A stretch of DNA of 64,000 nucleotides, taken from the NCBI GenBank assembly GCA_019454045.1, contig SKCR01038919.1:1-64000 (forward strand), read 5' to 3'. Positions 1 through 64,000 of the stretch are shown here, one piece after another. Position numbers and translations under genes: made by a program. A model generated the notes under the pieces. The model made no database searches. It saw only the letters and a program-made list of their open reading frames with translations, and had not been told where the DNA came from. Positions within the stretch are counted from its first letter, which is position 1. Each line of letters starts with the position of its first letter. Source of the stretch: Zanthoxylum bungeanum (lineage: Eukaryota; Streptophyta; Magnoliopsida; Sapindales; Rutaceae).

Positions 1-2345
1 GAAACTGATTGTGGCATTGTTGTCTGGGACACAACTAAAACAAGAATCGTATATCCACACTTTTGAAGAGTGGGTACTCGGACTGATTTGATCCTATTCA
101 AATAAAGTCACGAATCTATTTATTGGGTAAAGTGCCTAAAATACCTTTACTTGGTAAAAGTGTAAATGCCACCGATCTGTCAGCCCTAGTTCATAGTGAA
201 GCAAGTGGGCCCATATCTAGCTAGGCTAGATGTGGACATGATATTTCGTGACCTATACGGATGTGGCATCGCGTTATGGTAATGTGTTCTTTAGAAACAC
301 AAATCGGAAACTTTAAAGTTTTGACACGAAATAGACAAACAGACCGGCTATAGTATTATACCGTCACAGTAAGACCGTAATGGAAAATACATAAGCAATA
401 AGTTTCTAATATACTTGAACGAGTATAGTATTTTTTCAAATGAGGACTCCTCCCGGAACACGTCAATTTGACGGTGTGTCCGAACGGATTAACCGAATTA
501 TGTTAGACATGATAAGGCTAATCATGAGTCGCTCTGAGCTACCATTTCCTTCAACGGATAAGCTTTAAACAGTGCAGAACTTATTTTGAATAAGGTTCCA
601 TAAAAATCTGTTTGACAGATTTCATATTAGATATGAACGGGAAAGAAACCGGGTTTCTCATTCCTGAACATTTGGGTATGCTAGGCATATGTTTGGATGA
701 TACCAAACTAAAACCCAAATTTGATAAGTGCCAATTGTCGGTTATCCTAGGGATACCATAAGTATTGCACTTATACATCTCACAAGAGAACAATTAGATT
801 GTTGCTCGCCATGCAGTTTTCCTAAAGGAATACCGATATGCAGTGGTAAGTGGGAAGATAGTAAAATTCGATGAAAATCAGAGTAATACTGTCCAAGGCA
901 CCGAATCTTAATGGAACATAAATAGTTCATCAAGGATGAAACTATACCATTAATCTTCGAATACACATGAACCGCGTAAGTTGGAGAGAGTCAGAAAAAA
1001 ACCTGGGGTATGGGTTTCTGATCTCACCTCGTAAAGATGTCTATCTTTTGAGGTATACCAACTGACTACGTATAAGGAAGTGATACAAGGTATCAACTCC
1101 CAAATATGGCAAAGTGCCATGATGTCTGAAATGGATTCCATGTAAATCAACATGTTTAGAACTAGTTGATGTACCGCAAGGCATTGTGCTTATTGGTACT
1201 ATAAGTCTTCCAGGAAGACATACATGGAAGGCAACATACCAACGTACTAAGCTAGGCTTGTAGCGGAAAGGTATCATTATCAACATTGTGTTGATTACGA
1301 TTCAACCTTTTACCTGTTGCCATGGTAAATCCATTTGGATAATGCTTGCTAAAGTTGCATGTTTCATTTATGAAATATGTCAGCTTAACGAGAAAATCGC
1401 TTTCCTGAAAAGGAAACCTTTTGGAGGATGTTTACAACATCCTGACGATTTTGTCGTACCATAACAAGCAAATAAGGTTTGCGGGTTATTCGATCCATGT
1501 TTGGATTGAAGCAAGCATAGGTTCTGGAATTATCGTTTGATTGAAATCATATTAGTTTATGATTTAATTCAAAACAAAATGATTCTTGTGTATATAAGAG
1601 GGTTAGTGGGAGCGCACTGACAGTGTTGTCCTATAAAATAATGAAATATGTCATTTCTTGGAATTGATATTCCCATAATAACAATCGGTGAAAGCTTGGC
1701 TTTCAAGAAAATTCTCCGAGAAACTCATACATTGAAAAATGTACGCGACCTGGTGTCTCATACGCTTTGAGCATATGGATTCACAAACAGGCCAATCCGA
1801 GTGATAATCACTGGATTGATGTTAAGAACATATGTTAGTATCTTAGAGAACTAAGGATGCTGTCTTAAACTATGGAGAAGGAGAACTTGAAGTGACTGGG
1901 ATCACTGTAGCAAGTTTCCTAACCGAAAAGATGACTAAAAGTCGCAAACGGTACTATACAGTTTGAATAACGGAAAAGTGAGCTGGAAATCTTCCAAGCA
2001 AGATATTGTTATCGAATAAACAGCAAATACGGGTCATTGCTGCAGCTGAGGCAGCAATAGAAGCCATTTGGGTCGATAACAAATCTAATTATATTAGATA
2101 TAATTCTGTTAGCAGCTGAGCTAGGCGTCAGCACAGGCTAAAGAATTAATGGTCTCATCAACGATCCAGATATATACTTCGATATTCATCTGATTCGTTC
2201 GGATCATACATCGTGGGGATGTGATGATCGAATAAATCGCATCAGACGATAATCATGCAAATCCGCTGACGAAAGTCTTTTCTCAGCAGTTTGAGCCAAC
2301 GTACATAGTTTGGGTGTGTAAGACACTCGAGTGACTGGCTATAGG
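1..2345 (+). pseudogene. Degenerate Copia pol remnant of element X
   Basis: No long open frame remains. The stretch is collinear, in reverse complement, with 26396-28800 of X3 and 41828-44170 of X2. Near 2190-2310, broken frames recall the end of a Copia RNase H (a HIV...DVVI...DNPADPLTK-like pattern), just ahead of the polypurine tract as expected. The assignment as pol comes from this position and the weak RNase H trace. It is clearly non-functional. Confidence 0.6.
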
Positions 2346-2358
2346 CCAAGTGGGAGAT
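2346..2358 (+). other. Polypurine tract of Copia X
   Basis: The purine-rich CCAAGTGGGAGAT lies directly before the LTR start TGTTGGACAA at 2359. The reverse complement of the same motif abuts the LTRs of X2 (41828) and X3 (26396). It would prime plus-strand DNA synthesis. Confidence 0.75.
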
Positions 2359-4212
2359 TGTTGGACAATAATGACCCATAGCGTCACTATTTACACAGAT
2401 CATGGTGTTGTTGTACAAATTAACTATGTGATAAAGGAGATTGCACTCTTATCATTTGTGATTAGATCACCAAGATGTATAAATGATGAGAGGTCCATGT
2501 GATTTGTTTCTGGACCGAGAATGATATGAGAGAGTATCAGTCCACGAAGGATAAATCATTAAATATCCCTGGTCAGAGTATTATCGAGATTGGACATCGA
2601 TAAATACGTAAAAGACTAGTATTACACTTGTGCGCGTTGTGAGGGCACAACGGCATAGTTCTCACATATTTTGGTATAGGATACTCATGCAAGAGTAATA
2701 GGAGGTTGTGTTTTACCGATGGTACGGGAAACAGCTTCGCTCTGGATAGACCCTCTCGGTATTCCATTGGTAGTATGACTATGTGTCTATGGAAGTCTGA
2801 AATCAGGGTTGGTGTATTTGGTCTTAACCTGAGACTTGCACCGCTAATACTTGCGACAATCAATATACTTTGGTTGCGGTCGTCCAGGGCTTTAACAGGT
2901 TCTGTGTACGCCAATGCTGGGTATATTGAGAATCGTAGTGTTTGGGGTGTGATGTCAAGACGGAAGTGTTACTCCAGTCATATGGAGATGATAGTCAGTA
3001 GGATACGGTACTAGTACTCTAAGTACTGCAGTCATCGGGATAAAATGACAAGGTAATGTTTATCCGATTATAGAGACTAGTTACCAGACATCCGACATGT
3101 GCTTCGTACGGGGCATACAAAATTCCAGCCCCAGGCCTAGCACGTGATCATCCGATACTGGACAGAAATACGCAATACTACGTATACTACGCCTGATATA
3201 GATTTTATTCCTGTAAGGATATTTCCGGAGAATTGGGTAGGCATGGCGATTTGCTAGAAGCCAACCTTGTCTTGTAAATCGGTATAAACGTAGTACGAGG
3301 TACTTACGTGTTCGGATAGTCCGACGACCGAATGTACTGCCAACATATCCGGAGATCTCATTGGTCGCTTCCCAAAGATTCACCGATGACATATGACTCG
3401 CATTCTAAATTATTCTGGGATTAATTAGAAAATAAATAAAGTTATCTGGGATTAATTGCGGAGATATTTTATCTGGGTTAAAATATCATTAAAAGTAGAT
3501 AATGATTAATTTGGAATTAATCGATTAATTAATATATTTGATATTATAAACGAAATTAGATTTCGACGCGGAATTAAAATTAGATTTTAATTCGGGCGAA
3601 CGAATTAATTTAAAATTAATTCATTAGCACGTGAATAGTGATTTTGCTAGGCGTAATCATTTAATTACGACGCAACGGAAAATTCATGAATTTGGAATTA
3701 GCAAACCCGAGCCCGAGATTATTTGCGAGCACATTCGCATTTCGAATTCGAGTGCGGCACGCAAGTCAATCAAGCGTCAAATCATTAGTCGCATCAAGCA
3801 TCAAATCACTTGTCACTTTGAGTGATGTGACTTGACAACTGTGATTGATGTGATTGGATGATGGAAGTGGTGGGAGCCTTTAATTGTTTCACTTTTAAAG
3901 GCCAAATTCATTCCAATGCATTTGAAATTCAAATGTGTGTATAAGATACACAAATTTGGAATCAAACTCAAGACAATCTCTCTTTCCTCTTCATCTCCTC
4001 CTCTTCAACGCCCTTGGGGCCAATTGCTTACTGGTTCTCAAAAACCGAGCAGTGAAGGGAAGCAAGAGTGGGTTTTGTTGAAAATCACAAGTGCTAGCAC
4101 ACTTACGAGACATGCGAAGGTGATAGGGAAGTCACCCATAGCCGGGAATCAAATGACGAAGCTTGGGGCTTGGTTTCTTGTTGATTGAAGGCCGAACCAG
4201 TGATCTTGGAAC
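2359..4212 (+). repeat. 3' LTR of Copia X, first part
   Basis: The LTR begins TGTTGGACAATAATGACCC and matches the reverse complement of the X2 and X3 LTRs throughout. It is cut at 4212 by Copia Y and resumes at 13737. The two parts sum to about 2012 bp, close to the 2026 and 2029 bp of the X3 LTRs. Short open frames inside are incidental. Confidence 0.8.
4208..4212. repeat. Target site duplication GGAAC of Copia Y
   Basis: GGAAC precedes the Y left LTR (4208-4212) and is repeated directly after its right LTR (13732-13736). A 5-bp duplication is what Copia integrases make, so both element ends are original. Confidence 0.9.
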
Positions 4213-6609
4213 TGTAGGGTTATTAAGGGGTGAATCCGGTAACGCAGCGAAGCGGTGAAAATCCGATTTTCAGATTTCAAAACTTTTTCTCGGATTAATT
4301 AAATAAACATATTTATTTAATATTCCAATAATCAAATTATGAAAATAAATTCAATAAAACATTTTTAGGTGAATTTACCGAAATACCCTTGCTTTGTATT
4401 TTTGTCCATTTTAGTCCGAAATTGATCTAATCAATTTTGAATGATTCTAAATCATTTCTAAGATGAACTTATGATGTTCAAAACATCAAAACACCAAAGC
4501 AACAACCAAAATCCCCAAATTATATCATCAAGCCGAGAGCACTCCAAAGGGGGAGGGTTTGTGCATTTTGTCATTTCATGCTTCAAAACACATCAAGATG
4601 TAATCCAATGAACATGAAACTTTATATGCATCATATACACACACAAATACACAACATATATGAAAATCCCCAAATTTGGAATTAGTCAAGAACCCTAATT
4701 TTTCAATTTCCACAAATTGGACAAATTAGACCAAATACATTAAATCAATTACTTCATCATCATTCTTCCATCCAATCCAAGTCTCAACACAATGAAACAA
4801 CTCAAGATCAAATCTAGGTCATTTAAGAGTGGGTCAATAACTCTAGATTAGCAACATGGTTTCAAAAACCTTAAAAGAATAGTTATAACTACAATAGTCA
4901 CAACACTTCCTTCATTACACATGCTTCAACACTTCTCCAAAACTTCCATCATCAAAAACCACAAGGAACAAAGAAAGAAACATCCTAAGAATATCATATA
5001 TTAAAGCCTAGAACCTAAGGAACATATTCCTTACTAATAGCAAGTTTGAAAAACTTACTAAATTCCAAGCTTTTGAGTTTTCTTTCTTTCTCCTCAAGCT
5101 TTCTTTGGTTTCTTCAATGGAGTTTCTTTTGTAAAAGTGTATTAGGTTAGAAATGAAAATGAAATGAAAACAATATATACTTGTTTATTTTAGCCTTGGC
5201 CGAATTGCCCAGCCAATGCAAAGAACATAAAATTTCAATTTCATTTCAATTCATTAAAACTTGCATAAATATCTAAAAACACTTTATTGATATTTATTAA
5301 AGTCAACAAAGGCAACTAATCATTTACTTTAAATATCCTAATGTAAGATATTTATATTTTAATTAATTTAATCATTTAACAATTAAATAATTAATTAATT
5401 AATCAAATACAAATATATTAAATATATGTATAATATTTACATTAAATATTAAAAACATATATTCATTTAGGATATAAGTCAAATAACTCATTTTGACTAT
5501 TAATTAATGTGTATTTAAATTAATCAAGTATTAAATGTAAATACACAATAATTAAGCAAATGACTATCTAGTCCTTTTAGCACGTATCTTGCGTTTAACC
5601 TTTAAACGACTTTATAAATAATCAATATTATTTATTAATGTTGCTCTAGTGCTCTACGAGTATGTTTCATTATTGAGACTCTCTAGATTCAGGTATATCC
5701 GTCACGAAATCAAATTTCGTGTCCATAATCTATCCACCCGTAGATTATGACGATCACGGATAATCTCGCTGAACCATACAGGTCGAGGTCATGGCAAATG
5801 TATAATTCCTCCGTCACAGGTATCCGGATAAATCCCAGAGATATAGATGTAAACGTCAAATCTCTATCGGGATTATCCAGTCGACTATTCTATTAGCAAT
5901 CTCAAAAGAATGTTTAGAACTAGCTTCTAAACTTTACCACGGGCCCATGGTTTTATCTGATTGCTAATCATATGGACTACCTATGCTCTGGTACACAGAA
6001 CTGACGGAATCCTATCTTGATACACATAGGACACCCTGAGGATCTGTCTACACCCAACGAACAGGCGGAGGTCTGATCTAAATAGATCGGTGACGTGACT
6101 GCCGTCTAAGTGTAGAAGATGTCTCATGTGCCCACAATGGCATCTCAAGTCTAAGAATCACAAGTGCTACTCAACCCAAGAAGATTCTTATTGACGCTGG
6201 TGTACCATCCATTAAGAATCTTCGGTGAGTCGTTCAGTGTTTATCCGCTATAAACACCTACACGTCTATACTAGTCTCCAAGACTAATGGTTCATTGAGA
6301 AACCATTGGAATCATATATTCCAGTATACGACATGTACCGGTCTCAACGGGTTTACTATACTGACCAAGTAGTGTAAACCTTGACCAGGAACTGTCTGAG
6401 AATGACAACGTCATGATACTACTCAATGTCCGTTGCGACGCTTTTGCAACTGTATCATGACTAATCATTCTAGGGTCATTACGTCTTTACCATATAGAAA
6501 GATAGATTATATTATAGAAACTGCATATATTATTCATAATAATAATGTTTTACAGAAGTATTTAACAGAAATACAACCGGGAATTGGCGCTCTGAGCACC
6601 AACCCCAAC
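4213..6609 (-). repeat. 3' LTR of Copia Y
   Basis: The LTR runs from TGTAGGGTTATTAAGG to CCAACCCCAACA, 2397 bp, and is highly similar to 11337-13731. Because the element is on the minus strand this left copy is its 3' LTR. The AT-rich middle (about 5150-5560) is non-coding. Confidence 0.9.
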
Positions 6610-6623
6610 AAAATCTCCCACTT
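6610..6623 (-). other. Polypurine tract of Copia Y
   Basis: On the minus strand this reads GCAAGTGGGAGATT, directly before the LTR start TGTTGGGG. It is the standard plus-strand primer position. Confidence 0.8.
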
Positions 6624-6626
6624 GCT

Positions 6627-7137
6627 CTAGTGCCAATATCGATTGTATCTAATACCCATCGACTCCACGTGTTTATCAAACAGCTTCGGAGGTATGGCCT
6701 TCGTCAGCGGGTCTGCTACATTATCTTCACTCGGTACCTTGCACACGACAATATCCCTCCCCTCGCGACACGATCTCTCGAATGATGTGGTACTTGCGTT
6801 CCACATGCTTCGACTTCTGATGCGCCCTCGGTTCCTTTGCTTGCGCAATGGCTCCAGTATTATCACAGTATAACGGAATCGCATTCTCGATACTTGGGAC
6901 AACTCCCAATTCTGTGATAAAGTTCTTTATCCACACAGCCTCTTTTGCAGCTTCAGAAGCTGCAATATATTCCGCCTCAGTGGTGGAATCAGCTGTCGAT
7001 CCCTGTTTGGAACTCTTCCAACAAACTGCACCTCCGTTAAGGGTAAAGACAAATCCAGATGTAGACTTTCTATCATCGGGATCCGATTGGAAAATCGGAG
7101 TCTGTATACCCATTAACCTGCAGTTCGTTTCCTCCAT
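6627..7137 (-). pseudogene. Copia Y RNase H domain
   Basis: This is the C-terminal RNase H of the Copia polyprotein. It degrades the RNA strand of the RNA-DNA hybrid during reverse transcription. Visible in order are [40 protein letters not shown] and, in a second frame after a frameshift near 6730-6760, the terminal EDNVADPLTKAIPP motif. The acidic residues of AEYIAA and CDN match catalytic positions of Copia RNase H. It overlaps the end of the RT frame near 7073-7137 in a different frame, so another indel separates them. The polyprotein ends just before the polypurine tract. The family is clear, but the domain is non-functional in this copy. Confidence 0.88.
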
Positions 7138-8455
7138 ATATTATTAACTTATCCTTAGTACCTTTAAGATACTTTAGGATATGTTTAATGGCCATCCAAT
7201 GGTCATTACCTGGATTGGACTGATATCGACTAGTTACGCTAACAGCGAAACTGATATCAGGCCTCGTACATAACATGGCATACATTATGCTACCCAAACA
7301 CGAAGCATAAGGTTGGTTAGACATTCTAACCTTCTCATCTTCTGTTTGTGGACACATCTTCTTAGAAAGATGAATCCCATGTCTGAACGGTATGTTTGCT
7401 GTCTTACAGTTACCAAAACTATACCGTTCCAAGATCTTATCTACGTACGTTGATTGGGATAACCCAATCAGCCTCCTTTGTCTATCTCTATAGAGTTTTA
7501 TCCCTAAAACATAGGAAGCTTCTCCCAGGTCCTTCATGGAGAAATTCTTACAGAGGTACGCTTTGACGCTTTGCAACATACCTAAATCATTCCCAATGAT
7601 TAGGATGTCATCAACATATAGGACTAAAAATACGACCATGCTCCCACTGGCCTTCTGATACACACAGGATTCTTCCGAATTCTTGAGAAAACCAGACGAT
7701 CTAATAATCTCATCGAATCGAAGATTCCAACTTCGTGAAGCTTGTTTAAGTCCATAAATGGACTTCTTAAGCTTACATACCATACCCGAGGTTTCGCTGG
7801 ATGTGAAACCTTCCGGCTGTTCCATATAGATTTCTTCATCAAGAAATCCATTTAGAAAAGCCGTTTTGACATCCATTTGCCAAATCTCGTAGTCATGATA
7901 CGCAGCTATAGAAAGCAAAATCCGGATAGACTTAAGCATTGCTACCGGCGAAAAAGTTTCATCGTAGTCGACGCCAGGTCGCTGCGTGTAACCTTTTGCT
8001 ACCAGTCGGGCCTTGTAAGTTTCAACCTTACCGTCAGGCCCGCGCTTCCTCTTGTAAACCCATTTACAACCGATAGGAACAATTCCTTCGGGAAGCGGAA
8101 TCAAGTCCCAAACTTGATTTTCATGCATTGAGTCTATCTCGGATTTCATGGCACTTTGCCATTTCACGGAGTCGATGTCCAACATCGATTCTCTATAGGT
8201 GAAAGGATCTGTCTCTTCAACTAAGAGAACATCCAGACTCTTTTCTTGTATCAAATACAAGCGTTCAGGAGGTCTAGATACCCTTTCCGACCTACGGAGT
8301 GTGTGTGTTGAAGGTCCTTCATCTACTTGAACTTCAGGTTCCTCCGTTGGTTCGTTGTTTTCAGGTTGGACTTCATCAAGCTCAACCTGTCTATGATCAC
8401 CACCTTCTGACAAAAATTCTACTTCTAGAAATTTTGCGAAGCGAGCTACGAACAC
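7073..8455 (-). pseudogene. Copia Y reverse transcriptase
   Basis: A 460-codon open stretch covers the C-terminal integrase tail and the whole Copia-type RT. The first catalytic Asp is in MDVKTAFLNG (residue about 195) and the YVDD box is at residues 280-283. CKWVYKRKRGPDG, YKARLVAKGYTQ, YGLKQASRSWN and the connection motif MLCTRPDISFAV are also present. RT copies the element RNA in virus-like particles. The catalytic residues look intact. The frame is lost upstream at about 8456-8557, where the junction with integrase is shifted, and downstream near 7080 before RNase H. Subfamily assignment (Tork/TAR or Angela-like) is only a guess from style. Confidence 0.93.
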
Positions 8456-8556
8456 ATTTCGATGCTCGGTATCATAGAACAGATATCCCCTCGTATTCGA
8501 GGGATATCCAACAAACCTAAACTTTTGCCCTCGAGGCGAAAGCTTACTTTGCTGAG

Positions 8557-9660
8557 TTACCCTGACATAGGCAGGACAACCCCAAACCTTAATATAATAA
8601 GATTTGGTCTCCTACCGAACCATATCTGATACGGTGTCGTAGGAACAGCCTTTGAAGGAATCTTATTCAAAAGATGTGCGGCTGTTAAGAGACAGTAGCC
8701 CCATAAGTAATAGGGCAAATCTGTGAAACTCAACATCGATCGGACCATATCCAATAAAGTCCGATTTCTCCTTTCAGATACACCATTGTGCTGTGGTGTA
8801 CCTGGAGGAGTATATTGAGCGAGAATCCCATTCTCCTTCATATAATCCATGAACTCACCACTCATATATTCACCGCCTCGATCTGATCGAAGGCATTTAA
8901 TATATTTACCAGTTTGTTTTTCTACTTCATTTCGGAACTCTTTGAACTTTTCAAAGGTTTCCGATTTATGTCGCATCAAATACACATAACCGTACCGTGA
9001 TAAATCATCGGTAAAGGTAACGAAGTACGAATAACCACTGTGAGCAGTTTGACTTAGTGGACCACATACATCAGAATGTACGAGTTCCAGTAAGTTAGTG
9101 GCGCGGTGTCCAACACCAGAAAATGGGGCTTTGGTCATCTTACCCTGAATACAGGATTCACAAGTTGGATAGGATTCAATGGTAAGATCTGATATCAAAC
9201 CATTCCTAACCAATTGGGTAAGGCGTTTAACGCCAATGTGACCAAGTCTCATATGCCAAAGTTCAGTATTATTAATTACAGGTAAACTACGTTTATTAAC
9301 TCCAGTATTTAATATATCTTTTGAAGTTTGCAATGTATAATGACCATGCTGGTTTGGACAACAAAGGATCTGAATATTATTTTTATCATATAAATACAAA
9401 GAACTATTCTTAATATTAATACAAAAGCCTTCTGTATCTAATACAAAAAGTGATATAATATTAGCGACACATCCCGGTACAAAATGACAGTCATATAACA
9501 AAAGTGTCCCATTCGGCAATGAGATCTCGCATACTCCCACTGCAACTGCATCCAAGAGTCTCCACTCCCGAACCGCAACTGCATCTCTCCGGGCTTCAGT
9601 TCCTACTTTCCTTCAGCACCTGCAACGAATTGCAAATGTGAATGGGACAAGCAGAATCTA
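8557..9660 (-). pseudogene. Copia Y protease remnant, GAG-pre-integrase and integrase core
   Basis: The 332-codon open part (8557-9555) carries the HHCC zinc-binding domain (LWHMRLGHIG, His 101 and 106; CESC, Cys 132 and 135) and then the rve core. The acidic triad is visible as Asp162 (VHSDVCGP), Asp225 (LRSDRGGEY) and Glu261 (HNGVSERRNR). These insert the cDNA into host DNA. Upstream, at about 9640-9658 in another frame, DSACPIH marks the aspartic protease active site, followed closely by an in-frame stop. Protease and integrase are therefore separated by disabling mutations. The order PR-INT-RT-RH is diagnostic of Copia. Confidence 0.92.
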
Positions 9661-9750
9661 AAATCCAGCTGGATGTAACGGCTTCACAAGCCAAAGATAA
9701 ATCAATAACTGGAAAAATAAAAGTACCTGATGTAGAAGCTCTGTCTCTCC

Positions 9751-10578
9751 TCACTTGGGCAATGTAATCAGGACAGTTCCTTTTCCAGTGCCCAACTTTG
9801 CCGCAGTGGTGGCATTTGTCTTCAGAAGCCCTTTTGGGCTTTGCAATCTTCGCCTGTTGTTGAGGACCAAAAGCCTTCTTCTTCTTCTTGCCTTTCTTGT
9901 TCTTTCCCTTGGACCATCCTTGGGAAGAAGCCGAAAGAGAAGTAGTCTAGGAGGGCGAGTCGGTACTCCCTTCTTAAGGTCCTCTTCTGCCGTGAGCAAC
10001 ATCCTATGTAGCTCCTGGTAGGTACAGACAGTCCCGTGCATGTTGAAGTACATCACGAACTGGCGAAATGAAGCTGGCAGTGAACCAAGAATGACACTCC
10101 TACCGAGAATGTCATTCAAGATGAGATTATGTTGCCTCAATTGATCGATCAAATCGATCATCTGAAGAACATGTGGGCTAACACTCTGCCCCTCATCCAG
10201 ACGCGCATGGAACAGTTCCATGGCGACTTTGTGAACAATAACTTGTTCCTGGTTCTCAAACGATTGTCTCAATCGCGTCATCATACTATAGGAATCTAAC
10301 ATACCATAGTACTGTTGCTTGAGTTTCGGAGACAGTGAACTAAGGATGTATGATTTAACCCTTAAATCATCATCCTTCCAAGTTTCAAAAACTTGGCGTT
10401 CCTCCTCCGAAGCATCCTCACCCACTGCAAGGGGCAACGGACCCTCAAGAACATAACCCAGCTTCTCGGAATCGAGGACAATCCTCAAATCCAATTCCCA
10501 GTCTGCAAAGTTCTCAGCGCCTTTCAGTTTGTTCGCATCAAGCATACGCGCAAACTGATTTGTGGATTGTGCCGCCAT
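9751..10578 (-). pseudogene. Copia Y gag with zinc knuckle in shifted frame
   Basis: This is the structural Gag protein (UBN2/Retrotran_gag type) that forms the particle. I place the start at the ATG at 10578 (MAAQSTNQFARML); an upstream TTG is less likely. The open frame covers FADWELDLRIVL, YSMMTRLRQSFENQEQ and LRQHNLILNDILGRSVILGSLP. A stop and frameshift near 9950-9965 moves the nucleocapsid part out of frame. The zinc knuckle CHHCGKVGHWKRNC (CX2CX4HX4C) can be read at 9773-9814 in the other frame, preceded by a lysine-rich stretch. Gag is therefore broken between capsid and nucleocapsid. Confidence 0.9.
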
Positions 10579-11318
10579 CGCCAATCTATCATATAGATCA
10601 CGAAAAACGGTTAGCAGAAATTAAGCAGTTTCATATAATATCAAAAGCATAAACTAGATCATGGATTTTTAATCTAATATGCCCCTCCCACTAAATCATG
10701 CAATACTGTAATCCCAAAACAGAATACAAATATTTAATAATTAAATTAAATACTAATAGTGAAAAGTGGATCCCGTGAATATATTTCGGCTCACAGCAGA
10801 GGCACGGTCTCGCCTACGTATATTCATCAGGTAGACAACTCATTTGTCAATCATTCACTAATGACTCCTAAGTATCCGGTCCTGGCCGTTTCTCGTTGTC
10901 GCTGCGAAGGCAGGCCCACAAGGAGACGTACCAAGGTTAAACTCGTCAAGATAAACTCAAGTTACTTACGTAATCCTGACAGCTAGGGCACGTTCAGAAT
11001 TCCGCTTTTACTTGAATTTACCTAGTATCTGATATACATCCGGTATAAATAAATCTTTATCGGCTACATCCTCACAGCAGAGGCACGGTCTCGGATGTAG
11101 TCACAAGAAGTATTCATAAACCGTATTGACAAGACGGACCATATAACATGCATCAAATACAAATTACATTCAAACCTTATTATTAGGGATTTTCCGCTAA
11201 GTGTCATACACCCTAAATCTAACCAATTTAGATCCTAATAAGCATGCATAAAGTCAAGAAAACATGATTAAACATTGATTCAATGAAGGCTAATCATATT
11301 AGGTGGCCTAGAATCAGA
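10579..11318 (-). other. Copia Y untranslated leader
   Basis: This is the non-coding leader between primer site and gag. It holds two copies of a roughly 20-bp motif (CAGAGGCACGGTCTCG core) near 10798 and 11083, each beside a CTACGTATATT- or GATGTAGTC-like stretch. I see no open frame. Packaging or dimerisation signals are expected in this position but cannot be assigned. Confidence 0.6.
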
Positions 11319-11333
11319 CTCGCTCTGATACCA
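11319..11333 (-). other. Primer binding site of Copia Y
   Basis: On the minus strand this reads TGGTATCAGAGCGAG, complementary to the 3' end of initiator methionine tRNA, three bases inside the 5' LTR. It is the canonical plant Copia minus-strand primer site. Confidence 0.92.
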
Positions 11334-11336
11334 TTT

Positions 11337-13731
11337 TGTGGGGTTTTAGGGGGTGAATCCGGTAACGCAGCGGAAGCGGTGAAAATCCGATTTTCAGATT
11401 TCAAAACTTTTTCTCGGATTAATTAAATAAACATATTTATTAATATTCCAATAATCAAATTATGAAAATAAATTCAATAAAAATTTTTAGTGAATTTACC
11501 GAAATACCCTTGCTTTGTATTTTTGTCCATTTTAGTCCGAAATTGATCTAATCAATTTTGAATGATTCTAAATCATTTCTAAGATGAACTTATGATGTTC
11601 AAAACATCAAAACACCAAACAACCAAAACCCCAAATTATATCATCAAAGCCGAATGCACTCCAAAGGGGGGAATTTGTGCATTTTGTCATTTCATGCTTC
11701 AAAACACATCAAGATGTAATCCAATGAACATGAAACTTTATATGCATCATATACACACCAAATACACAACATATATGAAAAGCCCCAAATTTGGAATTAG
11801 TTAAGAACCCTAATTTTTCAATTTCCACAAATTGGACAAATTAGACCAAATACATTAAATCAATTACTTCAATCATCATTCTTCCATCCAATCCAAGTCT
11901 CAACACAATGAAACAACTCAAGATCAAATCTAGGTCATTTAAGAGTGGGTCAATAACTCTAGATTAGCAACATGGTTTCAAAAACCTTAAAAGAATAGTT
12001 ATAACTACAATAGTCACAACACTTCCTTCATTACACATGCTCAACACTTCTCCAAAACTTCCATCATCAAAAAAACCACAAGGAACAAAGAAAGAAACAT
12101 CCTAAGAATATCATATATTAAAGCCTAGAACCTAAGGAACATATTCCTTACTAATAGCAAGTTTGAAAAACTTACTAAATTTCCAAGCTTTTGAGTTTTC
12201 TTTCTTTCTCAAGCTTTCTTTGGTTTCTTCAATGGAGTTCTCTTTGTAAAAGTGTATTAGGTTAAGAAATGAAAATGAAAATGAAAACAATATATACTTG
12301 TTTATTTTTAAGCCTTGGCCGAATTTGCAAGCCAAATACAAAAAATAAAATTTCATTTCATTTCAATTTCATTAAATCAACTTGCATAAATATCTAAAAA
12401 CACTTTATTGATATTTATATAAGTCAACAAAGCAACTATAATCATTTACTTTAAATATCCTAATGTAAGATATTTATATTTTAATTAATTTAATCATTTA
12501 ACAATTAAATAATTAATTAATTAATCAAATACAAATATATTAAATATATGTATAATATTTACATTAAATATTAAAAACATATATTCATTTAGGATATAAG
12601 TCAAATAACTCATTTTGACTATTAATTAATGTGTATTTAAATTAATCAAGTATTAAATGTAAATACACAATAATTAAGCAAATGACTATCTAGTCTCTTT
12701 AGCACGTATCTTGCGTTTAACCTTTAAACGACTTTATAAATAATCAATATTATTTATTAATGTTGCTCTAGTGCTCTACGAGTATGTTTCATTATTGAGA
12801 CTCTCTAGATTCAGGTATATCCGTCACGAAATCAAATTTCGTGTCCATAATCTATCCACCCGTAGATTATGACGATCACGGATAATCTCGCTGAACCATA
12901 CAGGTCGAGGTCATGGCAAATGTATAATTCCTCCGTCACAGGTATCCGGATAAATCCCAGAGATATAGATGTAAACGTCAAATCTCTATCGGGATTATCC
13001 AGTCGACTATTCTATTAGCAATCTCAAAAGAATGTTTAGAACTAGCTTCTAAACTTTACCACGGGCCCATGGTTTTATCTGATTGCTAATCATATGGACT
13101 ACCTATGCTCTGGTACACAGAACTGACGGATCCTATCTTGATACACATAGGACACCCTGAGGATCTGTCTACACCCAACGAACAGGCGGAGGTCTGATCT
13201 AAATAGATCGGTGACGTGACTGCCATCTAAGTGTAGAAGATGTCTCATGTGCCCACAATGGCATCTCAAGTCTAAGAATCACAAGTGCTACTCAACCCAA
13301 GAAGATTCTTATTGACGCTGGTGTACCATCCATTAAGAATCTTCGGTGAGTCGTTCAGTGTTTATCCGCTATAAACACCTACACGTCTATACTAGTCTCC
13401 AAGACTAATGGTTCATTGAGAAACCATTGGAATCATATATTCCAGTATACGACATGTACCGGTCTCAACGGGTTTACTATACTGACCAAGTAGTGTAAAC
13501 CTTGACCAGGAACTGTCTAAGAATGACAACGTCATGATACTACTCAATGTCCGTTGCGACGCTTTTGCAACTGTATCATGACTAATCATTCTAGGGTCAT
13601 TACGTCTTTACCATATAGAAATATATATTATATTATAGAAACTGTATATATTATTCATAATAATAATGTTTTACAGAAGTATTTAACAGAAATACAACCA
13701 GGAATTGGCGCTCTGAGCACCAACCCCAACA
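11337..13731 (-). repeat. 5' LTR of Copia Y
   Basis: The LTR runs from TGTGGGGTTTTAGGG to CCAACCCCAACA, 2395 bp, and pairs with 4213-6609. It supplies the promoter for the minus-strand transcript. TSD GGAAC follows at 13732-13736. Confidence 0.9.
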
Positions 13732-13736
13732 GGAAC

Positions 13737-13894
13737 TGCCACTGAGCCGAACCAGTGAAGAGGAGCAGAATTTCGATTTTGTTCGTCACCGCCTCGCTCA
13801 ATCGATTGATGTGAGTATTCGAAACTTCTTCGATTTGTATTCGCACATATTTCATGTTTATATTATGATCTGGGACCTTAATAGAAACCAAACA
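13737..13894 (+). repeat. 3' LTR of Copia X, second part
   Basis: This is the continuation of the LTR cut at 4212. It includes a stretch homologous to the reverse complement of 24370-24480 (GATGTGAGTATTC... GGGACCTTA) and ends ACCAAACA at 13894. Confidence 0.8.
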
Positions 13895-14283
13895 CACTCC
13901 ACCTGTCAGCCACGTCTATCCACATCACCAGTTGACCGAGTCAACATGCACATCATCGCCATGTCATCATCACCAATCAGCATGCGCCACTGTCCAAATT
14001 CTATGGTGCCGCCGACAGTCTCTTTTCACCTCGTGTGCCACGTCAGCATCAATTATTGACAAACTTATTCGAAATCGACACGTGGTGGATAAGAATCTGA
14101 GCCGACCAATCAGAAGCCGCCACGTGTCACAATAATTGAGATCCCAACCACCTTGCCATGTGTCACCTTATCACCTTATCCAGAATCTGAGCCGACGAAC
14201 CAGAGCGTGCCATGTCGACAATCACCGGCGTCGCGACGCGAGCTTGGCGTCTCGACGCCAGACCCCTACTGACGCCTATAAAT
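13895..14283 (+). repeat. 5' LTR fragment of Athila-B
   Basis: The fragment aligns with 15691-16078 (CACTCCACCTGTCAGCCACG through GACGCCTATAAATT). It differs by point changes and an extra segment of about 20 bp beside GTCGCGACGC. It begins exactly at the end of Copia X and stops at the TATA-like sequence. The rest of the LTR and the primer site are deleted. Confidence 0.75.
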
Positions 14284-15279
14284 TATTTAATTTCATTTTA
14301 AATTATTTAATTTGTGAATTCTCCATAAAACTGACTAAAATGGATCTTCATATGCTCAGTTAGCAGATATTATCAACACGCATTGTAACATACGGACATG
14401 AGCTAAAATTGAAAAGTTTGTAATATTCAATGCTCTATTTTAATTAGAGGAGCATCTCAAAAAGTGATGAAGTAAAAAAAAAAAAACAAAAAACGTCTGA
14501 GGTCCGAGTTATTAAGTCTGTAAGGGTGTGTTTTAACACCTAGTGCCCTAAAGCCAACTGGTTTGGGAGTCACTGGCCCAAAGCTAGCTACATGGATCAA
14601 AGATGTTGCAAATATATATATATCTGAAGTCTGAGTAATTAAGTCCGTAGGGGTGTCTTAACACCTGGTGATCTAAAGCCAACTGGTTTGGGAGTCACCG
14701 GCCCAACACTCGCTACATAGGAGGAAGATATTGTATATAAATAAAAAAAATCAAAAATCAAAGAAAAATCAGAAAAATTATTCCATTGCTACAAAAAGGT
14801 GTGAATTCCGATAAAACTTTATGACAAAAATATTACTCTCTTATCAACTGCACTTATGACTGTTGTGGGCAAAAATGAGTTGTTTAATATCTTGTTGGCT
14901 GTGTATATGGAGAATGGTAAAATAATCGGAGAATTTACTTATTCAGTAATTTAGAAAGAAAGAAAACAACTAGTAACTTGGAGTAGAAGCTTCACCTGAT
15001 TAGTCACTAACTTCTTTATTCTCTTTTCGCTTGTCTTTTTTTTCTTTTGTGTGCATTAGTTTTACTTTCTTTTTACTTTTTTAAAAATGTTTGTGGGTAT
15101 CATTGTTGTAAACCCTCACGAGACTACAACTCGTCCACTAGGGACACCTAGGGGTTTAAAGGCTTGTTGCATACGCTAAATGCAACCGTGATCCCTACGA
15201 AAGTGGCTTAGTTAAATTTTATTTTAAAGATGTTTATGTTATTTTATTCTATGTTTTGCTCGAGGACTAGCAAAATGTT
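14284..15279 (+). other. 3' untranslated region of Athila-B
   Basis: This non-coding stretch is collinear with 38261-39189 of Athila-A. It contains two diverged tandem units of about 120 bp (near 14505-14600 and 14625-14735). Each has a short inverted repeat (GTGT..TTAACACC) and the phrase CCAACTGGTTTGGGAGTCAC. No gene is visible. Confidence 0.7.
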
Positions 15280-15292
15280 AGGTTTGGGGGTG
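15280..15292 (+). other. Polypurine tract of Athila-B
   Basis: AGGTTTGGGGGTG directly precedes the LTR start TGATGAGTGG. It is identical to the tract of Athila-A at 39190-39202. Confidence 0.85.
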
Positions 15293-17183
15293 TGATGAGT
15301 GGTAATTATATCACTATTTCCCACTCATTTGACCTAATATTTTGTATAGTTTCTTGCGTTTTGTGAATATTTTGATGTGTTTTGAGTTATTTTGTAGATA
15401 AGTAAAGTTTCAGGACTCTCTGGAGGTGATTTGGGCCAAAACAGTGAAAATTGGACGAAAAAGGCAAAATGGTCATTTATCGCGTCGCGTCGCGCAAGCC
15501 TATGGTGTTGCGACGCCTAACATACGCTGAACAATGCTAACGTGCGCCGGGTCCACAAGTCAGAATCTGAGAAAAGTTTGACTTTGCTAACGTACGACGT
15601 GCCACGTGTCACCATCACAACCGATCTGCTAACGTGCATCGTGCCACGTGTCATCATCCTACGGTGCAGACAGTCACCGTCGCCACGTGTCACTCCACCT
15701 GTCAGCCACGTCATCATCCACATCACCAGTTGACCGAGTCAACGTGCCACATCATCGCCACGTCATCATCAACCAATCATAGCGTGCCACGTGTCACAAT
15801 TCTATGGTGCCGACAGTCCTTTTCACCACGTGTGCCACGTCAACGCCACATCAGCATCAATTATTGACAAACTTATCCGAAATCGACACGTGGCGGATAA
15901 GAAGCTGAGCCAACCAATCAGAAGCCGCCACGTGTCATAATAATTGAGATCCCAACCACCTTACCACGTGTCACCTTATCACCTTTTCTAGAATCTGAGC
16001 CGACGAACCAGAGCGTGCCACGTCGACAATCACCGGCGTCGCGACGCCAGACCCCTACTGACGCCTATAAATTCAGCGCGATTTCAGAATTCAAAGCATG
16101 CATTCCTTGAGTTTTGTAAGGACTCTAAGGATTGCATCTTGTGTGTTATGTTTTTGTAATTTAAATTTAGCATTTTTACTTTTAGTATTTTTAATTATGC
16201 ACTTTTACTTTTTGTAATAAAATTTTATTTTATTTTTTTTACTTTATGTTTTGTAGATAATTTACCGTTGGGGTAAAAGGTGAAACATTTAATATAATTA
16301 TCTAGGTAAATCTCACTTAATTATAATTTATAAATTATAATTTAATCGGATTAATTAATGTCAGACTTTATTACCACCAATATGGTCGGTCTAAATATAA
16401 ATTACTTTACCGCCTATATGGCTGGTTTTTATGTGACAAATACTTACCGCCTATATGGCTGGTGTAATTGGACTAAATGGATTACCATATATATGGCTGG
16501 TTTTAAATGTTTAATATTATTAATTCCTGAGAAAGCAGAACATAAAATAATTTATATATTATAATAAGTGAGATTCCTAGATATGAAATATTAAATGTGG
16601 ATCCTCTAACCCCAGCATTTTATTTTATTCTATGGAAGTGATGAAACACAATATAACTAGGCTTAATAATTGATTTAATTATTTATTGGGTAATTCTTTA
16701 GTTTGTTTATTGAGTCTTAAACTTAATGTTTCTTATTTTCTGATCACCAATAAGATTGATGTGGTAAACTTAAAATGAACTAGACATAGGGATTTTAAGT
16801 TTAAGCCTTAGATTCAATAGCCCACGATCTTACTTGAGGATAAATAACCCTTTAATAGATTTCCTTACAGGATAGACATATACCTGTCGGGCGGGGGTAG
16901 CCATAATTGGAACTTAATCTTAATGAATCCAGGTAATTTGGTTGACATAGACATATGGTTCAATTGGGTTATACTGGGTATTTGCGTCTGACCATCGACA
17001 GAGTCTTTTGTATATTTTCGTGTTCCAGGTTAGCAGTCTGATTTATTACACATATATAAGAGAATCAATTCATCTTTATATTAATATTGTGTGGAGTCAG
17101 GACCCTAGATCTTTGAGTCTTTTCTTTTATTTTCCTTAGTATTTTCTTTTGAGTCTGTTTTTATTTTAATTAGCAAATCCACA
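15293..17183 (+). repeat. 3' LTR of Athila-B, cut by Copia X2
   Basis: The LTR starts TGATGAGTGG. A TATA-like TATAAATT lies at 16066-16073. Four short tandem units with ATATGGCTGGT or ATATGGTCGGT follow at 16365-16510. Downstream it is collinear with the Athila-A LTR (ACAGGATAGACATATACCTG near 16868, ATTGGGTTATACTGGGTA near 16963). It breaks off at 17183 where X2 begins, so roughly the last 200-250 bp are missing. Confidence 0.75.
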
Positions 17184-18651
17184 TGTTGGAGTTTCTACGG
17201 CCCCGAGGATCGATTAAAAGCAAGAAATAACACATGCGAATACATACGATGAAGTTACGGAATACTTACATCGATCGGTTGAGCGACGCGGCAACGAACA
17301 AAAATTATTTTCTGCTCACTGTCATGCTCGGCAGTGAGCTGCTGTTCTTCCTCCAATATGCGGCTTTGGTGCTCCTTGAACAAGCTCCAAGCTTCATCAA
17401 ATGATTCCAAGCTCATGGGTGGACTTCCTTATCACCTTCGCATGTCTCACGGAGTGCTAGCTCTCAAGAAATTTACCACAAATTTCCCACACTTTGCTTC
17501 CCTTGCTCACAGTTTTTGCCCAGTAAAAACAGTGAAGAAATGCCCATTTGGGCGTGAAAGAGAGAGAGAGAGGAAAGAGAGGAGAGTTGTGTGGTTGGTT
17601 TCTAATTTGTGTATCTTATACACAAATGTGAATTTCAAATTCATTTACAATGAATTTGGCTTTCAAAAAGTCAAGCCTTTAAGGCTCCAACCACTCACAT
17701 CAACTACATCAATCAATGAATAGTGACTGGCGTCAATCACTCAAAGTGAAAGACATCTATCACTTGATTGACGGATGACGTGACGCTAGATACGACTAGC
17801 GATTTTACGCTGATGTGACTTGTGTGCCGCACTCGAATTCGAAATGCGAATGCGCTCGCAAACAATCCCGGGCTCGGGTTCCTTAATTCCAAATTAACGA
17901 ATTTTCCGTTGCGACGTAATTAAATCTAATTTAATTAAATAATCACGTCTAGCATAATTATTATTCACGTCGCTAACGAATTAATTCTAAATTAACTCGT
18001 TCGCCCGAATTATAATCTAGTTTTAATTCCGCGTCGAAATCCAATTTCGTATAATATATCGAATATATTAATTAATCGATTAATTCCAAATTAATCGTTA
18101 TCTCTCTTTAATGATATTTTATCCCAGATAAAATATCTCCGCAATTATTCCCAGATTAATTTTCTCTCACATCTAATTAATCCCAGATTAATTAAAAGTG
18201 CGAGTCATACATCATCGGTAAATCTTCGGGAAGCAACCCATTAGATCCCCGGATATGTTGGCAGTAAATTCGGTCGTCGGACTATCCGAACACGTAAGTA
18301 CCTAGTACTACGTTTATACCGATTTATAAGACAAGGTTGGCATCTAGCAAAGCGCCATGCCTACCCAATTCTTCAGAAATATCCTTACAGGAATATAAGG
18401 ATCTATATAAAGCGTAGTATACGTAATATTGTGTATTTCGATCCAGTATCGAATGATCACATGCTAGGCCTGGGGCTGGAATTGTGTCTGCCCCGTACGA
18501 AGCACATATCGGATGTCTGGTAACTAGTCTCTATAATCGGATATACATGACCTAGTCATAATATCCCGATAACTGCAACATTTAAGAGAACCAGTCTCGT
18601 ATCCTACGTGACCATCATCTCCATATTATTGAAGTGATACTTCCGCCTTGA
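17184..18651 (-). repeat. 3' LTR of Copia X2, part 1
   Basis: Starting TGTTGGAGTTTC, it is similar in reverse complement to 2359-4212 and collinear with 24370-25800. It is interrupted by Athila-A after the CTTGA target bases (18647-18651). Confidence 0.8.
18647..18651. repeat. Target site duplication CTTGA of Athila-A
   Basis: CTTGA lies at 18647-18651 and again at 41226-41230, flanking the two Athila-A LTRs. Joining the flanks across one copy gives the ...TTCCGCCTTGACATCAC... continuity that is seen uninterrupted in X3 near 25795. Confidence 0.93.
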
Positions 18652-20675
18652 TGATGAGCGGAAAATATATCAATATTTACCGCCCCTTTTACTTAATATT
18701 TTGTTTAGTTTCTCGGGTTTGATGAACGTTTTGATGTGTTTTAGTTTATTTTGCAGATAAAATAATATTGGGACATAATGAAATCATTTAGGATGAAATG
18801 TGGGTCAACAAAGGGCAAAAATTGGACTTGACATATTAATTTTGGAGATTGGAAACTTGAAAGGGCGTTTTAACGAAGTGTAGTTTTTGAAATTCCAGTT
18901 TTGTGCATCTGTCGTAATTTGAGCATAACTTTTTACTCCAATATCGGATTGAGCTGATTCAAGTTCCAGATTAAAGAAGACTCAAATATCTATAGCTTTG
19001 AAAGACAAAATAATTTCGAATTCGGAAGATTGCATGCCCGAAATTGATGAACCATCCAGAAGTGTGTTGTGTGTAATTATTAAAGTCACTTTCAATCATT
19101 TTCAAAGCAAAAAATAAATTAATAAATAAATAACAAAAATTATCAAATCATCACCAAACATGATAAGTAATTAGTGGAGCAATTAATAATTGATTTGGTG
19201 GATGATTTGATGGAGGCAAAATTTTTCCTATAAATACCAAGCCATTTCATTTGTAAAATTCAAACTTTCTTCTAAGGAATTCCTTAAGAATACTAAGAAG
19301 ATGTATCTTGTTTGTTTATTTATAGCTTTCAGTAATTAATTTCCGCTTTCGCACTTTCTTTTCTTTACTTTTCAGTTTTTACTTTCCGCAATTTACTTTT
19401 ACACAAAATATTTTTCTTTCTTTAATTTTCAGTTTTGTTACTTTTCAGTAATGAGGAGGTAACTCCCCTTTGCTGGGGTAAAAGGTAAAACTTTTATTAC
19501 TAATATTTAGATTAATCTCCCTTAATTATAATATATAAACTAGTTAAAACCTGACTTAACGAGGATACCGCCATATTGGTCGGTTGGTAATTATTTAAAT
19601 TGGTTTTAACCTGACTAAACTGGATACCGCCTGATTGGTCGGTTGGTAATTAATTATTAATTTGACTTCATCTGGATAGCGCCTATATGGCTGGTTGGTA
19701 ATTATCATGCAAAGTTAATATATTATATTAAGGGAGATATCTAAAATAGAAGTAATAAAAGTGGATCTTTTTACCTCAGCATTTTCTTTTATTGTAATTT
19801 TACTTTATTTACTTTCAGTAATTTACTTTTCAGTAATTTACTTTCAGCATTTACTTTTCAGCATTTAATTTTCAGTATTTAATTTTCAGTATTTTACTTT
19901 ATGTCTTTTATTTTATTTAAGTTTTTTTACTACTCGTAAATATGTGTCGTAACTAAGCCAGTTATCTGGGGTTGTGATGAAATCCAATATCACCGGTTTA
20001 TAAGGGGTTAAATTATAGTTTGGGTAATTTAAAGGTTTACTTATTAAGTCTTAAGCTTAATGCGTCTTGTTAATTGGCCGCTAATAAGATTGATGTGGTA
20101 AATCTAAAATAAACTTGACAAAGGAATTTTAGGTTTCAGCCTTAGACTTAATAGCCCACGATCTTCCTTGAGGATAGATAATCCTTTAATAGATTTCCTT
20201 ACAGGATAGACATATACCTGTCGGGCGGGGGTAGCCATAATTGGAGCTTAAACTTAATGAATCCACATAATTTGGTTGACATAGACATATGGTTCAATTG
20301 GGTTAAACTGGGTATTTGCGTCTGACCATCGACAGAGACTTTTGCATAATTTAGTGTTCCAGGTTAGTAAACCGATTTATTACACAAACATAAAATAACC
20401 ACTTCATCTTTAAAATGATATTGGAAGAAATCACAACCCTAGATAGTTTTTAATATTGAATTTTCTTAAACCTACATTCGAGCAATTTTATTTACTTGTT
20501 TTTAAATTCAAAACCTTCATCATTTCAAATCAATCAATCAACCTGTTAGATACTAGTAATCATTTGACCTCATAAAATTAATAGATTAGATATTAAGTCC
20601 TCGTGGGATCGATACTTTTTATACTACTTGAACGATACGTGCGCTTGCGTTATACGCGTGTGTAAACATCGGTCA
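18652..20675 (+). repeat. 5' LTR of Athila-A
   Basis: The LTR runs from TGATGAGCGG to ATCGGTCA. A TATA box (CCTATAAATACC, core 19229-19236) lies in a normal promoter position. Three tandem units of about 55-60 bp with ACCGCC...GGTCGGTTGGTAATT occupy 19559-19710. TTTACTTTTCAGTA-type short repeats fill 19800-19915. Confidence 0.93.
19229..19236 (+). promoter_or_regulatory. TATA box of Athila-A 5' LTR
   Basis: TATAAATA lies in an AT-rich context about 580 bp into the LTR and is repeated at 39783-39790 in the 3' LTR. Transcription would start some 30 bases downstream, near TTCATTTGTAAAATTC. This is predicted from motif and position only. Confidence 0.55.
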
Positions 20676-20681
20676 AGTTTT

Positions 20682-20699
20682 TGGCGCCGTTGCCGGGGA
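20682..20699 (+). other. Primer binding site of Athila-A, tRNA-Asp type
   Basis: TGGCGCCGTTGCCGGGGA lies six bases after the 5' LTR. It is complementary to the 3' end of plant tRNA-Asp, the usual primer of Athila and Tat elements. Confidence 0.92.
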
Positions 20700-20795
20700 C
20701 TTATTTATCTTTTACTATTTGTTTAGGGGTTAGATACGTTACTTGTATTTAATTTCTTTTTACTTATTGTTTTTGTTTTCTTGTGTTTCAGGTTC

Positions 20796-22440
20796 TCAGA
20801 AACTACATAAGACGAACCAGAAGCTTTGAACTCCGACCGCTTGACCCAGAAATTGAAAGAACCATCAGACAGTTGAGAAGGGAAAAACGAGAAGGCCAAT
20901 AAGCAATCATTAACATAGAACCTGAACCGTTGGAGGTTGCACCACCATTTCCCATTCGAGACAGAACCATTCTGGTGGTTGACAGACTCATTTCCTGTAT
21001 TGTACTTCCTCCCTTACCAGCAAATGCGTGTGACATCAAAACATGCATTCAGATGATTCAGCAGTCAGTTCAGTTCGGGGGGAATGCAATTGAAGATCCT
21101 AATGCCCACATCAGTAACTTCTTGGAAGTTTGCGGTACTTTCAACTACAACAGAGCATCAGAAGAAGCAATGAGACTGCGTGTTTTCCATACTCCTTGAA
21201 GGACAGAGCTAAAGCTTGGCTACATTCACTACCAGCAGGTTCTATCACAACTTGGAACACTTGAGCCACCAAATTTCTTGTAAAGTACTTTCCACCAGCC
21301 AGAACTGGAAAGCTGAGGAATGACATCACATCCTTTGTGCAACAAGACTCAGAAACTCTCTACGAAAGTTGGGAAAGGTACAAAAATTTGCTTCGGAAAT
21401 GTCTTCACCATGAGATTCCAAAATGGCTTCAAGTCCAAACATTCTATAATGGACTTTCTGGAATAATGAGAACCACAATCGATGCTGCTGCTGGAGGAGC
21501 CTTGATGGCAAAAGAAGAAGATCAGGTCTTGGACCTAATCGAAGAAATGGCCAACAACAATTCCTAGTGGCCAATAGAAAGGAGCATGATCCAAAGAATT
21601 GCAGGAATTTATGAAAGTGGAGCCAATACAGCAGTCAACGCCAAGCTAGACCAGATATGCAAATTCATGGAGACTCTTACCACTGGATCCATAAGTTCAC
21701 CATATGGAGGAGCACCGGAGTCGAACCAACTTGAAGAGATGGTGAATTATGTCAACAATTTCAACAGATAGGGGAACAATCCATATTCCAACACCTACGA
21801 CCCAGGATGGAGGAATCATCCCAATTTTTCATGGAGCAACAATTCAGGCCAACAGCAGAACTATCTACCACCTGAATTCCAGCAACAGGACAAAAGCTAG
21901 GAGCAGGCAAATGAACCAGGAATAACAGAAGTGTTGACCCACTTGAAAATGATAGAAGAAAAACACGACTCTCAAGCAGCAAGATATGATACTATGTTTC
22001 AATCTCAAGCAGCAAGATATGATGATATGTTTCAATCCCAAGCAGCATTAATTCAAAGTCAATCTGCTTCTATTAAAGCACTGGAGAATCAAATTAGACA
22101 ACTGGCCAATGCTCAGAGTTACAGACCGCCAGGTACCCTTCCTAGCAACACAGAGCCAAATCCAAGAAACATGGGGAATGAGCAATGTCATGCCATCATG
22201 TTAAAAAGTGATACTGAAATCAACAAAGATGTTGGAGCCAAAACAGCTGCTAAGGAAGTTCCAAAAGAAACAAAGCAACAGATGGAGGAAAAAGAAGCAA
22301 AGGAAAAAGAACAGATCATTCCACCTCCACATTTTCCTCAACGTCTTCAGAAGAACAAATTGGACAAGCAGTTTTCTCGATTCCTGGAGACCTTCAAAAA
22401 GCTGCATATCAACATCCCATTTGCAGAAGCCTTGGAATAA
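20796..22440 (+). pseudogene. Athila-A gag
   Basis: This Gypsy Gag (Retrotrans_gag) is decayed. In order: an arginine-rich N-terminus (NYIRRTRSFELRPLDPE) and IEDPNAHISNFLEVCGTFN. After a frameshift near 21195 come LKDRAKAWLHSLPAGSITTW, FFPPARTGKLRNDI, ESWERYKNLLRKC and QTFYNGLSG, which are hallmarks of plant Gypsy gag. A QSQAARYD repeat region and a coiled-coil-like lysine/glutamate tail follow. Stops lie at 20900, 21262, 21565, 21769, 21898 and 22438. No zinc knuckle was recognised. Most of these stops are one C-to-T or G-to-A change from Gln or Trp codons. Confidence 0.88.
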
Positions 22441-23277
22441 ATGCCTAGTTATGTCAAATTCATGAAAGACATTCTTTCACGAAAACAGAGATTGGGAGAC
22501 TACGAAACAGTAGCATTAATGAAAGAATGCAGCGCCATCATTCAGAGGAAACTTCCCCCGAAGTTGAAAGATCCTGGCAGTTTCACTGTCCCATGCATCA
22601 TTGGAGAACATTACATCGGTAAGGCTTTATGTGATCTAGGTGCGAGTGTTAACTTGATGCCTTTTTTCTATTTTCAGGAAATTGCAGATTGGAGAAGTAA
22701 TGCCTACCTCAGTTTCATGCAACTTGCTGACCGAACACTCGCATTTCCAAGAGGTGTTGTTGAAGATGTGCTGGTCAAAGTAGACAAACTAATTCTCCCC
22801 GCAGATTTCATCATCCTTGACATTGAAGAAGATAAAGAAATACCTATCATTCTTGGGAGACCATTCTTGGCTACAGGTAAAACTGTGATTGATGTGCAAA
22901 AAGGAGAACTGACCATGAAAGTGCGGGACCAAGAAGTGACCTTTAATGTTTTCAAAGCCATGAAATTCCCGAGCGATGAAAAGGAAGAAGAATGCTTCAG
23001 AGTTGATGTTATTGATAGTATTGTTCAAAATATTGAGCCAAATCCCACAGATACACTTGAAGCTTGCATCACCAACATGACTGATAGCGAGCTAGATACT
23101 GAAATCCTGGAATGTATCAACTACCTTGACAAACCATTTCGATTCAAAGCAACACCACCAGTTGAAAGCTTGGAACTGCCAAAGAAAGATCGAATCAAGC
23201 CTTCGATTGAAGAACCACCACAATTGGAGCTGAAGTTACTTCTGAGTCATCTCAGGTATGCATTTCTTGGAAACTAA
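22441..23277 (+). pseudogene. Athila-A aspartic protease region
   Basis: This 278-codon open stretch continues the gag-pol frame. The retropepsin-like site is ALCDLGASVNLMP (Asp at residue 65), with ADFIILDIEED and IILGRPFLATGKTVID downstream, as in plant Gypsy proteases. It would cleave the polyprotein. A stop just upstream (22438) and one at its end (23275) isolate it from gag and RT. In intact relatives these positions are sense codons. Confidence 0.9.
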
Positions 23278-23313
23278 TCTGAATTACCTGTTATTATTTC
23301 TTCTTCACTAACA

Positions 23314-24369
23314 TTGGAGCAGGAAGAAAAGCTACTGAGAGTGTTACGAGAGCACAAGAAAGCCATTGGCTGGACTATAGCAGACATTCGAGGCATTAGT
23401 CCATCATTTTGCATGCACAAGATCCTGATGAACGATGAGTACAAACCCACAGTGGAACATCAACGGAGACTCAATCCAATCATGAAGGAAGTCGTGAAGA
23501 AAGAAATCATCAAATGGTTAGATGCTGGCATCATTTACCCCATCTCAGATAGTAGTTGGGTAAGTCCTATGCAGTGTGTGCCGAAGAAAGGAGGAATTAC
23601 TGTGGTCACCAATGAAAAGAACGAGCTAATCCCAACAAGAACGGTGACTGGATGGAGAGTATGCATGGACTACAGGAAGCTGAACAAAGCCACGAGGAAT
23701 GACCATTTTCCGCTACCATTCATTGACCAGATGTTAGACAGATTGGCGGGACTTGAATTCTATTGCTTTCTTGATGGATATTCAAGGTACAATCAGATTA
23801 CCATCACACCAGAAGATCAGAAGAAAACCACATTTACATATCCATATGGTACTTTTGCTTTCCGCATGATGCCATTTGGATTATGTAATGCCCCTGCCAC
23901 ATTCCACCGTTGCATGATGGCCATATTCTCAGACATGTTGGAGCAGAGTATGGAGGTTTTTATGGATGACTTTTCGTGTTTGGAGATTCTTTTGACCATT
24001 GTTTGCAAAATTTGGAACAGGTGTTACAAAGGTGCGAAGATACAAACCTAGTACTCAACTAGGAGAAATGCCATTTCATGGTGCAGGAAGGCATTGTTCT
24101 TGGACATCGGATCTCACAAAAGGGGATTGAGGTAGACAAAGCAAAGATAGAGACAATTGAAAAACTACCTCCACCAACATCAGTTAAAGATATTCGAAGT
24201 TTTCTTGGACATGCAGGTTTGTACAGGAGATTTATCAAAGGCTTTTTCCAAATAGCAAAACCTCTTTGCAATATTCTGGAGAAAGATGTGCCTTTCAACT
24301 TCACCAAAGAATGCCAGGAAGCTTTTGAGATCTTAAAACAGAAGCTGGTCTCTGCCCCTATCATAGCAG
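23314..24369 (+). pseudogene. Athila-A reverse transcriptase, cut by X3
   Basis: The Gypsy RT shows AGIIYPISDSSWVSPMQCVP, RVCMDYRKLNKAT, the first catalytic Asp in CFLDGYSRYNQI (about residue 154), FRMMPFGLCNAPATFHRCM and FMDD (216-219). A frameshift just after FMDD (near 23975) and a TAG at 24060 follow. The thumb and start of the RNase H connection (HFMVQEGIVLGHRIS, FLGHAGLYRRFIKGF, FEILKQKLVSAPII) run up to 24369. There Copia X3 interrupts the reading frame exactly at target bases AGCAG. Coding resumes at 34271. Confidence 0.93.
24365..24369. repeat. Target site duplication AGCAG of Copia X3
   Basis: AGCAG lies at 24365-24369 and at 34271-34275, directly flanking the X3 LTRs. With one copy removed, the pol frame of Athila-A continues without a shift at this point. 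Confidence 0.95.
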
Positions 24370-26395
24370 TGTTGGTTATTTCTAAGGTCCCAAGATCAAA
24401 TCAAGACATGAAATAATGCGTGAACACATCAACGGAGGTAGCGGAATACTCACATTGATCGGTTATGTCGATTTGAAGACGAATCAAGGCCAAAAACGTA
24501 CTGCCTTGCTCACGCCACTGCAACCACCTGTCCATGCTCACTGTCTTGGCAGTTTCGGGTCTCAAAACGAAGCTCCAAACTCCATCGGATGAGTCCCGCC
24601 TCATGGTCGAACCTCCCTACCACCTTCGCAAGACTTGTAAGTGTGCTAGCACTTGATTTATCACCATGAGAAACCACTCTGCTTCCCTTATTGTCACGCC
24701 CAAACTGGTTCAAAACCAGTGAAGAATGGCCACCATTGCCGTGAGAGGAAGATAGAATTAGAGAGATTGAATTGTGTTGTATTAAAAATGATTTACCAAA
24801 AATCAATTTATATTTATGCCATAATATTTATTAAATTAATAATAAAATTATGACACAAAGCATGCAATGGCTTAGAGTGTCAAACACTCAATTTCCATGC
24901 AATGACATTGAGTGCAATGTACAACAATCTACATGCAATGCATTAGAATGACATGTGTCATGTGGGCCCCACACGTTTCCAAATGAAAGTGGGCCCACGT
25001 GCACTCACGCGTTCGGGTTCGATATTTCCGAAATACCGAGCTTACGTCGCGACGTTAATTCAATCGAATTTAAATAAATAATTGCGCCTAGCGAAATTAT
25101 TATTTACGTCGCTAACGAATTAATTCTAAATTAACTCGTTTGCCCGAATTAAAATCTAATTTTAATTCCGCGTCGAAATCTAATTTCATTTAATATATCG
25201 AATATATTAATTCATCGATCAATTCCAAATTAATCGTTCTCTCTCTTTAGACGACATTTTATCCCGGATAAAATATCTCCGTTATTAATCCTAGATTATT
25301 TTCTCTCTCTTCTTCTATTATAATCCCAGATTATTCAAGAGTGCGAGTTGTGCGTCATCGGTGGATTATCGGGAAGCGACCCATGAGATCCCCAGATAAT
25401 CTGGCAGTAAATACGGTCGTCGGAGTATCCGATCCGTCACCAGTACGTTCACAAGTACTACGTTCTACCGACTTACGAGACAAGTCGACTCCTAGCAAAG
25501 CACCAAGTCTACCCAATTCTCCGGACATATCCATTTAAGAATATTAAGATCTGTATCAAGCGTAGTATACTAATGTATTGTGCATATCGGTCCAGTATCG
25601 GATAGTCACGTGCTAGGGCTGGGGCTGGATAAGTGTCTGCCCCGTCCGAAACACATATCGGATGTCTGGTAACTAGTCTCTATAATCGGATATTCATGAC
25701 CTGGTCATAATATCACGATTGGATGCGCATCTCTTAAGAGCACTAATACTGTATCCTGCGTGACATCATCTCCACTATGACTGGAGTGATACTTCCGTCT
25801 TGACATCACATCCAATACACTACGATTCTCAATATCCCGGCATTGGCGTACACAGAACCGGTTAGAGTCCTAGACGACCTCAACTAAAGTATATCGATTG
25901 TCGTAAGCATTAGCGATGTAAGTCTCAGGTTAAGACTATACACACCTACCTTGATTTCGGCCTCCCATAGACACATATTCATAATACCAATGGGATTCCG
26001 AGGGGTCTTCCAGAGCGAAGCTGTTTCCCGTACCATCGGTGAAACACGACCTCCTATCGCACTTGCATAAGCATCCAATACTTATCTATATGAGAACTAT
26101 GCCGTTGTGCCCTCACAACGCACACAAGTGCAATACTAGCCTATTCCGCATTATCGATGTCCAGTCTCGATAATACTCCGGCTAGGGATATTTAATGATT
26201 AATCCATCGGGGACTGATACTGTCTCATATCATTCTCAGTCCAGGAACTAATCATAGGGACCTCTCTTCATTTATATATCTAAGGTGATCTAATCACAAA
26301 TGATGAGAGTGCAATTTCCTTGTCAAATAGTTAATTTGCTACAACAACACAATGATCTGTGCAAATAGTGACGCTATGGGTCATTTTGTCCAACA
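24370..26395 (-). repeat. 3' LTR of Copia X3
   Basis: This 2026-bp LTR is nearly identical to 32242-34270, with scattered small indels (for example near 24520, 24747 and 25430). It contains a perfect palindrome CGTCGCGACG near 25044. Being left on a minus-strand element, it is the 3' LTR. Confidence 0.93.
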
Positions 26396-26408
26396 ATCTC
26401 CCACTTGG
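26396..26408 (-). other. Polypurine tract of Copia X3
   Basis: The minus strand reads CCAAGTGGGAGAT immediately before the 3' LTR. Confidence 0.8.
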
Positions 26409-29014
26409 CACATAGCCAGTCACTCGAGTGTCTAACACCCGAACTATGTACGGTTCGCTCAAATTGCTGAGGAAAAGTTTTCGTCAGCGGATTTGTATGA
26501 TTATCGTCTAACGCGATTTATACGATCATCACATCGCCACGATGTATGATCCGAACGAATCAGATGAATATAGAAGTATATATCTGGATCGTCGATGAGA
26601 CCTTTAATTCTTTAGCCTTGTGCTGACGCCTAGCTCAGCTGCTAACAGAACTATATCTAATCTAATTAGATTTATTATCGACCCAAATGGCTTCTATTGC
26701 TGCCTCAGCTGCAGCAATAATCCGCATTTGTTGTTTATTCGGCAACAGTTATCTTGCTCGGAAGATTTCCAGCTCACTGTCCCGTTATTCAAACTTTATA
26801 GTACCGCAGTATTTAATTTTTTGGAAACTTGTAGCAGTGATCCCAGTCACTTCAAGTTCTCCTTCTCCATAGTTTAAGACAACATCTTTAGTTCTCTCAG
26901 ATACTAACAGATGTTCTTAATGTTCAATCCAGTGACTATCACTTGGATTGACCCAATTGTGACTCCATATGCTCGAAGCGTATGAGACACCATACAAGTA
27001 CATTTTAAATGTACAATTTCCCAGAGAGTGTTAACAACTCCAAATCTATCCCAGTAGATCTTTATTCCCTGAATAAAGGTTGTTACTCCCCAGAATTCTA
27101 CGGAGAATTTCTATTGAAAGAATATCTATGAAAGCCAAGCTTTCACCAATTGCTTTATTGGAATTTCATTGTCAGTGCCCTCTCCCACTAACCTCCTTAT
27201 ATACACAAGAATTATTTCGTTTTGAGTCAAATCATATCATTATGATTATTTCAAAACGACAGTTCCAAGAACCTTATGCTTGCATTAATCCAAACATGGA
27301 TTGAATAACCCGCAAACCTCGTTTTTGGTTATACAAAATCGTCAGGATGTTGTAAACATCCTCCAAAAGGTTTCATTTTCAGGAAAGCGATTTTGATCTG
27401 CATCTGACACATTTCATAAATGAAATATGCAGTATTAACAAGCATCATCAAAATGGATTTACTATGGCAACAGATAAAAGGTTGAACCGTTATTAACACA
27501 ATGTTGATAACGATACCTTTTCGTCAAAGCCTAGCTTTGTACGTTGGTTTGTTACCATCCATGTATGTCTTCCTTGAAGACGATTACAGTACCATAGGCA
27601 CAATGCCTTGTGGTACAACAACTAGTATCCAAAATAGTTGTTATACATGGAATCCACTTCGGATTCATGGCACTTTGCCATAATAGGAAGTCGATACCTC
27701 GTATCACTTCCTCAAAACGTAGTCGGTGGATATACCTTCATAAGATTGACATCTTATGAGGTTAGATCAGAAACCCATACCCTAGGTTGTTTTCTGACTC
27801 TATCCGATCTACTAGTTTCTGTGTATTTGAAGATTAATGGTTTAGATTCATCCTAGATGAACTATTTGTGTTCCATTAAGGACTTCGTGCCTTGAACAGT
27901 ATTACTCCGATTTTCATCGAGTATCACTATCCTCCCACTGACCACTGCATATCGGTATTCCTCTAAGGAAAAACCGCATGGTGAGCAACAATCACATTGT
28001 TCTCATGTGGGATTTATAAGTACTATACTTAAGGTTTCCCTTAGGATAACCTATATTGGCACTTATCCAATTTAGGTCTTTTAGTTTGGTATCATCCAAA
28101 ACGTTATGCTTGGCATACCCAAATTATCAGGAATGAGAAACCTCGTTTCTTCCCTGTTCATATCCTATATGACATCTGTCAAACAGATTTATATGGAACC
28201 TTATTCTAAATAAGTTTTGCACTGTTAATACATATCCTATTGAAGGAAATAGTAGCTCAGAGCGACTCGTGATAAACCTTATCATGTCCAACAAAATTCG
28301 GTTTTAGTTCAGCACACACCGTCTAACTGACGTGTCTCGGGAGGAGTCCTCACATGAAAGAACACCGTACTCTTTCATTATATATGAAACTTACTGCTTA
28401 AGTATTTTCCATTTCGGTCTTACCGTGGCGGAATAACACTATAGCCGATCTGTTTGTTTTCTTCGTGTCGAAACTTCAAAAGTTTCCGATCTGTGTTCTT
28501 CAAAAGAAACACATAACCACAACGTGATGCTACATCCGTTAAGGTCACGAAATATTCATGTTCAAATCTAGCCTAGCTAGATATGGGCCCAGTAATTCAC
28601 CATGATTAGGGCTAACAGATCAGTGGCCCTTTTACTATTACCAAGTAAATAGTATTTTAGGTATTTAACCTAATAAACTAGATTCGTAGACCTTATTTGA
28701 ATAGTCAAATCAGTCCTAGTACCCACTCTTAAAAGGTGTGGATATACGAGTCTTTTTAATTGTGTCCTAGACAACAATGCCACAAATAAGTCTCATTGAT
28801 CAAATTAATTTAAGCTATTTATTTGTTCATTTTATATGTTTGAGATTTTATTATATTCAAAATATAAATTCTGTTTTTACATCCAATGTATTTATCTCAG
28901 TATCATCTTTATATAATGAAACACTTAGTGTTCTAGAATATAAAGGTTTTCTCCGCATCGGATTAAACACTGATATAGAGATAATGTCTCTAGTCAAACT
29001 AGTTACATTATAAC
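26409..29014 (-). pseudogene. Degenerate Copia pol of X3
   Basis: No frame longer than about 85 codons survives. The minus strand near 26440-26560 still echoes the RNase H terminus (HIV..., then a DNPADPLTK-like pattern). The stretch is collinear with 41828-44412 (X2) and, in reverse, with 1-2345 (X). The three copies share many of the same lesions, so much of the decay may predate their transposition. Confidence 0.6.
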
Positions 29015-32000
29015 ATTTCCTAATTAAGTACATACCCAAAGGGTAGTTCCTAAACTTAGGTATCTACGGTCGAAACAGCGACTTTCGTCCCGTTTCCAAT
29101 TCGCAGAGAAATCTCGGCTTGAAGCCAGATCCAGCTCACAGCGGATTCTGAACGTCAATACATATATATATTATGTACCACACTAAGTATTTAAAATCCA
29201 ATTTCAATACTAGTAGTAAACATAACTTTGACAAATATTTTTAAAGTTAGAGCCTCGCCCTATCTTTACTTCCTTCGTGTCTTCCATATCCAAATGGTAG
29301 TCACTTTGGGAATATGTCAATTATCTTTTCAATATTTCACAAACCTTTGGCCAAGCCTTGGGTTTTAGAATATCGAAATGATATGCACCTTGTGCTACAT
29401 GCCCAATTGCAAACTTTGACTTTTTCTCCCCTAGAATAGTCAATTAATTGCAACTTTTAATACTTTTAAATCTAAAGATAGATTTATTATAGTATATTAA
29501 TTAAGCAAAAGTCATCATCACATAAATCTTCCAAAGACTTATGCTCTACTATTTGCTTAATAATGGGCTAGTTCCATAATAAGTTATTTTATCAAATAAA
29601 TTAACCTATTATTAATTCCCAATTGAAAATTAAATCATTTAAAAGCATTTAATCTCAATGATTATATATTTTAAATATTCAACTTTTCAATTCTTTCTTG
29701 ATTTCAATAGTCCAACTATTTAATCAATTAATAAGGTACATTATTATAATGATTACAATAATCCATTATATTAATCAACTATAATTTTAATATTGATTAC
29801 TATAATCTAATTTAAAATCAACTATCATTTTAATCCAATTATATTGATTACTATAATCCAATTATAAAATCAACTATATATTGAATGAGTTTGTATATAG
29901 TCAACATATCTATATTTAAAACAACATAAAATATTTTAAAACATAAAACTATTCGTCCAACTATACTTTTGATTAATATGACGAGTAAAATATAGATGAG
30001 CGCGTTAGCGAGGAGTCTTCGAACGAATGTTGCAAATTCAATACTTGCCTCCCACTATTTTCGTCGAGCCTCTAACCCTCCGTCGAGTACTCGGGAAACC
30101 GTGTTTCCTAGTGGGCTAGGATCCCGTTAAATATCACACAATCTTGACTTTGGCCAACAAATTGTATGATAATTAACTAGGTAGATCTCGAAGATCAATT
30201 GGATCTCATCCAACTCCTAGATCCAGTAGGGACATCCAAGTCCCAAACATATATCTTATATATGCCTATACATCGAATGTATACCCTAACCTTTTTCCTC
30301 TGAATCAACTAGGCCGTTGGCTTTGGCACAAAAACCTAGTGATCCCAGTCAAGCGCGGACCCATTGACATGGAAGCCGTAATCAATGTCAATGGACAAGA
30401 AGTGGTCTTGACTTTGGCAACACAAACCCACAACTGGACACGACACGATATGAACAAAGCCTCGTGATTAAAAACACATCTTCGACGGACAAGGGCTTGA
30501 CTTTGGCCAACAACCCCCTGCCAATCTCGGATCTTGAGTAAGAATCACCAATGGAAGGAAAATAAACGCTTGATATTTAATGCGGGGTTTTTCGCCGTGC
30601 AAATTGGCTACCAATTATTATTATTCTGTTAGGTCTCATCATCATACACCCTTAAACATGCATTCTAAATACATAATAAAGCGAGTAGTATGAAATAAAA
30701 TATAATGATATGCGGATGGATACTTAACACATTGATCCTAGATCAAATCTCTCCCTTTCTCACTCAAGCTAGCACTTTATTACTTCTACCCGTTACCACT
30801 ACACTTCTAAAAGAAACCTCTATACATAGAGGGGAATAGGTGAGAAGAGAATACAAAGAGAAAGAAGGTGATAAGGCTGGACACGCAGGTCCAATTTAAT
30901 AAATCGAATATTACAACAATTTTAATTACCCACCCGACTAATATCCATCCGATATACATTTTCATTCAACACAACGATGTATTCACACACATAAGCATGC
31001 TATCAATCAATCTAATCAAATTATTAATCTGATAATTAAGTGATCATCCAATGTTCAAACAACGATTTGATTTTGTTCGAGTCAAACTCGTTTGGGTGCG
31101 AATAAGTACTTAAAGTACGAATTCATGAATTAAATTAAACTACATCATTAAATCTAATTTAACATGATTTAATACTAATTCCACTATTCAATTCAAAATT
31201 AAATATTACACTTTTATTTAATAAACCTTTTACGATTTAAATTCCAAATCTAATCGTAACGCGTCTCAAAAACCGATTAACGTCCAACGTCAATTCAATT
31301 AAAGTCCAATGGGCTTTTGATTGATTTCTTAAGGCGTGGACTTTTGGTCAACTCGGGTCAAACCGATAACCAAAGTCCAATCCGGGATTTACCCCATAAG
31401 CCCATAAATCAATCTTGGCCCATTAGGCCCAATTGAACTTTAAAGGTTCATTAAGTCGCATTTGGGCTTTATGGTCAAGGTTTTGGGCCCAATTGGATCC
31501 AATCCATTTGGCCTAAACCAAACTGATAAATCAAGCCAATAGGCCCAAATACAACATTTAAATCCAATTTCCAAAATTAGGCCCAAATAATAAATTCAAA
31601 AATTCAATTTTCACAATTTAATTACCCAAAAGTGCATTATATGATTAATCAACTAAATCAACATTTCTAAAACACCATATTAGTCAATTAATCATGCTTG
31701 ATTCATTATCATATGTCCAACACACAAAATTGAAAAATCAAACCCATCTACATGCTTAAAGGTCTCGGCCAAGGGAGTGATTTCATGTCCAATTCGGTTT
31801 CAATCCAATTAATCCGCAATCGACATTAAAAAACATATCCCGAATGATTTCCAATACATCCAATTATCAAATCAAAAAAATTACCAAGACATTAGGGCTA
31901 TACACACCATTCGGCCAAGGTAAGATTTTGGGGGTTTTGTCCAATTCGAAATCCAATCCAATTCGATTCCAATTAACATCAACCTAATCGATTCTAACTC

Positions 32001-32227
32001 ATCAAAGAATTAAAAATCAAAAATCCAAGATCCCAAAATTCAATGACATTCGGCCATGGCATTATTTTGGGGGGGAAAAATAATTCCAAATCATTTTCAT
32101 CAAATTAGTCCAACCAAAATGAAATTAAACATGTTATGAGCATACTTAAACAATCAATTTATTCAAATCATGCTCAACAAACATTTAGCCAAATTTTAAG
32201 CCCTACATTTTCATGCTTGCAACATTA
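29015..32227 (-). other. Long AT-rich internal region of X3 without recognisable gag
   Basis: This 3.2-kb stretch lies between pol remnant and primer site. I see no Gag motif or zinc knuckle in any frame. A short phrase CTTGACTTTGGCCAACA recurs three times (30143, 30407 with one base missing, 30496). GGCCCAA/TTGGGCC words are frequent at 31300-31600. It may be an unusual leader, a replaced gag or host-derived filler. Confidence 0.5.
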
Positions 32228-32240
32228 GCTCTTGATGCCA
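32228..32240 (-). other. Primer binding site of Copia X3, variant
   Basis: The minus strand reads TGGCATCAAGAGC one base inside the 5' LTR. It is a variant of the initiator-Met site TGGTATCAGAGC, with one substitution and one inserted base. Confidence 0.65.
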
Positions 32241-32241
32241 T

Positions 32242-34270
32242 TGTTGGTTATTTCTAAGGTCCCAAGATCAAATCAAGACATGAAAATAATGCGTGAACAC
32301 ATCAACGGAGGTAGCGGAATACTCACATTGATCGGTTATGTCGATTTGAAGATGAATCAAGGCCAAAAAACGTACTGCCTTGCTCACGCCACTGCAACCA
32401 GTCCATGCTCACTGTCTTGGCAGTTTCGGGTCTCAAAACGAAGCTCCAAACTCCATCGGATGAGTCCCGCCTCATGGTCGAACCTCCCTACCACCTTCGC
32501 AAGACTTGTAAGTGTGCTAGCACTTGATTTCTCACCATGAGAAACCACTCTTGCTTCCCTTATTGTCACGCCCAAACTGGTTCAAAACCAGTGAAGAATG
32601 GCCACCATTGCCGTGAGAGGGAGAGGAGAGAGAATTTGAGAGAGATTGAATTGTGTTGTATAAAAAATGATTTACCAAAAATCAATTTATATTTATGCCA
32701 TAATATTTTTAAATTAAATATAATAAAATTATGAACAAAAGCATGCAATGGCTTAGAGTGTCAAACACTCAATTTCATGCAATGACATTGAGTGCAATGT
32801 ACACAATCTACATGCAATGCATTAGAATGACATGTGTCATGTGGGCCCCACACGTTTCCAATTGAAAGTGGGCCCACGTGCACTCACGCGTTCGGGTTCG
32901 ATATTTCCGAAATACCGAGCTTACGTCGCGACGTTAATTCAATCGAATTTAAATAAATAATTGCGCCTAGCGAAATTATTATTTACGTCGCTAACGAATT
33001 AATTCTAAATTAACTCGTTTGCCCGAATTAAAATAAAATCATTTAATTCCGCGTCGCAATCTAATTTCATTTAATATATCGAATATATTAATTCATCGAT
33101 CAATTCCAAATTAACGTTCTCTCTCTTTAGACGACATTTTATCCCGGATAAAATATCTCCGTTATTAATCCTAGATTAATTTTCTCTCTCTCTTCTATTA
33201 TAATCCCAGATTATTCAAGAGTGCGAGTTGTGCGTCATCGGTGGATTATCGGGAAGCGACCCATGAGATCCCCGGATAATCTGGCAGTAAATACGGTCGT
33301 CGGAGTATCCGAATCACGTACGTACCAAGTACTACGTTCTACCGACTTACGAGACAAGGTCGACTCCTAGCAAAGCACCAAGTCTACCCAATTCTCCGGA
33401 CATATCCATTAAGAATATTAAGATCTGTATCAAGCGTAGTATACTAATGTATTGTGCATATCGGTCCAGTATCGGATAGTCACGTGCTAGGGCTGGGGCT
33501 GGATAAGTGTCTGCCCCGTCCGAAACACATATCGGATGTCTGGTAACTAGTCTCTATAATCGGATATTCATGACCTGGTCATAATATCACGATTGGATGC
33601 GTATCTCTTAAGAGCACTAATACCGTATCCTGCGTGACATCATCTCCACTATGACTGGAGTGATACTTCCATCTTGACATCACATCCAATACACTACGAT
33701 TCTCAATATACCCGGCATTGGCGTACACAGAACCGGTTAGAGTCCTAGACGACCTCAACTAAAGTATATCGATTGTCGTAAGCATTAGCGATGTAAGTCT
33801 CAGGTTAAGACTATACACACCTACCTTGATTTCGGCCTCCCATAGACACATATTCATAATACCAATAGGATTCCGAGGGGTCTTTCCAGAGCGAAGCTGT
33901 TTCCATACCATCGGTGAAACACGACCTCCTATCGCACTTGCATAAGCATCCAATACTTATCTATATGAGAACTATGCCGTTGTGCCCTCACAACGCACAC
34001 AAGTGCAATACTAGCCTATTCCGCATTATCGATGTCCAGTCTCGATAATACTCCGGCTAGGGATATTTAATGATTAATCCATCGGGGACTGATACTGTCT
34101 CATATCATTCTCAGTCCAGGAACTAATCATAGGGACCTCTCTTCATTTATATATCTAAGGTGATCTAATCACAAATGATGAGAGTGCAATTTCCTTGTCA
34201 AATAGTTAATTTGCTACAACAACACAATGATCTGTGCAAATAGTGACGCTATGGGTCATTTTGTCCAACA
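32242..34270 (-). repeat. 5' LTR of Copia X3
   Basis: 2029 bp, TGTTGGTTATTT to TTGTCCAACA, paired with 24370-26395. The target duplication AGCAG follows at 34271. Confidence 0.93.
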
Positions 34271-34700
34271 AGCAGCACCAGACTGGACCCTTCCATTTGA
34301 GGTAATGAGCGATACTAGTGATTTTACTGTAGGAGCAGTTTTGGGACAACGTAAAGAAAAGATTTTCCACACCATTTACTACTCCAGCAGAACTCTGAAT
34401 GACGCTCAACTCAACTACACAACCACTTAAAAGGAGTTGCTTGCAGTTGTGTTCGCTTTTGACAAATTCCGCTCTTATCTGTTGGGTCCCAAAGTGGTGG
34501 TCTACACAGATCATTCAAACAATCAAATATCTGATCACGAAAAAAGATGCCAAACCCATATTGATCCGTTGGATACTTCTTCTACAAGAATTTGATGTGG
34601 AGATTCGAGACAGGAAAGGGACAGAGAACCAGGTGGCAGATCATCTATCGAGGCTCGAGAATGGAGAAACAGCTGACAAAGATCTTTCAATCAAAGATAC
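34271..34700 (+). pseudogene. Athila-A RNase H, resumed after X3
   Basis: The Gypsy pol frame resumes with PDWTLPFEVMSDTSDFTVGAVLGQ and [15 protein letters not shown], followed by a TAA at 34428. [17 protein letters not shown] and VVYTDH follow, and then, after an indel near 34515, [27 protein letters not shown] and [11 protein letters not shown]. These are the standard Ty3/Gypsy RNase H and linker motifs; the Asp of MSD and YTDH belong to the active site. The domain is disabled by the stop and the frameshift. Confidence 0.92.
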
Positions 34701-36029
34701 TTTTCCAGATGAACAGCTGTTTGCCATGAAACAACAGGAAGTCCCTTGGTATGCTGACTATGTCAACTACATTGTGTCAGGAAAATGGCCGTTGGAATGG
34801 ACAACTCAGCAACGGAAGAAGTTTTTAAAAGAAATCAAGCATTATGTCTGGGATGAGCCTTACATGTTCAAAAGTTGTGCTGATCAATTATTGAGACGAT
34901 GTGTTCCACAGGAGGAGGTCAACAGTGTTCTGCAGCACTGTCATTCATAACCATATGGCGGACACTTGAGCAGAAACAAAACTGCAGCCAAAGTCCTTCA
35001 ATCAGATTTGTTCTGGCCCACTCTTTTTAAAGATGCTTATCTTTTTGCTAATGTGATAGGTGCCAGAGAACGGGAAATATTTCCAGGAGAAACGAAGGAC
35101 CGTTGCAAAACATTCTAGAAGTGGAAATATTCGATGTGTGGGGTATAGATTTCATGGGACCGTTTGTTCCATCATTCGGAAACCTGTACATTCTGGTTAC
35201 TGTGTACTACATCTCGAAATGGGTTGAAGCAATTGCATTGCCCTCCAATGATTCAAAAGTGGTGATCAAATTCCTGAAAAAAAATATTTTCACTCGGTTT
35301 GGAACACCTCGTGCAATCATCAGTGATGGTGGCTCTCATTTCTGCAACAGATACTTCGGTGCACTCATATCCAAATACGGAGTTACTCACAAGGTTACCA
35401 CAGCTTACCATCCACAGTCAAATGGACAGGTTGAGGTTTCAAACAGGGAAATCAAAAGAATCCTAGAAAGAACCGTTGGATCAACAAGAAGGGACTGGTC
35501 AACAAAACTAGATGATGCATTATGGGCCTACCGGACAGCTTACAAGACACCCATTGGTATGTCCCCATATCGATTGGTGTTTGGGAAAGCGTTCCATCTG
35601 CCAGTTGAGCTTGAGCACAAGGCATACTGGGCACTGAAGAAGTTGAATTTTGATTCACAACCTGCAGGAGAGAAAACACTTCACCAACTCAACGAATTGG
35701 AGGAATTTCGCCTACAGGCTTATGAGAATGTCAAATTGTACAAGGAAAAAACTAAAAAATGGCATGACCGAAAAATAGTGCACAGACAGTTGGAACCAAG
35801 GAAGCAGGTGTTGTTGTACAAATCGAAGTTGAAACTTTTCCCTGAAAAGTTGAAATCTAGGTGGTCAGGTCCATTTATGATCACTCAGGTTTTACCTTAT
35901 GGAGCGGTTGAGTTACTGGATCCCAATACCAACAACACATTCAAAGTTAATAGTCAGCGTGTCAATCACTATTGGGGAGAATCATTTGAGCGACAAAAAG
36001 AAAGTGTTACACTTTCAGATCCAGCTTAA
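34701..36029 (+). pseudogene. Athila-A integrase
   Basis: The N-terminal zinc-binding part is damaged ([11 protein letters not shown], then a stop and loss of its second cysteine pair near 34950-35080). The rve core in the 308-codon open stretch from 35103 is intact, with Asp16 (WGIDFMGP), Asp75 (ISDGGSHF) and Glu111 ([12 protein letters not shown]) giving the DD35E spacing. [24 protein letters not shown] and the C-terminal [12 protein letters not shown] domain follow. No chromodomain is present, consistent with Athila/Tat. The frame ends at 36029 within the Gypsy consensus. Confidence 0.93.
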
Positions 36030-36167
36030 CATTCGAGAAGTCAAGTCTGGCTGACGACTCTAAACTTAGCGCTAGCAGGGAGGCAACCCATGCAATTTTT
36101 GTATATATTGTGATCTGGTGTGTTTTATTTTTGTGTGTTTAATTTTTGCAGGTTTAGTCATTTCAAG
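36030..36167 (+). other. Post-integrase spacer with acceptor-like site
   Basis: The stretch contains GCGCTAGCAGGGAGGCAACCCA (36069-36090), a conserved-looking end-of-pol phrase of Athila/Tat elements. A pyrimidine-rich run ending TTTTTGCAG|G at about 36151 looks like a 3' splice site upstream of the ATG at 36168. Downstream ORFs of Athila elements are thought to be expressed from spliced RNA, so this may be functional context. Confidence 0.45.
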
Positions 36168-36611
36168 ATGGAAGAAGCTCTCGCAAATCTTCGCAAGCAA
36201 TTTCCTTCCCTCCCTCAAAAATCTCTGATGAAAGTTTACAAAGCTCGCTTGGAACGGATGAGGTTACTGATGATCAAAGGTATTCCTACTGACATTCATT
36301 GGTTAATTGAAGCACGGGTCCGATTGGCAGGTGACTCTTATGACTCTTTTATTTCACATCTGCCTGGTTTAGGAAAGAGCGCATATGCTAAAAAGAGAAG
36401 AGCCAAAAGAATGTGTGTTTGTTATAAATGTGCTCGTATGTTTTGTAATACTCTTTGTCGTTCTTTAGGAATGGTGTCTGATAACCGCGAAGATAAGATT
36501 TATTTCATTAGGGATGGCTTAAGTAAGGAGTCTTTGGATGACATATCTAAAACTCTTGAGACGCATCCCAGTGGATGTGTGTATCATGAAATTCGCATGT
36601 TATATGCATAA
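36168..36611 (+). CDS. 147-aa cysteine-rich basic ORF, NABP-like, in Athila-A
   Basis: This ORF is intact, 147 codons from ATG 36168 to TAA 36611, in the sense orientation of the element, 138 bp after integrase. Residues 1-66 are leucine- and arginine-rich and probably helical. Then GLGKS (67-71), a basic stretch KKRRAKR (75-81) and a cysteine cluster (Cys 83, 85, 88, 93, 97), followed by KIYFIRDG (110-117). A basic KRR-type run directly before a CX2C-type cluster is the pattern of the nucleic-acid-binding cysteine-rich proteins (NABP, PF05515) of carlavirus-like plant RNA viruses, which bind RNA and in several cases suppress silencing. This resemblance is by motif only; the cysteine spacing is tighter than typical. 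There is no signal peptide or membrane segment, so it is not an env protein. Being the only unbroken ORF of the element is notable. An unrelated element-specific protein is the alternative. Confidence 0.55.
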   Translation: MEEALANLRKQFPSLPQKSLMKVYKARLERMRLLMIKGIPTDIHWLIEARVRLAGDSYDSFISHLPGLGKSAYAKKRRAKRMCVCYKCARMFCNTLCRSLGMVSDNREDKIYFIRDGLSKESLDDISKTLETHPSGCVYHEIRMLYA

Positions 36612-36974
36612 TTCCAAAAGGAAAGACAACTGTTAAGTCTCGGGAATCTGACTCAAAAAGACCTTGTTTGCCAATTTATAAGAAAATTGGATGGGAAGCT
36701 TGTCCCTGACGCATAGACGTCAATCAAGCCGTTACTTTTCTTGTAAATATTATATCTCTTTGTCTTTTCTTAATAATTGTGATTTGTTTTGTTGTTTTTC
36801 TTTTGTTTTCTTCGACAGGATCTAGACCTTTTTGACTATCACGATATTATTTCGTTACTAATCGTCCTCTGGAAGATACTTGTGCTATTTTTACTCACCC
36901 TTTTCAGGTACTATAAATTCAGCCTGTCATTGCACTTTTGAAGGCATCCAGAGTTGAGAAAGAAATACATAAAA
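36612..36974 (+). other. Spacer between cysteine-rich ORF and LOG-like copy
   Basis: No open gene is seen. Two pyrimidine-rich runs end in acceptor-like CAG (TTTTCTTCGACAG near 36819, ACTCACCCTTTTCAG near 36907), so a spliced leader for the LOG-like sequence is conceivable. A short frame with DLVCQFIRKLDGKLVPDA (about 36660-36716) is not assigned. Confidence 0.4.
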
Positions 36975-37298
36975 ATGGAAGCCACTTCAAGAAGACGAGT
37001 TGAAAATATCTGTGTATTTTGCGGTACTAGTGTTGGAACTAAGCCACAATACATAGAAGCAGCACAGGAATTGGGTCGAGTCTTAGCTGCAAGGAATATG
37101 CACTTAATATATGGCGGAGGCAATCTTGGACTAATGGGGATCGTTTCAAAGGCCGTACAGGAAGGAGGCAGTCATGTTTTGGGAATCATCCCAAAACCCT
37201 TGGCAGAGGCAAATCTTATTGGATCATCAAACGGAGAGGAACTGATCGTGCCAGTAGTGTTGGTGTTGGTGTTAAGCCATTTGTTGAAAACGAGTTGA
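36975..37298 (+). pseudogene. LOG-like: LOG-like captured gene, N-terminal copy 1
   Basis: ATG 36975 opens an intronless N-terminal half of a LONELY GUY type cytokinin riboside 5'-monophosphate phosphoribohydrolase. These cytosolic/nuclear enzymes release active cytokinin bases. Seen: ENICVFCGTSVGTKP (nucleotide-binding loop start), AAQELGRVLAARNMHLIYGG, GNLGLMG, SKAVQEGGSHVLGIIPKPLA and GEELIVP. Homology stops at 37253. A spacer of about 37 bp that partly repeats the 5' motif then shifts into copy 2, ending this frame at 37298 after about 107 codons. It lies inside Athila-A between integrase and 3' LTR, same strand. Cellular LOG genes have several introns, so the intron-free state points to capture from RNA. 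Confidence 0.85.
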
Positions 37299-37923
37299 AA
37301 ACAATTGTGTGTTTTACGGTAGTAGTGTTGGTGTTAAGCCACAATACGTAGAAGCGGCACAAGAATTGGGTCGAGTCTTAGCTGCAAGAAATATGCACTT
37401 AATATATGGCGAAGGCAATCTTGGACTTATGGGGACCGTTTCAAAGGCCGTACAAGAAGGAGGTAGTCACATTTTGGGAATCATTCCAAAACCCTTGGCA
37501 GAGGAAAATCATATTGAACCATCAAACAGAGAGGAACTGATTGTGCCAGGTATGTCTGAATGACTGGTAGAAATGATTAACCGTGTTAATGCTTTTATTG
37601 CTTTGCCATGTGGCTTGGGTACATTGGAGGAAATTTTTATTGTGCTATCTTGGGCGAATCTGAACATACACCATAAACCAATTGGGCTGTACAACGTTGA
37701 TGGATTTTATGATTTTCTTTGTGTATTTCTTGATGATGCCCGGAGAAATGGGTTCGTGTCAAAACCTTTGAAAGAACTCCTATTTACTGCCAGAACTGCT
37801 CCGGATCTAATTTACCAACTCTTAGCCTATGAACCACGAGTTGACTCTATCCTTTCAAAGATAAATTGGTCCGAGGACGATCGTGGTAAGAGGCGTCGTG
37901 TTAATCTGGATCTTAACGTTTAA
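37291..37923 (+). pseudogene. LOG-like: LOG-like captured gene, N-terminal copy 2 plus C-terminal half
   Basis: A second N-terminal copy (37291-37548) aligns without gaps to 36996-37253 (258 bp each) but lies one base out of frame with copy 1. It runs into the C-terminal half: AFIALPCGLGTLEEIFIVLSW, KPIGLYNVDGFYDFL and a basic tail KRRRVNLDLNV. The LOG signature PGGxGTxxE appears as PCGLGTLEE, with Gly changed to Cys. In this copy YGGG is YGEG. A TGA at 37561 falls in the M-x-x-R-x-x-x-M region where the family has a catalytic Arg. From 37291 the frame covers about 211 codons, close to full LOG length, interrupted once. It is probably non-functional in this copy, though the ancestral captured gene may have been intact. 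Confidence 0.88.
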
Positions 37924-39189
37924 TTTCCTGTAGATTTTCAGCTAACCAGGTACGACCTTCTTAACTCTCCTTTTACTGTTAAAGACATTGGGGACAATGT
38001 CTCATTTAGGTTTGGGGGAGGTAATTAGTTGATCAGTACCTTGTTTTTAGTTTGTGCTCTTTTTATTTTTAGTCCAAAATTTTTCGAAAAATACAAAAAA
38101 AAATTTTGAAAAATTGAAAAAATTACAAATTTTTTTTGTGTTTTTGTGTTTTTATTTTGACTAAAAAGGGTGAAATTGGTGAGAGATAACTGAGTAAGGA
38201 GTTTCCACTCCTGATACGTATCTCAAACCTATATCGGAACAAGTTAATTTTTGTTTATTTCCTTTTGAATTATTTAATTTGTAAATTCTCCATAAAATTG
38301 ACTAAAATGGATCTTCATATGTTCAGTTAGCAGATATTATCAACATACATAGAAACATACGGACATGAACTAAAATTAATTGGAGTAAGCATCTAAAAAA
38401 AAAACATATGAGATCCGAGTTATTAAGTCTGTAAAGGTGTTTTAACACCTAGTGCCCTAAAACCAACTGGTTTGGGAGTCACTGGCCCAAAGCTCGTTAC
38501 ATGGATCAAAGATGTTGCAAAAATATATATATCTGAAGTCTGAGTAATTGAGTCCGTAGGGGTGTCTTAACACCTGGTGCCCTAAAGCCAACTGATTTGG
38601 GAGTCACCGACCCAAAACTCGCTACATAGACGGAAGATATTGTATATAAATAAAAAAAATCAAAAATAAAAAAAAAATCAGAAAAATCAGAAAAATTATT
38701 CCATTGCTGCAAAAAGATGTGAATTCTGATAAAACTTTAGGACAAAAATATTACTCTCTTATCAACTACACTTGTGACTGTTGTGGGCAAAAATGAGTTG
38801 ATTAATATTTTGTCGACTGTATATATGGAGAATGGTAAATATAATCGGAGAATTTACTTATTCGGTAATTTAGAATGAAACAAAACAACTGTTGACTTGG
38901 TGTAGAAGTTTCACCTGATTAGTCACTAACTTCTTTATTCTCTTTTCTCTTGTCTTTTTGCTTTTGTGTGCATTAGTTTTATTATCTTTTTACTTTTGTA
39001 AAACGTTTGTGGGTATCGTTGCTGTAAGCCCTCACGAGACTATAACTCATCTACTAGGGACACCTAGGGGTTTAAAGGCTTGTTGCATATGCTAAATGCA
39101 ACTGTGATCCCTACGAAAGTGGCTTAGTTTAATTTTAATTGTTTATTGTATTGTATTTTATTTTTTTGCTCGAGGACTAGCAAAATGTT
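37924..39189 (+). other. 3' untranslated region of Athila-A
   Basis: This non-coding region starts with GACATTGGGGACAATGTC, an inverted repeat usual before Athila/Tat polypurine tracts, and an internal polypurine-like AGGTTTGGGGGAGG (38008-38021). Then come T- and A-rich runs, two tandem units of about 120 bp (about 38405-38520 and 38530-38645) each with a GTGT..ACACC hairpin, and a stretch shared with Athila-B (14284-15279). No gene is seen. Confidence 0.7.
38008..38021 (+). other. Internal polypurine-like tract
   Basis: AGGTTTGGGGGAGG shares its first eleven bases with the terminal tract at 39190 but lies 1.2 kb before the LTR. It could act as a second plus-strand primer or mark the original end of the element before 3' sequence was acquired. 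Confidence 0.5.
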
Positions 39190-39202
39190 AGGTTTGGGGG
39201 TG
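39190..39202 (+). other. Polypurine tract of Athila-A
   Basis: AGGTTTGGGGGTG immediately precedes LTR start TGATGAGCGG at 39203. Confidence 0.9.
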
Positions 39203-41225
39203 TGATGAGCGGAAAATATATCAATATTTACCGCCCCTTTTACTTAATATTTTGTTTAGTTTCTCAGGTTTGATGAACGTTTTGATGTGTTTTAGTTTAT
39301 TTTGCAGATAAAATAATATTGGGACACAATGAAATCATTTAGGACGAAATGTGGGTCAAATAAGGGCAAAAAGTGGACTGGACATATTAATTTTGGAGAT
39401 TGGAAACTTGAAAGGGCGTTTTAACGAAGTGCAGTTTTGGAAATTCCAGTTTTGTCCATCTGTCGTAATTTGGGCATAAATTTTTACTCCGATATCGAAT
39501 TGAGCTGATTCAAGTTCCAGATTAAAGAAGACTCAAAGATCTACAGCTTTAAAAGACAAAATAATTTCGAATTCTGAATATTTCATTCCCGAAATTGATA
39601 AACCATCCATAAGGGTGTTGTGTGTAATTATTAAAGTAACTTTCAATCATTTTCAAAGCAAAAAATAAATTAATAAATAAATAAATAAAAAAATTATCAA
39701 ATCATCACCAAACATGATAAGAAATTAGTGGAGCAATTAATAATTGATTTGGTGGATGATTTGATGGAGGCAAAATTTTACCTATAAATACCAAGTCATT
39801 TCATTTGTAAAATTCATACTTTCTTCTAAAGAATTCCTTAAGAATACTAAGAAGATTGTATATTGTTTGTTTATTTATAGCTTTCAGTAATTAATTTCCG
39901 CTTTCGCACTTTCTTTTCTTTACTTTTCAGTTTTTACTTCCGCAATTTACTTTTACGCACAATACTTTTCTTTCTTTAATTTTCAGTTTTTTTTACTTTT
40001 CAGTAATGAGGAGGTAACTCCCCTTTGCTGGGGTAAAGGTAAAACTTTTATTACTAATATTTAGATTAATCTCCCTTAATTATAATATATAAACTAGTTA
40101 AAACCTGACTTAACGAGGATACCGCCATATTGGTCGGTTGGTAATTATTTAAATTGGTTTTAACCTGACTAAACTGGATACCGCCTGATTGGTCGGTTGG
40201 TAATTAATTATTAATTTGACTTCATCTGGATACCGCCTATATGGCTTGTTGGTAATTATCATGCAAAGTTAATATATTATATTAAGGGAGATATCTAAAA
40301 TAGAAGTAATAAAAGTGGATCTTTTTACCTCAGCATTTTCTTTTATTGTAATTTTACTTTATTTACTTTCAGTAATTTACTTTCAGCATTTACTTTCAGC
40401 ATTTAATTTTCAGTATTTATTTTCAGTATTTAATTTTCAGTATTTTACTTTATGTCTTTTATTTTATTTAAGTTTTTTTACTACTCGTATATATGTGGCG
40501 TAACTAAGCCAGTTATCTGGGGTTGTGATGAAATCCAATATCACCGGTTTATAAGGGGTTGAATTATAGTTTGGGTAATTTAAAGGTTTACTTATTAAGT
40601 CTTAAGCTTAATGCGTCTTGTTAATTGGCCGCTAATAAGATTGATGTGGTAAATCTAAAATAAACTTGACAAGGAATTTTAGGTTTCAGCCTTAGACTTA
40701 ATAGCCCACAATCTTCCTTGATGATAGATAATCCTTTAATAGATTTCCTTACAGGATAGACATATACCTGTCGGGCGGGGATAGCCATAATTGGAACTTA
40801 AACTTAATGAATCCACATAATTTGGTTGACATAGACATATGGTTCAATTGGGTTAAACTGGGTATTTGCGTCTGACCATCGACAGAGGCTTTTGCATAAT
40901 TTAGTGTTCCAGGTTAGTAAACCGATTTATTACACAAACATAAAATAACCACTTCATCTTTAAAATGATATTGGAAGAAATCACAACCCTAGATAGTTTT
41001 TAATATTGAATTTTCTTAAACCTACATTCGAGCAATTTTATTTACTTGTTTTTAAATTCAAAACCTTCATCATTTCAAATCAATCAATCAACATGTTAGA
41101 TACTAGTAATCATTTGACCTCATAAAATTAATGGATTACGTATTAAGTCCTCGTGGGATCGATTCTTTTTATACTACTTGAACGATACGTGCGCTTGCGT
41201 TTTACGCGTGTGTAAGCACCGGTCA
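39203..41225 (+). repeat. 3' LTR of Athila-A
   Basis: 2023 bp, TGATGAGCGG to CACCGGTCA, paired with 18652-20675. It has a TATA box at 39783-39790 and the same internal tandem units near 40110-40260. Short differences between the two LTRs are scattered throughout. Confidence 0.93.
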
Positions 41226-41230
41226 CTTGA

Positions 41231-41827
41231 CATCACACCCAACACACTACGATTCTCGATATACCCAGAAGAGGCGTACACAGAAACCGGTTAAAGCCCT
41301 GGATGACCAAAACCAAAGTATATTGATTGTCGCAACTATTAGCGGTGCAAGTCTCAGGTTAAGACCAAATACACCTACCCTAATTTCGGACTTCCATAAA
41401 CACATAGTCATACTACCAATGGAATTCCGAGGGGGTCTACCCAGAGCGAAACTGTTTCCCATACCATCGGTAAAACACAACCTCCTATTACACTTGCATG
41501 AGTATCATATACCCAAATATATGAGAACTATGTCGTTATGCCCTCATAACGCGCACAAGTGTAATACTAGTCTTTTACACATTTATCGATGTCCAATCTC
41601 GATAATACTCTGACTAGGGATATTTAATGATTTATCCTTCGTGGACTGATATTGTCTCATATCATTCTCAATCCAGGAACAAATCATATGGACCTCCTAT
41701 CATTTATACATCTTGGTGATCTAATCACAAATGATAAGAGAGCAATCTCCTTTGTCACATAGTTAATTTGTACAACAACACCATGATCTGTACAAATAGT
41801 GACGCGATGGGTCATAACTGTCCAACA
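41231..41827 (-). repeat. 3' LTR of Copia X2, part 2
   Basis: This continues the LTR cut at 18651. It is collinear with 25800-26395 and ends GTCCAACA at 41827. Together the two parts are about 2065 bp. Confidence 0.85.
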
Positions 41828-44412
41828 ATCTCCCACTTGGCCTATAGCCAGTCACTCGAGTGTCTTACACCCGATCTATGTACGGTTGGCTCAAACTGCT
41901 GAGGAAAGGCTTTCGTCAGCGGATTTGCATTATTATCATCTTATGCAATTTATTCGATCATCACATCGCCACGATGTATGATCCGAAAGAATCAGATGAA
42001 TATTCGAAGTATATATCTGGATCGTTGATGAGACCATTAATTCTTTAGCTTGTGCTGACGTCTAGCTCAGCTGCTAAGAGAATTATATCTAATCTAATTA
42101 GATTTAGTACCGACCCAGAAGGCTTCTATTGCTGCCTCAGCTGCATCAATAATCCACTTTTGTTGTTTATTCGATAACAGTATCTTGCTTGGAAGATTTC
42201 CAGCTCACTGTACCGTTATTTCAAATTGTATAGTACCGTTTTACGACTCACAATCATTTTATCGGTTGGGAAACTTGCAGTAGTGATCTCAGTCACTTCA
42301 AATTATCCTTCTCCATAGTATAAGACAGCATCCTTAGTTCTCTAAGATACTAAAGGATGTTCTTAAAATCAATCTTGTGACTATCACTTGGATTGGCCTG
42401 TTTGTGAATCCATATGCTCAAAGCGTATGAGACACCAGGTCGCGTACATTTTTCAATGTACGATTTATCGGAGAGTTTAATGAAAGCCAAGCTTTCACCG
42501 ATAATATTATGGGAATATCATTTCCAAGAAATGACATGTCATCATTATTTATAGGACATTTATTGTCAGTGCGCTCCCACTAACCTCCTTATATACACAA
42601 GAATCATTTCATTTTGAATTAAATCATAAACTATTATGATTACATCAAAACGGTAATTCCAAGAACCTAATGTTTGCTTCAATCCAAACATGGATCGAAT
42701 AACCTGCAAACCTTGTTTGCCAGTTTTGGTACGATAAAACCGACAGGATGTTGTAAACATCCTCCAATAGGTTTCCTTTTCAGGAAAACGATTTTCCCGT
42801 TCAACTGTCATATTTCATAAATGAAACATGTAGCATTAGCAAGCATTATCCAAAATGGATTTACCGTGGCAACAGGTAAAAGGTTGAATCGTAATCAACA
42901 CAATGTTGATAACGATAGCTTTCCGCTAAAAGCCTAGCTTTATACGTTGGTATATTGCCATCCATGTATGTCTTCCTTGAAGACTTATAAAGTACCAGTA
43001 GGCACAATGCTCTGCGGTACATCAACTAGTATCCAAACTTGTTGATATACATGGAATCCATTTCGGACTCATGGCACTTTGCCATAATAGGGAGTCGATA
43101 CCTTGTATCACTTCCTCATACGTAGTCAGTTGGTATTCCTCAATAAGATAGACATCTTTATGAGGGGAGATCAGAAACCCATACCCATGGTTGTTTTCTG
43201 ACTCTCTCCGACCTACGCGGTTCTTGTGTATTCGAAGATTATTGGTAATAGTTTCATCCTTGATGAACTATTTATGTTCCATTAAGATTCGGTGCCTTGG
43301 AATAGTATTACTCTGATTTTCATTGAGTTTTACTATCCTCCCACTTACCACTGCATATCGGTATTCCTCTTAGGAAAACCGTATGGTGAGCAACAATTAA
43401 ATTGTTCTCTCGTGAGTTGTATAAGTATTATACTTTGGTATCCCTATGATAACCTACAATTTGGCACTTATCCGATTTGGGTTTTAGTTTGGTATCATCC
43501 AAACATATGCCTAGCATACCCAAATTTACAGGATTAAGAAACCCGGTTTCTTTCTTGTTCATATCTAATATGATATCTGTCAAACAGATTTTTATGGAAC
43601 CTTATTCTAAATAAGTTTTGCACTGTTTATGCTTATCCTGTTGAAGGAAATGGTATCTCAGAGCGACTCATGATTAGCCTTATCATGTCCAACAAAATTT
43701 GGTTACTCTGTTCGGACACACCGTCAAATTGACGTGTTCCGGGAGGAGTCCTCATTGAAAGAATACTATACTCTTTCAAGTATTTGAGAAACTTATTGCT
43801 TAAGTATTTTCCATTACAGTGACAGTTTAATACTTTAGCCGATCTGTTTATCTATTTTGTGTCGAAACTATAAAAGTTTCTGATTTGTGTTTCAAAAGAG
43901 ACACATAACCATAACGCGATGCCACATCCGTATAGGTCATGAAATATCCATATCCATCTCTAGCCTAGCTAGACATGGGCCCACTTTCTTCATTATGAAC
44001 TAGGACTAACAGATCGGTGGCATTTACACTTTTACCAAGTAAATGTGTTATAGTCACTTTGCCCAATGAACTAGATTCGTAGACTTTATTTGATTTGAAT
44101 CAAAACAGTCCTAGTACCCACTCTTCAAAAGTGTGGATATACGATTCTTGTTTAATTCTGTCCCAGACAACAATTCCACTAATTAGTTTCTTCTGATCAA
44201 ATCAGTTTGAGCTGTTTGTTTGTCGTGTTATACGTTTGAGATTTTATTTATATTCAAAATATAAATGTTGTTATTCACATCTAATGTGTTTATCTCAATA
44301 TCATCTATATATAATAAAACACTTTAGTGTTCTAGGATATAAAGGTTCACCCGCAGCGGGTTAAACACTAATATAGAGATAATGTTTCTAGTCAAACTAG
44401 TTACATTATAAC
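41828..44412 (-). pseudogene. Copia X2 polypurine tract and degenerate pol
   Basis: The stretch begins with the reverse of CCAAGTGGGAGAT (41828-41840), then carries decayed pol collinear with 26396-29014. Small frames such as GKQGLQVIRSMFGLKQTLGSWNYRFD (minus, near 42620-42720) are remnants of the RT motif YGLKQASRSWN. It ends abruptly at GTTACATTATAAC (44412). Confidence 0.7.
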
Positions 44413-45172
44413 AGATCGGTGGCATGGAATTCATTTGTCTAAAGAATAGTCTCCTAAGACACCTCAAGGAGTTGAGGAGATGAGACATATATCATATGCT
44501 TTAGCAGTTGGAAGTCTTATGTATGTTATGTTATGCACGAGACCGGACATCTGTTTTACAGTGGGAGTATTCAGTAGGTTTCAATCCAACCCAGGATTAG
44601 ATCATTGGGTAGCGGTGAAACATATTCTCAAGTATCTACGGAGAACGAAAAATTATATGCTTGTATATACAAGTCATGATATGATTTCGAGAGGATATAC
44701 AGACTCTGATTTTCAGACCAATGTCAATTCTAGGAAATCCACATCTGGATCAGTGTTCACCCTAGGTGGTGTGGCTATAGTATGAAGGAGCATAAAGCAA
44801 TCTTGTATTGCTGACTCCACCATGGAGGCTAAATATGTAGCAGCTTGTAAAGCAGCTAAGGAATCAGTCTGGCTCCGTAAGTTCTTAGCAGATTTGGAAG
44901 TTGTTCCAGATATGGGTAAACCGCTCACACTTTATTGTGATAATAGTGGTACATTGGCGAACTCCAAAGAACCAAGAAGCCACAAGAGGGGTAAACATAT
45001 TGAGAGGAAATATCACCTCATCAAGGAGATAGTGCAGAGAGAAGATGTTATTGTCACGCAGATTCCATTCGCAGACAACCTGGCTAATCTGTTTACAAAG
45101 ACCTTATCAGCTAAAGTGTTTGAAGGTCACATAAAGGGTTTAGGATTACATGACATGTCCCGTTTGCTCTAG
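44413..45172 (+). pseudogene. Copia Z reverse transcriptase end and RNase H
   Basis: This is the 3' end of a plus-strand Copia polyprotein. The frame joins within RT just before HGIHLSK (with a stop in AKE*SPKTP) and runs through SLMYVMLCTRPDICFTVG, HWVAVKHILKYLRRTKN, YTDSDFQTN and SRKSTSGSVFTLGG. A TGA at 44783 (Trp position) follows, then MEAKYVAACKAAKESVWL, LYCDNSGTLANSKEPRSH, KHIERKYHLIKEIV and the terminal DNLANLFTKTLS. The polyprotein stop is TAG 45170-45172. The 5' part is missing; the break against X2 is at 44412. It is a different family from X and Y. Confidence 0.9.
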
Positions 45173-45173
45173 T

Positions 45174-45186
45174 CCAAGTGGGAGTT
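45174..45186 (+). other. Polypurine tract of Copia Z
   Basis: CCAAGTGGGAGTT precedes the LTR start TGTTGGGATTTATG. Confidence 0.8.
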
Positions 45187-47169
45187 TGTTGGGATTTATG
45201 TCCTAAAGCTTCATGTATTGTAAACGAAATTGATTATTGTAATAATAATAAATGCATTATTCATTTTATCAAAGTTGTTTGATTTATATCGCATATTGTC
45301 CAATTGTCTTGTTTACCTTGATTACTATTGTACCTTCAGACTTAGTGTATGTTTGAAGCACAAGAGGATTTAAGTCTGAAGTTAGTAATCTAAATAATCC
45401 ATAGAGAGCAAACAAATATGGTACTTTGTTTGTGGTTTATCTATAGCTTCGGTCCATTCTATACTTGTATGATAAACTAGATCCGGGATCTTTCATGTAG
45501 TGAAATGGGAATGGAGGTACCTTGTATGATGATATCACATAGTACTGGACTCAGATAAATATGAATTTCTTTTAATATCCGTTAACCGAAGAAATTCATT
45601 TTATCTAATATATGGTCATATATGGATTCGATCTTAATCCTGAGTGTACTACGAACTCCTGCATGACATGCTATGTCCTTCGATTTAATATGGTGAGGTT
45701 GGTGTTGCATTCCCATCCAATAACTACGTATTTTGGGGATATGGTTTGGTGTGTAGCTGGGAACGTTTTACATAGATATGGAATTCACTCCTTCTTACGA
45801 GAAGCAAAAGAGTATCTCTTTTAAGAGTTGATTTGGGACTTGAACAATTTGAGCGCTCAACTTTTTTTATTACGAATATAAAGTTTTATATTCATAATTG
45901 TTATGAATTAATTGTTCGTTATAGAATCAATGGTGTTTAAGAGACAAAATATTTAGAGGGTTTTAACGGACTTTTGACCCGGCTCTATTTATGAGATATT
46001 CGTGGAGGGCTATATCCATATGTAATGACTATATTGATGGATACCGAAGTTGTTCGGTTTATTTTATCCATCTACGGTAACGGGAATTCAAGTTCGAGTT
46101 TTTAGTGGAATAACGCGGAGTTAATAATTAATAATATATTATTAAAGAGTTTAATTAAAATTTCGGAATTATTGGAGCTCGGAACCCTTGGTCCATTTAG
46201 TCTCCGTGCTAGCTCGATTAACTGTAGCAAACCTAATATAATTAGATTGTCTAATTATATGCTCACTTTATATTTATATATTATTAATGAGATTAATAAT
46301 ATTTATTGTCACAAATGAAAACTATGTTAAATTAGTTTAACTTAATGTATTCTAGAATTATTTGAATATGAGATAATCAAGTATTGATTATGAGATAATC
46401 AAGTTAGTAATAACTATGAGATAATTACTACAACATAATTGAAGGTAAATAAATCATTATTAAGATATTGATTTTTATTTACCATTGGAGACAAAGCCAT
46501 ATGGCTTACCATGTCATCCAAGCAATTATGTCTATTAAGTGGCATGTATACACCTAATATATTTTTCATTGGCTAATGCATTTTATACTTTGGTATGGCC
46601 TCCGTATTTATATGTTTGCCATTCAAAGAAAGCATTAGATGCTTAATCACAAAAACATTGTCTTTAGCTTATCATTTCATATGTTTTGGTATGGCATTCA
46701 CATTTTTGTGTTGGCCATTGCAAGAAAGCATTAGATGCTTAATGACAAGGTTAGTCGGCTTCTGTAAGAGAATATAATCTCTACCATTTCTCTCACTTCA
46801 TAAGGTTAACATTTTGCAATCATTCACACAAGTGTTGTGAGAAAGAACTTGAGAGAAAATAGAGATAGTTCAAACATTCACAAGTGTTGTGAGAGTGTTT
46901 GAAATTCCGAAAAGCCAAACACAATTGTGACATCTTAATTCTCTAAATAGTTTAGAGGTTTGATCTTTGTGAGTGAAGCCCACACTTTGGTTTGTTGGTT
47001 TCGAGTCATAGTTTGGAAGATCGAGTGGTTGATCCAAGCGTTGCACATCAAAGGATTGATTTCAGCTACTACAACAAAGGGAGAAGGCAAAGAAAATTTT
47101 AAAGATCCATACCGGACCAAGTGCCACCACAAGTAACTTCTGCCGCGCTAAGGAAAGTCGTTTCCTACA
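45187..47169 (+). repeat. 3' LTR of Copia Z
   Basis: The start TGTTGGGATTTATGTCC is fixed by the polypurine tract. The end is inferred at GTCGTTTCCTACA (47169), just past GTGCCACCACAAGTAACTTC, which looks like the U5 end of Copia LTRs. No second LTR is available for confirmation. The AT-rich body has no gene. Confidence 0.6.
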
Positions 47170-47171
47170 TC

Positions 47172-48881
47172 TGTCATCCCTAGTCCTGAATTACGTGTGC
47201 AAATGTTTTCTGAGTCCGTCAATTCCATATATGTATCAAGTTACATCTGAGGTGGGATTTTTCCTCATGCCTCCAAAAATCATAAAACTCATGCTCTTAA
47301 ATCAATATTTCTAAAAAAAAATTCAATCGTAAAATAATTGTAAACAACTTGGCTAACTCTCTAAAGCATTTAAAAGTAAGTTTCAATTCAAAAACATATA
47401 TGTAAACACAACTTGAGAAAAGAGTCCACTCACAGATTTTTGGATCTGTCTGATATTACTTCGCTTCGTCGAAGAATATTACGGTTTATGCGATGATCTA
47501 TAATTAAGAAACTTAATTAGAATATAAGGTGTGTAACATATTTCCGAATTCGTCTAAGCTTTTTAATTCAACACGACTATAAACATCACATATTGTATTA
47601 TACTTGCGACTTGCCATAATGCGTGTATATGGGTCCATACGAAACCTTAGGGTGGTCTCTAACTTTCTATGCTGATTATGAAATTGATTCTGCCTTGCGT
47701 AGTGACGCCAGGTCTGTCACGTCGCGATGCCTATGCAAGCATACCCATACAGAGAGCATGTTTTGTTTCATGTCGCGACGTTAAGGGTTCCACATCGCGA
47801 TGCCCACCTCACCAGACTCGAGGCAGAGCCTCTGCTTATTATGAGTCGCGACGTCAAATACTGAGCGTCCCGACATTCACACGATCAGGCCTGAGGCAGT
47901 GAGCCTCTGATTCTTACACGTCATGATGATGGGTGTTGAGCCTCGCGATGCTAAGCCGATTTTAGGGCCTAGCATCAACTCTTCAATGACATACCCCGAA
48001 ACAAACCCAACACCTTCATTTTTATACAAGTTAGATCTACGCACATTCAAATTATCATAATTCTACCATTGTATCATTATCACAACTTCAAATTCCTATA
48101 ACCTCAATTTAGCTTATTCTTTAGGATTTCCTACTTTGGGGATTTCTCAAAATCGAATTTTCTTAACGCCATAACCATATTAACAACATCATTTACAACT
48201 CAACAACATTCATTTATCATCAAATCATTAAAACATCAATATTTTGAATTTGGGTCAAGTCTTCCTTACCTTATTTTACTTGATTTCCTTCACCAAATAA
48301 GTCTTTTAAGCTTTCCATTCCTTTTCTTAGCTTGTTATGTGTTGATTTGCCTTTGCTTCCTCATTACATTTGGTTAGAAAATGGTTTCCCTATTTCTCAT
48401 TCTTTCTCTCCCTTTCACATTTTCTTCTTCTTCTTTCCTCTCTTTTGGAGATGAATGAATAATGTCCATATTTATAAAAGGGGCTGAATTGTTTAATGAT
48501 TTAAGGACAAAAAAATCAGAAGTTTGGAGAATTTTCTAGATTAGTCCTCGGGTACTATTCATCTGAATTTGTGAGTTGCCTTTTTGACTTATTTTGGATT
48601 CGAATTTAGAAAAATATACAACGGAGAAGTTGTAGGTCTCAGTCTTAGCATTTCGACAATATAAAATTCATGAGAATATGAGATCGTATGAAAAGGTTGT
48701 GCCCCAGATACTAAGGGTTATTTGGAATAGAACATAGAGTGAATTGTGTATCGAAACTTGCAAAGAGTTTGTCGAGTGTCCAAAAAGTAATTTCATAAGC
48801 ATATACATGCTTGAACATGATTTATATCATGCACCATGCCTCCCATAATGTAATAGTTATCGGGATTATCGGGGTGTTACA
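47172..48881 (-). repeat. Probable Tekay/Del-like Gypsy LTR
   Basis: The minus strand begins TGTAACACCCCGATAATCCC at 48881, the typical start of Tekay/Del LTRs, and may end GGGATGACA at 47172. A minus-strand TATA-like TATAAATATGG sits near 48462-48472, followed by a GA-rich leader-like run. A block at 47690-47960 carries GTCGCGACGT/GTCGCGATGC words several times. No internal coding region is attached, so it may be a solo LTR into whose left end Z inserted. Confidence 0.5.
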
Positions 48882-49410
48882 CATTCCTTTGTAGCCAAGT
48901 GACTTAGATGCTTGGGGTTGGTCTTTTCCCAATGCCTCTCTTTGTCAGATTGGCTCGGGGCTGGATTACGTCCCATCGAGACCCTATTGCTATGTGTTGG
49001 CGCAATAAGGGATCATTCCCTTGCAGCCAAGCATCTTAGATGGCTTGGGGCAGTCTTTTCCTAAGGCCTCTCTTTGTCAGATCGGCTCAGGGTTGGGTTA
49101 CATCCTGCTGAGGCCCTATTATTTTCTGTTGGCATAAGGAGGGATCATTCCCTTGTAGCCAAGTGGCTTAGATGGATTAGGGTCGGTCGTTTCCTAAGGC
49201 CTCTCTTTGTCAGATCGGCTCGGGGATGGGTTACGTCCCGTCGAAGCCCTAATACTGTGTATTGGCACAAGGATGGATCATTCCCTTGTGGTCTAGTGAC
49301 TTAGATGGCTTGGGTCAGTCTTTTCCCCATGGCCTCTCCTTGTCAGATTGGCTCGGAGTTGGGTTATGTCCCACCGAGGCCCATTTCTATGCGATGGACC
49401 GATGAGAGGT
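48882..49410. repeat. Tandem array of four units of about 132 bp
   Basis: Units start near 48882, 49014, 49146 and 49279. Each begins CATTCC(C)TTGTAGCCAAGTG and contains CCTCTCTTTGTCAGATCGGCTCGGG and GGGTTACGTCCC-like segments in fixed order. Divergence between units is moderate. Short open frames across it are repeat-driven, with no protein resemblance. Confidence 0.85.
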
Positions 49411-50319
49411 TTCCCTCATGGTTTGTTTTTGCTTTGCGGGTCTTTGCAGGTCATTCCCTTCCAGGATTGCAGCATGTCAAGAGCTTACATCAGCCCGATA
49501 TGACACAAGATGAGCTTCTTCAAGCGAAGTAGCCGAGGGATTGACTGACTAGAGTTAGTTCCGATCGATTTCTTCAGTCTGAGGAGGCCTAGTAGGAGAG
49601 ATGACTATGTTATGAATCAGAAGCAGATGTGCTAGGTCAGGGTTACGAACCCGACATGGATCTTTACAAGGAACACTGAAGCTTGCTGTCGTGGAACCCA
49701 TTCTGAGATGGGAAAGACTTGAGATGCTAGATTCGATCAAGATTGAGTATCAGCATTAGACGAAATAACCATCTTGTTTTTTGAAGTTCCTGGCATCAAC
49801 TCACCAAGTCGTTAATACCAAGAACTAGGGGACAGATATTGATGGTGATTTTCAACCCCGAGGAACTGTGAAGCCTGAAGAGGGATATAATAGGTTTTTG
49901 GAACTTAATAGATGAAAGTCCAAGATCATCGTGAGGATGAGAAGTCAGATAGAGTACCAGAGCCCGAGGCACAGATGAAGACCGACTCGATGAGGAGGAT
50001 CAGATCCGATAATATTCATGCAGATGAAGATAGACTCGAGGTTGTCATGAGATATGTTTTATGCTTGTAACAAGGGGAGTGAGATTTGGAGTAAGCCAAC
50101 TGAGGCACGGTCACATATGCCTGAGAAAGCTTTATCAGAAACAAAGAAACATAGGAAGGTGATCATCAGAAGATGCAAGCTAGAAGAAAATCATAACAGC
50201 TCAGACTTTCATCAAAGGAAACTATTTCTGAATATTTCTACATGCCCATAACTAAAGCGGCCAATGAGCTTAATGTTGGCTTGATCCTTTTGAAGAGAAG
50301 TTGATGGAAGTAAAGGCAT
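49411..50319. other. Unassigned stretch
   Basis: I find no convincing gene. The base composition is more GC-balanced than its surroundings and purine-rich on the plus strand (49850-50200). That could reflect a decayed Gypsy coding region, but no motif can be named. Confidence 0.3.
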
Positions 50320-51135
50320 CTCTAACGACCCGACCTGGTAAGAGGAGCAAGGGGGAGCGCCCCCCCTGTTTTGGTACACCAACCCGAGGATATGGGCCGG
50401 GGTTGTAGCATTATGCTCGCGTATGGACGACGTAAGCCCTAAATAGAAGTTCAAGCCTCCCAAGGGCTGATGAGATAGGAGTAAGCCAGCGGCTGATGGG
50501 ATGGAAGAAGGCCTCAAGCTTGTCCATTGACACACGAAACCGCTTGAGTGGTTGGAGTACAGGTTGGCACATGGGCAGAGTGTGTAGCAGTTACCAAAAA
50601 AGGGTGAATTAATGAGATTCAGATGGCAGAGAGTGGCTTTGTCAGACAGTAAAGTTACTATTTGTAGAGTGATTGGGGAAATGAGCCTAGGCAATGATAA
50701 CAAGCTAACGTGACTGACGTCACGAATTGGTGAAATAGTGGATCTAGACACGCTATATAAAGGGGTTGAAGACTCCGAGGGAAGGGTTCTCCTTTTTTGG
50801 TTCAAAAAACTCTATGGCTGGCTAATTATTTTCTAGCACTTTGTAGTATTTACTCTACTTGTAAAAGAGAGAAAAAGCTTAGTGTAAGTGAGAGACAATG
50901 ATGTCGGTCTGATCCGAGGTGGTAATAAAAGTTCTATTTTTTTGTTCTAGTGGACGTAGGTTGAATCCATTCCGCCGAACCACGTTAAATCTTTTGTCTT
51001 GTCTGTATTTTCTGATTTACTTGCCAAATTTACTTTGGTTCCCAACTAACCAAATAAATTTACTGCTTGGAAGAGGTTTGTTCGAGAAGTAATTTTTTCC
51101 GAATTATCCCTGAAATCAAAAACAATCGTCAACAA
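50320..51135 (+). repeat. LTR-like promoter segment
   Basis: CTATATAAAGGGG (about 50752-50764) is a good TATA box. Downstream are a leader-like region and GGTTGAATCC...CCGAACCACGTTAAATCTTTTGTC (50951-51000), a phrase common in the R/U5 part of plant LTRs. The segment ends near CAATCGTCAACA (51134). The left boundary, at about TCTAACGACCCGACC, is uncertain and no partner copy exists in the window. Confidence 0.4.
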
Positions 51136-51682
51136 CAGGATTTTTGAGATTGGAGTTTTCAACAGATACATATAACAACAAATATATAGCAGATGCGGTC
51201 TTGTGGGTTCACCACGTAAAAGACATTTTGGTTTCCGTGAATAACAAGATTGCCATTCATTTCACTATGTCTTGACGTTGGTCAGCTTAAATTGAAGAGA
51301 ATAAGAAATAAATAGCAAAAGTGTATTGTGATAAGAGAGAGAATGTATCTTATAACAGGGAAAATAATATAACAAAAATCGTAACATTTTTAAAATTTTG
51401 CCAAATGTATTACAATTAAAATAAGATCAGAGTTGTTAAACATAATCTAGTATTAATGAAAATTTAGTATCCGAGTCTTCTCTCATAGTCTTCCTCTCTG
51501 TTATGCAGTAGGAAGCACGAGTGGAAGTGTGACTTAGAGCCCTGGTAGCTCTTTTTTACTCACTTATTTTGTAAGTGCTTACTTGTTTTGGCTTTGTTTT
51601 TCGGTTTTCTTTACATTCTATCTATCCGGTAGCGATATCTTAGTAGTGAAGGCAGAGACTGAAGCAGGTGAGAGCTGGTGTT
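51136..51682. other. Unassigned AT-rich stretch
   Basis: I see no gene here. It ends at the CACTA terminus at 51683, preceded by GTT (51680-51682), which could be its 3-bp target duplication. Confidence 0.3.
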
Positions 51683-53040
51683 CACTACAACAAAACAGTT
51701 TTTTACCAACTGAATTATAATTATCAACTGATTACTGACCATAATATTATGTCGGTAAATGTCTCGTCAGTACCAAAATACTGACCAAATATATTTCCGT
51801 CGGTGATTTACCGACCGATTATTGACTAAATAAATTTATTGTCGATAAGTGTTACTGACAGATTACCAACGAAAAATGAGAAGTAATTGGTGGTTAAATA
51901 AATGAATTTCGGTCGATAATAACTCAAAATATTACCGACCAACATATAATACAGTCGGTAAAAAAAAATTTACCAACCGTTATTTCGGTCGATAATATCT
52001 TGATTTACTGACCGTATAGTGTTGTCAGTAAGGTTTACACATTTTAATATAGTTACCAATCAAATTTTCAATCCGTAATTATATTATATTTTTTTAAAAA
52101 AATTGATTTTTTCTATTAAATTATATTTTATTTTACAATTAAAATTTAATATTATAAATAAATAATTAATAAAAAAAAAATATTATAAAATAATAATGTT
52201 ACATTAATGTACTGTATTACATTAAACAAACACTATGAGAAGGATGATGCGGAGGACCACCCGGAAGCAACTGCATCTGCTACTGCATCAACTGAAGAGC
52301 TAGTCGAACCTGCTCCTGTATCTGCATATGCCCATGCTGTTTCTGCATTTGCTCTTGTATCTACTCATGTATCTGCTCCTACCGTTGCCGCATTTGCTCA
52401 TGTTGTTGCTGCAACTGTTGGATCTTTTTCTGCATTTCCGCATGTGAAACCGAGGCAGTAAAAGATGAGGAACTACCCTCAGGTACATACTGGGATCCCA
52501 TACTGTAGACATACTTCTTCCTCTCTCCTCCAGCAATCTTAATAAACAATCGGTCCTCATCTATCAACTCCCCAGTCTGCAACAACTGATCCCAGAAAGC
52601 TATATAGTGCTCCTATGACAAATGAGAGAAATGTTAGACTGTAATAAAAAATTTTAAAAGTAATAAAAGAAAAAAACACAAATGAACATAAACATATATA
52701 AAACCTTACATGCATGTCCTGAGATCAGTGATCGACGAACGTGTGTTCATCGTTCTTCTTCGTGCGTGTATGCACAAAGAGCTCAAAGGCAATGGACTGG
52801 CAGCCCAATTGTTTCTCCTATCCATTTGCAAACAATGTAATAGTAATTAACTATAAAAATGAAGAAGTAATTCAAAATAATATTTATTACTTGCAATTTA
52901 TAGACTTACAAGATGGCGACCATGGTCGTAATGCGATCTGGTGCCTCCCGTATGCCTGACCATTTATATTCCTTCAATGGCGGATCGTCGTCAGTTATAG
53001 GAGGCCGCTTCTGAACGTACACGAAAGTCAGGAGATTCCC
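51683..53040 (-). mobile_element. CACTA (En/Spm) transposon end, truncated
   Basis: CACTACAACAAAACAG at 51683 is a typical CACTA terminal inverted repeat. It is followed by about 370 bp of subterminal repeats in both orientations built on ACCGAC/GTCGGT words (51700-52070). A transposase-associated gene on the minus strand follows. The opposite terminus is not seen; homology stops near 53040 where a Copia integrase fragment starts. Confidence 0.75.
52380..53035 (-). pseudogene. CACTA-associated transposase_24/PTTA-like gene, partial
   Basis: The minus strand gives, in order, DDDPPLKEYKWSGIREAPDR, then QSIAFELFVHTRTKKNDEH. After intron-like gaps it gives HYIAFWDQLLQTGELIDEDR, then GGERKKYVYSMGSQYVPEG and a glutamine-rich coiled-coil tail (MQKKIQQLQQQHEQMRQ). 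The HTR and YxxGSQ blocks are typical of the plant En/Spm-associated transposase_24 (PF03004) proteins encoded beside TNP2-type transposases. The Q/H/M-rich tail runs into low-complexity sequence at 52250-52380. The 5' part is missing. Whether the remaining exons could be expressed is unclear. Confidence 0.7.
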
Positions 53041-53069
53041 AATATTGATTTAAATTATTCCATAGTGGA

Positions 53070-53640
53070 TCGTCTATGAAACATGGTTACTTCCCTTCTA
53101 CAAGAAGATCAGAGTTGCTCAGTGCGGTACAATATGATATTTGTGGTCCATTGGAGGTTAATTCACTAAGCGGTAACAAGTACTTTCTGACTTTCATTGA
53201 CGATGTTTCTCGGATTGTGTGGGTATATTTCTTAAAGACAAAAGATCAGGTTTTGGATCATTTCAAACTGTTTCATGCCATGGTAGATCGTGAAACAGGG
53301 AAAAAATTGAAATGCCTCGCACAGACAATGGAGGCTATTACACATTCAGAGAGTTTGATGCCTACTACGAAAGACGCAGCATTAGACATTAAATGATTGT
53401 TTCACGCACCCCACAGCATAATGGTGTTACTGAAATAATGAACCGCTCCATTATGGTGAAAGTCAGAAGCATGATAAGCATGGCTAAATTGTCAGTCATT
53501 CTAAGGAGAAGCTGTTCGCGCCGCCTGCTACCTGATCAACAGATCACCATCTGTACCGTTGAATTTTGAGATTCCGAAGAAAATATGGTCTGGTAAGAAT
53601 CCTTCTTACTCGCACCTTAGAACATTCAGCATGGGTGTAT
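53070..53640 (+). pseudogene. Copia integrase fragment
   Basis: This isolated piece of a Copia integrase core contains QYDICGPLEVNSLSGNKYFLTFIDD (53130-53200), VWVYFLKTKDQVLDHFKLF and DRETGKKLKCL. Then, out of frame, it has TDNGG..Y..REFDAYY and SRTPQHNGVTE (53400-53435). The triad positions Asp, Asp and Glu can be traced, but frameshifts and stops break it. No LTRs or other domains are attached. It truncates the CACTA element on its left. Confidence 0.85.
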
Positions 53641-53946
53641 TTTTAAATATTTTAATGAAATACTCTCAATCAACACTTTCTATCAAACGGTGCACTAAGG
53701 TTGACAATTTAACAAAGACACAATTAGCTAGGCAGTTGCCAATTAGTTCAGTAGCAATTGAGTTTACAGCAGGTTAAGCATAACAAATCATAATTTGACA
53801 GAAGCAAATTATGAGTTTGGCAGGATCCATAGATAAAATATCCACCATCAGGGGATGTGTGTTTCTGCTTAACAGATGCATTTCTGGGTTCCGCTATTCA
53901 GTACCAGAACGAAAAACTATGCCCAAGAATTCATTTCACATGGGTT
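53641..53946. other. Gap between Copia fragment and URH1 3' end
   Basis: No feature is recognised. It may include decayed Copia sequence at the left and downstream flank of the URH1 gene at the right. Confidence 0.3.
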
Positions 53947-53952
53947 TTTATT
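53947..53952 (-). terminator. Candidate URH1 poly(A) signal
   Basis: AATAAA on the minus strand lies about 195 bases beyond the URH1 stop codon, a reasonable plant 3' UTR length. It is predicted only. Confidence 0.4.
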
Positions 53953-54144
53953 AATTCAGAATCAATCAGAGTATGTTTTTACAAATGCATAGTAATATTG
54001 AGAAGAATTTCATCAATTTGACACCAATTATGTGCCCTAATACCTAAAATTTGGGCTGTCACCAGTGAGGAGAATAAATAACAGTGCTTTTTCTAGATCT
54101 TTAGGGCATTCTTTTCAATTTGGGAGAACAGATTACAGCGGCTC

Positions 54145-57100
54145 TCATGGTTTCATCAGCACCTTTTTAACATAATTAAGGACTTCGTCCACATCGACTG
54201 TCCAAGCAACTGAAACAGGGGAATAGCCAGTCCACGGGTTGCTACTGTTCCATCTATACCAAAATTCCAGTAGCATTATTGCTACAAGCAATAACAAATC
54301 GAAAACAGTTCTAAATTCATAAAGAGAGTATGTTTAAACTACACTCACCCTTTCAGTCCCTGATCCATTAGTGTATGTCCCATACATACTCCCTGTGTCT
54401 CAACCCTGACAACTTCCTTCTTGAATGTGAAGAGATCTGGCCGAACTAATGCCACAAAACTAACAGGGTCGTGAAGGAAAATTCCTGCAACCAAATTTCA
54501 AGGAATTAATCAAGAAAATACTTATTAAAGAAGTTAAAAAGGGATGTTCAAGTTCAAAAGCAATTATTGTATATTCATCTGAACTTTTAAATGAAACATT
54601 ACCATGGACACCATCAGACTTCACATGCCAGTCTCTGTAAAATTTGCACATGTCACTCAATAGCTGGGCATATTTTCCTTCAGATTGCCTCAATTCAAGC
54701 AAGTCGGCATCTAATGCATAAGAGAATATAGATGATCAGAAGTTGTTATTTACCACAAAATAGTAAAAGGCAAGCAAGCACAGAAAAGAAGATGAAAATG
54801 AACTACGATCCACCTGTCATTTTGACTTGTGTTGTAATGTTTATTCCAACAACTGCGATGTTTGCCCCAGAGGTAAACACAACATCTGCTGCTTCAGGGT
54901 CTCCATATACCTGCAAGTTGGACAAATTAATGGTCATTCTGACGGCACCTGATTGGTGTGATGTTAGTTCAACCCAAACCCAAGTTTCTAACAACTTGTT
55001 ACTCAGAACTACAATTAACCATGTTTTAGAGCAGAACTTCTTTCTAAAAAATAAATAGACTCCTTTTGCTGCAGTGATAACCTTTTGACTACTGTAAAGA
55101 TATAAAAGGGATAATGTGATGATGCTTTGAAACAAGAAACATCGAATATCAAGTATATAGTTGAAAGCAACTTGTGCAAAATCTGCAAAGACAAGTTTCG
55201 CTTCAAAGACAAAACATTTAGCTAAGTTATGATTTATGAATATAGTTTATGGAGGCAACAAATCCACACTGGGAAAACATTTTCAATTTAGAGAAGCATC
55301 TTACTTTGCTTGGTGTATAAATCATAAATGTTGGGAATGCTAGCTCTTACATTCGCTTCAGCAGCAGGATTGACATTTCCCAATGTGAAGAAAGCACCGC
55401 CAAGTATAACAATGTTTTTTACCTTGCTTGCAAAGGATGAGTCCCTTTTGATTGCCTGATTTCAGAACAGCAGTATGCATGAACTTGTGAATTCTGAAAT
55501 CTGAAATATGAATTTCAAATAAGCAAACTGAGAGGCGCAAAAAAAGAACTTACCAGAGCCAAGTTTGTTAGTGGTCCAAGAGCAAGTATAGATACTTCCC
55601 CTGGATATTCTGAGACCTTATCAACTAGATATTCAGATGCATTCTTATCACATTTCTTTGCTTTTGGAGGAGGAAGAGATGTGTTTCCCATTCCATCAGA
55701 ACCATGAACAAAGTCAGCAACCCGAGGCTTCCATCCCTTTTCAAGAAAAACCATGGTTAATTAGGCTAAAATAACAAGAGGATGTCATAACCAAAAGAAA
55801 ATAAGTTAGAAAAAAGAAATTACAAAGTACTAAAACTAGTCCCAGTTGACCAGCTGACATGATAGACACAAATCTATTCACGGGAGGGCTTACAGAAGTA
55901 CCATAAAAATTTAGCCCTAGCCAGATAGCAATGAAGTAATGAACTTGGAAAAAAAAATAATAATAAGATAGATCATCTACTAGGACTAACATATTACAAA
56001 AATAGAAGTTAAAAGAAACTTAGCTGCGACATTTAGGACCTTTAACTAAAAAGTAACATCAGGCAGATCAACACAAACGTACATCATCTAAGTTGCAAGT
56101 TGCAACTTAATAACCTATCTTTGGTCCAGGCAGCTAACACAGAACAAGGTAAGTAACCTAACTTTGGTCAAGCTAGGAAAATATTTTAATCATGGAACGA
56201 GAGAAGAGAAACAGACATACCTTCAAAGGCCCAGGGCTGCCCTCTGCCACAGGAACACCAGGACACCCTGCGATCTCACACTATCCTTTTACATATCAAA
56301 AACAGGAAATTGATCATGAATATGTTCCAAAAAGAAGACAAAACCTGAAATATGGAGAAATAAAACAGAGTAAAAACAAACAGGGTCAACTGAAACAAAT
56401 ACATACCAGAATCAAGGCATTGCGAGTGGCATCTTCAGTAGTGACATTACCAAAGACTGTTGTCAACCCTAAGATCTCCCACTCCGGAGTTTGAAATGCC
56501 ATTAAGATTGCCATGCTATCATCTGTTAATTAAAGAAAACACATTCATGTCACCAATAAGAACCAATTTTCACAAAATCATACCTATACAATAATCGACA
56601 CAAAATGATTAATTGAACAACCTAAACAAAGTGGTCCAGAAATTCCCAAAGCATCGCAGTTAACACCCACTTTGAATATATTGATTATCAAAGTAATTTA
56701 TTTCCCCCCTATTTTGACTCTTATGTATTTTCTCTTATTGAAAATTCATCCATTCCCAATTTTCAGCACTTGAAAGTCATTTTTTAAACAGCATTTAATT
56801 CAGCTAATATTTACTAGTTTTTTGCAATTTAGGATGTGATTTGCATTCCTTTTCCTTTCTAATGCAACGACCGCTAATAATGCTCTTTCAAATTATTTAC
56901 CAATTTTTGTGCCTTGATTACAAAGTACATTTCAGTGACACAGTCTTATATCACTGAAATGGATAAATAAAGCTGTTAAATCTTTAAAACATTAAATTAA
57001 AATGAATTTGTTATTTCTCATTTAGTCATTCTGGAAAAGTATTTTCTTAATCTGTAGTCAAACCTCGCGTTTTCTGATTTTTACTTCCAAAAACAAAAGA

Positions 57101-58023
57101 AAGAACTTTTAGATGCCATCCAAAAGATCCCGTATTGCTTTCAATAGTTGCTACTCAAATATCTCTCACTTTATAATCACCTTTAATTCTAAAACAAACA
57201 AGTGGAATTGGTGCTCTGTTTATTCCCAGAACAGATCAACAACGAAATAATTATTTTAAAAGAAAAAGAATTTAAAGCTCCAACAGCCTATAAATTTAAC
57301 TAACACAAAATTATACCACCCAATTAAAGTTGAAACATTTGATTTTACCTTAGTTAGACTAATCTAACCAAAAAAAAAAACGAAAAAATGATAATTTTCA
57401 ATTAGTTGACTTCAAATTAAATAATTTATATTTATATATATATATATACTAGTTTTTGCCCGTGCCTACGGCACTGTGTTACAGTATTTGCTCGTGCCTA
57501 CGGCACGGTGTTACAGAATTAAATGATTTTATTTTTTAATTAAATAATGTCCGTGCCTACGGCACGGTGTTACAGAATTAAATGATTTTATTTTTTAATT
57601 AAATGATTTTATTTTAACTTTCGATTTTTTAATTTGAAAATTTAAAAATTTTTGACCATTTCCATCGATCAATTCACTCTCTTTCCTCCCATTACCAATG
57701 AAATGATCTGAGCCGTCAATTAAGCCACATAAAGAGAGCCGTTGGATACACTCTCTTTCCTCCAACACCATTCTCCTTTATTATATAGATATATTCAAAG
57801 AATGCAAAAGGACAGATAAATAAAAGCACAAAGTTGGCAACAACGAAAATGTAATCACAATCACATTCTACAAGTAGAAAGTTGTTTACAAATCTATAAG
57901 AATATCGAAAGAAAAAGGAAAAGGAAACTGACCGATTCCGGGGTCAGTATCGATAATGAGCTTGGCATGCTTAGCGGAAGATCCCAAAACGACGTCGCCG
58001 CCGTGAGAATTCTCATTCGCCAT
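54145..58023 (-). CDS. URH1: Uridine nucleosidase (uridine-ribohydrolase 1 type), nine exons
   Basis: This cytosolic inosine-uridine-preferring nucleoside hydrolase splits uridine to uracil and ribose in pyrimidine salvage and degradation. Exons on the minus strand: 58023-57933, 56522-56407, 56280-56221, 55736-55554, 55455-55351, 54910-54814, 54710-54603, 54484-54349 and 54253-54145. All introns are GT-AG, phases fit, and the product is 334 aa, the usual length. The start ATG 58023 gives MANENSHGGD. The Asp-rich catalytic/calcium motif DTDPGIDDS (residues 25-33) is split by intron 1. Further motifs are FGNVTTEDATRNAL, PRVADFVHG, ILALGPLTNLA, IVILGGAFF, GNVNPAAEAN, YGDPEAADVVFTSG, GINITTQ, MCKFYRDWH and FLHDPVSF (His258, Asp259). 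No disabling change was seen. It is the only clearly functional host gene here. Intron 1 (1410 bp) carries a small repeat insertion. Plants also have a paralogue, URH2, and the sequence style fits URH1 better. Confidence 0.95.
57431..57795. mobile_element. Small MITE-like repeat in URH1 intron 1
   Basis: An AT dinucleotide run leads into ACTAGTTTTTGCCCGTGCC, and the block ends CTCCTTTATTATATAGATATA. Such ends are widespread in small non-autonomous plant repeats. It contains three copies of the perfect hairpin GTGCCTACGGCAC (57462-57474, 57494-57506, 57553-57565), each followed by a GTGTTACAG phrase, and a duplicated AATTAAATGATTTTATTTTTT. There is no coding capacity. Confidence 0.45.
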
Positions 58024-58435
58024 AACGCCTATACGTTATTATAAAAAATAAAAAATAAATAAAAAAATAAAAAAAGACAAAAGACAAAAGGGATTTGTAG
58101 ACAGTGAAAGAAATAGCAGACGTGGTGATTTTATGCTTCAGAGACGAGGAAGCGGAATGGGTGATGGCGCCCCCGCTCTCAAGTCGAGATTTGATTAGCT
58201 GGACCAATATCACAAATTAATTTCTACGTTTGTGATGGACTAACACGTGGATTCTTTTAACTGGCTGACTCTTCTAAATTTCTACCTTTTGACTCTTAGC
58301 ATTTGCGATGCCACCACCAACCAACACCATGATCTCTGCAATTTATATATATTTTTATAAATAGCCAGGCCGAATATTATAAATAAAATAAAGCAAATCA
58401 GAGAATGTCATGTGACTACTGGCCTGGCCCGGCAA
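58024..58435 (-). promoter_or_regulatory. URH1 upstream region
   Basis: This is the leader and promoter region of URH1. It is A/T-rich near the start codon (58036-58075) and becomes GC-richer at 58115-58180. No clear TATA box was identified at a certain distance. Confidence 0.4.
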
Positions 58436-58437
58436 TT

Positions 58438-58469
<32 letters not shown>

Positions 58470-58500
58470 CTAATTTATATATATATATATATATATTAAT
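58436..58500. repeat. AT microsatellite
   Basis: TA dinucleotide runs, interrupted by ATATTTA and CTAATTT, occupy about 65 bp upstream of URH1. Confidence 0.85.
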
Positions 58501-58959
58501 TTTTGGCCTGAATTGAGTAAATATTTTTTTCGGCATACAGTATATTCCAGAAAAGCGGGCTCTTAGAAACAAGATCTACAAGAAAGCAAGGGAAGATCCG
58601 TGACAGTGATAAAATTATGTTAAAATCGAATAATAGATTTGAAATCCTGGAATCAAACAAGAAGCATTTCAATTGAAAAAAATTGTTGTACATCTTGAAA
58701 GACAGAGCACATGCTGACAAGGAACCACGTATTTCTTATAATATGCTCCTCCATGTGCAAACACATGATTCATTCATTCTAAACTCTTTTACGGGTTTCA
58801 AGACCATATGATAATTTATCCCTCAACATGTGCTGTTATTCCCCTTCATTACCAAGACTCCCAGCAAGCATCATATTATCAAAATAAACTGCCTCCCCAA
58901 TATCTTCGACAACAAATATCATATTGGTGCAACACGATTGTGGACTAAGATCACCAAAT
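58501..58959. other. Unassigned stretch
   Basis: No gene is recognised. It may belong to the decayed Copia element whose RT begins to the right, but no protein motif supports this. Confidence 0.3.
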
Positions 58960-59501
58960 TTTGTGCAAAATTCATTTTATAAAATGTCAATTCTCTTACA
59001 TTTGCAGGCAATATGAATACAAAAGGAATGAATTTTGTAGCTTTCCGGAAACCTTTGAATGTAAACACATTGGCATGCTGCAGTTCTTTTGTACCCTTGA
59101 CTCACCATGAACGAGTCAAACTTCTTGTTCCACTGCCTTGATGCTTGCTTGAGGTCGTACAAGCTCTTCTTCAGCTTGCAAACAAGGTTCTATTTTTTTG
59201 AAACCTTGAAATCTTCTAATTGCTCCATGTAGATCACCATGAAGAAATGTTGTCTTAACATCCATCTGTTCAAGCTCTAGGTTCAAACTAGCTACCAATC
59301 CTAGGATAACTCAGATTGAAGCCATTTTTACAACTGGTGAAAAAATTTCATTAAAGTCGATTCTTTTTTTCTGTAAGAATCCTTTGACTACTACCCGGGC
59401 TTTGTGTTTCACCACAATTCCTCTGCCATCTTTCTTCAGCTTGAACACCTATTTGTTCTTCAATGTCTTCTTACCTTACGGGAGCTTAACGATCTCATAA
59501 G
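58960..59501 (-). pseudogene. Copia reverse transcriptase fragment
   Basis: The minus strand gives, through several stops and shifts, TYEIVKLP, KDGRGIVVKHKARVVVKG, LELEQMDVKTTFLHGDLH (first RT Asp), LYDLKQASRQWNKKFDSFM and a decayed YVDD-region (FCIHIACKCK). These are Copia RT blocks 1-4. The fragment ends at 59501, exactly where a minus-strand LTR begins, so it served as target for that insertion. The candidate target bases are ATAAG (59497-59501). Confidence 0.85.
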
Positions 59502-61743
59502 TGTAGATAACAGAACCTGGGCGACGCTGTTCTAGGCTCGCGGCCTAGTTGGGAGTACGAAATAACATGGAGTCGCCACCCGGTGTGAACCGGGACAAAG
59601 ATTTAAGGCCGCACTCACCCCTCGCAAGGGAAGACCTCAAACCGTTGGGTTCGGAATGGTCCCTTACTTATGTCACTTGTGATGATATGATTTGTGCAAT
59701 AAACTAACCGAATATATTCAACATTCATGCTCAAGGGTAATCTACGCCTAAGTCCGCATGCATATTAATAACAATGAGAACCTATATCTAAGTTCGTATA
59801 CTTCAAAGTAAGTTGTCATAACGGCAAACACGCAATAACATACAATCATCACACAAGCATGCTCAATTATCTAATGCGGAAAATAAATAGGAATCTAAGC
59901 ATAAATTTAAATTTAAATCCCTAATGTGAAAACAACCTAATCATGCATAAAGAAATAACTTTCCATCGACTAAATCATGCTTAAGATAAATAAAATGCTA
60001 ATAACCTAATCATGCTTTAATAACAAATAAATAACCTACGAACTACAACATGCTCAAACACAAGTTTGGATGAGACGAAATACGTGTCTCTTAAGTGGTA
60101 CGTGGCGTTGTATCCCAAGTACAAACCGCACTACCGTCCATTCGGATTCGGCTACGGAATTTACGTCCGGGTTTCCATCCTATATACCACAAAAGGGAAC
60201 ACATATTCCGCTCATCCAACAATCACATCATGCCTCAAACGACTCTCATGCGATAATTTTCAGATTAAATAAAATAAACGAAAGATGATGAATGAAAGGG
60301 TGCCCTCAGGTCTAACCTCTTTGGTCGTCTCAAGAAATGGCGTTACACGTCCGTTGGAAGGGTGAATGATCCGCAACTCTTTTGGTTCACTAACTCAACG
60401 TCTTTCCTCGCTGTTTTGCTGCTCGGGCTGCTGTCTTTACTCCGTTTCGCTGCTGTCTTGCTGCTGCGTTTCAGGTCACTGTTTTGGTTATTTAGGGGAC
60501 TGTTTTGGGCGATTTGGAGGGCTAATTGGCTTGCGGTTTTAAGGGGTTTTAGGGGAAACCTTGTGCAGTTTTTTAGTGCAGTTTTAGGGTAGTTTTAGGG
60601 CTGTTTTATGGGTTAAAATCGCAACAAAAACTGGGCAGAATGGGGAGGCAGAATGCGGCAGTTTAGGTGCAGTGCAGTGGGTGTTTTAGGCTTGGTTTCA
60701 GGCGTGCAGTGAGGCTATGTGTAGGGGCTGTTTGTGGCGACTTTAGGGCTGTGTAAGGGGCTATTTTGGCGTGGATTAGGGGCTGTGAAAGGAGGTTTAG
60801 GTGCGGCAAAGGGGCTGATCCGTGAGGGGGCAAGAAGTGCGCAGATGTTGCTTCTGTTGTGAGGAGTGGGGCTGGATAATAGCGTGAAGGTCACGTGTTG
60901 TGTTATGTGGCTAGTTGAGTGAAGGTTACGTGTTGTGCTATGTGGCTATTTAAGTGAAGGTTACCTGTGTGGGCGTGAATTTAGGCATCAACGTGAGGGG
61001 GGCAAGGGGCTTATGCGGCTTGGGTGCTTGCGTGAGAGTTGGTGGAGGCAATGTGTTTACCGTGAGGAGTGTGAGAGCAGCTAGGTTATTTTCTTCCTGT
61101 TTTTTTTGTGAGAGTGAGCCAGCCAGCCAGGGTTTTGAATGTATGGAGAGGGGTTATTTTTATAGGTAAGGGGATGGGTTTTACCTTGTTAGGGAGGAAT
61201 AAGATTTGTGAGATATTCTTTTATTAAAATGTGATAGGGGAAATCTTTAATTAAGGGAAGTGATTTGATTTATTCTTTTTAGTTAAGGATATGATTTATT
61301 TAAATTGGTAGGTGATTTAATTAAATTAGGAATGTGATTTATGTATTTTAGGAAAGGGATTTAATATAATTTAGGAAGGTGATTTAATTTAATTTGGGAA
61401 GGTGATTTAATTTGTGAATGTGTTTTAATTTAATTTAATTTTGTTTTAATAATTATTTAATTGTGAGATGTGTTTTAAATATTTTATTATTTATTTTTGA
61501 GATGTGTTTTAAATATTTTAATTATTTAATTTGTGAGATGTGTTTTAATGGGTTTGGTGTGTTTTAAAACAGAGGTCCAACAAGCAACCCGAAGCCAAAC
61601 AACGAGGTTAAATCCAACGAAAATTCCATTTTCCAACTTTACCCTTCCAACGTCCGTTTCCCGCGACTTTCATGACTAAAGAGGTAGTTGCCTCCATACG
61701 AGACTCATCATTGGGCTAATGTGTAAAAAATGCAATGCCTACA
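59502..61743 (-). repeat. 3' LTR of a minus-strand Tat/Ogre-like element
   Basis: The left edge TGTAGATAACAG cuts the Copia RT. The right edge GCAATGCCTACA abuts a polypurine tract. The terminal inverted repeat is TGTAG/CTACA. Length is 2242 bp. A minus-strand TATA-like CCTATAAAAATAA lies at 61154-61166. The U5 end contains GGTGGCGACTCC (near 59570-59581), common in LTRs of Tat/Ogre-type elements. Low-complexity GGCTGTTTTAGGG-type repeats at 60400-60830 and ATGTGTTTTAA repeats at 61410-61570 yield short frames without meaning. The rest of the element lies right of the window. Confidence 0.65.
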
Positions 61744-61760
61744 GTCGCCCCCACTTTGAT
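61744..61760 (-). other. Polypurine tract of the Tat/Ogre-like element
   Basis: The minus strand reads ATCAAAGTGGGGGCGAC, immediately followed by the LTR start TGTAGGCATTGC. Confidence 0.7.
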
Positions 61761-62090
61761 GGGACTTTTGCAGTGTGTGACAATGACAATCCTATCAAAG
61801 TACGTGCAATGCATTTTTACTTACCTGGCTCGCCAGCTACCACCTGGTTTACCTGTTGCTCCGAACTGTATTTGATGATGTGCCATTCCTGGCGTGCTAA
61901 ACCCCATACCTAGGGCGTTGCGGTAGTCCACAATAGTCCATATGTCGTACTTGGCGTGCTAAACCCCGTACCTAGGGTGTCGCGGTTGCGTCTCCATACC
62001 TAGAGTGCCGCAGTTGTCTGAATGCCGTACCTGGCGTGCTAACCCCGTACTTGGGGTGTCGCGGTAGTCCACATAGTCTGATCTGAATTA
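61761..62090. repeat. Irregular repeats with GGCGTGCTAA and GGGTGTCGCGG
   Basis: Three diverged units begin GGCGTGCTAA(A)CCCC (near 61891, 61953 and 62033; spacing 62 and 80 bp) and include TACCTAGGGTGTCGCGG. They lie in the presumed 3' untranslated region of the minus-strand element. Confidence 0.7.
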
Positions 62091-62890
62091 AGTTGTGTTG
62101 TGGGTCTTGTTCCCAATCTGAGTTTGTTGTGCTGTGGGTCTTGTTCCCAATTTGTGTTGTGGGTCTTGTTCCCGATCTGAGTTGAGTTGAGGGTCTTATT
62201 CCCTTAATTGTGGGTCTTATTCCCGTGGGTCTTGTTCCTGAAGTGAGTTGAGGGTATTGTTCCCTGAATTGTGGGTCTTGTTCCCGAAGTGAGCTGAGGG
62301 TCTTGTTCCCTGAATTGTGGGTTTTGTTCCCGTGGGTCTTGTTCCCGAAGTGAGCTGAGGGTCTTGTTCCCTGAATTATGGGTTTTGTTCCCGTGGGTCT
62401 TGTTCCCAAAGTGAGCTGAGGGTCTTGTTCCCTGAATTGTGGGTTTTTTTCCCGTGGGTCTTGTTCCCGAAGTGAGCTGAGGGTCTTGTTCCCTGAATTG
62501 TGGGTTTTTGTTCCCGTGGGTCTTGTTCCCAAAGTGAGCTGAGGGTCTTGTTCCCTGAATTATGGGTTTTGTTCCCGTGGGTCTTGTTCCCAAAGTGAGC
62601 TGAGGGTCTTGTTCCCTGAATTATGGTTTTGTTCCCGTGGGTCTTGTTCCCAAAGTGAGCTGAGGGTCTTGTTCCCTGAATTGTGGGTTTTGTTCCCGTG
62701 GGTCTTGTTCCCGAAGTGAGCTGAGGGTCTTGTTCCCTGAATTGTGGTTTTTGTTCCCGTGGGTCTTGTTCCCGAAGTGAGCTGAGGGTCTTGTTCCCTG
62801 AATTATGGGTTTTGTTCCCGTGGGTCTTGTTCCCAAAGTGAGATGAGGGTCTTGTTCCCTGAATTGTGGGTTTTGTTCCCGAACTGTTGA
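62091..62890. repeat. Minisatellite array, 61-bp unit
   Basis: About ten regular units of 60-62 bp (phase positions 62289, 62350, 62411, 62472, 62534, 62595, 62655, 62716, 62777, 62838) follow less regular ones from 62091. Each reads GTGAGCTGAGGGTCTTGTTC then CCTGAATTGTGGGTTTTGTT. Because 61 is not divisible by three, minus-strand frames cycle through the same peptide words (SGTRPTGTK, EQDPREQ, GNKTHGNKT). These long frames are repeat artefacts. Confidence 0.92.
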
Positions 62891-62918
62891 TGTGATGTGG
62901 TCCATTCCGAACTGTATC

Positions 62919-63180
62919 TCCATTCTTGGAGTGCCATTCCCAGCGTGCCATTCTCGACGTGCTCATTCTTGAGCTGTCCATTCCCGGACTATATCTCTAT
63001 TCTCGGAGTGCCATTCCCGGCGTGCCATTCTTGGCGTGCTCATTCTCGAGCTGTCCATTCCCGGACTATATGTCCATTCTCGGAGTGTCATTCCTGGCGT
63101 GCCATTCTCGGCGTGCTCATTCTCGAGATGTCTATTCCCAGACTATATCTCCATTCTCGGAGTGCCATTCTCGGCAGAAC
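62919..63180. repeat. Minisatellite array, 77-bp unit
   Basis: Units are in phase at 62924, 63001, 63078 and 63155, each with TCTCGGAGTGCCATTCCCGG, CGTGCTCATTCTCGAGCTGT and GGACTATATCTCCATTC. Spacing is exactly 77 bp and divergence is low. No gene is seen. Confidence 0.88.
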
Positions 63181-63184
63181 TGAT

Positions 63185-64000
63185 CTGATATGATGCGGGC
63201 CTCGCCCCCAGAATGCCATGCCCGGCAGAAACTGATCTGATGCTATGTGGGCCTTCCCCCTAGAATGCCATACCCGACAGAAACTGATCTGATGCTATGT
63301 GGGCCTCGCCCCCAGAATGTTATATCTGGCAGAACTGATCTGATGTCTTCATACTCAGAGTACCGTACCTGGCTGATCTAATATCTCCATACTTGGAGTG
63401 CCGTACCTGGCAAAACTGATCTGATATCTCCATACCTGGAGTGCCGTACCTGGCAAAACTGATATTGATGTCTCCATACTCGGAGTGCCATACCCGGAAA
63501 AACTGATGCTAATAATGATGTGGGCCTCGCCCCCAGAGTGCCATACCCGCCAAGACTGATACTAAACTAATGTGGGCCTCGCCCCCAGAGTGCCATACCC
63601 GGCAACACTGATACCGATAATGATGTGGGCCTCGCCCCTAGAGTGCCATACCCGGCAAGATTGATACTGATGCTAATATGGGCCTCGCCCCAGACTGATG
63701 CTGATGTTTGATATGGGCCTCGACCCTGGGACTCATTCCCGAAACTGCTGACAAGGTGGGCCTCGACCCTGAGATCCATTCCAGGATTCATTCCAAATTC
63801 TGACGACGTGGGCCTCGGCCCTGGGATTCATTCCCTGGATTCACTCCAAAACTCTAGCGATATGGGATTCATTCCCCTGGGATTCATTCCCGAAACCCTG
63901 ACGATGTGGGCCTCGACCCTGGGATTCATTCCCCAAACTGTTGATAAGGTGGGCCTCGACCCTGAGTTGATACTGATGTGGGCCTCGCCCCAAACTGATA
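63185..64000. repeat. Variable repeats with GTGGGCCTCGCCCCCAGAGT
   Basis: Repeats of variable spacing, roughly 50-65 bp, share GTGGGCCTCGCCCCCAGAGTG, CCATACCCGGCA and ACTGATCTGATG. Toward the window end the phrase becomes GTGGGCCTCGACCCTGGGATTC. The array continues beyond the window. Short frames through it are not genes. Confidence 0.85.

Follow-up and report, generated by a model that had tools for sequence, protein, structure and literature searches.

That plant LTR retrotransposons can carry a captured LONELY GUY (LOG) gene is known in outline. Steinbauerova et al. (2011) are said to mention in their abstract two Athila-like elements similar to LOGL4. In Citrus sinensis and C. clementina, consensus sequences of LTR retrotransposons contain a YgdH/LONELY GUY domain according to Alvarado-Marchena et al. 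(2022), and a YgdH-domain element of Populus trichocarpa appears when the filter of that study is not applied; the accessible text presents this as agreeing with Steinbauerova et al. 2011 and places all of its atypical domains in Gypsy-type elements (PMC9289625). The locus considered here is a LOG-like sequence in a 64-kb stretch of Zanthoxylum bungeanum DNA (the whole stretch analysed, called the window below), and it likewise has a LONELY GUY-family domain in a Gypsy-type element. The original prediction held that such a capture had not been described for this lineage, a claim that fails because the Citrus and Populus cases had already been reported (PMC9289625). A shared tail, a single clade or an adjacent ORF resembling viral nucleic-acid-binding proteins (NABPs) is not mentioned for those elements in the accessible part of the paper (PMC9289625).

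Other systems resemble the locus in part. Elements of the Athila/Calypso/Diaspora group have an env-like gene, or none in some members of the lineage, according to the portion of the source available; in the window the same slot holds an NABP-like ORF and a LOG (PMC1142308). Gypsy elements of Phalaenopsis that encode an RNA demethylase of AlkB type are likewise a case of an extra ORF kept by a sublineage, and domains of this type are present in Alphaflexiviridae, Betaflexiviridae and Closteroviridae as well. These elements differ in belonging to an Ogre/Tat-like lineage and in carrying a different enzyme, which is active in vitro (PMC9289625, accessible text). Flexiviruses encode proteins that act as silencing suppressors (PMC12172455, in part), and one of them, p12 of Chrysanthemum virus B, is also described as a transcription factor inducing hyperplasia (PMC12172455, PMC7588395, both in part). 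The flexivirus cysteine-rich proteins and NABPs, p12 among them, are matched by profile in the window over a basic stretch and a cluster of cysteines. Lazareva et al. (2015) reportedly described polypeptides of insect retrotransposons that contain viral helicase domains; these are similar in that an RNA-virus domain is found in a retrotransposon, and unlike the window in their insect host and in the helicase.

On balance, the locus is probably best read as an Athila-lineage retrotransposon with a two-gene 3' module in the env-like position, consisting of a conserved virus-like zinc-finger ORF and a captured LOG that has been kept by selection.

The host element

The LOG-like sequence had been predicted to lie in a complete Gypsy element flanked by target-site duplications. 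A Ty3/Gypsy LTR element does span positions 18652-41225 of the window, with the following parts.

18647-18651, no strand: left target-site duplication CTTGA, read from the flanks
18652-20675, plus strand: 5' LTR, 96.6% identical to 39203-41225 by self-BLAST
20682-20699, plus strand: primer-binding site, 18 bases, beginning 6 bp past the 5' LTR
21265-21564, plus strand: gag piece, Retrotrans_gag (Pfam PF03732, 2.9e-10)
23278-24048, plus strand: reverse transcriptase piece (Pfam RVT_1, 1.3e-17)
24367-34271, no strand: nested LTR element with LTRs at 24367-26396 and 32239-34271, 97.4% identical by self-BLAST
34272-34427, plus strand: RNase H piece, where the outer element resumes 3' of the nested one (Pfam RT_RNaseH_2, 7e-12)
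35052-36026, plus strand: integrase (Pfam rve, 2.9e-15)
39190-39202, plus strand: polypurine-tract-like stretch touching the 3' LTR, by sequence inspection
39203-41225, plus strand: 3' LTR, about 2 kb like the 5' LTR, by self-BLAST
41226-41230, no strand: right target-site duplication CTTGA, read from the flanks

The paired LTRs (K2P 0.030, with 60 of 2018 compared sites differing), the CTTGA duplication and the Pfam pieces in Gypsy order (gag, reverse transcriptase, RNase H, integrase) bear out the predicted Gypsy element and its flanking duplication. The word complete applies to its ends only, because the nested LTR element interrupts pol, with Pfam pieces for reverse transcriptase and RNase H on either side of the cut; the gag pieces, for their part, are spread over more than one frame. 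The 18 bases of the primer-binding site are what we take to be the complement of tRNA-Asp. In the close Athila relatives Diaspora and Calypso, a tRNA-Asp site is placed 5 bp past the LTR in the available portion of the source (PMC1142308). From the primer site and the arrangement of the parts, the element is classed as probably of Athila/Calypso/Diaspora type. Pfam gave no match to the env-like/Athila ORF families (PF03078, PF20167) at E 0.01 among the pieces scanned, which took in the main pieces and ten further open stretches, six of them within 38190-39092. A Yuri_gagarin match at 0.0069 in the further open stretches is sub-threshold and is taken as chance.

The surroundings of the element are rich in other repeats. 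At 14283-17089 there is a fragment of a second, related element, pieces of which are similar to 38251-39311 (89-91%) and to a portion of the LTR (85%); neither LOG nor NABP-like sequence was found within this fragment. A repeat that is 84-90% identical between its copies occurs at 1-3667, 25071-29015 and 41226-44413, both inverted and direct, with one copy directly adjoining the Athila element on its right and others inside the nested element. Another LTR element occupies 4213-13731 (ends 4213-6610 and 11337-13731, 97.5% identical), and by eye the ORFs on its minus strand at 6727-10584 resemble those of Copia elements. Tandem repeats are found at 62090-63694, where the unit is about 60 bp in the first half and there are long, artefactual-looking ORFs of GNKTH type, and at 48882-49391, a short array of about 132-bp period whose copies are about 81-83% identical.

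The LOG segment in the window

The LOG-like sequence at 36975-37923 lies on the sense strand between the integrase and the 3' LTR, as predicted, and its translations match the LOG/lysine-decarboxylase-like domain in Pfam (PF18306 at 2.5e-11 and 3e-10, PF03641 at 7.2e-21). The solved structure closest to it is At2g37210. The segment contains the following features.

36975-37254, plus strand: LOG copy 1, start codon and N-terminal half, reading on to a stop at 37296
37288-37923, plus strand: LOG copy 2, family residues 7-217, nearly full length, without a start and with an in-frame stop at 37561-37563
37888-37920, plus strand: C-terminal basic and EAR-like tail of LOG copy 2, from the translation; the final residue is not the usual Leu
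37985-38018, plus strand: GGGGACAATGT / GGTTTGGGGG motif 3' of the LOG, a short tblastx match to the element L003 described below, where the motif is similar in kind

The predicted absence of introns holds over residues 7-217: positions 37288-37920 align with these residues of an intact 217-aa relative in one 211-residue tblastn match at 82% identity, and there are therefore no introns in that stretch. The identification as LOG stands as well, but what had been taken for a single sequence consists of two overlapping copies in different frames, an N-terminal half and a nearly full-length copy. A 276-bp N-terminal stretch is duplicated, with 36979-37254 recurring at 37274-37549 at 88.4% identity (self-BLAST). 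Template switching between two diverged LOG-bearing genomes is a plausible origin of this duplication. Judging by its reading frames the window LOG copy is broken, and in the translation PGGxGTxxE, which we take to be the LOG family signature, is changed. A tblastn search of the window at E 0.01, with seven relatives as queries, found no further LOG or NABP copies.

The two half-copies give an indication of age and constraint. They differ at 32 of 276 sites, as against 60 of 2018 in the LTRs (Fisher p 5e-9), a roughly fourfold greater divergence that makes the LOG older than the insertion; by this measure the capture is old and predates the arrival of the element at its present position. The original prediction had itself named the alternative, in which a processed LOG pseudogene entered this single element late and independently. 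Such an insertion would suit the intronless and broken state of the sequence, but the excess of half-copy over LTR divergence contradicts it, as does the want of a target duplication specific to the LOG: the longest word common to the LOG flanks has 7 bases, which is within the range of 500 shuffles. The closest relatives, moreover, are intact proteins of a tailed type and not ordinary plant LOGs. On the divergence and the flanks the late insertion is rejected as very improbable, and with the intact relatives the same evidence supports capture of the LOG by an Athila-type element. In 261 in-frame bases the half-copies show 13 synonymous and 15 non-synonymous differences, giving a dS of 0.250, a dN of 0.079 and a dN/dS of 0.32 (binomial p 0.006); with 28 differences the sample is small, and the ratio falls on the side of constraint.

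Relatives of the captured LOG

A search of 5.8 billion proteins returned 557 LOG homologues, and the figures in this section are from the 120 matches listed. The nearest of these are intact 217-aa proteins, for example P0121 (82% over 100% of the query), and further relatives among the matches listed include nine rows from Diplodiscus trichospermus and two from Orobanche minor. When P0121 is compared with solved structures, a plant LOG is best at 6.1e-54, and the best non-Arabidopsis structure is at 5e-41. The plant LOG cytokinin riboside 5'-monophosphate phosphoribohydrolases (2a33, 1ydh) are thus of the same family, and the signature is present in the intact relatives. Unlike ordinary plant LOGs, however, the window-type LOGs are a long-branch clade with an added basic and LxLxL tail.

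The tree behind this statement has 49 rows, 48 of the 120 listed and one window piece. Eighteen rows, which were labelled as retrotransposon type by us on the basis of tail and similarity and include P0174 from Orobanche, form one clade with 100/100 support, present in 100% of 200 bootstrap trees. It is separate from the 10 ordinary plant and 20 bacterial LOGs, with a stem of 0.75 changes per site, and spans rosid and asterid rows, including Malvaceae and Orobanche. The original prediction had proposed such a tree as a means of finding the donor. The ordinary plant LOGs do not group together in it (2 changes; a single group of the 10 in 34% of bootstrap trees), and it points to no particular donor subfamily; the clade may be nested among the plant LOGs or stand beside them.

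LxLxL is the EAR repression motif. A basic and LxLxL-like C-terminal tail is present in 26 of the 120 listed homologues, using a pattern that was loosened after looking at the tail table; the strict LxLxL end is found in 21, all within the 26. None of the 15 rows classed by our judgement as ordinary plant LOGs has the tail (eight of these being near-identical Populus/Salix rows). Another 14 rows were judged to be truncated window-type and one, P0174, to be degraded, and the other 64 are bacterial or unnamed, with the tail pattern in none. Thirteen of the tail-bearing rows have 217-220 aa, and in 12 of these PGGxGTLEE is kept. In the window LOG the signature motif is lost, as is the final residue of the tail, and P0174 is likewise without both in strict form. 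The tail suggests that these proteins were remade for a nuclear role and not kept only as enzymes. The window LOG is the sole one seen within an element, the others being proteins without DNA context; we infer an element location for them because of the clade, the tail and, in Diplodiscus, the nine differently named annotated genes. Viral contigs scanned for LOG yielded two matches at 27%.

These data bear on the possibility that the LOG is a passive passenger, transduced by chance and of no benefit, which persists through co-amplifying copies, so that a broken copy is its normal fate. Gene transduction by transposons has been described in plants (PMC7264820, in the part available), and the state of the window LOG, duplicated, with the longer copy lacking a start and having an in-frame stop and a changed signature, is what would be expected. 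Against this are the half-copy dN/dS, small sample as it is, the full-length tailed proteins with their retained signature, and a single clade that extends across rosid and asterid rows. Taken together this makes a mere passenger unlikely, and retention of the LOG under selection is the preferred reading.

The zinc-finger open reading frame

A second extra ORF accompanies the LOG.

36168-36608, plus strand: ORF of 147 aa with a basic stretch and a Cys cluster, between the integrase and the LOG

It matches the Pfam families Viral_NABP (5.7e-8; 33.4 bits, cut-off 23) and Carla_C4 (1.4e-5; 25.4 bits, cut-off 20.9), and may be described as a profile homologue of the nucleic-acid-binding and silencing-suppressor proteins of Beta- and Alphaflexiviridae. 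In the window the ORF stops early, at 36609, and its remainder is still recognisable by tblastn at 36612-36713. Both extra genes are thus broken in this copy, to go by their frames.

A search with the NABP-like ORF gave 423 homologues, and Carla_C4 is a precomputed match on each of the 120 listed. Within 17 family members scanned at E 0.01, Viral_NABP matches 14 and Carla_C4 16. Named rows among the matches listed are from Xanthoceras, Populus, Acer, Rhamnella and Orobanche, and the rows listed in a further search, made with a 64-residue alignment, add Parasponia and Striga; all named homologues listed are therefore eudicots (rosids and Orobanchaceae). One fragment in the family, P0296, has been named 'ribosomal protein L37E' by a source, which is probably a misannotation. 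The length is commonly about 182 aa (180-186 aa in 75 of the 120 listed), and the pattern C-x2-C-x4-8-C-x2-4-C is present in 110 of the 120. The basic stretch is seen in an alignment of 16 homologues with the window ORF (A1); a larger alignment (A5) holds 90 of the 120 listed and the ORF of L003.

L003 is the one relative that was found in a scan of genome contigs, which yielded 39 pattern matches. Positions 1-3330 of this contig are filed under a metagenome-assembled genome (MAG) of Candidatus Nomurabacteria and read as a fragment of a plant Athila-type retrotransposon; its presence in a bacterial MAG is probably contamination. Its 3330 bp contain an integrase ORF, then an intact NABP ORF of 182 aa, and then the motif GAGGACAATG / GTTGGGGGG, with no LOG between. 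The zinc-finger ORF follows the integrase, then, both in the window element and in an independent, LOG-less one. Between the two elements the NABP ORF has a dN of 0.245 and a dS of 1.21, and the integrase stretch a dN of 0.314 with dS saturated. By dN, therefore, the NABP ORF is no less constrained than the integrase. Because the NABP ORF is also present in this diverged element without a LOG, albeit one element only, the LOG is best read as the addition, and an Athila sublineage would have added it to a conserved NABP-like 3' module.

Comparison with viral proteins

The likeness to viral NABPs is known by profile and by comparison of predicted models. The models are both weak, with a pLDDT of 53 for the window ORF and of 67 for the L003 ORF (91 sequences). 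A Foldseek search of predicted viral structures with the window model returns 45 matches, of which not one has an E below 0.001. In ranks 1-31, four rows are nameless and the 27 with a name are without exception flexivirus proteins, mostly labelled as RNA silencing suppressors or as proteins that bind nucleic acid or RNA. Several of the family assignments within the flexiviruses are presumed by us. The L003 model gives 42 matches, again none below E 0.001, and all 18 named ones in ranks 1-20 are flexivirus proteins, with lower ranks mixed. Over the named top matches identities are 16-44%, and TM-scores normalised by the query are 0.11-0.27; because these scores are low, the signal is mostly one of sequence. 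The viral top matches have 62-225 aa, fragments included, and come from RNA viruses, while the retrotransposon family has about 182 aa and N- and C-terminal regions of its own. A PDB fold search came back empty. No virus-named row is present among the 120 listed of 490 hits in a search with a 64-residue alignment at E 10, and two scans found no NABP relatives in viral contigs.

The likeness may be one of convergence, in which a basic patch and four cysteines were arrived at separately by an unrelated nucleocapsid-like or env-position protein. In favour of this, the viral profiles cover only about residues 33-120 of the ORF, and the empty PDB search and the low TM-scores agree with it, as does the limitation of the likeness to profiles and predicted models. 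On the other hand, two separate Pfam families match above their curated cut-offs and do so again in most of the family members scanned, and flexivirus proteins head both model searches. Convergence is accordingly regarded as improbable, and shared ancestry with the flexivirus proteins is preferred. The direction of exchange is another matter. Flexiviruses may have taken their NABP from a plant retrotransposon or a host gene, or both may go back to a shared host ancestor, and we consider this a serious possibility, though short of an even chance. The size of the retrotransposon family, with its 423 homologues and listed rows named from rosids and Orobanchaceae, speaks for it, as does the constraint on the ORF in the one comparison available, that of the window with L003; the data give no root from which a direction could be read.

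How the module may work

With the two-gene module as the preferred reading, the following course of events is proposed. The LOG would have been captured once, via RNA, from a plant LOG, and then retained under selection. In intact relatives of the window element both proteins would be made from transcripts of the element, which may be spliced. Spliced messages are on record for the Bagy2 env-like ORF in the accessible part of a published account (PMC7264820), and the pyrimidine-rich CAG sites that lie upstream of both the NABP and the LOG ORF (by eye, unscored) would suit such messages here. The zinc-finger protein is predicted to enter the nucleus or to bind RNA, and so to weaken silencing of the element by the host. 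The LOG, with its basic stretch and EAR-like end, is predicted to act partly in the nucleus, where it might raise the level of active cytokinin in the expressing cell or recruit a corepressor of TOPLESS type. A benefit of cytokinin to the element in the meristem, as the original prediction had suggested, is speculation.

A more far-reaching version would have a widespread Athila sublineage carry a functional homologue of the flexivirus suppressors in the env position, as a result of exchange between virus and retrotransposon, with one branch adding a nuclear, TOPLESS-recruiting LOG; the two proteins would then be a kit that acts against RNA silencing and reprogrammes cytokinin in the founder cells of the germ line. 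In this full form the proposal is doubtful.

As to an NABP-like ORF in an LTR retrotransposon, no description was found in the open-licence literature, which is weak evidence of absence. The locus bears on the means by which LTR retrotransposons of plants evade RNA-directed silencing, and on the role of their extra 3' ORFs. Should the NABP-like ORF do what its relatives in viruses do, a large family of retrotransposons would have an anti-silencing factor of its own.
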